Below the pieces are notes generated by a model. The model was not told where the DNA came from. It worked only from the letters and a program-made list of their open reading frames with translations, and did not search any database. From positions 1 to 39,273 of the forward strand of contig JAFAYM010000001.1 of the NCBI GenBank assembly GCA_019240395.1: a stretch of DNA of 39,273 nucleotides, read 5' to 3'. Below are positions 1 through 39,273 of the stretch, piece by piece; position 1 is the first letter of the stretch; every line of letters starts with the position of its first letter. This DNA comes from Acidisphaera sp. Its GTDB lineage: Bacteria; Pseudomonadota; Alphaproteobacteria; Acetobacterales; Acetobacteraceae. The position numbers and the translations under genes are program-made.

Positions 1-1
1 G

Positions 2-1720
2 CTGTCGGACGTCAAGATCGTGGCGTCGGGGGCGGGGGCTGCGGCGATCGCGACGCTGAATCTCTTGGTGTCGATGGGCGCGCAGCGCAAGAACATCTGG
101 GTTTGTGACATCGACGGCCTCGTGCATGAGGGCCGCAACACAACGATGGACCGTTGGAAGGCGTTCTATGCGCAGAAGACCGACAAGCGCACGCTCGGCG
201 ACGTCATCGGCGGCGCCGACATTTTCATCGGTCTGTCAGCACCCGGCGTGCTCAAGCCGGAGATGGCGCAGGCCATGGGCGAGAAGCCGCTCATCATGGC
301 GCTCGCCAACCCCACGCCTGAGATCATGCCGGAAGAAGCGCGAAAAGTGCGTCCCGACGCCATGATCTGCACCGGCCGCTCGGACTATCCGAACCAGGTC
401 AACAACGTCCTCTGCTTCCCCTTCATCTTCCGCGGCGCGCTCGATGTCGGGGCGACGACGATCAACGAGGAGATGAAGCTGGCGGCGACGCGCGCCATCG
501 CCGCTCTCGCCGAGGCCGAGCAGTCCGACGTGGTCGCCAGCGCCTATGGCGTGCACGACCGGTTCGGCCCGGAGCATCTGATCCCCCGCCCGTTCGATCC
601 GCGGCTGATCAGCACCGTGGCACCGGCGGTCGCCGAGGCGGCGATGAAGAGCGGCGTGGCGACGCAGCCGATCGAGGACATGAAGGCCTATCGCGATCAG
701 CTCGAGCGGCACGTCTATCGCTCCGGCGCGGTGATGCAGCCGGTATTCGCTGCGGCGACCACCGCGACGCATCGCCTCGTCTATGCCGAGGGCGAGGACG
801 AGCGGGTGCTGCGCGCCGTGCAGATCGTCGTCGACGAGAAGCTGGCGCAGCCGATCGTGGTCGGCCGGCCGGAGGTGATCGGCGAGATGGTCCGCGACCT
901 CGGATTGCGGATCACGCCGGACCGGGATTTCGAGGTGGTCTCGGTGGACGGCTCCGCGGCGATCGGCGATGCCGCCGAGCAATATTACCTGCTCGGCCGC
1001 CGCAGCGGCGTCACCCGCGCCCAGGCCGAGCTGCAGACGCGTCGCGATCCGACCCTGCTCGGGGCGATGCTGGTGCGTCAGGGCCGTGCCGACGGCCTGC
1101 TGTGCGGGCTGTCCGGCGGCTACGGCGAGCATCTCCGGCTGCTTCGCTCGGTCATCGGGCTGCGGCCTGGTGTCGCGACGCTGGCGGCGATGAACCTGCT
1201 GATGCTGCCCGAGCAGATGGTGTTCGTCTGCGACACGCAGATCAATCAGGAGCCCAGCGCCGAGCAGCTCGTCGACATCGCCATGCTGGCCGCGGAGGAG
1301 GTCCGCCGCTTCGGGCAGATGCCGCGCGTCGCCCTGCTGTCGCATTCGAGCTTCGGCAGCGAGGAGACGCCGTCGGCCGTGAAGATGCGCCACGCTGCCG
1401 AGCTGCTGGCGCAGCGCGCGCCCGAAATGGAGGTGGAAGGCGAGCTGCAGGGTGATGCCGCGCTGTCGATACAGGTGCTGGAGCGGGTATTCCCAGGATC
1501 GCGGCTTACCGGAGTGGCGAATCTGCTGGTGATGCCCAACCTCGACGCCGCGAACATCACCTTCAGCTGCCTGCGCGTGGTCTCCAGCCAGGGAGTGACG
1601 GTCGGCCCGATCCTGCTCGGAGCCGCCAAGCCGGTGCACATCCTGATGCCGACCACCACGGTGCGCGGCCTCGTCAACATGACCGCGCTGACTGCGGTCG
1701 AGGCGGGGGTGCAGGAATGA
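2..1720 (+). CDS. maeB: NADP-dependent malic enzyme with phosphotransacetylase-like domain (5' end outside window)
   Basis: Oxidative decarboxylation of malate to pyruvate, giving NADPH. The reading frame is open from base 2, so the N-terminal catalytic part lies upstream of the window; the visible 572 residues are the NAD(P)-binding half of the malic domain followed by a C-terminal phosphate acetyl/butyryl-transferase-like domain. Seen: a Rossmann glycine-rich stretch (ASGAGAAAIATLNLL), the conserved NQVNNVLCFPFIFRGALDVGA block, and from about residue 240 a PTA-like domain ending in LMPTTTVRGLVNMTALTAVEAG. This fusion is the MaeB type common in proteobacteria, in which the PTA-like domain is thought to be regulatory (acetyl-CoA sensing) rather than catalytic. 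The GTG at 20 is internal and not a start. The next gene begins 9 bp downstream. Confidence 0.95.
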   Translation: MSDVKIVASGAGAAAIATLNLLVSMGAQRKNIWVCDIDGLVHEGRNTTMDRWKAFYAQKTDKRTLGDVIGGADIFIGLSAPGVLKPEMAQAMGEKPLIMALANPTPEIMPEEARKVRPDAMICTGRSDYPNQVNNVLCFPFIFRGALDVGATTINEEMKLAATRAIAALAEAEQSDVVASAYGVHDRFGPEHLIPRPFDPRLISTVAPAVAEAAMKSGVATQPIEDMKAYRDQLERHVYRSGAVMQPVFAAATTATHRLVYAEGEDERVLRAVQIVVDEKLAQPIVVGRPEVIGEMVRDLGLRITPDRDFEVVSVDGSAAIGDAAEQYYLLGRRSGVTRAQAELQTRRDPTLLGAMLVRQGRADGLLCGLSGGYGEHLRLLRSVIGLRPGVATLAAMNLLMLPEQMVFVCDTQINQEPSAEQLVDIAMLAAEEVRRFGQMPRVALLSHSSFGSEETPSAVKMRHAAELLAQRAPEMEVEGELQGDAALSIQVLERVFPGSRLTGVANLLVMPNLDAANITFSCLRVVSSQGVTVGPILLGAAKPVHILMPTTTVRGLVNMTALTAVEAGVQE

Positions 1721-1729
1721 GACCAGGCC

Positions 1730-3064
1730 ATGCCCGGTGCTGACGCTGCAGCGCCGGGCAAGCACCACATCGTCGTCGTGGGAGGCGGCGCGGCCGGGCT
1801 GGAGTTGGCAACCCGGCTCGGCGATACGCTGGGCAAGCGCGGCCTGGCCGAGATCACGCTCATCGAGAAGACGCGCACCCATCTCTGGAAGCCGCTGCTG
1901 CATGCCGTGGCGGCCGGCAGCATCAATCCGGGCGAGCACGAGCTGAACTATCTCGCACAGGCGCACTGGCACCAATTCCGCTACCGCTTCGGCGAGATGG
2001 ACGGGTTGGACCGGGAGAAGAAGCAGGTCCATATCGCCGCCACGCACGACGAGGAGGGACGCGAGATCACGCCGCCGCGCGCCTTCCGCTACGACACGCT
2101 GGTGATCGCCGTCGGCAGCATTACCAACGATTTCGGCACGCCGGGCGTCGCGCGGTTCGCGGTGCCGCTGGAGACGACGGAGCAGGCGATCCGCTTCAAC
2201 CGGCGGCTGGTGAATGCCTGCATCCACGCGCATTCACAGGCCGGCGCGGTCCGGCCGGGACAGCTGCACGTCGCCATCATCGGCGCCGGCGCCACCGGCA
2301 CCGAGCTGGCGGCCGAGCTGCACCGGACCGCGCGCGAGGTGGTGGCGTACGGCCTCGATCGCGTGGATGTGGAGCGCGACATCCGTATCGTCCTTATCGA
2401 GGCGGCGGAGCGCATCCTCCCGGCGCTGCCGCTGCGGATCTCGGAAACCACGCGCCAGCTGCTCATCCGGCTCGGCGTCGACGTGCGGACCGGTGCGCGT
2501 GTCGAGGAAGTCACAGAGGCGGGGGTGCGGCTCGCCGGTGGCGAGGTGATTCCCTCCGAACTGGTCGTCTGGTCCGCCGGCGTGAAGGCGCCGGAGGTGC
2601 TGCGCGACCTGGATGGCCTGGAGACCAACCGCAACAACCAGCTGGTGGTGATGCCGACCCTGCAGACCAGCCGCGATCCCGACATCTTCGCGATCGGCGA
2701 TTGTGCGGCGTGCCCGCGTGCGGGGTATCCCGCGCCGGTGCCGCCGCGCGCCCAGGCGGCGCACCAGCAGGCGTCGCATCTGCGCAAGCAGTTGCGCCGG
2801 CGGCTGCGCGGCGAGACGCCGGAGCCGTTCGTCTATCGCGATTTCGGCTCGCTGGTATCGCTCGGCGAGTACACCACGGTCGGCAACCTGATGGGGCTGC
2901 TGACCGGCAAGGGGCTGTTCATTGAGGGGCATTTTGCGCGGCTGATGTACCGCTCGCTCTACAAGATGCACGAGGTGGCAGTGCAGGGGGTGCGAAAGAC
3001 GGCGCTCGGCAGTCTGGCCAGAGGGCTCTCGCGCCGCGGCGAACCGGTGGTGAAACTGCATTAG
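1730..3064 (+). CDS. ndh: NAD(P)/FAD-dependent oxidoreductase, type II NADH dehydrogenase
   Basis: Membrane-associated single-subunit NADH:quinone oxidoreductase (NDH-2), which passes electrons from NADH to the quinone pool without pumping protons. Its 444 residues are the normal family length. Two dinucleotide folds are visible: VVVGGGAAGLELATRLG at the N-terminus (FAD) and VAIIGAGATGTELAAEL near residue 180 (NADH). The second FAD motif, DIFAIGDCAACPRAG, lies near residue 325. The C-terminal part (GNLMGLLTGKGLFIEGHFARLMYRSLY) is the amphipathic membrane-binding region typical of the family. It starts 9 bp after maeB and may be cotranscribed with it. Confidence 0.92.
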   Translation: MPGADAAAPGKHHIVVVGGGAAGLELATRLGDTLGKRGLAEITLIEKTRTHLWKPLLHAVAAGSINPGEHELNYLAQAHWHQFRYRFGEMDGLDREKKQVHIAATHDEEGREITPPRAFRYDTLVIAVGSITNDFGTPGVARFAVPLETTEQAIRFNRRLVNACIHAHSQAGAVRPGQLHVAIIGAGATGTELAAELHRTAREVVAYGLDRVDVERDIRIVLIEAAERILPALPLRISETTRQLLIRLGVDVRTGARVEEVTEAGVRLAGGEVIPSELVVWSAGVKAPEVLRDLDGLETNRNNQLVVMPTLQTSRDPDIFAIGDCAACPRAGYPAPVPPRAQAAHQQASHLRKQLRRRLRGETPEPFVYRDFGSLVSLGEYTTVGNLMGLLTGKGLFIEGHFARLMYRSLYKMHEVAVQGVRKTALGSLARGLSRRGEPVVKLH

Positions 3065-3073
3065 GCCGCGGCC

Positions 3074-3276
3074 ATGGCGTATCGGATCCTGACATTCGAC
3101 GGCGGCGGGGCGTGGGCGGTGCTGCAGGTAATGGCGCTGGCGAAGATCTACGGCGAGACCGCGACCGGGCACCGAACCAGCCGATCCGCATCAATCGCGA
3201 CACGCTGGAGTGCGAAATCGGCCAGCCGATTTTCAGCTGCGCGCTGGCCGAGTGGAGCTCCGTCCCGACCGTGTGA
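3074..3276 (+). pseudogene. Patatin-like phospholipase remnant (internal deletion)
   Basis: The first 30 or so codons read MAYRILTFDGGGAWAVLQ..., the start of a patatin-like protein with its glycine-rich oxyanion motif (DGGGAW). After about codon 37 this frame loses sense, but the +1 frame immediately picks up a protein-like sequence (PIRINRDTLECEIGQPIF and about 15 further residues) ending at TGA 3274-3276, which looks like the C-terminus of the same family. The parsimonious reading is that about 250-300 codons, including the Ser and Asp active-site blocks, were deleted with a frame change near 3167-3178. It begins 9 bp after ndh. Family assignment of the C-terminal piece is from memory and less certain than that of the N-terminal piece. 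Confidence 0.65.
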
Positions 3277-3286
3277 CGCGCTTGAG

Positions 3287-4288
3287 TCACGGGATGCAAG
3301 AGCCGCCGGCCCTTGCCGGGTCGAGGGCGGAGCCCTCGCCTTGCTCCTTGATATACCCGACCGGCCGGCGCCAGCTGAGCTTGCCCAACCCGTTCGCCAG
3401 TATCAGCCGAAAGCGGATGCGGCGCTGGGAGGCGAACTCGAAGGTGAGTGCCGCGAGCGTCGCGCCGACGACGGTCTGGATCAGCCCCTTGGCGGTGAGA
3501 ATGGCAAATACCAGCCGCTTCCTCTCGGTGTTCTCGAGATGGATCGTCACGTAGTGCTGGGCCTCGCGCCGGGTGCGCAGCAGGCGGTAGGCGATGGCGG
3601 TGCGGTGCGGCAGCACGGTCTCGGTGACGCGGGCATCCGGCACCCAGATCAGGCGGCGTCCCTCGCGGTAGAGCCGGCAGAACAGCTCCTGGTCCTCGCC
3701 GCCGGCGTCGCCGAAGGCCAGGCTGAACGGCTCGGCGGCGGCGAAGCAGGTGGCGGCGACGAATATCGAGTTGCCGGTGCCGAGCCCCATCATCGGCTTG
3801 CCGAGATCGTTCAGCAGCCGCAGCTCGGCATCGGCCGGCAGCTGCAGGTCGCGCGCGAAGAAGCGCCCCTGCGGATCGTAGGCTGGGGCGCGTCCATCGG
3901 CGAAGACGGCGAGGCGGGGGCCGACGGCGATGTCCGCCCGGGTGCGGCGCAGGGCGGAGACCAGGGCGTCGGTCCAGCCGGGGTCGGCGACCTCGTCGTC
4001 GTCGATGAAGGCGACGTAGGTGCCCCGCGCGGCGGCGATGCCGGTGTTGCGGAGCGTCGACATGTTGCGCCTGGTGTCCTGGAGGTAGCGCACGGGAAAG
4101 GGCGCCTGGCCGGCGATGTGCCTGACCACGTCGCGGGCGCTCACCGTGGGGTGGTTGTCGACGACGATGATCTCGAAGCCGAGGTCGAGCGTGTTGCGCT
4201 GCGCCAGCACGGAACGGAGCGTCTGCTCGAGCGGCTCCAGCCGGTCGTAGGTGGCGATCAGGATGCTGATATCGGGAGTGGGCATCAT
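3287..4288 (-). CDS. Family 2 glycosyltransferase with repeat-encoded C-terminal tail
   Basis: Predicted cytoplasmic inverting GT-A glycosyltransferase adding a sugar to a polysaccharide or lipid-linked precursor; 333 residues. Seen: N-terminal nucleotide-binding start ISILIATYDRLEPLEQTL, IIVVDNHP, the metal-binding DDD in VAFIDDDEVADPGW near residue 100, GTGNSIF, and the acceptor/catalytic-base motif GGEDQELFCRL. Start ATG 4288 overlaps the stop of the upstream glycosyltransferase as ATGA, so translation is probably coupled. Compared with that paralogue, which ends GFIRER, this one reads GYIKEQ and then continues about 17 residues (GEGSALDPARAGGSCIP) encoded by a dispersed repeat. The sugar donor cannot be told from sequence. 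Confidence 0.88.
   Translation of the reverse strand: MMPTPDISILIATYDRLEPLEQTLRSVLAQRNTLDLGFEIIVVDNHPTVSARDVVRHIAGQAPFPVRYLQDTRRNMSTLRNTGIAAARGTYVAFIDDDEVADPGWTDALVSALRRTRADIAVGPRLAVFADGRAPAYDPQGRFFARDLQLPADAELRLLNDLGKPMMGLGTGNSIFVAATCFAAAEPFSLAFGDAGGEDQELFCRLYREGRRLIWVPDARVTETVLPHRTAIAYRLLRTRREAQHYVTIHLENTERKRLVFAILTAKGLIQTVVGATLAALTFEFASQRRIRFRLILANGLGKLSWRRPVGYIKEQGEGSALDPARAGGSCIP
3296..3349. repeat. Dispersed gene-3'-end repeat, copy 1 (two hairpins)
   Basis: Two adjacent hairpins: GCAAGAGCC/GGCCCTTGC (3296-3304 with 3308-3316, one mismatch) and CGAGGGC/GCCCTCG (3322-3328 with 3332-3338, perfect, loop GGA). The second carries the core GGGCRGAGCCCTCGCCTT that recurs at 16851 and 27511. 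Here it lies inside the 3' end of the minus-strand glycosyltransferase frame, between that gene and the convergent patatin pseudogene, where it may also act as a bidirectional terminator. Confidence 0.7.
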
Positions 4289-5241
4289 CGTTCCCGGATG
4301 AAGCCGATCGGCGTGCGCGCATAGGTGAGCTTGCCGAGGCCCTTGGCGATGCCGATGCGGTTGCCGACCTTGTCGCGGCGCAGGAACTCACCGTGCAGGA
4401 GATAGAGCGCGCCGTGCACGACGATCTGGCCGAGACCGATCGTCGCCACCTTCAGCCGGGCGAGCGCCGCGCTGTCGCTGTTGGCGATGCGGCTGGCGGC
4501 GTAGTGCTGCGACCCTCGCATCAGACGGGTGCGGATGTAGTCGTAGCGGGTGCGCGAGGCCTGCATGTATTCGCGCACGCGGGCGTCGGGGCACCAGACG
4601 AAGCGCTTTCCCGCGCGCGCCAGGCGGAATAGCAGCTCGGTGTCTTCGCCGCCGGCGTTTCCGAAGGCGGGGTCGAAGGGCTGCGGGTCGGCGAAGCAGG
4701 TTTCCATGCGGAAGATGGCGTTGCCGGAGCCGAGGCCTTTGCCGCGCCGGCGCAGGCGGCCGAACATGATGATCGGGGCGTCGCGAGGCATGCGGAAATC
4801 GAGGGTGAAATACCAGCCCTCGGGGTCCCAGTCCGGCGGCGCGCCGGTCTCGAATTCCGGGTATTTGGGGCCGAAGGCGGCATCCGCGCCGGTGCGATCG
4901 AGGCAGGCGACGAGATTGCCGATCCAGTCGGGCTCCGGCGCCTCGTCGTCATCGACGAAGGCGATGTAGCGGCTGTCACGCCCGGCATCGATGGCGGTGT
5001 TGCGGATCACCGAGATGTTGCGCACGGAATTGGCGACGTACTGCAGCGGTACCGGCGACGCGGCGGCGAGGCTTTGCACCAGCGTCTCCGCCAGCCGATC
5101 GGGATGGTTGTCCGCGACGATTATTTTCCAATGCAGCCCGTCGGGGACACGCTGCGCTACAGCGGCGCGCAGCGTGCGTTCCAGCAGGTCGACGCGGTCA
5201 TAGCTCAGCACGCCGATCGAGACGTCGTAGGCCTCGCTCAC
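4285..5241 (-). CDS. Family 2 glycosyltransferase
   Basis: GT-A fold glycosyltransferase of 318 residues, paralogous to the next gene downstream and probably acting on the same glycan. Motifs: VSIGVLSYDRVDLLERTL, IIVADNHPDRL, AFVDDDEAPEPDW (metal-binding Asp cluster), GSGNAIF and GGEDTELLFRLARAG. A GTG start at 5241 is preferred over the far-upstream ATG 5343, because the extra 34 residues would lie wholly inside the preceding sugar transferase gene, whereas GTG 5241 overlaps that gene's stop as GTGA. The stop in turn overlaps the ATG of the next gene, so the three genes form a tightly coupled minus-strand operon. Confidence 0.88.
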   Translation of the reverse strand: MSEAYDVSIGVLSYDRVDLLERTLRAAVAQRVPDGLHWKIIVADNHPDRLAETLVQSLAAASPVPLQYVANSVRNISVIRNTAIDAGRDSRYIAFVDDDEAPEPDWIGNLVACLDRTGADAAFGPKYPEFETGAPPDWDPEGWYFTLDFRMPRDAPIIMFGRLRRRGKGLGSGNAIFRMETCFADPQPFDPAFGNAGGEDTELLFRLARAGKRFVWCPDARVREYMQASRTRYDYIRTRLMRGSQHYAASRIANSDSAALARLKVATIGLGQIVVHGALYLLHGEFLRRDKVGNRIGIAKGLGKLTYARTPIGFIRER

Positions 5242-5900
5242 ACGCCGGTGCCCCGGAACACCACGGGGATGGTGCGCAGCAGAATCTTCAGGTCGAGCAT
5301 GAGCGACCAGTTGCGGATGTATTCGAGGTCCTTTGCCACCCATTCGTCATAGTCGGAAATGCGATGACGGCCCTCGATCTGCCAGAGGCAGGTGATGCCC
5401 GGTTTCACCTGCAGCTTCTGCTTCTGGTACTCGGTGAAGCGCTGGTATTCGTGCAGCCGCGGCGCCCGCGGCCCGACCAGGCTCAGATCGCCGACCAGCA
5501 CGCTCCACAGCTGCGGCAGCTCATCGAGGCTGTAGCGGCGGATCACCCGGCCGAGCGGCGTCACGCGCGGGTCGTCGGTGATCTTGAATGCCGGCCCGGT
5601 CATTTCGTTGCGCGCCCGCAGCTCGGCCTCCATGGCGGCGGCGTTGGCCACCATGGTGCGGAACTTGTAGCCGTCGAAGCGCCGTCCGCCCTCGCCCACC
5701 CAGTGGCAGACGTAGAAGACCGGCCCGGGCGAGCTCAGCTTCACCGCGATGGCGATGGCCAGCAGCAGCGGCGAAAGCACCACCAGCAGGATGGCCGCCA
5801 CGGTGGCATCGAACGCCCGCTTGATCCCCAGCCGCATGTCCCGGCCCGGCAGCAGCGCGCCCCGGCTCACATCCATCCCGTGCCCGCCCTTCGATCCCAT
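5238..5900 (-). CDS. Sugar-1-phosphate transferase (undecaprenyl-phosphate, WcaJ/ExoY type)
   Basis: Initiating monotopic phosphoglycosyl transferase: moves a sugar-1-phosphate from a nucleotide sugar onto undecaprenyl phosphate at the inner membrane, starting a polysaccharide repeat unit. Its 220 residues match the short form (catalytic domain only, no N-terminal multi-TM domain). Seen: an N-terminal hydrophobic segment (ATVAAILLVVLSPLLLAIAI), KFRTM, the Asp-Glu catalytic dyad in YSLDELPQLWSVLVGDLSLVGPR, and KPGITCLWQ. The start could be ATG 5900, the internal ATG that gives MDVSRGALL, or a later one; no strong ribosome site decides this. It heads the operon with the two GT2 genes and diverges from the wecG-like gene. 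Confidence 0.92.
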   Translation of the reverse strand: MGSKGGHGMDVSRGALLPGRDMRLGIKRAFDATVAAILLVVLSPLLLAIAIAVKLSSPGPVFYVCHWVGEGGRRFDGYKFRTMVANAAAMEAELRARNEMTGPAFKITDDPRVTPLGRVIRRYSLDELPQLWSVLVGDLSLVGPRAPRLHEYQRFTEYQKQKLQVKPGITCLWQIEGRHRISDYDEWVAKDLEYIRNWSLMLDLKILLRTIPVVFRGTGV

Positions 5901-5965
5901 CGGTAGGCAATGGTAACCCCTATCCTATAACGATCCCTTGCAGGGCACCACCGGAGGCAGAGGGC
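5901..5965. promoter_or_regulatory. Divergent promoter region of polysaccharide genes
   Basis: A 65-bp spacer between two divergently transcribed glycan genes. It is noticeably more AT-rich than its surroundings (TATCCTATAACG around 5921-5932), which fits overlapping -10 elements, and carries GGAGG at 5953-5957 ahead of the plus-strand ATG 5966. No clear -35 pair is visible, so exact promoters are not assigned. Confidence 0.4.
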
Positions 5966-6733
5966 ATGGACGGCAGTGCGGGGCACCCCGAGCACGCGGA
6001 GCGGGTGCGCTTCGCCGGGCTCGCCTTCGACCAGGTGGAGGTGGCCGAGGCGGTGGACCGCATCGCGGCGCGTTCGCCGGACCTGCCGTTCGCCTATGTC
6101 TCCACCCTGAATGCCGAGTTCGTCTGGCTGCGGCGTGTTCATCCGAGCGTCGATGACGTCATCGAGCAGGCCTGGCTGTCGACGCTGGACAGCCGCATCC
6201 TGCGCCGCATCGCCTCCTGGGCGGGGCTGGCCATCGTCTTCACCCCCGGCGCCTACATCGTCCGCGAGATGTTCCTGCGCGGCGTCATCGCCCGGGACGA
6301 CCGGCTCACCGTGCTCGGCGGCAACCCGAGGGCGCTGGCGATCCTGGCGGAGCGCTTCGGCATGCGCGGCTTCCAGCAGCACGTGCCCCCGATGGGCTTC
6401 ATCAATCAGCCTCAGGCCGTGCAGGCGGCCATCGACTACGTCATCGCCAACCCGGCACGCTTCGTCTTCATCGCCATGGGTCCGCCGCATTCCGACATGC
6501 TGGCGCGGATGATCGCCGAGACGGGGCGGGCGGTCGGCGTCGGCCTGTGCATCGGCAGCTCGCTCGACACGCTGGCCGGGCTGACGCCGCCGGCGCCGGA
6601 CTGGATGGAGCGAAACGGCCTGGTCTGGCTGTTCCGCCTGGCCCGCGAGCCGCGGCGGCTGTGGCGCCGCTACCTCAACCGCTCGCTGCGCGGCGTCGGC
6701 CTGGCGCTGCTGGAGGTGCTGCGGCGGCGGTGA
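5966..6733 (+). CDS. WecG/TagA/CpsF family glycosyltransferase
   Basis: GT26-family enzyme that adds the second sugar (classically N-acetylmannosaminuronate or N-acetylmannosamine) to an undecaprenyl-diphosphate-linked sugar on the cytoplasmic face. 255 residues, normal for the family. Seen: TLNAEFVWLRR, the STLDSRILRRIASWAG region, the glycine-rich LGGNPRALAIL block, AMGPPHSD in the place of the usual G-x-P-x-Q-E motif, and the C-terminal APDWMERNGLVWLFRLAREPRRLWRRYL block split here from its upstream DTLAG. The GGAGG site supports ATG 5966. It diverges from the initiating sugar transferase and probably completes the same pathway. It is convergent with the split transketolase, with only 13 bp between stops. 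Confidence 0.88.
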   Translation: MDGSAGHPEHAERVRFAGLAFDQVEVAEAVDRIAARSPDLPFAYVSTLNAEFVWLRRVHPSVDDVIEQAWLSTLDSRILRRIASWAGLAIVFTPGAYIVREMFLRGVIARDDRLTVLGGNPRALAILAERFGMRGFQQHVPPMGFINQPQAVQAAIDYVIANPARFVFIAMGPPHSDMLARMIAETGRAVGVGLCIGSSLDTLAGLTPPAPDWMERNGLVWLFRLAREPRRLWRRYLNRSLRGVGLALLEVLRRR

Positions 6734-6746
6734 GACGCGACCGCGG

Positions 6747-7724
6747 TCAGCCGCACGCGGCGCGGATCGCCTGCTCGATGCGCTCGGCGGTCAGGCCGTA
6801 TTTCTCCTGGAGAAAGCCGACCGATCCGCATTCGATGAAGCGGTCCGGCAGGCCGATACGCACCAGTGGGCGGGTCATGCCGCGCTCGAACAGGGTTTCC
6901 GCGACCAGGCTCGCCAGGCCACCGGTGACGACGTGGTTCTCGACGGTGATGACGCAGCGCACCTGGCTCGCCAGCTCGGCGACGGCATCCGCGTCGAAGG
7001 GCTTGAGCGTGGGTACGTGCAGCACCGCGGCCGCAATGCCGTCGCGCCCGACGGCTTCGGCGGCTTGCAGGGCGCGGCCGGTCATGAACCCGGTGCCGAT
7101 CAGCGCGACATCGCCGCCCTGCCGCAGCCTCCGGGCCTCGCCGATGGCGAAGCGGTACTGCGCGGCATCGAGGATGACCGGGACGCTGGCGCGCAGCAGG
7201 CGCATGTAGACCGGACCGTCATACGCGGCGATGGCGTGCGTCGCCTGCATGATGTCCGTCGCGTCGCAGGGATCGATCACCACCAGCCCGGGCACCATGC
7301 GCATCAGCGCCAGATCCTCGATCGCCTGGTGGGTGCCGCCATAACCGGTGGTCAGGCCGGGCAGGCCGGCGATGATCTTCACGTTCACCCGGCTGTGGGC
7401 GCAGGCGATGGCAATGTAGTCGTAGGCGCGCCGCGTCGCGAACACCCCGTAGGTCGTGCAGAACGGCGTCTTGCCGGCGCGCGCCAGGCCGGCCGAGACG
7501 GCGACCAGGTTCTGCTCGGCCATGCCGACGTTGAAGAAGCGCTCGGGAAAGGCGTCGCGGAACGGGTGGATGTCGGTGTATTTGCCGAGATCGGCGGTCA
7601 GCCCGACGATGTCCGGCCTGGCATGGCCGAGCTCGACGAGGGCGCGTCCGAACGGCGCGTCGACCGAGTGCCCGGCGACTCGTTCGGCCTCGCCCATCGC
7701 CAGGGTGCGGCCGGGCTCAGACAT
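6747..7724 (-). CDS. Transketolase-like, C-terminal (pyrimidine/transketolase_C) subunit
   Basis: Second half of a split thiamine diphosphate enzyme that transfers two-carbon ketol units between sugar phosphates or related ketoses. Its 325 residues cover the pyrimidine-binding and C-terminal domains. The catalytic Glu sits in FFNVGMAEQNLVAVSAGLA near residue 70, and the aromatic-rich TTYGVFATRRAYDYIAI stretch contacts the cofactor in this family. The start overlaps the end of the N-terminal subunit gene by 8 bp, implying coupled translation and a heteromeric enzyme. It ends a minus-strand operon with an SDR and two ABC permeases. It resembles the split transketolases found in apiose and similar pentose catabolic loci; 1-deoxyxylulose-5-phosphate synthase is excluded by length and context. 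Confidence 0.9.
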   Translation of the reverse strand: MSEPGRTLAMGEAERVAGHSVDAPFGRALVELGHARPDIVGLTADLGKYTDIHPFRDAFPERFFNVGMAEQNLVAVSAGLARAGKTPFCTTYGVFATRRAYDYIAIACAHSRVNVKIIAGLPGLTTGYGGTHQAIEDLALMRMVPGLVVIDPCDATDIMQATHAIAAYDGPVYMRLLRASVPVILDAAQYRFAIGEARRLRQGGDVALIGTGFMTGRALQAAEAVGRDGIAAAVLHVPTLKPFDADAVAELASQVRCVITVENHVVTGGLASLVAETLFERGMTRPLVRIGLPDRFIECGSVGFLQEKYGLTAERIEQAIRAACG

Positions 7725-8559
7725 GATCGCCCTCCAGCTCGGCCGCCAGCGCGCCCCATTCGTCGGCTTCGACGCGGACGAAATGCGCCTTCTCCCGGCG
7801 CTCCAGGGTGGGGACGCCCTTGCCGGGCAGGGTGCGCAGCACGATCGCCTTGGGACGGCCGTTGGCGCTGCGCGCGCCGTGCAGGGCGTTGACGATCTCG
7901 TCCATGCGGTTGCCGTCGATCTCGGCGGTCTCCCAGCCGAAGGCGCGCCATTTCTCGGCCACCGGCTCCAGGTCGAGCACGATCGCGCCGTCGGCCTGGA
8001 TGCCGTTGCAGTCGATCAGCGCCACCAACCTGTCGAGGCGGAAGTGCGGCGCCGCCATCGCCGCCTCCCAGGTCGCGCCCTCCTGCATCTCGCCGTCCGA
8101 CAGCTCGACGAAGACGCGCGCCGGCCGGCCGTCGAGCCGCAGGCCGAGCGCCATGCCGATCCCCTGGCCGAGGCCGTGGCCGAGCGAGCCGCCGATCACC
8201 TCGACGCCGGGCGTGGTGTCCAGCGTGCTCATGTCGAGCCGGCTGGCATCGGCGCCGTAGGTCGCGAGTTCCTCGATCGGCAGCACGCCGGCCTCGGCCA
8301 GCGCCGCCCAGAGTGCCAGGGAGTAGTGGCCGGTGGAGAGCAGGAACCGGTCGCGCTCCGGCCAGGCGGGATCGGCCGGGTCGTAGCGCAACTCGTGGAA
8401 ATAGAGGGCGGCCAGCAGGTCGGCGATGCCGAGGCCCTGGCCGATATAGCCTTGGCCCAGCCGGCTCGCCATCGCCAGCATGTGGCGCCGCAGCTGCTTC
8501 GCCTTGTCCCGGAGAAAGCCGATCGGCGCATCGTCGACCGGGGTGTTGCGGACCGCCAT
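7717..8559 (-). CDS. Transketolase-like, N-terminal (ThDP pyrophosphate-binding) subunit
   Basis: First half of the split transketolase; 280 residues. The ThDP diphosphate/Mg motif is visible as ELSDGEMQEGATWEAA followed about 30 residues on by LVALIDCNGIQADG, the GDG-N(x)-N pattern with SDG in place of GDG. Other family signatures: GHYSLALWAALAEAG, EVIGGSLGHGLGQGIGMALG. It lies 3 bp after the SDR gene stop and overlaps the C-terminal subunit gene. With its partner it should form a functional enzyme of about 605 residues in total. The substrate is not readable from sequence; the neighbouring acid-sugar dehydratase and transporter suggest a sugar-derived ketose. Confidence 0.9.
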   Translation of the reverse strand: MAVRNTPVDDAPIGFLRDKAKQLRRHMLAMASRLGQGYIGQGLGIADLLAALYFHELRYDPADPAWPERDRFLLSTGHYSLALWAALAEAGVLPIEELATYGADASRLDMSTLDTTPGVEVIGGSLGHGLGQGIGMALGLRLDGRPARVFVELSDGEMQEGATWEAAMAAPHFRLDRLVALIDCNGIQADGAIVLDLEPVAEKWRAFGWETAEIDGNRMDEIVNALHGARSANGRPKAIVLRTLPGKGVPTLERREKAHFVRVEADEWGALAAELEGDHV

Positions 8560-8562
8560 GCG

Positions 8563-9360
8563 TCAGTCCTTGTCCAGGCCGCCCGAGAGGTTCAGCCGTT
8601 CGGCGGTGAGATAGGCGGGCGCATCGAGGGCCAGCCAGACCACGCCCTCGGCCACTTCCTCGCAGGAGGTCCGCCGGCCCAGCGGGATGCGCGCCGTGCG
8701 CTCGGCGAGATAGGCCGCCATGTCGTCGCGCCCGTCCAGCCGGGCGAACAGCGCCTCCGTGCTGCGCTGCATCGGCGTGTCCATCATGCCCGGGGCGATG
8801 CTGTTGACCAGCACGCCGTGTTTCGCGAGTGCGGCCGCGCCGGCACGGGTCACGGCGTCCACCCCGGCCTTGCTCGCGGCGTAGGCGGTGTAGTTCGGCA
8901 GCGCCATGCGCGAGGCCGGCGAGGTGACGTTGATGATGCGGCCGCGCCCCTGCGCCGCCATGTGGCGCCCGGCGGCGGCGCAGGCCAGCGCCAGGGCCCG
9001 CAGGTTCAGGCCGAGCGTGCGGTCCCAGGTGGCGGCGGTCATTTCGAGGAATGCCTCGCCGGTGCCGTAGCCGGCGTTGTTGACGAGGATGTCGAGGCCC
9101 CCGAGGCGCTCCACGGTCGCCCGTACCGCGCGCTCCGCTGCATCGGCGGCCAGCAGGTCGATCTCCAGGAAGACGGCGTCGGGCCCGAGCGCGGCGCAGT
9201 CCTGCCGCGTCGCCTCGCCGGCGGCGCGATCGATATCGACGATCGCCACGGCGACGCCGCGCTGCGCCAGGCCCAGCGCGACGGCGCGGCCGAGGCCGCC
9301 GGCCGCCCCGGTGACGAGGGCACGAAGCGGCGGGCTGTCCGGGCTTGCCGCTGCGCTCAT
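8563..9360 (-). CDS. SDR family oxidoreductase
   Basis: Classical short-chain dehydrogenase/reductase, 265 residues, NAD(P)-dependent. Seen: nucleotide-binding TGAAGGLG near residue 18, NNAGYG near residue 95, and the catalytic S-x12-YxxxK (SPASRMALPNYTAYAASK). The C-terminal APGMMDTPMQRSTEALFARL region resembles polyol/sugar dehydrogenases of the family, a weak resemblance only. It lies in the operon between the ABC permeases (13 bp upstream) and the split transketolase (3 bp downstream), so it likely oxidises a hydroxyl of the imported compound or of the dehydratase product to the ketone used by the transketolase. This role is inferred. Confidence 0.9.
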   Translation of the reverse strand: MSAAASPDSPPLRALVTGAAGGLGRAVALGLAQRGVAVAIVDIDRAAGEATRQDCAALGPDAVFLEIDLLAADAAERAVRATVERLGGLDILVNNAGYGTGEAFLEMTAATWDRTLGLNLRALALACAAAGRHMAAQGRGRIINVTSPASRMALPNYTAYAASKAGVDAVTRAGAAALAKHGVLVNSIAPGMMDTPMQRSTEALFARLDGRDDMAAYLAERTARIPLGRRTSCEEVAEGVVWLALDAPAYLTAERLNLSGGLDKD

Positions 9361-9373
9361 CGCATTCTCCCGT

Positions 9374-10051
9374 TCATCGGTGTCCGCGCCGGCGCCGGCG
9401 CGGACGGCGCAGATCGAGGCGCCGCTCGAGGAACTGGCTGGTCAGCGACAGCGGCCAGCACAGCACGAAATAGATGCCGCCGACCACGCCGAACACCAGC
9501 AGCGGCCGGTAGGTCGCGTTGTTGACGAGCTGGCCGGTGCGCGTCAGCTCGACGAAGCCGATCACCGAAGTCAGCGACGTGCTCTTGACCACCTGCACCA
9601 GGAAGCCGGTGGTCGGCGGCAGGGCGATGCGGCAGGCCTGCGGCAGGATGATCAGCCGCAGCTGCTGGCCGTAGCTGAGCGCCAGGCTGCGCCCGGCCTC
9701 CCATTGCGTCACCGGCACTGCCTCGATGGAGCCGCGCCAGGTCTCGCCGAGGAAGGCGCTGGTGTAGAGCGTCAGGCCGAGCGCCGCGGCGCTCCAGGGA
9801 TCGACGGTGAAGCCCAGAAGATTGGCGCCGAAGAACACGACGAACAGCTGCAGCAGCAGCGGGGTTCCCTGGAAGAGCTGGACGTAGCCGCTCATCGCCC
9901 AGCGCAGCGGGCGCACCGGCGCCGTGCGCAGGACGGCGACGACCAGCCCGACCACGCCCCCGCCCAGAAAGGCGACGGCGGACAGCAACACCGTCCAGCG
10001 CGCCGCCAGGATCAGCAGCCACACATCACCCAGAGAAAATCCGCGGATCAC
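9374..10051 (-). CDS. Amino-acid-type (HAAT/PAAT) ABC transporter permease 2
   Basis: Inner-membrane permease of the polar-amino-acid uptake family, 225 residues with about five hydrophobic segments. Seen: the N-terminal YVQLFQGTPLLLQLFVVFFG block characteristic of HisM/GlnP-like permeases and the EAA loop (EAGRSLALSYGQQLRLIILPQACR) that contacts the ATPase. The GTG start at 10051 is chosen because it overlaps the stop of permease 1 (GTGA) and gives a normal-length protein; frames extending to 11482 would run antisense through the binding-protein gene. It forms a heterodimer with the preceding permease. No ATPase gene accompanies it. Confidence 0.9.
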   Translation of the reverse strand: MIRGFSLGDVWLLILAARWTVLLSAVAFLGGGVVGLVVAVLRTAPVRPLRWAMSGYVQLFQGTPLLLQLFVVFFGANLLGFTVDPWSAAALGLTLYTSAFLGETWRGSIEAVPVTQWEAGRSLALSYGQQLRLIILPQACRIALPPTTGFLVQVVKSTSLTSVIGFVELTRTGQLVNNATYRPLLVFGVVGGIYFVLCWPLSLTSQFLERRLDLRRPRRRRRGHR

Positions 10052-10713
10052 GGAACGCGCGCCAGGATCAGCCGCCCCGCCGCCGCGAACGCCACGCGGA
10101 ACGCCAGCGACAGCGCGAGGTAGAGCGCCAGGACGGTGAAATAGATCTCGAAGGCGCGGAAGGTGCGGGCCTGTATCGAGTTCGCCGCCGCCGTCAGCTC
10201 CTCGGCGCCGATCACCGAGACGATGCTGGTGCCGAGCATCAGCAGGATGAACTGGCTGGCGAGCGCGGGATACACCGCGCGCAGAGCGGGCCGTATCACG
10301 ATGAGGCAAAAAACCTGGAAGGGATGCAGGCCGAGCGCCAGCCCGGCTTCCGTCTGTCCTTCGGGAACCGCCTCGATGCCGGCGCGCACGATCTCGATCG
10401 CATACGCCCCGAGATTGACGGTCAGCGCGACGAGTGCCGCCGCATCCGGATCGAACCGCACCCCGATCTCCGGCAGGCCGAGATAGATGACCAGCAGCTG
10501 CACCAGAAAGGGCGTGTTGCGGATCAGCTCGACATAGGCGCGGATCGGCCATTGCAGGGCGGGCGGCCCCTCGGTGTCGCCCCAGGCGCCGGCGACGCCG
10601 ATCGCCAGGCCGAGCACCATGGCCAGCGCGGAAAGCCGGATCGTCGCCCACAGGCCATGCAGCAGCAGCGGCCAGTCCTGCCAGACCGTCCCGAACTGGA
10701 AGACGTAGTCCAC
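10048..10713 (-). CDS. Amino-acid-type (HAAT/PAAT) ABC transporter permease 1
   Basis: Inner-membrane permease, 221 residues, of the histidine/glutamine/opine transporter family. The conserved YVELIRNTPFLVQLLVIYLGLP stretch (in two parts, RNTPFLVQ and LLVIYLG) follows the first transmembrane pair, and the EAA loop reads EAGLALGLHPFQVFCLIVIRPALR. It is the first gene of the minus-strand catabolic operon and diverges from its probable cognate binding-protein gene across a 133-bp spacer. Family 3 transporters usually take amino acids but some import sugar acids or opines, which would fit the dehydratase next door. Confidence 0.9.
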   Translation of the reverse strand: MDYVFQFGTVWQDWPLLLHGLWATIRLSALAMVLGLAIGVAGAWGDTEGPPALQWPIRAYVELIRNTPFLVQLLVIYLGLPEIGVRFDPDAAALVALTVNLGAYAIEIVRAGIEAVPEGQTEAGLALGLHPFQVFCLIVIRPALRAVYPALASQFILLMLGTSIVSVIGAEELTAAANSIQARTFRAFEIYFTVLALYLALSLAFRVAFAAAGRLILARVP

Positions 10714-10846
10714 CGCCGCCGCGTCCTCCCGCCGCGCGCCTGCGCGTCTGCACTTTCACCAGCGCCATGTCGGGGATAACGTGCCTGCGTGCAGCCAGGC
10801 GCGCAACCCGCGCACGCGGTGCCGGACGAAGAACATGGGGGAAGCG
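10714..10846. promoter_or_regulatory. Divergent regulatory spacer of the sugar-acid-like locus
   Basis: This 133-bp region separates the permease operon from the binding-protein operon and should hold both promoters. It contains a 12-bp palindrome CCGCG-CA-CGCGG at 10808-10819, a possible operator, and GGGGGAAG just before ATG 10847. No convincing -35/-10 pair could be read, and no regulator gene lies alongside. Confidence 0.35.
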
Positions 10847-11626
10847 ATGCCGAGACTGCTGGGCTGGGTGATGGCCGGCCTGATCGCCTTCGTGGCGGGC
10901 GCCGCGCAGGCGCAGACCGTCGATGACATCATCAAGCGCGGCAAGGTGCTGGTCGCCGTGGACCCGACCAGCGCGCCGTTCGGCACCACCGGTCCGGACG
11001 GCCAGCCCGACGGCTACGACGTCGATGTCGCGAAGCTGGTCGCCAGATACATGGGCGTGCAACTCGAGCTGGTGCCGGTCACCTCGACGAACCGCATTCC
11101 CTATCTGCTGACCAACCGCGTCGACATGGTGATCTCGCTCTTCGCCATCACCCCCGAGCGGGCGCTGCAGGTCTGGTTCTCCGATCCCTACGCCGCGGTC
11201 GGCACCATCGTCACGGCGCGCCGCGACAAGGCCATCAAGGACATCGCCGACCTCAAGGGGCTGCGGGTCGGCGTGCCGCGCGGCACCATTCCCGACATGC
11301 TGCTGACCAAGATGGCGCCCGATGCGCAGGTCGTGCGGTTCGACGACGAGGCGACCTCGATACAGGCGCTCGTCACCGGCCAAGTGGACGCGCTCGGCAG
11401 CAGCACCACGGCGTTGCGGGTGATCAACCGCGGCGGTGCCGAGAAGCAGTACGAGCGCAAGATCACGCTGGTGCAGAACCATTTCGGCATCGGCGTCCGG
11501 CGCGGCCAGATCGACCTGCTGCGCTGGCTGGACACCTTCGTCTATGCCATCCGCAACAACGGCGAGCTCGACGCGATCAGCGAGAAATGGACGGGCGAGA
11601 AAGCCGGCAAGCTGCCGAGCTTCTGA
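10847..11626 (+). CDS. Family 3 extracellular solute-binding protein
   Basis: Periplasmic substrate receptor of the amino-acid type ABC transporter encoded divergently; 259 residues. An N-terminal signal peptide (MPRLLGWVMAGLIAFVAGAAQA, probable cleavage before QTVDD) precedes the family 3 start DIIKRGKVLVAVDPTSAPFGT. Further signatures: GYDVDVAKLVARYMGV, ITPERALQVWFSDPY and DLKGLRVGVPRGT. ATG 10847 is preferred because of the adjacent GGGGGAAG; ATG 10835 in the same frame is also possible, while the upstream 10781 start is unlikely. Its stop overlaps the start of the dehydratase gene (TGATG), so receptor and enzyme are cotranslated. Confidence 0.9.
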   Translation: MPRLLGWVMAGLIAFVAGAAQAQTVDDIIKRGKVLVAVDPTSAPFGTTGPDGQPDGYDVDVAKLVARYMGVQLELVPVTSTNRIPYLLTNRVDMVISLFAITPERALQVWFSDPYAAVGTIVTARRDKAIKDIADLKGLRVGVPRGTIPDMLLTKMAPDAQVVRFDDEATSIQALVTGQVDALGSSTTALRVINRGGAEKQYERKITLVQNHFGIGVRRGQIDLLRWLDTFVYAIRNNGELDAISEKWTGEKAGKLPSF

Positions 11627-12795
11627 TGGCGAAGGCGTCCCTCGCGGACTGCCGGATCACCGCGGTGACCGCCTATGTCGTGGGCATGCGCTGGCGCAAC
11701 TGCGTGTTCGCCCATGTCGAGACCGATGACGGCATCACCGGCGTCGGCGAGGGCTCGCTGGAATACCAGCCGCAGGCCGTGGCCGCCGCCATCGACCAGT
11801 TGGCGGCGCGCTACGCCATCGGCCGCTCCGCCTTCGCCATCGAGAAGCTCTGGTGGGACATCCTGCGCAACGAGTTCGCCCGCGGGCCGATCATCAACAG
11901 CGCCGCCGCGGCGATCGAGATCGCGCTCTGGGACATCGTCGGCAAGGCGCTCGGCCGCCCGGTGCACCAGCTGCTCGGCGGGCGGGTGCATGACCGGCTC
12001 CCCGCCTATGCCAATGCCTGGTACGGCGCCGGCGCCGCCCCGCAGGAGATCGGCGAGGCGGCGCGGGCGGCGGCGGCGAAGGGCTATCGCGGCCTGAAGT
12101 TCGATCCGTTCGAGGCGGCCGGACGCGATCCCGAGCCGGCCGCGCTCCGCCGTGCCTTCGACGTGGTGGCGGCGGTGCGCGACGCAGTCGGCCCCGATGT
12201 CGACCTGATGATCGACGCGCACGGCCGCTTCAGTCCGGGCTCGGCCATCGCCATCGCCCGCGAGCTCGAGCCGCACCGTCTGTTCTGGCTGGAAGAGCCG
12301 GTCGATCCCGAGAACGCCGCGATGCTGGCGGCGGTCGGGCGCAGCATTCCGATGCGGCTGGCCACCGGCGAGCGCTGCGCCAGCCGCCATCTCGCGGCGG
12401 GGCTGCTCGAGACCCATGAGGTCGACGTGCTGCAGCCCGACATCATCCATGTCGGCGGCATTCTGGAGGCCAAGAAGATCGCGGCGATGGCGGACGCGGC
12501 GTACACGCCGGTGTCGTTTCACAACCCGTTCGGCCCGGTGGCGACGGCGGCGGCGGTGCAGCTCGACGCCTGCACGACCAATTTCATCATGCAGGAATCT
12601 TTCTGCGAGTACGACGTCGCGCATCGCTTCGACCTTGTCGAGCATGCGCCCCGCCCGGTCGGCGGGCACTACGACATCCCCGAGCGTCCCGGGCTCGGGG
12701 TGGGTGAATTCCTGCCCGAAGCGGCCCGCGCCCATCCCTTCGAGCCGGACGCCTTTCTTCCGCTGTTCACCGACCGCTGGTCGGCGCGTTTCTAG
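11626..12795 (+). CDS. Enolase-superfamily acid-sugar dehydratase, D-galactonate dehydratase-like
   Basis: Mandelate racemase/muconate lactonizing enzyme family protein, 389 residues, predicted to dehydrate an aldonate-type sugar acid to a 2-keto-3-deoxy acid. Predicted Mg ligands D197, E223 and E249 and catalytic histidines H199 (DAHGRF) and H299 (SFHNPFGP) show the same relative spacing (2, 24, 26, 50 residues) as the known ligands and acid/base residues of E. coli DgoD. K158 in LKFDPF ends the second barrel strand. Start ATG 11626 overlaps the TGA of the binding-protein gene. Related subgroups (gluconate, arabinonate, mannonate dehydratases) share much of this pattern, so the exact acid is not assigned. 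Confidence 0.85.
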   Translation: MAKASLADCRITAVTAYVVGMRWRNCVFAHVETDDGITGVGEGSLEYQPQAVAAAIDQLAARYAIGRSAFAIEKLWWDILRNEFARGPIINSAAAAIEIALWDIVGKALGRPVHQLLGGRVHDRLPAYANAWYGAGAAPQEIGEAARAAAAKGYRGLKFDPFEAAGRDPEPAALRRAFDVVAAVRDAVGPDVDLMIDAHGRFSPGSAIAIARELEPHRLFWLEEPVDPENAAMLAAVGRSIPMRLATGERCASRHLAAGLLETHEVDVLQPDIIHVGGILEAKKIAAMADAAYTPVSFHNPFGPVATAAAVQLDACTTNFIMQESFCEYDVAHRFDLVEHAPRPVGGHYDIPERPGLGVGEFLPEAARAHPFEPDAFLPLFTDRWSARF

Positions 12796-12802
12796 AGCGA
12801 TC

Positions 12803-14386
12803 ATGTTCCGGCTCGATCACAACGCTCTCCAGAATCGCCTTATGTGGGGCATCAAGGCTCTGGCCCTTTTGGTTATCCTGTCCGCAACGTCCTGCGCCCA
12901 CACCATCGGCACGGCGCTCTGCCGTTCCGGTGAGGCCTGCACCTACGACCCTGCCATCGGCTATCGCTTTCATCCCGAGTGGAAACCCGACCGTCAGACG
13001 CTAACGATGGTGACCCTGTCCGGCGGGGGTACGCGCGCCGCCGCGCTGGCCTATGGCGCGCTGTCCGCACTGGCGAACCTCCCCGCCGACCAGACACGGA
13101 CGGGCAGCCTGCTCGACGGCGTGGATATGATGTCCTCGGTTTCCGGCGGTTCGGTCACCGCCGCATGGTATGCACTGCACGGACCGGCGGGATTCAGCGC
13201 GCCGGCGGATGCCCCGCTCCGCGCCGCGCTGACCGGCAACGGCACGCTGGCGCTGGCGCTTCGCACCTACAACCCGCTCGCGCTCGCCGCCTATGCGATC
13301 ACGCCGTATCAGCGCAGCGATGTCCTGGCGAGCTATTTCGACCAGCTGCTGTTCCATGGCGCAACCTTCGCCGATGTCGAGGCCCGCTATCGCGCCAACC
13401 CGCAGACGCAGGGCTTCGTCGTCCTCAACGCGTCCGATCTCGGTCACGAAACGCGATTCCCGTTCATCCAGAACCGCTTCGACTGGCTCTGCTCCGACCT
13501 CGCGCCGGTGCGGCTTGCCGACGGCGTCGCTGCCTCCGCCGATTTTCCCTTTGCCTTCTCCGCGGTCGGGCTGCGCAATCGCTCGCCCTGCGCTGCCCAG
13601 CGCCTCCCGAGCTGGGCCGAGGAAGGCCCACCCGCCTGGCTGCAGCGCTATGCCCGTTTCGACCTGGCGACCAGTGCTCGCCCGGACGCCGAGGCCCGGC
13701 TCCCAGGCACCGGCGAGTTGCGCGGGCTGCGCGAGGCGCGCATCGCCGAATCCTATCTCGTTCCGGTGGCCGGCGATCGCGTGCTGCACCTGCTGGACGG
13801 AGGGCTGGTCGACAATCTCGGCATCCAGTCGGTGCTGGATCTGGAGGACACTCCGGGCGCGGAACCGGGGCTCGATCGGCGCATCGGCGAAAGTCGTCCG
13901 GCTGCCTACGCCAACATCCGGCACCTGCTCTTCGTGGTGGTGAATGCACGCACGAAGGATCCGACGGGCATCGATTCGAGCGTCTATCCGCCGGACGAGC
14001 TTTCCACCGCCTTGCGGGTCGTCGACACCCCGCTCAGCAACGCGGTGCTGGAGACCCAGACACTGCTCAGCGCAGAATTGCAGGTAGCAACGGGAGTTGC
14101 ACCGAGGCTCGCGGGTTCCGCCACACCCGCGGGTTCCGCCACACCATCGCGCGCCGACCTCGTGACGGTCGATTTCGAATTCATACCTGACGCCGTCTGC
14201 CGGAAATGGTTCTGGAGTCAGCCGACGAGCTGGAACCTGCCGCCCGCGACGGTGCAGGCACTCATCGCCATGGGCCGGACCCTGGTGCTGCTCAGTCCGG
14301 GGCTGCGCGAGTATCTGAAGGTGGTCGGCGCGCCCGCGCCGCCCCCGGCGGATTTTTCCACTGCCTGCGCGTCGGCCTGGAAGTAG
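12803..14386 (+). CDS. Patatin-like phospholipase family lipoprotein
   Basis: Predicted envelope-anchored serine lipase/acyl hydrolase, 527 residues. A hydrophobic leader ends in a lipobox-like SATSC with Cys31. The patatin domain has the oxyanion motif GGGTR at 74-78, the nucleophile Ser114 in SVSGGS (the family's G-x-S-x-G position) and the catalytic Asp332 in LDGGLVDNLGI. Residues near 440 hold a tandem AGSATP repeat. ATG 12803 is chosen because it puts the lipoprotein signal at the N-terminus; longer frames start inside the dehydratase gene. It lies 7 bp after that gene but its link to the pathway is unclear. Substrate unknown; membrane phospholipid is only a family-based guess. Confidence 0.85.
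   Translation: MFRLDHNALQNRLMWGIKALALLVILSATSCAHTIGTALCRSGEACTYDPAIGYRFHPEWKPDRQTLTMVTLSGGGTRAAALAYGALSALANLPADQTRTGSLLDGVDMMSSVSGGSVTAAWYALHGPAGFSAPADAPLRAALTGNGTLALALRTYNPLALAAYAITPYQRSDVLASYFDQLLFHGATFADVEARYRANPQTQGFVVLNASDLGHETRFPFIQNRFDWLCSDLAPVRLADGVAASADFPFAFSAVGLRNRSPCAAQRLPSWAEEGPPAWLQRYARFDLATSARPDAEARLPGTGELRGLREARIAESYLVPVAGDRVLHLLDGGLVDNLGIQSVLDLEDTPGAEPGLDRRIGESRPAAYANIRHLLFVVVNARTKDPTGIDSSVYPPDELSTALRVVDTPLSNAVLETQTLLSAELQVATGVAPRLAGSATPAGSATPSRADLVTVDFEFIPDAVCRKWFWSQPTSWNLPPATVQALIAMGRTLVLLSPGLREYLKVVGAPAPPPADFSTACASAWK
14111..14146 (+). repeat. 18-bp tandem duplication inside the patatin gene
   Basis: Two consecutive copies of an 18-bp unit (GCGGGTTCCGCCACACC plus one variable base), in frame, encoding AGSATP twice. 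It lies in a low-complexity Ala/Pro/Ser stretch and is a likely slippage site with copy-number variation that keeps the frame. Confidence 0.85.
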
Positions 14387-14436
14387 TTGACCCTCCGCCC
14401 GGCTCGCCCGAGACTTGCCCGATCGCGGAGGGTGGC

Positions 14437-16035
14437 ATGGCGAAGCGGATCATGGCGCTGGTGTTCGCGGCCGTGCTGGCCGCCGCATCGGGGGTGCGGG
14501 CGGACACCCTGGTGGTGTGCACCGAGGGCAGCCCGGACTTCCTGAACGCCGCGCTGAGCACCGCCAACACCAGCTTCGACGTCACCGAGCAGACCTCGGA
14601 CCGGCTGGTCGGCATGGAGGTCGGCGGCTCCCGGCTGGTTCCCGGCCTGGCGGAGTCCTGGACCGTTTCCGATGACGGCCTGACCTACACCTTCAAACTG
14701 CGGCATGGCGTGAAGTGGCAATCCAACGCGCTCTTCAAGCCCAGCCGCGACTTCAACGCCGACGACGTGCTGTTCACCTTCAGGCGCATGTCGGACAAGA
14801 CCTCGCCCTATTACGCGGTGGGCGGCGCCTATCCGGAATTCCAGGTGCTGATCGAGCCGGCGTTCAAGGCGATCCGCAAGCTGGACGACGACACCGTCGC
14901 CATCGAGCTGAAGCAGCCCTATGCGCCGCTGCTGAACGTGCTGACGGTGCAGCCCTTCTCGATCAGCTCGGCCGAATATGCCGACGCCATGCAGAAGGCG
15001 GGCACGCCGGAGCAGCTCGACCAGAACCCGATCGGCACCGGCCCGTTCCAGCTCGTGCAGTACCAGAAGGACAGCGTCGTCCGCTTCCGCGCCTTCGCCG
15101 ATTTCTGGGGCCGCGCCGCCGGCTCGCCGCGCACGGCGAAGGTGGACAATTTGATCTTCGCCATCACGCCTGACGCCTCGGTGCGCTACGCCAAGCTGCG
15201 CGCCAACGAATGCCAGATCGCGCGCTATCCCAATCCGGCGGACCTCGAGGCGATGCGCGCCAACCCGCAGCTGCGGGTGCAGGACAACGCCATCGCCTCG
15301 ATCAGCTACATCTCGTTCCGCACCGACCGCAAGCCGATGGATGATCGCCGGGTGCGCGAGGCGTTGAGCATCGCCGTCGATCTCGATGGCCTGGTGCGTG
15401 CGGTGTATCAGGGAAGCGGCACGCCCACCGCGTCCATGGTGCCGCAGGCGCTCTGGGGGCACGACGACAGCCTCAAGCCGCGCCCGCACGATCCCGAGCG
15501 GGGCAAGCAGCTGCTGGCCGAAGCCGGCTATCCCCAGGGCTTCGAGACCGATCTCTGGGCCATTCCGGTAGCGCGCGCCTACATGCCGAACGGGCGCCGG
15601 GCCGCCGAAATGATCCAGGCGGACTGGGCGGCGATCGGCGTCAAGGCGCATATCGTCACCTACGAATGGGGCGAATATCTTCGCCGGGTGCGCAGCGGCG
15701 AGGCGACGGTCGCCATGCTGGGCGGCACGTGGGACTACCCCGACCCGAGCCAGCTCATGCTCGTCTGGGGGTGCGATGCGGTCGCCAGCGGGCGCAACAC
15801 CGCGTTCTGGTGCAGCAAGGCCTATAGCGACGCGCTGCGGCAGGCCAATCTGGTCACCGACCAGGCCGGGCGGGCCAAATTCTTCAAGCAGGCGCAGCAG
15901 GCCTTCTACGACGAGATGCCCGGGCTGCTGTTCGCCGATGTCCGCGCCTATGTCGCCTTGCGCAGCACCGTGCAGGGCTTCAAGTTGCACTTCCTGGGCG
16001 GCCAGCCTTTCGGCGGCGTCAGCCTGACCCAATAG
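14437..16035 (+). CDS. Family 5 extracellular solute-binding protein (dipeptide/oligopeptide ABC type)
   Basis: Periplasmic receptor of the DppA/OppA class, 532 residues. Signal peptide MAKRIMALVFAAVLAAASGVRA precedes DTLVVCTEGSPDFLNAALST. Family signatures: LVPGLAESWTVSDDGLTYTFKLRHGVKW (in two parts), FNADDVLFTFRRM, IGTGPFQLVQYQKDSVV, and VREALSIAVDL. GCGGAGG lies just upstream of ATG 14437, favouring it over longer frames that start within the patatin gene. It is followed at 11 bp by a creatininase-family gene and then by two Dpp-type permeases, so the four likely form one import-and-hydrolysis unit. Ligand unknown; peptides, amides or glycosides are all possible for the class. Confidence 0.9.
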   Translation: MAKRIMALVFAAVLAAASGVRADTLVVCTEGSPDFLNAALSTANTSFDVTEQTSDRLVGMEVGGSRLVPGLAESWTVSDDGLTYTFKLRHGVKWQSNALFKPSRDFNADDVLFTFRRMSDKTSPYYAVGGAYPEFQVLIEPAFKAIRKLDDDTVAIELKQPYAPLLNVLTVQPFSISSAEYADAMQKAGTPEQLDQNPIGTGPFQLVQYQKDSVVRFRAFADFWGRAAGSPRTAKVDNLIFAITPDASVRYAKLRANECQIARYPNPADLEAMRANPQLRVQDNAIASISYISFRTDRKPMDDRRVREALSIAVDLDGLVRAVYQGSGTPTASMVPQALWGHDDSLKPRPHDPERGKQLLAEAGYPQGFETDLWAIPVARAYMPNGRRAAEMIQADWAAIGVKAHIVTYEWGEYLRRVRSGEATVAMLGGTWDYPDPSQLMLVWGCDAVASGRNTAFWCSKAYSDALRQANLVTDQAGRAKFFKQAQQAFYDEMPGLLFADVRAYVALRSTVQGFKLHFLGGQPFGGVSLTQ

Positions 16036-16046
16036 GAGAGTTCTTC

Positions 16047-16787
16047 ATGCAGCTCGCTCTCGCCACTTGGCACGAGGTCGAGGACTACCTGCGCAGGCAG
16101 CGCGGCTGCATCGTGCCGATCGGCTCGGTGGAACAGCACGGGCCCAACGGCCTGATCGGCACCGACCACCTCGACGCGGAGTTCGTCGCCAAGGGTGTCG
16201 GCGACAGTATCGGCTGCATGGTGGCGCCAACCCTGGCGTACGGCATGTCGCAGCATCATCTCGGGTTCGCGGGGTCGGCGACGTTGCGCCCCTCGACGTT
16301 GATCCTGGTGGTGCGCGACGTCGTGCTGTCGCTGGCGCGGCATGGCTTCGAGCGATTCTTCTTCATCAACGGTCACGGCGGCAATGTCGCGACGGTGACC
16401 GCGGCGTTCGACGAGATCTACGCGGAGACCTCGCTCGGCGCCGATCGGCCGCCGGTGAAGTGCCGCATGACCTTCTGGTCGTCCGGCCCGCGCGCCAAGC
16501 AGCTGGCCGAGCAATTCTACGGCGACAGCAACGGCAGCCACGCGACGGCGGCGGAAGTCTCGCTGTCGCAGTTCTATCAGCCCGGTGCCATCAAGCACGC
16601 CCAGATGAGTCCGAAGGTCGCGCCGAAAAGCGGCGGCTTCTTCGAGGCCGCGGACTACCGCAGCCGTTTCCCGGACGGGCGCATCGGTTCCGACCCCTCG
16701 CTCTCCTCGCCGGAGCATGGCGAGCAGCTCTACCGCGCGGCCGTAGAAGACATGGTGGAAGCCTACCGCGCCTTCCTCGACTATTAG
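16047..16787 (+). CDS. Creatininase/creatinine amidohydrolase family protein
   Basis: Metal-dependent amidohydrolase of 246 residues. The binuclear-metal residues of the family are visible: E29 and H31 in PIGSVEQHGPN, D40 in GTDHLDA, a His in NGHGGN and a Glu in SHATAAEVSL. The family also includes lactam and formamide hydrolases (MftE, ArfB-like), so creatinine is not implied. GGAGAG precedes ATG 16047. It lies between the family 5 binding protein and the permeases, suggesting it opens a cyclic amide or imide of the imported compound. The stop is followed by a large hairpin and dispersed repeat copy 2. Confidence 0.9.
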   Translation: MQLALATWHEVEDYLRRQRGCIVPIGSVEQHGPNGLIGTDHLDAEFVAKGVGDSIGCMVAPTLAYGMSQHHLGFAGSATLRPSTLILVVRDVVLSLARHGFERFFFINGHGGNVATVTAAFDEIYAETSLGADRPPVKCRMTFWSSGPRAKQLAEQFYGDSNGSHATAAEVSLSQFYQPGAIKHAQMSPKVAPKSGGFFEAADYRSRFPDGRIGSDPSLSSPEHGEQLYRAAVEDMVEAYRAFLDY

Positions 16788-16793
16788 CGTGCT

Positions 16794-16877
16794 TGAAGTA
16801 CTGGGGTCTGGGGCCGACGGGCCCCAGCGGGTCCCATACTTCAGCGGGTGGGGCAGAGCCCTCGCCTTGCTTCCTTA
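16794..16877. repeat. Long hairpin plus dispersed repeat copy 2
   Basis: A 50-nt imperfect hairpin (TGAAGTA 16794-16800 with TACTTCA 16837-16843, inner stem CTGGGGCC/GGCCCCAG at 16808-16815 and 16820-16827, loop GACG) is followed by the core GGGCRGAGCCCTCGCCTT and GCTTCCTTA (16851-16877). The same 18-bp core is at 27511, and a one-base variant at 3325. It starts 6 bp after the creatininase stop, so it may attenuate transcription into the permease genes. Confidence 0.75.
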
Positions 16878-16904
16878 GCGACGGTTCCACCGGGCGGAGG
16901 CCAT

Positions 16905-17915
16905 ATGCCGACCTTCGTCCTGAGCCGCCTAGGCATGGTCGCCATCACCCTGTTCGGCGTGACCATCCTCGCCTTCGCGCTCATCCACGCCCTGCCCGGC
17001 GATCCCGTCGAGCTGATGTTCGGCGAGCGCGGCATCGACCCCGAGCGCCACGCGCAGCTGATGGCGCAGTTCGGCCTCGACCGGCCGTTGCTCGAACAAT
17101 ATTTCTCGTATCTCGCGCGCGTGCTGCATGGCGATCTCGGCCGCTCCCTGGTCACCCACCAGAGCGTGCTGACCGAGTTCCTGACGCTGTTCCCGGCGAC
17201 GGTGGAACTCGCCGTGTCCGCCATGCTGGTCGCCGTGCTCGTCGGCCTTCCCGCCGGCATCGTCGCCGCGATCCGCCGCGGCACCGCCACCGATTACGGC
17301 CTGATGGGCCTGGCGCTCACCGGCTACTCCATGCCGGTGTTCTGGTGGGCGATCCTGCTCATCCTGCTGTTCTCGGTGACCCTCGGGATTACTCCGGTCA
17401 GCTCGCGCCTCGACGTCGCGTATTATATTCAACCGGTGACCGGCTTCATGCTGATCGACAGCTGGCTTTCGGGCGAGCCCGGCGCTTTCCGCTCCGCCCT
17501 GTCGCACCTGGTGCTGCCGGCACTGGCGCTCGGCACCATCCCGATGGCGGTCATCGCGCGGATGACGCGCTCGGCGATGCTGGAGGTGCTAGGCGAGGAC
17601 TACGTGCGCACCGCCCGCGCCAAGGGCTTGTCGCCGGCGCGGGTGGTGGGGCTGCACGCGCTGCGCAACGCGCTGATCCCGGTGATCACCATCATCGGCC
17701 TGCAGGTCGGCGCGCTGTTCGGCGGCGCCGTGCTGACCGAGACCATCTTCGCCTGGCCCGGCGTGGGGAAATGGCTGATCGAAAGCGTCAACCGCCGGGA
17801 TTACCCCGTCCTGCAGGGGGGGATGCTGCTGATCGCCGCCATCATCATTACGGTCAACCTGCTGGTGGACCTGCTCTCCGGGCTGATCAATCCGCGCATC
17901 CGGCACGCGGCGTGA
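16905..17915 (+). CDS. Dipeptide/oligopeptide-type ABC transporter permease (DppB-like)
   Basis: Inner-membrane permease of 336 residues with about six hydrophobic segments. Seen: the N-terminal TILAFALIHALPGDPVELMFGE block typical of DppB (in two parts, FALIHALPGDP and ELMFGE), GDLGRSLVTHQSV, the EAA loop EDYVRTARAKGLSPARVVGLHALRNALIP (in two parts), and TETIFAWPGVGKWLIESV near the C-terminus. The start ATG 16905 has GGGCGGAGG just upstream; the in-frame start at 16848 would run through the repeat. It pairs with the DppC-like gene beyond a 283-bp spacer full of structured repeats. No ATPase gene follows. Confidence 0.92.
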   Translation: MPTFVLSRLGMVAITLFGVTILAFALIHALPGDPVELMFGERGIDPERHAQLMAQFGLDRPLLEQYFSYLARVLHGDLGRSLVTHQSVLTEFLTLFPATVELAVSAMLVAVLVGLPAGIVAAIRRGTATDYGLMGLALTGYSMPVFWWAILLILLFSVTLGITPVSSRLDVAYYIQPVTGFMLIDSWLSGEPGAFRSALSHLVLPALALGTIPMAVIARMTRSAMLEVLGEDYVRTARAKGLSPARVVGLHALRNALIPVITIIGLQVGALFGGAVLTETIFAWPGVGKWLIESVNRRDYPVLQGGMLLIAAIIITVNLLVDLLSGLINPRIRHAA

Positions 17916-17951
17916 GGCGGCGTACGTCAAGGTCGCCGGCTCCGGCAGCGT

Positions 17952-18042
17952 GGCGGGGCGGCACGGCTGGCCTCAAGGACGCTGCGCGCCGGCTTCGCCG
18001 GTGGCCTTCGGCCATCCTTGACCCCGGCCGCGCCGCCCCGCC
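17952..18042. repeat. Four-arm palindromic intergenic element
   Basis: The outer stem is GGCGGGGCGGC (17952-17962) with GCCGCCCCGCC (18032-18042), perfect over 11 bp. Inside it, TCAAGGA (17973-17979) pairs with TCCTTGA (18015-18021) and encloses two abutting hairpins: CCGGC-TTC-GCCGG (17989-18001) and TGGCC-TTC-GGCCA (18002-18014). The layout is that of a small palindromic repeat or MITE-like element, or a structured RNA leader. It lies between the two Dpp-type permease genes. Confidence 0.75.
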
Positions 18043-18143
18043 GTTAGAGTGTGCGGCCGGGACGAAGGAACGGCGCTTGCAGCCGAACCAAGGAACGTTC
18101 GTCAGGTCGTACCAGGTCTCGGGCGCGCCGAGTCACAGCCGTC

Positions 18144-18163
18144 ATTCCCGCGAAAGCGGGAAT
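18144..18163. repeat. ATTCCCGC-GAAA-GCGGGAAT palindromic repeat
   Basis: A perfect 8-bp stem with GAAA tetraloop, followed by CCATG. Near-identical short palindromes are widespread dispersed repeats in proteobacterial genomes (dRS3-like). It lies 35 bp upstream of the DppC-like start and could stabilise or block the transcript there. Confidence 0.8.
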
Positions 18164-18198
18164 CCATGTGCCGCGTGGACCTGCGCGGGGGTGCTCCG

Positions 18199-19065
18199 AT
18201 GAGCGCGACCACGGCCGCTGCGCTGCGGCTGCAGCTGCGCGGCTTCTGCCGACACTATGCGAGCGGGCAGGGCGGGATGATCGGGCTGCTGCTGGTCGGC
18301 CTGCTGCTGCTGGCGGCCGCCCTGGCGCCGGTGCTGGCGCCGCACGATCCGCTGGTGCAGGCGCGCGACGCCCTGCTGCGGCCGCCGGGCTGGCCGTACC
18401 CGCTGGGTACCGACGATGTCGGCCGCGACGTGCTGGCCCGGCTGCTCTACGGCGCCCGTCTGTCGCTCGCCGTCGGCGTCATCGTGGTGACGCTCGGGTC
18501 GCTGGCCGGCACGTTGCTCGGAGTGCTGGCCGGCTTCTCCGATGGGCTCGTCGACGGCATCGTCATGCGGCTGATGGACGTGCTGCTGGCCTTGCCGACC
18601 CTGCTGCTGGCCGTCGCCATCGTCGCGGTGCTGGGGCCGGGGCTGCAGCACGCGATGCTGGCGGTCGCCGTGGTGCAGCTGCCGGCCTTCGTGCGGCTGA
18701 CCCGGGCGTCGGTGCGCGCCGAGCGGCGCCGGGAATACGTCGCCGCCGCGCGCATGGTCGGGTCGGGCCGGGCGCGGCTGATGTTCCGCACCGTGCTGCC
18801 CAACTGCATGGCGCCGCTGATCGTGCAGGCCAGCCTGTGCTTCTCCACCGCCATCCTGGACACCGCCGCCCTCGGTTTCCTCGGCCTCGGCGCACAGCCG
18901 CCGACGCCGGAATGGGGCACCATGCTGGCCGATGCGCTGCAATTCGTGCAGAGCGCCTGGTGGGTGGTGACCTTCCCCGGCGCCGCCATCCTGCTGACCG
19001 TGCTGGGGTTCAATCTCATCGGCGACGGCCTCCGGGACGCGCTCGACCCCAGGCTGAAGCGATAA
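18199..19065 (+). CDS. Dipeptide/oligopeptide-type ABC transporter permease (DppC-like)
   Basis: Inner-membrane permease of 288 residues. Seen: the typical DppC N-terminus (GLLLVGLLLLAAALAPVLAPHDP), GTDDVGRDVLARLLYGARLSL, the EAA-type loop REYVAAARMVGSGRARLMFRTVLPN (in two parts) and the C-terminal LGAQPPTPEWGTMLADALQF and DGLRDALDPR. ATG 18199 is the first codon giving a natural N-terminus; frames starting at 18049 run through the palindromic repeats. It partners the DppB-like gene upstream. It is convergent with the AroE-like gene, with only 4 bp between stops. Confidence 0.92.
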   Translation: MSATTAAALRLQLRGFCRHYASGQGGMIGLLLVGLLLLAAALAPVLAPHDPLVQARDALLRPPGWPYPLGTDDVGRDVLARLLYGARLSLAVGVIVVTLGSLAGTLLGVLAGFSDGLVDGIVMRLMDVLLALPTLLLAVAIVAVLGPGLQHAMLAVAVVQLPAFVRLTRASVRAERRREYVAAARMVGSGRARLMFRTVLPNCMAPLIVQASLCFSTAILDTAALGFLGLGAQPPTPEWGTMLADALQFVQSAWWVVTFPGAAILLTVLGFNLIGDGLRDALDPRLKR

Positions 19066-19069
19066 TCGA

Positions 19070-19903
19070 TCAGTAGCTCAGCCGAGCGACGGCGCGCAGC
19101 TCCTCGGGCGTGCTGGTGCCGAAGCCGAAGAATTCGAGATAGGCCGGGATCATCTCGAACAGCATGTCCGCGCCGACCTGCACCGGGCAGCCCTTGTCGC
19201 GGGCGGCGCGCAGCAGCGGGGTGAACTCCTCCTTCATCACCACCTCGCCGACGAACGTGCCGGGCGCCACACGGTCGATGTCGACCGGCAGCTGGTCGCC
19301 CTCCTTCATGCCCATCGGCGTCGCGTTGACGACGATGTCGTAGCCCGCCGGATCGTCCGATCCGGTCACCACCTGAAGCCCGGAATAGTGCGCCCGCAGC
19401 CGCTCGGCGAGCCCCTCCGCCGAGGCGGCGTGCACATCGTAAAGGCCGATCGCCGCCAGGCCCGACGCGGCGAGAGACGCGGCGATCGCCGAGCCGACGC
19501 CGCCGGCGCCGACCACCAGGGCCCGCGCGCCGGCGACCCTCTGGCCCTTGCGCTCGACGCCGCGCACGAAGCCGCTGCCGTCGAACATGTCGCCGAGCAG
19601 CGAGCCGTCCGGGCGCTTCAGCACCGCGTTGCACGAGCCGGCGATCCGCGCCGTGGTGGTCAGCTCGTCGACCAGCCGCGTCGTCGTCACCTTGTGCGGC
19701 ATCGTCACCAGGGCGCCGTGCAGCGTGGTGATGCGGAACAGGTTGCGGAACAGCCCTTCGTAGTCCTCGGGCAGCACGCCCAGCGGCACCACGACGGCGT
19801 CGATGCCCTGCTGCTCGAACCACGGATTGTAGATCATCGGCGCCTTGAACGACGCCGTGGGGTAGCCGAGGTGGGCGACGACCTGGCCGCGCCCGGTGAT
19901 CAT
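19070..19903 (-). CDS. Shikimate dehydrogenase-like oxidoreductase (divergent AroE family)
   Basis: NAD(P)-dependent dehydrogenase of the AroE/YdiB family, 277 residues. Kept: the catalytic Lys in TMPHKVTTTRLVDEL, Asn in GSCNAV, the catalytic Asp in GDMFDGSGF, the Rossmann GAGGVGSA and NATPMGM. Changed: the two serines that bind shikimate carboxylate (S14 and S16 in E. coli AroE, HSKSP) are F19 and A21 here (SFKAP), and the Gln of the C-terminal GMLVAQ motif is not kept. Start ATG 19903 overlaps the BKACE stop (ATGA). In a quinate/protocatechuate operon it could be the quinate/shikimate dehydrogenase, but these changes point to a different or modified hydroxy acid. Confidence 0.85.
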   Translation of the reverse strand: MITGRGQVVAHLGYPTASFKAPMIYNPWFEQQGIDAVVVPLGVLPEDYEGLFRNLFRITTLHGALVTMPHKVTTTRLVDELTTTARIAGSCNAVLKRPDGSLLGDMFDGSGFVRGVERKGQRVAGARALVVGAGGVGSAIAASLAASGLAAIGLYDVHAASAEGLAERLRAHYSGLQVVTGSDDPAGYDIVVNATPMGMKEGDQLPVDIDRVAPGTFVGEVVMKEEFTPLLRAARDKGCPVQVGADMLFEMIPAYLEFFGFGTSTPEELRAVARLSY

Positions 19904-20742
19904 GCAGCGAGGCCCGGGGCGGCGATGCCCAGGGCCGCCCGCGCCTCGGCCGGCGTCGCCGGGCGGCGGCCGTGCCGCCCCGCCAGTTCGGCCGCCATCG
20001 CCACCAGCTCGGCATTGCTGCCGGCCAGCCGGTCGCGGCTGATCCGGATGTTGTCCTCGAGACCGGTGCGCACGCCGTCGCCGTTGCGCGCCAGCACCCA
20101 CTCCATCACCCGGGACTGGTTGACGCCGATCCCCGCCGCCGTCCACGTCGCCTTCGGCAGCACCCGGCGGATCTCGCTCAGCATCATGTCGAGCAGATGC
20201 TCCTCGGCGGGCAGCGCGTTCTTCACCCCCATGACGACCTGCACGTGCGGCCGCTCGTCCATCAGCCCGGCATCGATCAGCCGGCGGGCGCCGTGGATGT
20301 GGCTGAGATCGAACAGCTCGATCTCCGGCCGCACGTTGAATGTCTGCATCCTGGTGGCGAGCTCGGTCACCAGGGCGGCGCCGTTCTCATAGACGATGGT
20401 CGGGAAGTTGACCGACCCCGTGGACAGCGACGCCATGTCCGGGCGCAGGTCAAGCGCATTGCCGCGCGCCGACGGATCGCGTCCGCGCCCGCCGGTGGAG
20501 AACTGGACGATCATGCCGGGACAGTGCTTGCGCACGCCTTCCTGCACCTGGGCGAACAGCGCCGGGTCGCTGGAGGGACTCTCGTCGGGGTTGCGGACGT
20601 GGATGTGGACCAGGCTGGCGCCCGCCTCGAACGCGGCCTGCGTGCTTTCCACCTGCTCGGCCGGCGTGGTCGGCACGGCGGGATTGTCCTTCTTGCGCGG
20701 CACCGAGCCGGTGATGGCGACGGCGATGACGACGGGGTTCAT
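19900..20742 (-). CDS. Beta-keto acid cleavage enzyme (BKACE, DUF849 family)
   Basis: Zinc-dependent TIM-barrel enzyme that condenses a beta-keto acid with acetyl-CoA to give acetoacetate and a new acyl-CoA; 280 residues, normal length. Seen: N-terminal VVIAVAITGSVPRKKDNPAVP, PTTPAEQVESTQAAFEAGA, the Zn ligands H46 and H48 in LVHIHVRNP, FSTGGRGRD, and the C-terminal GDGVRTGLEDNI. The family founder is Kce of lysine fermentation, and other members act on beta-ketoadipate and similar acids. It lies 9 bp after pcaG and overlaps the AroE-like gene, so beta-ketoadipate or another protocatechuate-derived keto acid is a reasonable inferred substrate. Confidence 0.92.
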   Translation of the reverse strand: MNPVVIAVAITGSVPRKKDNPAVPTTPAEQVESTQAAFEAGASLVHIHVRNPDESPSSDPALFAQVQEGVRKHCPGMIVQFSTGGRGRDPSARGNALDLRPDMASLSTGSVNFPTIVYENGAALVTELATRMQTFNVRPEIELFDLSHIHGARRLIDAGLMDERPHVQVVMGVKNALPAEEHLLDMMLSEIRRVLPKATWTAAGIGVNQSRVMEWVLARNGDGVRTGLEDNIRISRDRLAGSNAELVAMAAELAGRHGRRPATPAEARAALGIAAPGLAA

Positions 20743-20751
20743 GGCAACACC

Positions 20752-21378
20752 TCACACGTCGAAGAACACGGTTTCAGCAGGGCCTTGCAGATGGATATCG
20801 AAGACATACGCCGGGCCGCCGTCGCGGTCCTCGCGTCGGGCGATCAAGGTGCCGCGGCGTTCGGCCTCGATGATGTTGAGCACGGGATCTCCGGCGTTCG
20901 CCTCCGCCTCGTCGCCGAAATACATCCGGGTGGCGAGCCCGATGTTGATGCCGCGCGCCGCCAGCCAGACATTGACGTGCGGCGCCATCGGCTTGTGGCC
21001 GTGCCGGCCGATCACCCGACCCGGCTTGACGGTCTCGAAGACATAGACGCCGGTGTCGAACGCCGTGCCGGTGCGGCCCCAGCCGCGAAAGCCCGCGTCG
21101 AGCGACTTCTCCTGCCGGTCGGCCGGCGAATTGTAGCGGCCGGCGGCGTTCGCCTGCCAGATCTCCAGCATGATGTCCCGGCAGACTTGGCCGAGGCCGT
21201 CGAACACCCGGCCCTCGATGCGGATGCGCTGACCCGGCGTCTGCGGCCCGGCCAGCACATTGCCGAACGGGCGCTCGAAGATGTCGAACCCGGCCTGGTG
21301 CGGGATGAGGCCGATATGGACATACGGCCCGGCGGTCTGCGACGGCGTTTCCTGCAGATACTGCATGGTGTCCAGCAT
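20752..21378 (-). CDS. pcaG: Protocatechuate 3,4-dioxygenase, alpha subunit
   Basis: Structural partner of the iron-bearing beta subunit in intradiol cleavage of protocatechuate to 3-carboxy-cis,cis-muconate. 208 residues. Seen: TPSQTAGPYVHIGLIP at the N-terminus, IRIEGRVFDGLGQ, EIWQANAAGRYNSP, the APHVNVWLAARGINIGLATRMYF core (in parts APHVNVWLAARG and LATRMYF) where the beta-type His ligands are replaced, as usual for alpha subunits. The start ATG 21378 matches the family N-terminus (MLDTMQYLQETPSQT); an upstream frame start at 21420 would overlap pcaH. It lies 4 bp after pcaH. Confidence 0.95.
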   Translation of the reverse strand: MLDTMQYLQETPSQTAGPYVHIGLIPHQAGFDIFERPFGNVLAGPQTPGQRIRIEGRVFDGLGQVCRDIMLEIWQANAAGRYNSPADRQEKSLDAGFRGWGRTGTAFDTGVYVFETVKPGRVIGRHGHKPMAPHVNVWLAARGINIGLATRMYFGDEAEANAGDPVLNIIEAERRGTLIARREDRDGGPAYVFDIHLQGPAETVFFDV

Positions 21379-21382
21379 CGCC

Positions 21383-23975
<2,593 letters not shown>

Positions 23976-23981
23976 GGCTAT

Positions 23982-24137
23982 CTAGTGGTCCGATCGCTGC
24001 AGTCGGTTCCCGACTGCAGCGTGAATCGGCCCACAAACAAAATAACTGGTGGTGCGATTCACGATGCAGATGGCGCACCGGCCGTTGTTGCGATCCAACA
24101 ATGCTGGGGGAGCCATCTGCATCGATCGCACCACTAG
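23982..24137. repeat. REPIN/MITE-like double-hairpin element with terminal inverted repeats
   Basis: The ends are 15-bp inverted repeats, CTAGTGGTCCGATCG (23982-23996) and CGATCGCACCACTAG (24123-24137), matching at 14 of 15. The left half (23985-24034) folds on itself: CTGCAGTCGG-TTC-CCGACTGCAG (23997-24019) extended outward to GTGGTCCGAT/ATCGGCCCAC. The right half (24046-24137) folds too: ATGCAGATGGC (24064-24074) with GCCATCTGCAT (24112-24122), extended outward by GGTGGTGCGAT/ATCGCACCAC and with an inner TTGTTG/CAACAA. An A-rich linker (AAACAAAATAA) joins the halves. CGTGAATCG/CGATTCACG (24020-24028, 24055-24063) offers an alternative central stem. No coding sense was seen. Confidence 0.85.
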
Positions 24138-24583
24138 GTCGCCTTTTCGTCCATCAGCCTAGCCAGACGCCGCAGGGCCAACAAGTAGCCCTGCGTGCCG
24201 AAGCCGGCGATCACCCCGTCGGCGCGGGTGGAGACGAAGGAGTGGTGGCGGAATTCCTCCCGCTTGTGGACGTTGGAGATGTGCACCTCGATGACGGGGT
24301 GATCGAAGGCGTTCAACGCGTCCAGGATGGCGACGGAATAATGCGTGAACGCCGCCGGGTTGATGACGATCCCGCCGGCGCTTTCCCGCGCCTCATGGAT
24401 CCAGTCGACGATTTCGTATTCGCGGTTGCTCTGGTGGAAGCGCAGCTCGAGCCCCAGCTCCGTCGCGAGCGCGCGGCAGTCACGCTCGACATCGGCCAGG
24501 GTCTCGTGCCCGTAGATGTGCGGCTGGCGCTTGCCCAGCAGGTTCAGGTTGGGTCCGTTCAGCAGGAAGACGAGGCGGCTCAT
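24134..24583 (-). CDS. aroQ: 3-dehydroquinate dehydratase, type II
   Basis: Converts 3-dehydroquinate to 3-dehydroshikimate; dodecameric type II enzyme, 149 residues. Seen: [18 protein letters not shown] with catalytic R19 and Y24, [34 protein letters not shown], and [17 protein letters not shown] with the catalytic His. In this operon its role is probably catabolic (QuiB-like) rather than biosynthetic. The TAG stop at 24136-24134 lies inside the right inverted repeat of the hairpin element, so the element has probably set the C-terminus. Start lies 7 bp after the MFS gene stop. Confidence 0.96.
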
Positions 24584-24590
24584 GGCGCCC

Positions 24591-25994
24591 TCACGACTTG
24601 GCCAGCCCGGCCTCGCCGATGCCCTGCGCGCGAAGCCGGTCGTACAGCGACTTCTCGACGGGAATCGCGTCGCGGTGACCGAGATCGTCGAGCCGGATGC
24701 GATAGGTCTCCCGGGCGCTCCAGGCCGCGACCGCGGCGATCACCGTTACCGCCAAGGTGATGGCGCCGATGGTGAGCGGAACGTTGGTCGAGCCCGGCGG
24801 CGCGACCGCCGCGAACAGCGCCGGCAGCAGGGCGGTGATGGTGGTGCCGACGTTCTGCGCAATCGCCATCGCCGAGACCCGCGTGCGCGTCTGGAAGAGC
24901 TCGGGGAAGAAGCTCGGGAAGACCGCGTTGTAGCCCTGATAGACGACGCCCCACATGAGCAGCGACGTGGCGATCGCCAGCCATACGTTATGGATGCTGA
25001 TGAAATAGAGGTAGGCGAAGGAGAGCAGCCCGGCGCTGAGCGCCCCGAAGATGATCGGCGGACGCCGGCCGATCGCGTCCGAAAGCTTGCCGACATAGGG
25101 AATGATGAGCACCGCCAGGATATTGCCGACGACCGGAATCCACAGATAGACGTCGGCCGAGAAGCGGATGCCGTAGGCCGGCTGGACCGCGTAGGCGGCG
25201 CCGAAGATCGTCGCGACCACGGCGATCACATTCATCAACGCCATGCAGATGACGCGCAGCATGTCGTCCCAGCTGAGCGCGAAGGCCTGGGCGATCGGCG
25301 ACTGAGGTATCTGGCCATGCGCGCTCTCGGCGGCGAAGGCCGGCGTTTCGTCGACTTTACGGCGGATGATGTAGCCCGCGATGATGACCGCCACGCTGAG
25401 CAGGAAGGGGATCCGCCAGCCCCAGGAGTGGAAGGCATCCGAGGACATGTAGTGCGCCAGCGGCAGGAACACGGCGGCGGCGAGGATCTGCCCGGCCTGC
25501 ACACCCTGCAGCGTGAAGCTGGAGAGGAAGCCGCGCCGACCGAACGGCGCGTGCTCGAGGATCATCGAGCTGGCGCCGGAGATTTCCCCGGCGACGGCGA
25601 AGCCCTGGATCAGCCGCACGGTGACCAGCAGGATGGGCGCCAGCATGCCGACCTGCTGATAAGTCGGCAGGATGCCCACCGCCATCGTCGAGGCGCCCAT
25701 CAGGAACATGCAGACCAGCAGCACCCGCTTGCGGCCGTGCGTGTCGCCGAAATGCCCGAGGACGAAGGCGCCGATCGGCCGGGCGACGTAGCCGACACCG
25801 TAGGTCGCCAGCGAGGCGACGATGGCGACCGTCGGATTTCCCGAGGGAAAGAAAATCTGCGGAAAAATCAGCGACGCCGCCGTGGCATAGATGAAGAAGT
25901 CATAGTATTCCAGCGCCGAACCGATCCATCCGCTGGCCGCCGCCTTTTCCGACTGCTTGCCGCCGTGCGGTTCAGCATCCCTGAGGTCGGCCAT
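24591..25994 (-). CDS. MFS transporter, metabolite:H+ symporter (MHS) family
   Basis: Twelve-helix proton symporter of 467 residues, of the ShiA/KgtP/ProP group that imports organic acids. Seen: the [17 protein letters not shown] first helix typical of MHS carriers, the loop 2-3 signature [43 protein letters not shown], and the second-half loop [16 protein letters not shown]. It heads the quinate/protocatechuate operon, so quinate, shikimate or dehydroshikimate is the likely cargo (inferred). GGAGGAG precedes ATG 25994. Confidence 0.92.
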
Positions 25995-26044
25995 TTGAGT
26001 CTCCTCCCGAACGGTCTTTTCGCCGGCTGAAACCTGGCAATCGG

Positions 26045-26072
26045 GTCAAGCCGCTGGCGGTTTGTCAAGCCG
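26045..26072 (-). promoter_or_regulatory. Direct repeat and -35-like box upstream of the quinate operon
   Basis: On the minus strand CGGCTTGAC occurs twice (26072-26064 and 26053-26045), 19 bp apart start to start, and the upstream copy continues as TTGACA, a consensus -35. No good -10 was found at 16-18 bp (only CCCGAT), which would fit an activator-dependent promoter. The copies could be half-sites for an IclR- or LysR-type regulator, but no regulator gene is adjacent. Confidence 0.3.
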
Positions 26073-26198
26073 ACAGTATGGCCTGCGAGGGAAGGCGGCA
26101 AAACCGGCTAGCCCCGGCGAGGGGAGTGCCGGCCGGCAGCATCGCGGTTCGGCCCGCAGCATTTGCGCAGGCCTGCGTCACCGGCGCATCCTGCGGGA

Positions 26199-27491
26199 AT
26201 GATCGATGTGCTCACGGAAGATTTCCGGCAGACCCCTTATTGGTGGGACGCCGCTCCGCCGGAACCCGCCGCCGCGGCGATCCCGGAAGCCACCGACGTC
26301 GCGATCATCGGCTCCGGCTATACCGGCCTGTGCTGCGCCATCGAGTTGGCCGGGCATGGCGTGGGAACGGTGGTGCTCGAAGCCGGCGATCTCGGCGCCG
26401 GCGCCAGCACGCGCAGCGGCGGGATGGTGACCGGCGGCCAGAAGCTGGTGGTCTCCGGCGCCACGCACGGGATTGCACCGGAACGCCGGGCGCGGCTGCT
26501 CGAGGACGCCCACGAATCGCTCGCCATGCTGGAGCAGCGCATCGCCGATTACCGGCTCGATGCCGAGTACGAACGGTATGGCAGGCTCATTCTGGCGCAC
26601 ATTCCGCGGCACTACGAGCGCCTGGTGCGCTGGGCCGAGCTGCTGCGGCGCGCCGGATCCGCGGTGTCGCTGCTTTCGCGGGAGGCGCTCGCCGGCGAGG
26701 TCGGCGGCACGCGGTATCACGGCGGCCTGCTGATCGAGGATTACGGCGGCCTGCATCCCGCGAAATACCACCGTGCGCTGCGCCGGGCGGCGTGCGATCG
26801 TGGCGCGGTGCTCGCCTCGCACGCGGCGGTCGGCGCGATCCGGCGCCTGGCGGAGGGTTTCGAGGTGGTCACCGGACGCGGCGTCCTGCGCGCACGCTCC
26901 GTGGTGGTGGGCACCAACGGCTACACCGGACCACTGATCCCGCATCTCCAGCGCCGGGTGGTGCCGGTCACCGCCTACGTCATCGCAACGGAACCGCTGC
27001 CGCCGGGCCTCCCGGAGAAGCTGATCCCGCACCGGCGCATGCTTTCGGACACCAAGCGGCAGCTCTACTGGATACGGCTCTCACCGGACGGCACGCGCAT
27101 GATCTTCGGCGCACGGCCGCATCTGGTCGACACCGACACGCAAACCGCCGCGCGGAGCATGCACGGCATGCTCGCCGGCGTCTGGCCGGAACTCGCCGAC
27201 GTGCGCATCAGCCATTGCTGGACCGGTAATGTCGCGATGTCCGTCGACCATCTGCCGCATATGGGCGTGCATGACGGCATCCACTACGCGCTCGGCTGCA
27301 ACGGCAGCGGCGTCGCGATGATGAGCTATCTCGGTCAGCAGACCGCGCGCAAGATCCTCGGCACGCAGAACCGCCCCTGCGCCTTCGACAGCGCGGATTT
27401 TCCGCCCTTCCCGCTGTACCGCGGCTGGCCGTGGTTCGTGCCGCTGGTTGCGGCATGGCGTCGGCTGCGAGACAAGCTGGAAAGCCGGTAA
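26199..27491 (+). CDS. FAD-dependent amine/D-amino-acid oxidoreductase (DadA/PuuB type)
   Basis: DAO-family flavoenzyme of 430 residues that probably oxidises an amino compound. Seen: the FAD-binding ATDVAIIGSGYTGLCCAIEL near residue 30, EAGDLGAGASTRSGGMVTGG (typical of the gamma-glutamylputrescine oxidase subgroup), GTNGYTGPLIPHLQRRVVPV, and the C-terminal HYALGCNGSGVAMMSYLGQ. The N-terminal YWWDAAPP motif is also typical of that subgroup. ATG 26199 gives this family start; longer frames run through the non-coding spacer. It stands alone, divergent from the MFS gene and convergent with the binding-protein gene, with repeat copy 3 between the stops. Confidence 0.9.
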   Translation: MIDVLTEDFRQTPYWWDAAPPEPAAAAIPEATDVAIIGSGYTGLCCAIELAGHGVGTVVLEAGDLGAGASTRSGGMVTGGQKLVVSGATHGIAPERRARLLEDAHESLAMLEQRIADYRLDAEYERYGRLILAHIPRHYERLVRWAELLRRAGSAVSLLSREALAGEVGGTRYHGGLLIEDYGGLHPAKYHRALRRAACDRGAVLASHAAVGAIRRLAEGFEVVTGRGVLRARSVVVGTNGYTGPLIPHLQRRVVPVTAYVIATEPLPPGLPEKLIPHRRMLSDTKRQLYWIRLSPDGTRMIFGARPHLVDTDTQTAARSMHGMLAGVWPELADVRISHCWTGNVAMSVDHLPHMGVHDGIHYALGCNGSGVAMMSYLGQQTARKILGTQNRPCAFDSADFPPFPLYRGWPWFVPLVAAWRRLRDKLESR

Positions 27492-27494
27492 ATG

Positions 27495-27537
27495 AGGTCT
27501 GGGGTCCCCTGGGCAGAGCCCTCGCCTTTCTCTCTTA
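27495..27537. repeat. Dispersed gene-3'-end repeat, copy 3
   Basis: GGTCTGGGG (shared with copy 2) and the palindrome GGGGTCCCC (27501-27509) are followed by the core GGGCRGAGCCCTCGCCTT (27511-27528) and TCTCTCTTA. It fills the whole gap between two convergent genes, and its final TTA is the stop codon of the minus-strand binding-protein gene. It probably acts as a bidirectional terminator. Confidence 0.7.
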
Positions 27538-29115
27538 CGCCGGCCGCACGTTCCAGAACGTTGCTGTGCCGTCGAGCACACCGGTGATGCGCTTGCGATA
27601 GGCCGTGGGCTGCTTGTACTGGCCCAGCGGAAAGAACGGCACTTCCTCGAAGGCGACGCGCTGGATCTCGCGGCAGAGCCGTTGCTGCTCGTCCAAGGTC
27701 GCCGCCTGCAGCCATTGCGCGCGCAGCGCCGGGATGCGTTCGCTGGTGGCCCATCCGGGATAGCTGGCATTGCCCTGCAGCTGCAATTCGCCGACCGGGT
27801 TCAGCCAGTCCATGCCCTGCGGATTGCCGACGAAGGCGTTCCAGCCGCCGGAAGCAGCGGGCGCCTTGCTGGTTCGCCGCGTCAGCACGTTGCCGAAACT
27901 GAGGGCGACGTAGTCGACCTTCATGCCGGCCTGTCGGAACATGTCGGCGGCGACGTCGCCGAGCGGCTTCTGCGCGACGCTGTCCGCCGGCACCAGCAGC
28001 ACAATCGTTTCGCCGGCGTAGCCGGCCCGCTCCAGCTCCTGCCGGACCTTGTCGTCGTCGCGCGGTCCGGTGAACACCGCCAGCCCCTCGTCGCTGGCCA
28101 TCGGCGTGCCGGGACAGAAATAGCCGGTGGGCGTGTGCTGATACGCGGGGTCGCGGCCGGCGACGGCGGTCATGAACGCCGCCTGGTCGATCGCCCCCAG
28201 CAGTGCCCGTCGGACCGCCGGCTTGTCGAACGGCGGCTGCAGATGGTTGACCTGCAGCGAGCCCATGAAGCCCAGCGGGTCGAGCACCTTGATCGCGATG
28301 TCGGGCTGGCGGCTCAGCACCGGCAGCAGATCGTGCGGCGCGTTCTCCAGCCAGTCCTGCTCGCCCGCCTGCAGCGATGCGGTTGCCGTGCCGATGTCCG
28401 GCATCGTCGTCCACTCGACGCGATCGAAATGCACGATCTTCGGCCCGGAGGTCCAGTCGGTGACGCCGCCCTCGCGCGGGCGATAGGCCTCGAAGCGCTG
28501 ATAGGCGTTGCGCACGCCGGCCAGCCGCTCGTCCGCCTTGTAGCGGAACGGGCCGCTGCCGATCACCTCGGGGATCTGTTTGAACGGATCGGTTTGCGCC
28601 AGGCGCTCCGGCATCATGAAGCAGGCCGGCACCGCGACCTTGCCGAGCGCATAGGGCAGCAGGGGAAACGGCCGCTTCAGCCGGAATCGGATGGTCCGGT
28701 CGTCGGCGGCTTCGAGAGAGTCGGTGGCCTGCATCAGCGCGTCGCCGAAGCCGTCGCGTCGCGCCCAGCGGCGGATCGAGGCGACGCAGTCGCGCGCCAG
28801 CACCTTCTCGCCGTCGTGCCAGAGCAGGCCCTCGCGCAGCACCAGCTCCCACCGCCGTCCGTCATCCTCGATGCGATGTCCCTCGAGCATCTGCGGCGAC
28901 ACGTCGAGGCGGGTGTTCATGCCGTAGAGCATGTCGAACACCATCAGCCCGTGGGTGCGCGACACCTGTGCCGAGGCGGCGAAGATCGGGTCGGTGAAGG
29001 CCAGGTCGATGACCGGAATGAAGTGCAGCGTGGTGTCCGCCGCCGCCCGCCCGATCCGCGGCACGGCCAGCGCCGGCGAGAGCGCGGCTGCACGCAGCAG
29101 GGTGCGGCGACGCAT
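27535..29115 (-). CDS. Family 5 extracellular solute-binding protein with Tat-like signal
   Basis: Periplasmic receptor of the DppA/OppA class, 526 residues. The N-terminus (MRRRTLLRAAALSPALAVPRIGRAAA) has consecutive arginines before a hydrophobic run, suggesting Tat export. Mature signatures: VSPQMLEGHRIEDDGRRWEL, LREGLLWHDGEKVLARDCV, IGSGPFRYKADE, and VRRALLGAIDQAAFM. It is transcribed after the amidohydrolase gene (3 bp gap) and has no permease or ATPase gene nearby, so it must use components encoded elsewhere. Ligand unknown. Confidence 0.9.
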   Translation of the reverse strand: MRRRTLLRAAALSPALAVPRIGRAAADTTLHFIPVIDLAFTDPIFAASAQVSRTHGLMVFDMLYGMNTRLDVSPQMLEGHRIEDDGRRWELVLREGLLWHDGEKVLARDCVASIRRWARRDGFGDALMQATDSLEAADDRTIRFRLKRPFPLLPYALGKVAVPACFMMPERLAQTDPFKQIPEVIGSGPFRYKADERLAGVRNAYQRFEAYRPREGGVTDWTSGPKIVHFDRVEWTTMPDIGTATASLQAGEQDWLENAPHDLLPVLSRQPDIAIKVLDPLGFMGSLQVNHLQPPFDKPAVRRALLGAIDQAAFMTAVAGRDPAYQHTPTGYFCPGTPMASDEGLAVFTGPRDDDKVRQELERAGYAGETIVLLVPADSVAQKPLGDVAADMFRQAGMKVDYVALSFGNVLTRRTSKAPAASGGWNAFVGNPQGMDWLNPVGELQLQGNASYPGWATSERIPALRAQWLQAATLDEQQRLCREIQRVAFEEVPFFPLGQYKQPTAYRKRITGVLDGTATFWNVRPA

Positions 29116-29118
29116 CGC

Positions 29119-30516
29119 TCAGGCGTCCAGCCAGGCAAGGCCGCCCGGCGGCGGCGCGATGTCGGGGTTGTTCGCGAGCATCCGCTGCCAGACGCCGCGC
29201 GTCACCGCCTGGGCCTCGCGCAGCAAGGCGGGCTCGTCGATGGTCAGCACGCGGCGGTCGCGCATGACGAAGGCGCCGTCCACCATGACGGAGTGGACGA
29301 TCCCGGGATGGCCGTAATGCACGAGGTTGCTGGTCAGCCGCACGATCGGCCGCATCACCGGGGTGTTCAGGTCGAGCATGGTGAGGTCCGCCTTCTTGCC
29401 CGTCTCGATCGAGCCGATCTCCGCCGCCGCGCCGACCGAGCGCGCCGCATTGCGCGTGATGGTGTCCAGCATCGCCTCGGGCTGCGGATCGACGCCGTCC
29501 TCGCGCTCGCGGCCGCGGCCGCCGCGATGCACGATGAGCCCGATCTTCAGCGCATGGAAGATGTCCTCCGTCATGTTGTCGGTGCCGAGGGCGATGTTGA
29601 CCCCGGCGTCGCGGATGCGGCCGATCAGCGCGCGGTGCGGACCGCGGCGCGACGAGTTGGCGGGGCAATGCGCCATCTGCACGCCGCGCTCGGCCAGCAG
29701 GTCGACATCCGACGGGCTGCAGAACGTCCAGTGTGCGCCGACCAGGTCGGGACCGAGAAAGCCCTCGCGATCGAGATACTCGGCCGGTGTCGCACGGTGC
29801 GCCGCCCTGACGGCACGCTGCTCGTCCAGTCCCTGCGACAGATGCACCGTCCGGGTCAGGCCGTGGCGCCGCGCCAGGTCGAGCAGCGAGGCCAGCATGC
29901 GCGGCGAGCAATTATCCGGGGCGTGCGCCGCGACCTGGCAGCGCACACGGTCGCCGTGGCTGCCATGCAGCGTCTCGATGATGCCGGTCGTGCGATCGAG
30001 GAAGCCCTGGCCGAAGGCTTCGTCCACGGTGTAGTCGCCGGCGCGGATGCGCAGCGTGTTGATGTCCGCGGCGTTCTCCGACAGCCAGAGTCGCAGTCCG
30101 GTCGACGCCATTGCCCCGGCGTAGCCGGCGACGAAGCGGAACGGATCTACCAGCGTGGTGCAGCCGCTGCGGATCGCCTCCAGGCAGCCGAGGCTCGCCA
30201 TCACCGCCCGCTCGGCATCCGACATTTCCCAGGAGACCGGCGACATGTAGGCGTAGACGGAATTGCCGTCGAAATCCTCGACGGTGCCGCGCAGCACGGT
30301 GAGCACGGTGTGGGTGTGGGCGTTGATGAAGCCGGGGAAGACCGCGATTCCGCGTCCGGCGACGCGCTGAAGCGCCGGAAACTCCGCCTCGAGCGCGGCG
30401 GTCGGGCCGATCGCGGCGATGCGGTTGCCCTGCACCGCCACCGCGGCGTGATCGAGAACGCGCCGCCGGTCGTCGCACGTGACGACCAGCGTGTCGGTGA
30501 TCAGCGTGCCATCCAC
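29119..30516 (-). CDS. Amidohydrolase family protein (TrzN/AtzB/deaminase-like)
   Basis: Metal-dependent TIM-barrel hydrolase or deaminase of 465 residues, subgroup with one metal. Seen: the N-terminal beta-sandwich strand ending FPGFINAHTHT (H-x-H metal ligands), VHLSQG with the third His, AHWTFCS with the catalytic His, and GTDNMTEDIFHALKIG with the Asp. The closest families are chlorohydrolases, guanine/8-oxoguanine deaminases and 5'-methylthioadenosine deaminases; the residues seen do not separate them. It lies 3 bp upstream of the family 5 binding protein, suggesting hydrolytic use of the imported solute. Confidence 0.88.
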   Translation of the reverse strand: MDGTLITDTLVVTCDDRRRVLDHAAVAVQGNRIAAIGPTAALEAEFPALQRVAGRGIAVFPGFINAHTHTVLTVLRGTVEDFDGNSVYAYMSPVSWEMSDAERAVMASLGCLEAIRSGCTTLVDPFRFVAGYAGAMASTGLRLWLSENAADINTLRIRAGDYTVDEAFGQGFLDRTTGIIETLHGSHGDRVRCQVAAHAPDNCSPRMLASLLDLARRHGLTRTVHLSQGLDEQRAVRAAHRATPAEYLDREGFLGPDLVGAHWTFCSPSDVDLLAERGVQMAHCPANSSRRGPHRALIGRIRDAGVNIALGTDNMTEDIFHALKIGLIVHRGGRGREREDGVDPQPEAMLDTITRNAARSVGAAAEIGSIETGKKADLTMLDLNTPVMRPIVRLTSNLVHYGHPGIVHSVMVDGAFVMRDRRVLTIDEPALLREAQAVTRGVWQRMLANNPDIAPPPGGLAWLDA

Positions 30517-30590
30517 TCAGGGATGATAGGGGATCGGCCGACCTCCGCAAACCCGGCGGCCGAGCGTTCCGGCCGCCGGAGCTGCGAGCC

Positions 30591-30893
30591 TCAGTAGCGC
30601 CAGTGCCCGGGCACCCAGCGCCAGCCGTTCCAGAACGGCCGGACCCAGACCCGCGGACCCGGGGCCGGGTAGGGCGCGTAGACCACCGGCGGGGGCGCCA
30701 CATAGACCGGCTGTGGCGCGTAGTAGTAGGGAGCCGGGGCGACGCCGATCCAGACCCCGCCGCGCCACCAGGCATTGGCGTGAGACGAAATCGTCAGCGG
30801 CAGCAGGAGTGCCGCCGCAACCGCGGCTCCTTTCAGCAGGCGGAACCGGGCGGAACGAGGCGCTGTGCTGGTCACGACCTTCCTCCAGAACAT
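30591..30893 (-). CDS. Small secreted Trp/Tyr/Pro-rich protein
   Basis: About 100 residues: a signal peptide (RLLKGAAVAAALLLPLTISSHANA) followed by WWRGGVWIGVAPAPYYYAPQ, a Tyr/Pro/Val-rich stretch of PxxYxAPxP type, and a C-terminal WVRPFWNGWRWVPGHWRY. This is the look of the small envelope proteins with YXWGXW-like repeats common in alphaproteobacteria; no function is known to me. ATG 30893 is preferred over ATG 30905 because a promoter-like TTGACC-N16-TATCTC at 30949-30922 would leave almost no leader for the latter. Confidence 0.75.
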   Translation of the reverse strand: MFWRKVVTSTAPRSARFRLLKGAAVAAALLLPLTISSHANAWWRGGVWIGVAPAPYYYAPQPVYVAPPPVVYAPYPAPGPRVWVRPFWNGWRWVPGHWRY

Positions 30894-30921
30894 GGAGCCA
30901 GACATTGCTGGCCGTTCCAGC

Positions 30922-30949
30922 GAGATATGGACCTGCCCCGGCCGGTCAA
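30922..30949 (-). promoter_or_regulatory. Sigma70-like promoter of the small secreted protein gene
   Basis: On the minus strand TTGACC (30949-30944) and TATCTC (30927-30922) are separated by 16 bp and point at the small gene. The match is moderate (5 of 6 and 3-4 of 6 consensus bases). Confidence 0.4.
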
Positions 30950-30958
30950 GATCATCGC

Positions 30959-30992
30959 AAAAAACGTTACATTCGGAGAGAAGCGTGTAACG
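30959..30992 (-). terminator. Rho-independent-type terminator after the GT-UGM gene
   Basis: CGTTACA (30965-30971) and TGTAACG (30986-30992) form a 7-bp stem with a 14-nt loop, followed on the minus strand by six T. It starts 24 bp past the stop of the GT-UGM gene and lies before the promoter of the next gene. The AT-containing stem and large loop make it a weak terminator; an operator is the alternative. Confidence 0.5.
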
Positions 30993-31015
30993 GCGTGCGC
31001 CCAACCGCCGGTTGC

Positions 31016-33337
<2,322 letters not shown>

Positions 33338-33810
33338 CGGCCGGTTCCGGGGCGGCGATACCGGAACGAGGGATGACAGGCATCTGAGGTGCGGTTCTGC
33401 ACAATCCGTCTCCGAGACAATGACGACCGGGCTCGACCGCGTTCCCGCGCGTCGGCACGCTCCAAGGCATGAATGGGGCAGACAAGGACGGCGGTTTATA
33501 GCGGGTTGTAACCGCTACGTCGCTTTCCGGTTCCGGCGAGCCGCAAACGCCACTGAAAATTGCTGCGGACGCCCGGTTCAGATCAGACCTGCATGAGCTT
33601 CCTCGCGCTAAGTTGTGGCGCTACCGTACGGAACAAGCGTTGCGCGTGCGGATCACTCGTATACGCGCGCCACCATGCCGGCAAGCCTGTCTGTCCAGGC
33701 GCGTGCGATCGGCATTCAGTCCGGGAGAAAATGCTGCAACGGCCGGTCGTTGCAGGATTTTCGCGCGCGACGATCGCAATTCGCGGCTGCGGGCCACCGC
33801 ACGGGGCGGG
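33338..33810. other. 473-bp gene-free region
   Basis: No frame here shows protein-like composition or a family motif. The left part is the upstream region of the GT-UGM gene; the right part is the 3' region of the metallo-beta-lactamase-fold gene and holds a hairpin at 33734-33755. It also has an inverted repeat GCGGTT/AACCGC near 33491-33515. The composition is less GC-rich than the genes, with TTTATAG near 33494, so a promoter may lie there. Confidence 0.6.
33734..33755 (-). terminator. Hairpin terminator after the MBL-fold gene
   Basis: CTGCAACG (33734-33741) and CGTTGCAG (33748-33755) form a perfect 8-bp stem with loop GCCGGT. On the minus strand it is followed by CATTTTCTCC; on the plus strand by GATTTT. 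It lies 56 bp past the stop of the MBL-fold gene. Confidence 0.45.
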
Positions 33811-34638
33811 TCAGGCAGGATCGGCGTCGGGGCTGCCGATCCAGGCGAGATAGCGAGCCACCGAGGCGGCCAGCGCCGCCTCGGCGTCCCGTGCGATCAC
33901 CCGGTCCCAGAACGCGCCGTAGATGCGGTCGTAGCGCCAGGGCGCCAGCCGGGCGGCGATGCCGCGCACCGCCGCCTCCCCCAGCGGCAGCAGGTTGGGG
34001 TAGCTGCGCATGAAGCTGACATGCGCGCGGTCCGGCGTGACCTGGGCGATGTCCCCGCTCAGCAGGGCGCCCCGCCCTTCGGCAGCGGCCTCCCAGTGCA
34101 GCACGGCGCCCCCGGGGAAGTGGCCGCCGGCACGGATCAGGGTCAGGCCCGCCCCGAGCCGCCTGGTCTCGCCCTCCCACGGCTGCACGGCCGGGTCCGG
34201 CCGCATGATCCAGGCGCGATCCGCCGCGTGCACGTGCACCGTGGCGCCGAAGGCATGCGCCCACTCCACCATTGTCGTGTAGTAGTGGGGGTGCGAAATG
34301 GCGATGTCGGCGATGCCGCCGAGGCCGCCGATCAGCTCGACGGTGGCGTCGTCGATCAGGCTGATGCAGTCCCACAGCACATTGCCCGCGGGCGTGCGCA
34401 GCAGCAGGGCTCGCTGGCCGATGGCGAAATGCGGGCTGGTGCCGATTCCCAGCAGCCCCGGCTCCAGCGTGCGAAAGCCGTTGAGGTGGGTGTGGCGGAG
34501 GGCTGCAAGGCTGGTCCAGGACTGGCCCCCCGGTGCCACGTATTGCCGCTCCTCCGTGCAGACGGGGCAGGTGTCCGGCGGCGCGTCGGCGGGCGGATAC
34601 TGGGTGCCGCACGTCGTGCAGATGAAGGCGGTGGCCAT
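33811..34638 (-). CDS. Metallo-beta-lactamase-fold hydrolase with N-terminal zinc ribbon
   Basis: 275 residues. An N-terminal rubredoxin/zinc-ribbon-like module (ICTTCGTQYPP with C7 and C10, and DTCPVCTEE with C24 and C27) precedes a metallo-beta-lactamase fold. The metal motifs are partly unusual: SHPHYYTTMVEW replaces the canonical HxHxDH, lacking the Asp-His pair; GGHFPGG and SGDIAQV supply the later His and Asp. Metal content or activity may therefore differ from typical hydrolases. Translation start overlaps the stop of the serine hydrolase gene (ATGA). Function unknown. Confidence 0.85.
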   Translation of the reverse strand: MATAFICTTCGTQYPPADAPPDTCPVCTEERQYVAPGGQSWTSLAALRHTHLNGFRTLEPGLLGIGTSPHFAIGQRALLLRTPAGNVLWDCISLIDDATVELIGGLGGIADIAISHPHYYTTMVEWAHAFGATVHVHAADRAWIMRPDPAVQPWEGETRRLGAGLTLIRAGGHFPGGAVLHWEAAAEGRGALLSGDIAQVTPDRAHVSFMRSYPNLLPLGEAAVRGIAARLAPWRYDRIYGAFWDRVIARDAEAALAASVARYLAWIGSPDADPA

Positions 34639-35861
34639 CAGTCCTCGATCGCCGCGTAGGTGAGCACGCGCAGCTCGCGTCGCAGCGGGTAGGTGGAGGA
34701 GGGCATCAGCTGGGTCAGCAGGATCACCGCCATCTCTTCGGCGGGATCGACCCAGAAGGCGGTGCTGGCGGCGCCGCCCCAGGCGTATTCGCCCGGCGTG
34801 CCGAGGATCTGCGCGCGCGCCGGATCGAGCATGACGGAAAAGCCGAGGCCGAAGCCGACCCCCTCATAGGTGGACTCGCTGAACCGCGGCTGGCCCATGT
34901 CGGCCATGTCGCCGCGCAGATGGTTCGCCGTCATCAGCGCGACGGTCTTGCGGCCGAGCAGGCGCGTGCCGTCGAGCGTGCCGCGGTTCAGCATCATCCG
35001 GCAGAAACGCACGTAATCGCCCGCGGTCGACACCAGGCCGCCGCCACCCGAACACAGTTTCCGCGGCGTGCGATAGCGGCTCTCTCCCGGGTCGTCGAGC
35101 AGCGCCAGCGCGCCGTCCGCGCCGCGTGCGTAATTGGCGGCGAAGCGATGGTGCCGGTCGGGCGGAACATGAAAGCCGGTGTCGGTCATGCCGAGCGGCG
35201 CGAGCACCCGCTCCTGCATGAAATCCTCGAAGCTCTGCCCCGAGATCACCGCCACCAGATGGCCGAGCACGTCGGTGGCGATGCTGTAGTTCCAGGCCTG
35301 ACCGGGCTGCGCCAGCAACGGCAGCGCGGCGGCGCGCTCCACCACCTCGGCCAGGCTCGCCTCCTGGGTTTGGAAATCGACGCCGCGCTCGCGATACAGC
35401 GCATCCACCGGGCTCGATTCCATGAAGCCGTAGGTCAGGCCGGAGGTGTGCGTCAGCAGGTCGCGAAACGTGATGTCGCGCGCCGCCGGCACGGTGTCGA
35501 GCTTGCCGCGGCTGCCGCCGATGCAGACGCGCATGTCGGCGAAGCAGGGCAGGAATCGGGTGATCGGATCGTCGAGCTGAAACCGCCCTTCCTCGTAGAG
35601 CATCATGACGGCGACGCTGGTGAGCGGCTTGGTCATGGAATAGATGCGCACGATGGTCTCGGGCGCCATGGCGATGCCGCGCGCCTGGTCGGCGAGGCCG
35701 CAGCAGCGGTGGAACACGACGCGCCCGCGCCGCGCCACGAGTGTCGAGAGGCCGGCGAGTTTTTTCTCCTCCACCAGGCGCTGCATCCAGTCCTCGACGC
35801 GGGCCAGCCGCCGGGAGGACAGCCCGACTTCCTCGGGTCTCGCCTGCACGCTGTCTGCCAT
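34638..35861 (-). CDS. Serine hydrolase, class C beta-lactamase/EstB-like
   Basis: Beta-lactamase-fold esterase or peptidase, 407 residues. The nucleophile/base motif S-x-x-K is in RIYSMTKPLTSVAVMML, and the Tyr of the second motif in WNYSIATDVLGHL (YSI for YxN, as in EstB-type esterases). No signal peptide is seen, so it is probably cytoplasmic, unlike true AmpC. The C-terminal AWGGAASTAFWVDPAEEMAV is the usual third-motif region (WGG for KTG). Coupled to the MBL-fold gene; the two may process the same ester or lactone. Confidence 0.9.
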   Translation of the reverse strand: MADSVQARPEEVGLSSRRLARVEDWMQRLVEEKKLAGLSTLVARRGRVVFHRCCGLADQARGIAMAPETIVRIYSMTKPLTSVAVMMLYEEGRFQLDDPITRFLPCFADMRVCIGGSRGKLDTVPAARDITFRDLLTHTSGLTYGFMESSPVDALYRERGVDFQTQEASLAEVVERAAALPLLAQPGQAWNYSIATDVLGHLVAVISGQSFEDFMQERVLAPLGMTDTGFHVPPDRHHRFAANYARGADGALALLDDPGESRYRTPRKLCSGGGGLVSTAGDYVRFCRMMLNRGTLDGTRLLGRKTVALMTANHLRGDMADMGQPRFSESTYEGVGFGLGFSVMLDPARAQILGTPGEYAWGGAASTAFWVDPAEEMAVILLTQLMPSSTYPLRRELRVLTYAAIED

Positions 35862-35932
35862 GGCGCTTTTCCGATTGCCGTTTCGACAGCTAGCTTACCG
35901 CGTCAGGCGGGGATCGTCAGGAGGCGACGCGC

Positions 35933-36733
35933 ATGCTGGATCTCACGGGAAAGACGGCGATCGTGACGGGAGCCGGCTCGGTCGGTCCGGGCTGGGGCAA
36001 TGGCCGGGCCACCGCGACCTTGCTGGCGCGTCAGGGGGCGGCGGTGCTGCTGGTCGATGTGAACGAGGCGGCAGCGGACGAGACGCGGGCGGCCATCGAG
36101 GCCGAGGGCAATAGCTGCGCCGTGCGATGCTGCGACATGCTGGACGGCACGCAGGTGCAGGAGATGGTCCAGGCGTGCATCGATCGTTTCGGTCGGGTCG
36201 ATATCCTGGTCAACAATGTCGGGGGCTCCGAGCCGGGAGATGCGGCGGAGATGCCGGAGGCGGTCTGGGACCGGCAGATCGACTTCAACCTGAAAACCGT
36301 ATTCCTCGGCTGCAAGCACGTGCTGCCGCTGATGGAGCGGCAAGGCGGCGGGGCGATCGTCAACGTCGCGTCGGTGGCGGGGCTGCGCAACATCCGCGGT
36401 CGGGCGCATGTCGGCTACAGCGCCAGCAAGGCGGGGGTGATCCAGTTCTCCCGCTCGACGGCGGGCAGCTACGCGCAGCGCGGCGTACGCTGCAACACGG
36501 TGGTGCCCGGCCTGATGCACACGCCCCTTGTCGAGCATCGGCTGCTGCGTCAGCTCGCCGGCAACGACGCCGAGGCGCTGATTGCCGCGCGCAACGCGGC
36601 GGTGCCGATGGGCCGCATGGGCACCGCCTGGGATGTCGCCCACGCCGTGCTGTTCCTGGCGTCGGACGAGGCCGCCTACATCACCGGGACGGAGATCGTC
36701 GTGGACGGCGGTTACAGCGCTGCCGGACTCTAG
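35933..36733 (+). CDS. SDR family oxidoreductase
   Basis: Classical SDR, 266 residues, NAD(P)-dependent. Seen: TGAGSVGPGWGNGRATA (glycine motif with a six-residue insertion compared with TGxxxGIG), NNVGG, and the catalytic S and Y-x-x-x-K in NVASVAGLRNIRGRAHVGYSASK (parts NVASVAG and GYSASK). C-terminal YITGTEIVVDGGYSAAG is typical. It diverges from the serine hydrolase gene across 71 bp. GGAGG precedes ATG 35933. Substrate not assignable. Confidence 0.9.
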   Translation: MLDLTGKTAIVTGAGSVGPGWGNGRATATLLARQGAAVLLVDVNEAAADETRAAIEAEGNSCAVRCCDMLDGTQVQEMVQACIDRFGRVDILVNNVGGSEPGDAAEMPEAVWDRQIDFNLKTVFLGCKHVLPLMERQGGGAIVNVASVAGLRNIRGRAHVGYSASKAGVIQFSRSTAGSYAQRGVRCNTVVPGLMHTPLVEHRLLRQLAGNDAEALIAARNAAVPMGRMGTAWDVAHAVLFLASDEAAYITGTEIVVDGGYSAAGL

Positions 36734-36753
36734 AGGGTCGCCGAACCCTTTTT
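36734..36753 (+). terminator. Terminator between convergent genes
   Basis: AGGGT (36734-36738) and ACCCT (36745-36749) form a 5-bp stem, loop CGCCGA, followed by TTTTT. It starts right after the SDR stop codon. The stem is short but the T tract is clear in this GC-rich setting. Confidence 0.5.
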
Positions 36754-37375
36754 ATGGCGTCCCGGGCCGCCCGGCGTCGAACCCCAGGAAGCCCGCCTGC
36801 GGCACCGGCGCGCCGCCGTTGCCGGCGAACAGCTGAGGCCGTGCCGGTGCCGGTGGCGGCCGCACCTGCGCCACCGGGGTCGGCGCCGGCGCCCGTCGGC
36901 CGCGCGACGGGGGAGGAGCCGGAGCGGCGGCGACCGTGGCCGGGGGCGGTCCGCTGCCCTCGCCGGGGCCGCCGCCGCGCATCGACAGCAGCAGGAAGGA
37001 GATGTCGTTCCGGCCGAGGTCGACCGAAAGTTCGAGCGGCGTCAGGCCAAGCACGCTGTGGCCGTGCAGGTCGGCGCCGCGGTTGAGCGCGTCGCGGGCG
37101 GCGGGGAGGTCGCCGCGGTTGATAGCGTCGAACAGCGCCTCGGTGGGCGGCATGTCGTTGGGCGGGCGTTCCGGCGGCGCCACCTCGGCGGGCGTGGAAC
37201 GCGCGCCGGGCAGGGCCGGGGGCGCCGGCGCCGTGCGCGTCGCCTGGTCCGGCGGCGGCGCCACCGGGTGCAGCCCGCCCGCGCTCAGATTCTGGGCGTG
37301 TGCCGGCGAGTTCAGCATCAGCCCGGCCAGCAGGGCGCCGAAGAGCAGGGGGGCAACGCGGCAACGGAGAGTCAT
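36752..37375 (-). CDS. Secreted ankyrin-repeat, proline-rich protein
   Basis: 207 residues. A signal peptide (LLFGALLAGLMLNSPAHA) is followed by a Pro/Ala-rich linker, then about two ankyrin repeats (ALFDAINRGDLPAARDALNR, GADLHGHSVLGLTPLELSVD, LGRNDISFLLLSMRG near residues 84-133), then a low-complexity Pro/Ala tail ending FLGFDAGRPGTP. Similar small periplasmic ankyrin proteins occur in many alphaproteobacteria; they usually mediate protein contacts and no enzymatic role is expected. It is followed by no further gene on its strand in this unit and lies 15 bp after tspO. Confidence 0.8.
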   Translation of the reverse strand: MTLRCRVAPLLFGALLAGLMLNSPAHAQNLSAGGLHPVAPPPDQATRTAPAPPALPGARSTPAEVAPPERPPNDMPPTEALFDAINRGDLPAARDALNRGADLHGHSVLGLTPLELSVDLGRNDISFLLLSMRGGGPGEGSGPPPATVAAAPAPPPSRGRRAPAPTPVAQVRPPPAPARPQLFAGNGGAPVPQAGFLGFDAGRPGTP

Positions 37376-37390
37376 GCGGCTACTCCAGGC

Positions 37391-37819
37391 TCAATTCAGG
37401 CACCAGAATCCGGCATTGAGGTAGGCGGCGAAGGCGGTCCAGGCGGCGTAGGGCACCAGCAGGCAGGCAGCGTCGGCGCGCACCCGGGCGAAGGCGGCGA
37501 TGGTCAGCAGGATGAGGGCGAGCAGCGGCACGATCACCGCCAGCCCTGCGGCGGTGCTGTGCAGGCCGAAGAAGGCCGGAGCCCAGAGCGCGTTCAGGAG
37601 CAGCTGCCAGCCCCAGAGGCGCAGTGCGCTCGCCGCCCCCACCTGCCGCCAGACCAGCCAGGCCGAGACCCCGATGAGGACGTAGAGCGTGCTCCATACC
37701 GGGCCGAAGACCCAGCTCGGCGGCGTGCCGGGCGGCGGCGTGAGCGAGAGATACCAGCTGCGCAGGCTGCCGGCGGTGACCGCCCCCTCGGCGGCGCCGA
37801 CCAGCAGGCACAGACCCAC
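37391..37819 (-). CDS. tspO: TspO/MBR family protein (5' end uncertain)
   Basis: Five-helix membrane protein binding porphyrins and related ligands. The visible frame has the family core: GSLRSWYLSLTPPPGTPPSW (loop 1), VFGPVWSTLYVLIGVSAWLVW, GWQLLLNALWAPAFFGLHS and the C-terminal PYAAWTAFAAYLNAGFWCLN. The only start in the frame is GTG 37819, which cuts helix 1 in half, lacks a ribosome site and gives 142 residues instead of about 155-165. The frame is open further upstream (LLALVGFVGLCLLVGAAEGA completes helix 1), but the start with a strong AGGAGGG (37914-37908), GTG 37905, is in another frame. A frameshift or an unusual start is likely. Confidence 0.85.
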   Translation of the reverse strand: MGLCLLVGAAEGAVTAGSLRSWYLSLTPPPGTPPSWVFGPVWSTLYVLIGVSAWLVWRQVGAASALRLWGWQLLLNALWAPAFFGLHSTAAGLAVIVPLLALILLTIAAFARVRADAACLLVPYAAWTAFAAYLNAGFWCLN

Positions 37820-37958
37820 GAAGCCGACGAGCGCCAGCAGCGAGGACCAGGCCGAAGAGCCGGGCGAGCTGCCGCGGCCGGGAGAGCCGGCTTTCTGGAA
37901 GGCACGTCCCTCCTGCGTTCTCGCCGATGCCTAGCACAGCGCCCGCCCGTGAAGGAAG

Positions 37959-39273
37959 CTAAGCGCCCTCCCGTCGCCAGGCGACCAGCGCCAGGCCGAG
38001 CAGCAACGCCAAAGCGAGCCAGGGCGGCAGCAGCGGCAGGGCGGCGATGCCGGTGACGAGGTGGTCATGGTTGCGCCGCAGGCCGATCCAGGAGGTGCCG
38101 GAGAAATCGCGCTCCGGCTCGACCATCCGCAACTCGGGCGCGCCGGCCGGGTCGAGCCAGTGCACGCCCCCGCCGCTGGCCCGCACCAGGGGCAGCAGCT
38201 TCGTCGCGGTGGCCCGCAGATCGGCGAATTCCAGCGGGTTGGCGTTGGCCGAGGCGGCGTAGGCGCTGCGCACCCCGTCGGTCACCTGCCACACCCCGGG
38301 GGTGAGTGCCGGGAGGTTGGCGGTGCCGTGGCCCGGTCCGAGCGCGGTCAGGGCGAGGCGCTGGCGCTGGCCGTCCGGGTCGATGATGGTGACCTCGCCC
38401 GGCGGCCCGGGGTCGGTGGTGCGCCGCTCGATGGCCAGCCGGCCGTTCTCGATGCGCGCGGTCAGCGCGTTCTCCTCGAGTTCCGGCTCCTTCATCAGCC
38501 AATGGGCGACGCGGCGCAGCAGCTCGGCCTGCGGCCCGCCGCCTTCGTGGCCGCGCGACCATAGCCAGATCTGGTCGGAGAGCAGCAGCGCCGTGCGGCC
38601 CTCGCCGACATGGTCGAGGATCAGCAGCGGCGCCTGGCCGCCGCCGGCTTCGGGCGCGCTCATCACCACCTGCCCGGAAACATCCCCGACATCGATGCGG
38701 CGGTACCAGTCGCCCCAGCTCGGCGGCCCGCCGGCGTGCCAGCCCGGCAGGTCGGCGGTGACGGGATGGCGTTCGCCGAGCGCGGTGACCAGCGGCCGGA
38801 ACGGCCCGTTGACGACGCCGCCGTCGAGCTCGGTCGGCCGCGCCGGCAGCACGCTGCCGAGCGGTGTCGCGGCGAGACTCGCCATGCCCGTGAATTCCGG
38901 GCCGACGCTCATCAGCAGCGCGCCGCCCTGGCGCACGTAATCCGCGATGTTGCGCAGATAGACCGGCGGCAGGATGCCGCGGTTCTGGAAGCGGTCCAGG
39001 ATGATCAGGTCGAACTCCTTGATCTTCACCTGGAACAGTTCGCGGACGGGAAAGGCGATGAGTGCGAGCTCGTTCAGCGGGGTCAGGTCGTCTTTTTCCG
39101 GCGGGCGCAGGATGGTGAAATGCACGAGGTCAACCGAGGGATCGGCCTTGAGCAGCCGCCGCCAGGTGCGCTCCCCGGCATGCGGCTCGCCGGAGACCAG
39201 CAGCACGCGCAGCCGGTCGCGCACGCCATTGATGACAGCGGCGGCGCGGTTGTTGGCGAGGGTCAGCTCCTGC
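37959..39273 (-). CDS. GATase-like fold membrane protein, C-terminal part (5' end outside window)
   Basis: The frame is open to the right edge, so only the last 437 or so residues are seen (about 690-900 are usual for this family, from memory). It begins LTLANNRAAAVINGVRDRLR, continues with a class I glutamine-amidotransferase-like fold (RVLLVSGEPHAGERTWRRLL, FDLIILDRFQ, GALLMSVGPEF; the usual catalytic Cys is not evident), a beta-rich region, and ends in one hydrophobic segment (ALPLLPPWLALALLLGLALVAW) plus Arg-rich tail. Such proteins cluster with MoxR ATPase, DUF58 and BatA-type genes in alphaproteobacteria; function unknown. GTG 39224 is internal. Confidence 0.75.
   Translation of the reverse strand, partial: QELTLANNRAAAVINGVRDRLRVLLVSGEPHAGERTWRRLLKADPSVDLVHFTILRPPEKDDLTPLNELALIAFPVRELFQVKIKEFDLIILDRFQNRGILPPVYLRNIADYVRQGGALLMSVGPEFTGMASLAATPLGSVLPARPTELDGGVVNGPFRPLVTALGERHPVTADLPGWHAGGPPSWGDWYRRIDVGDVSGQVVMSAPEAGGGQAPLLILDHVGEGRTALLLSDQIWLWSRGHEGGGPQAELLRRVAHWLMKEPELEENALTARIENGRLAIERRTTDPGPPGEVTIIDPDGQRQRLALTALGPGHGTANLPALTPGVWQVTDGVRSAYAASANANPLEFADLRATATKLLPLVRASGGGVHWLDPAGAPELRMVEPERDFSGTSWIGLRRNHDHLVTGIAALPLLPPWLALALLLGLALVAWRREGA

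Follow-up and report, generated by a model that had tools for sequence, protein, structure and literature searches.

A split transketolase with an altered active site linked to a DgoD-like dehydratase in a candidate sugar-acid cassette of Acidisphaera sp.

An SDR oxidoreductase, the two chains of a split transketolase and a DgoD-like dehydratase are encoded together at five distinct loci that span at least four genera and three families within the genome set, and the recurrence of this core exceeds chance. One of these loci is in the window, which is the whole stretch of 39,273 nucleotides analysed here from contig JAFAYM010000001.1 of Acidisphaera sp. The transketolase belongs to a clade that keeps the cofactor residues of the enzyme, while its substrate pocket seems rebuilt for phosphate-free sugars, as judged from the alignments. 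The cassette is probably a sugar-acid system. We give about an even chance to the reading that it is a non-phosphorylative module, in which a keto-sugar acid formed by the SDR and the dehydratase would be cleaved by a phosphate-free C2 transfer.

Gene content and linkage of the cassette

Seven genes form two divergent operons in the window. The features are as follows.

6747..7724, minus strand: TktC, Pyr and C-terminal chain of the split transketolase (PF02779, Transket_pyr; PF02780, Transketolase_C)
7717..8559, minus strand: TktN, split-transketolase chain that binds thiamine diphosphate (PF00456, Transketolase_N)
8563..9360, minus strand: SDR oxidoreductase, proposed sugar-acid (C5-type) dehydrogenase (PF00106, adh_short; PF13561)
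9374..10051, minus strand: HAAT-type ABC permease B (PF00528, BPD_transp_1; TIGR01726 above cut-off)
10048..10713, minus strand: HAAT-type ABC permease A (PF00528, BPD_transp_1; TIGR01726 above cut-off)
10714..10834, no strand: gap separating both divergent operons, putative shared control region by position alone
about 10835..11626 (start 10835 or 10847), plus strand: family 3 solute-binding protein (PF00497, SBP_bac_3, 124.8 bits)
11626..12795, plus strand: DgoD-like enolase-superfamily dehydratase (PF02746, MR_MLE_N; PF13378, MR_MLE_C)

The Pfam matches of all seven genes exceed their cut-offs in the family scan, and their coordinates and domains match an earlier sequence-only reading of this DNA, which had described the same genes at this place. 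The tktN and tktC genes overlap by 8 bases at the tktC start, and the ATG of the dehydratase gene overlaps the TGA of the binding-protein gene (TGATG). No kinase, aldolase or ABC ATPase was found among the gene calls from 5.2 to 14.4 kb, either by the family scans made or by reading, and the lack of a kinase and an aldolase in the cluster had been reported correctly.

Both arms had also been proposed to be one system, a proposal to be abandoned if the arms were unlinked in relatives. The opposite was found: all seven genes are together in a second genus (L029), and the core cassette is present in three more genomes. In L029, the SDR, TktN, TktC, the binding protein, the dehydratase, a GntR-like LacI and a lactonase are encoded in one row on one strand, and both permeases are divergent from that row. 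L055 (Tagaea) and L056 carry the order SDR-TktN-TktC-dehydratase, and L103 carries SDR-TktN-TktC-dehydratase-TRAP, with the TRAP transporter replacing the ABC parts. The SDR gene adjoins both transketolase genes in 20 of the 20 fetched regions of the transketolase clade; thus, SDR and transketolase constitute a module even without the dehydratase. Such SDR-transketolase modules lacking the dehydratase are seen at the 16 loci of group B, and the arrangement LysR-SDR-TktN-TktC-TRAP, likewise without a dehydratase, was found from rhizobia, Azospirillum, Azoarcus and others. Transketolase genes were not seen in 11 of 16 loci having this dehydratase (one of the 11 ends at a contig edge).

Of 249 genomes in the window's family, 34 have a TktC chain detected at an e-value of 1e-60; the one genome of the same genus, 72% complete, has no match at this threshold. 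The TktN chain was detected at 1e-40 in 206 of 72,556 plasmid records, among which ordinary split enzymes may be included. The dehydratase data reject a grouping of the window with L056 and L103 (AU p 0.00014), and the nearness of these three in the transketolase tree has weak support (40 to 75). The possibility that dehydratase lineages had exchanged the transketolase cassette was considered and rejected, because a transketolase tree with this support shows no conflict with the dehydratases.

The proposal of a sugar-acid system gains support from the dehydratase catalytic residues described below and from the relatives: a GntR/IdnR-like LacI gene adjoins the dehydratase gene in three loci, a lactonase is encoded in one locus, and a TRAP transporter in one dehydratase-linked locus. 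A GarL-like aldolase gene behind that of the dehydratase at other loci is a further sign of sugar-acid metabolism.

Active sites of the split transketolase and the dehydratase

The two transketolase genes are adjacent, one carrying the PP domain and the other the Pyr and C-terminal domains, as in split-chain enzymes. The best solved relative of TktN is 6yak, a split-chain N subunit (e-value 2.6e-69), and that of TktC is 6yaj, a split-chain C subunit (1.4e-74). The NCBIfam transketolase equivalog models cover the whole chain, with a cut-off of 488 bits, and give 230-233 bits for either half; TktC scores 200 bits against the dxs model.

Residues of the transketolase are given in Escherichia coli numbering. 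His66, Asp155, Asn185 and His261 in TktN, and Glu411, His473 and Arg520 in TktC, are retained by the window enzyme and by 32 of 32 clade members. The clade therefore has the thiamine-diphosphate and metal residues His66, Asp155, Asn185 and Glu411, plus His261 and His473, which are characteristic of transketolase. In the window, His26 is replaced by Tyr and His100 by Ser in TktN, while in TktC, Ser385 is replaced by Tyr, His461 by Leu and Arg358 by Asp, and Asp469 is lost. Tyr at position 26, Ser at 100, Tyr or Phe at 385, and Leu, Met or Asn at 461 are aligned in all 32 members. Arg is absent from position 358 in all 26 rows with a letter there in one alignment, and its loss is also based on a second; in the 32-member alignment both the clade and Carboxydothermus are gapped at this column. 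Columns 385 and 461 stand beside gaps in one alignment and are better placed in two others. At position 469, the clade shows a deletion in one alignment and Tyr in another, and Tyr is also seen there in two of four control split enzymes. The donor contacts His26, His100 and Asp469 are thus represented by Tyr, Ser, and either Tyr or a deletion depending on gap placement. None of the phosphate-site residues Arg358, Ser385 and His461 is retained in the clade rows examined, while the fourth contact, Arg520, is. Arg520 is one phosphate contact in ordinary transketolase, and its conservation throughout the clade means that some anion may still bind there.

The two nearest ordinary split transketolases, from Carboxydothermus and Fusobacterium, keep His26, His100, Ser385, His461 and Asp469. 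The full-length transketolases encoded next door in four relatives are without Arg358 and Ser385 and keep His26, His100 and His461; single-site losses are not unique to the split-transketolase clade. Arg at position 264, found in 30 of 32 members, was considered as a carboxylate-binding mark of the clade and was rejected as not clade-specific, since three of the four neighbouring full-length transketolases have it too. The unusual transketolase active site had been overlooked in the sequence-only reading.

The dehydratase was said there to have a ligand spacing identical to that of DgoD, and this holds. Asp183, His185, Glu209, Glu235, Asp258, His285 and Glu310 of E. coli DgoD align to Asp197, His199, Glu223, Glu249, Asp272, His299 and Glu324 of the window protein, with an offset of 14 throughout. 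Asp183, Glu209 and Glu235, which we take to be the metal ligands, and His185 and His285, presumably catalytic, are conserved in the window protein and at the 15 other dehydratase loci aligned. The window protein shares these seven residues with DgoD, which works with a KDG kinase and aldolase in the E. coli dgo operon, but it shows 37% identity and falls below the family cut-offs, just missing that of PRK14017 (galactonate dehydratase; 287.8 bits, cut-off 311) and scoring 297.1 bits against 750 for the gluconate/galactonate dehydratase model. Its cluster has no KDGal kinase or aldolase as partner. The SDR is 37% identical to KduD and 31% identical to IdnO of E. coli, and scores 148.9 bits against the KduD model TIGR01832, below the cut-off of 338.85.

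Proposed pathway and alternative explanations

The proposed module builds on the observed gene content, the cross-lineage linkage, the kept dehydratase catalytic and transketolase cofactor residues and the lost phosphate-site residues; we infer the cleavage reaction, the sequence in which SDR and dehydratase act, the acceptor and the sugar acid. An acid sugar would enter via the ABC transporter in the window, or a TRAP transporter in a relative, and would be converted by the dehydratase to a 2-keto-3-deoxy acid. The KduD/IdnO-like SDR would oxidize the hydroxyl adjoining the terminal CH2OH to generate an alpha-hydroxyketone. With a hexonate as substrate this ketone would be 2,5-diketo-3-deoxyhexonate; if the SDR came before the dehydratase, it would be 5-ketohexonate. 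Cleavage by the split transketolase would then fall between the carbonyl carbon and the hydroxylated carbon, and the two-carbon ketol unit would pass to an aldehyde that carries no phosphate. The ketol-unit acceptor and an enzyme for the leftover aldehyde acid were not found in the window's cluster. The loss of phosphate-site residues would explain the missing kinase, and as an explanation for its absence the unusual active site appears preferable to a missing gene. The broader proposal, to which we give slightly less than an even chance, is that the clade comprises natural phosphate-independent ketol transferases, perhaps stereo-inverted, which cleave SDR-made unphosphorylated keto-sugar acids; together with the dehydratase they would constitute an undescribed non-phosphorylative pathway, and without it a widespread sister pathway.

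The SDR and the transketolase might instead act first, on the intact acid, so that 5-ketohexonate yields tartaric semialdehyde, or shorter homologues yield tartronate semialdehyde or glyoxylate, with the dehydratase working later or in parallel. 5-Keto-D-gluconate is a proven donor of an engineered transketolase, according to the accessible part of PMC12016104. Group B, with SDR-TktN-TktC and no dehydratase, is consistent with this order, as are its neighbouring genes: L037 and L047 encode an LtnD/GarR-like dehydrogenase, assigned by family with scores below cut-off, and L034 encodes a glycerate 2-kinase-like protein. In L054 the LacI gene is followed by one for a tartrate dehydrogenase, which in L055 is encoded 2.6 kb farther along (552.6 and 560.9 bits, cut-off 470.4), but it was not seen on reading the window, L029, L056 and L103 loci. 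The dehydratase shares the transketolase row in five loci, and the GarL/HpcH-type aldolase following the dehydratase in L062-L065 fits a 2-keto-3-deoxy product, which makes this order rather unlikely. Decarboxylation of a 2-keto acid, for example the dehydratase product, and joining of the rest to an aldehyde would have precedents in 1-deoxyxylulose-5-phosphate synthase and pyruvate dehydrogenase E1. His100 of ordinary transketolase contacts the C1 hydroxyl of the donor, and the Ser in 32 of 32 members therefore leaves room for a donor without it. The dxs score of TktC points in the same direction, as does an E1 alpha-beta-lipoyl protein that adjoins the dehydratase in place of the transketolase in L061 (by family) and L057 (by reading). 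Ligation is, however, hardly sensible in a catabolic operon, His473 is kept, and the 16 group B loci without the dehydratase indicate that the donor need not be its product. We consider decarboxylation unlikely.

It is very unlikely that the enzyme is an ordinary transketolase acting on phosphorylated sugars, supplied by a kinase elsewhere in the genome. Arg520, His261 and His473 are kept, and in group A relatives a split transketolase of this kind is accompanied by two FGGY-type kinases, but Arg358, Ser385, His461, His26 and His100 are changed clade-wide where ordinary split enzymes keep them, and none of the five dehydratase-linked loci showed a kinase gene. The transporter could be an ordinary polar amino-acid importer placed here by accident, leaving SDR, TktN, TktC and the dehydratase as the system. 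Permeases and binding protein are of the HAAT type by family (TIGR01726, HAAT 3-TM permease; 90.7 and 100.4 bits, cut-off 42.2), and the transporter varies, being TRAP in L103 and absent beside the core in L055 as read. The binding protein of the window keeps the carboxylate-site Arg. Ser stands at the amino-site Asp position in the window and L029, which argues only weakly against an amino-acid ligand. This substitution was rejected as proof of another ligand, since among the 26 further family 3 binding proteins of this genome no more than 10 retain Asp and 16 are without it (30 loci were fetched, 27 of them found by phmmer including the window's own, and 3 dropped). An ABC ATPase gene was found neither in the window cluster nor between the L029 permeases and the next genes. 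An accidental position is improbable, given that all three transporter genes are 65-77% identical between L029 and the window, and that in L029 TktC, the binding protein and the dehydratase are encoded successively in one row, with the permeases starting beside the SDR.

Known systems and implications

The apiose and apulose pathways had been named as the closest precedents. The apiose pathway has a two-subunit apulose-4-phosphate transketolase, AptA/AptB, in a sugar operon, and by description this resembles the window. It requires a kinase, which the window cluster lacks, and the clade has lost phosphate-site residues; these pathways are therefore a poor fit and were rejected as the frame for the cassette. 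No paper on the cassette was found in an open-licence library, which covers few subscription papers, and the word 'transketolase' does not occur in the main text of PMC9007349.

The following comparisons rely on the accessible parts of the cited papers. The solved split-chain transketolase (PMC7661550) is the nearest solved relative of both chains, with the same two-chain layout and the cofactor residues kept, but it retains His26, His100, Arg358, Ser385, His461 and Asp469, which are changed or lost in the window. In the SqwGH sulfo-transketolase pathway (PMC11659671), a split transketolase in a catabolic operon likewise takes C2 from a ketose with no sugar kinase; by description, it differs in using a sulfonate ketose and glyceraldehyde 3-phosphate as the acceptor, and in having no dehydratase. 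The E. coli transketolase R358I/H461S/R520Q converts unphosphorylated 5-keto-D-gluconate to tartaric semialdehyde (PMC12016104), S385Y/D469T/R520Q is another engineered variant (PMC5073344), and H26Y reverses enantioselectivity, with 88% R (PMC3657141). Arg358, His461, Ser385 and Asp469, altered in the first two (PMC12016104, PMC5073344), are naturally altered in the window too. Those are laboratory single-chain enzymes with Arg520 mutated, whereas the window enzyme is split, keeps Arg520 and, relative to these two variants as far as described, adds H26Y and H100S.

Transketolase is the textbook enzyme of phosphorylated sugars. Engineers altered single positions of the E. coli enzyme for unphosphorylated substrates, and the clade alters several of them together. 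A natural phosphate-free transketolase, if confirmed, would be a ready biocatalyst. Whether a transketolase cleaves 5-keto-D-gluconate en route to tartrate is an open question in the accessible part of PMC11066805; a phosphate-free clade would bear on it, as nature's equivalent of the transketolase that has been sought for forming tartrate by keto-gluconate cleavage. It would also assign a function to many operons annotated merely as 'transketolase'. The cassette suggests a route of sugar-acid breakdown that needs no kinase and recurs in several lineages.

Gene content of the cluster and linkage of its two arms

The sequence-only reading had joined two divergent arms into one candidate undescribed sugar-acid/ketose system, and all seven genes that it described are present. 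The minus strand encodes two HAAT-type permeases, an SDR, and the thiamine-diphosphate chain (TktN) and the pyrimidine and C-terminal chain (TktC) of a split transketolase. The plus strand encodes a family 3 binding protein, followed by a DgoD-like dehydratase; the stop codon of the binding protein gene and the start codon of the dehydratase gene overlap. Family scans and reading found no kinase, aldolase, or ABC ATPase in the cluster, in agreement with the earlier remark on kinase and aldolase. Polysaccharide genes adjoin the cluster, and a predicted quinate/shikimate to protocatechuate set, with an MFS-like transporter recognized beside it by reading, lies elsewhere in the window.

Features of the window
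3287-6733: two glycosyltransferase-like genes, a bacterial sugar transferase, and a WecG/TagA-type glycosyltransferase
6747-7724, minus strand: TktC
7717-8559, minus strand: TktN
19070-24583, minus strand: shikimate dehydrogenase-like protein, BKACE, two intradiol dioxygenase subunits, TIM-barrel and HPPD-like fusion, and type II dehydroquinase

The dehydratase shows 37% identity to E. coli DgoD and scores below the curated galactonate dehydratase cut-off (287.8 vs 311 bits). The ligand spacing was rightly described as identical to that of DgoD, since 7 of 7 residues compared are kept at a constant offset of exactly 14. In the binding protein, the carboxylate Arg is kept and Ser replaces the amino-site Asp, both in the window and in L029, the other genome carrying it. 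Because this Asp is also missing in 16 of the 26 other family 3 binding proteins of the window genome, these residues point only weakly to a sugar acid as the ligand.

TktC matches (E 1e-60) were found from 34 of 249 genomes of the family Acetobacteraceae, and regions were fetched around 20 of the 35 matches, the window's own excluded. The refuting test named by the earlier reading was that the two arms are unlinked in relatives. All seven genes are found together in L029, a locus from a different genus of the same family. There, the SDR, TktN, TktC, binding protein, dehydratase, a LacI regulator, and a beta-propeller lactonase (PF10282) form a single-strand row, and the two permeases start divergently, adjoining the SDR. 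The identity to the window (tblastn) is 81% for the dehydratase, 77% for the binding protein, 73% for TktN, 67% for TktC, and 65% for the permeases; the SDRs are 69% identical across their full length.

A dehydratase profile scan of 84,980 species genomes revealed 13 loci, of which L053 duplicates the L029 contig. Samples of 385 class genomes and 395 order genomes (E 1e-120) included six and three genomes with a match, respectively, the window's own in each; once repeats were discarded, L103 and L104 were the new loci. SDR-TktN-TktC lies beside the dehydratase in 5 of these 16 distinct loci: the window, L029, L055 (Tagaea), L056, and L103. Transketolase genes were not seen in 10 loci within the contig stretches examined, several of which are short; in L054, only 331 bases of contig precede the dehydratase gene, too few for a call. 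Counting against linkage, TktC had no match at E 1e-60 in the one same-genus genome searched, which is 72% complete. In L103, from another family, SDR-TktN-TktC-dehydratase is followed by a TRAP transporter; thus, the core is the four genes SDR, TktN, TktC, and dehydratase, and the transporter is variable.

Alternative partners of the dehydratase and of the transketolase

In L057-L061, the dehydratase is accompanied by a TRAP transporter and D-2-hydroxyacid dehydrogenases (family-tested in L061, by eye in the others), the latter also seen by eye in L104. Upstream of the dehydratase relative in L061 are an SDR and a fused E1 alpha-E1 beta-lipoyl protein (803 aa, 3674-6085; family-tested), which apparently stands in for the split transketolase. 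In L062-L065, the dehydratase precedes a D-2-hydroxyacid dehydrogenase and a GarL/HpcH-type aldolase (aldolase tested in L065, by eye in the others, truncated at the contig edge in L063); wherever the contig continues, an SDR comes after the aldolase. The dehydratase tree places L056 among the E1-linked loci and L103 among the aldolase-linked ones (support 100 each). From these differing partners and the tree placement, three alternative sets seem to act downstream of the dehydratase: an aldolase, an E1 complex, or the SDR with the split transketolase. A 2-keto-3-deoxy acid as the product of the dehydratase would agree with the aldolase variant.

In each of the 20 regions fetched, an SDR adjoins TktN and TktC, on the opposite strand in one (L039), and outside L029 a weak dehydratase-like match was found in 1 of 19. 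Sixteen regions (group B) contain SDR-TktN-TktC with no dehydratase cassette. A TRAP-type binding protein is seen in 10 of 14 group B regions inspected by eye (Pfam-tested in L034), an LtnD/GarR-like dehydrogenase in four by eye (the two tested, L037 and L047, score 292.2 and 300.6 bits, both below the cut-off of 350), and a glycerate 2-kinase-like protein in one, L034. Plasmids of Agrobacterium, Azospirillum, Azoarcus, and Sinorhizobium carry LysR, TktN, TktC, SDR, and TRAP genes. In group A (L030-L032 and L049), a split transketolase of the same clade is accompanied by two FGGY-type kinases, a HAD phosphatase, a lactonase, a glycerol dehydrogenase, and an SDR, near CoA-transferase or thiolase genes. 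A second SDR-TktN-TktC set, cut by the contig end, lies in the window's own genome (L048, contig C115, 15477-17991), its transketolase chains 48% and 55% identical to those of the window. In L046 (2908-9060), a group B cassette has its own HAAT-type transporter genes, with the permeases and a family 3 binding protein encoded divergently from it; this is the second instance in which such a transporter accompanies SDR-TktN-TktC. A Streptomyces plasmid (L110, 1161-4314) carries a split transketolase together with a DegT-type aminotransferase and a RimK-type ligase, a set suggestive of secondary metabolism.

Active site of the split transketolase

The nearest solved structure for both window chains is the split-gene enzyme of Carboxydothermus hydrogenoformans. 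The chain pairs of 32 clade members were aligned with E. coli TktA (whose numbering is used) and four full-length relatives; four split enzymes, that of Carboxydothermus among them, served as controls. H66, D155, N185, E411, H261, H473, and R520 are kept in all 32. His26 is replaced by Tyr and His100 by Ser in 32 of 32, Ser385 by Tyr in 31 and Phe in one, and His461 by Leu, Met, or Asn in 32; Asp469 is Tyr or deleted, according to gap placement. In two other alignments, Arg358 is missing from every row that has a letter at this position, 26 of 26 in one and 14 of 14 in the other. In contrast, the ordinary split enzymes of Carboxydothermus and Fusobacterium keep H26, H100, S385, H461, and D469. 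The Sinorhizobium and Streptomyces controls keep H26, H100, and H461, with Tyr at the D469 position and, in Streptomyces, Leu at 385. Full-length transketolases adjoining four group B loci have lost R358 and S385 and keep H26, H100, and H461. Since these controls and neighbors show some of the single changes, it is the combination that marks the clade in the alignment. In these four loci (L037, 14283-16271; L038, 8108-10099; L041; L044), an unusual full-length transketolase, with Ile/Trp for R358 and Pro/Ala for S385, adjoins an unusual split one.

Enzyme engineering partly reveals what such changes do. E. coli transketolase R358I/H461S/R520Q converts unphosphorylated 5-keto-D-gluconate to tartaric semialdehyde (PMC12016104). 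In another engineering report (PMC3657141), H26Y and D469Y gave 88% and 68% R product, respectively, replacing the S product. By analogy, the substrates of the window transketolase are most likely unphosphorylated, and this would explain the absence of a kinase. R520 is mutated in the engineered enzyme, whereas it is kept in the clade, where it may serve a carboxylate.

Proposed pathway and its standing

In the simplest reading joining these facts, the SDR would oxidize a sugar acid to a ketone adjoining the terminal CH2OH, and the split transketolase would take off the two terminal carbons of this keto-sugar acid. With these two enzymes alone, group B would convert a pentonate to tartronate semialdehyde or a tetronate to glyoxylate, products that fit the GarR/LtnD-like and glycerate kinase-like neighbors. 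In the window group, the dehydratase would contribute a deoxygenation, from hexonate to 2-keto-3-deoxyhexonate; this would become 2,5-diketo-3-deoxyhexonate and then a C4 keto-aldehyde acid and a C2 unit.

The reverse step order, with tartaric semialdehyde as the product, would suit the tartrate dehydrogenase (TIGR02089, above cut-off) encoded in L054 (2550-3626, after the LacI gene) and L055 (9507-10583, 2.6 kb further on). An acyl-CoA dehydrogenase-like gene follows it in both. Next to the dehydratase, L029 and L055 encode regulators that most resemble gluconate-type GntR, with scores below the cut-off (283.8 and 285.0 vs 400 bits), and a 69% relative is encoded in L054. In L055, the stretch directly upstream of SDR-TktN-TktC-dehydratase (2-1839) encodes two enzymes of glutathione-dependent formaldehyde oxidation, S-(hydroxymethyl)glutathione dehydrogenase and S-formylglutathione hydrolase, each above its cut-off. 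Formaldehyde is an acceptor in the engineered system (PMC12016104), and is a possible substrate or product in L055; as its oxidation genes lie beside the cassette in one genome only, this link is a lead.

The proposed sugar-acid system is thus partly supported, and the reading rests on recurrence across loci and on the active-site signature rather than on one locus. No paper on the cassette was found in the open-licence literature searched. Should the clade turn out to be phosphate-free, it would represent a functionally new transketolase family.
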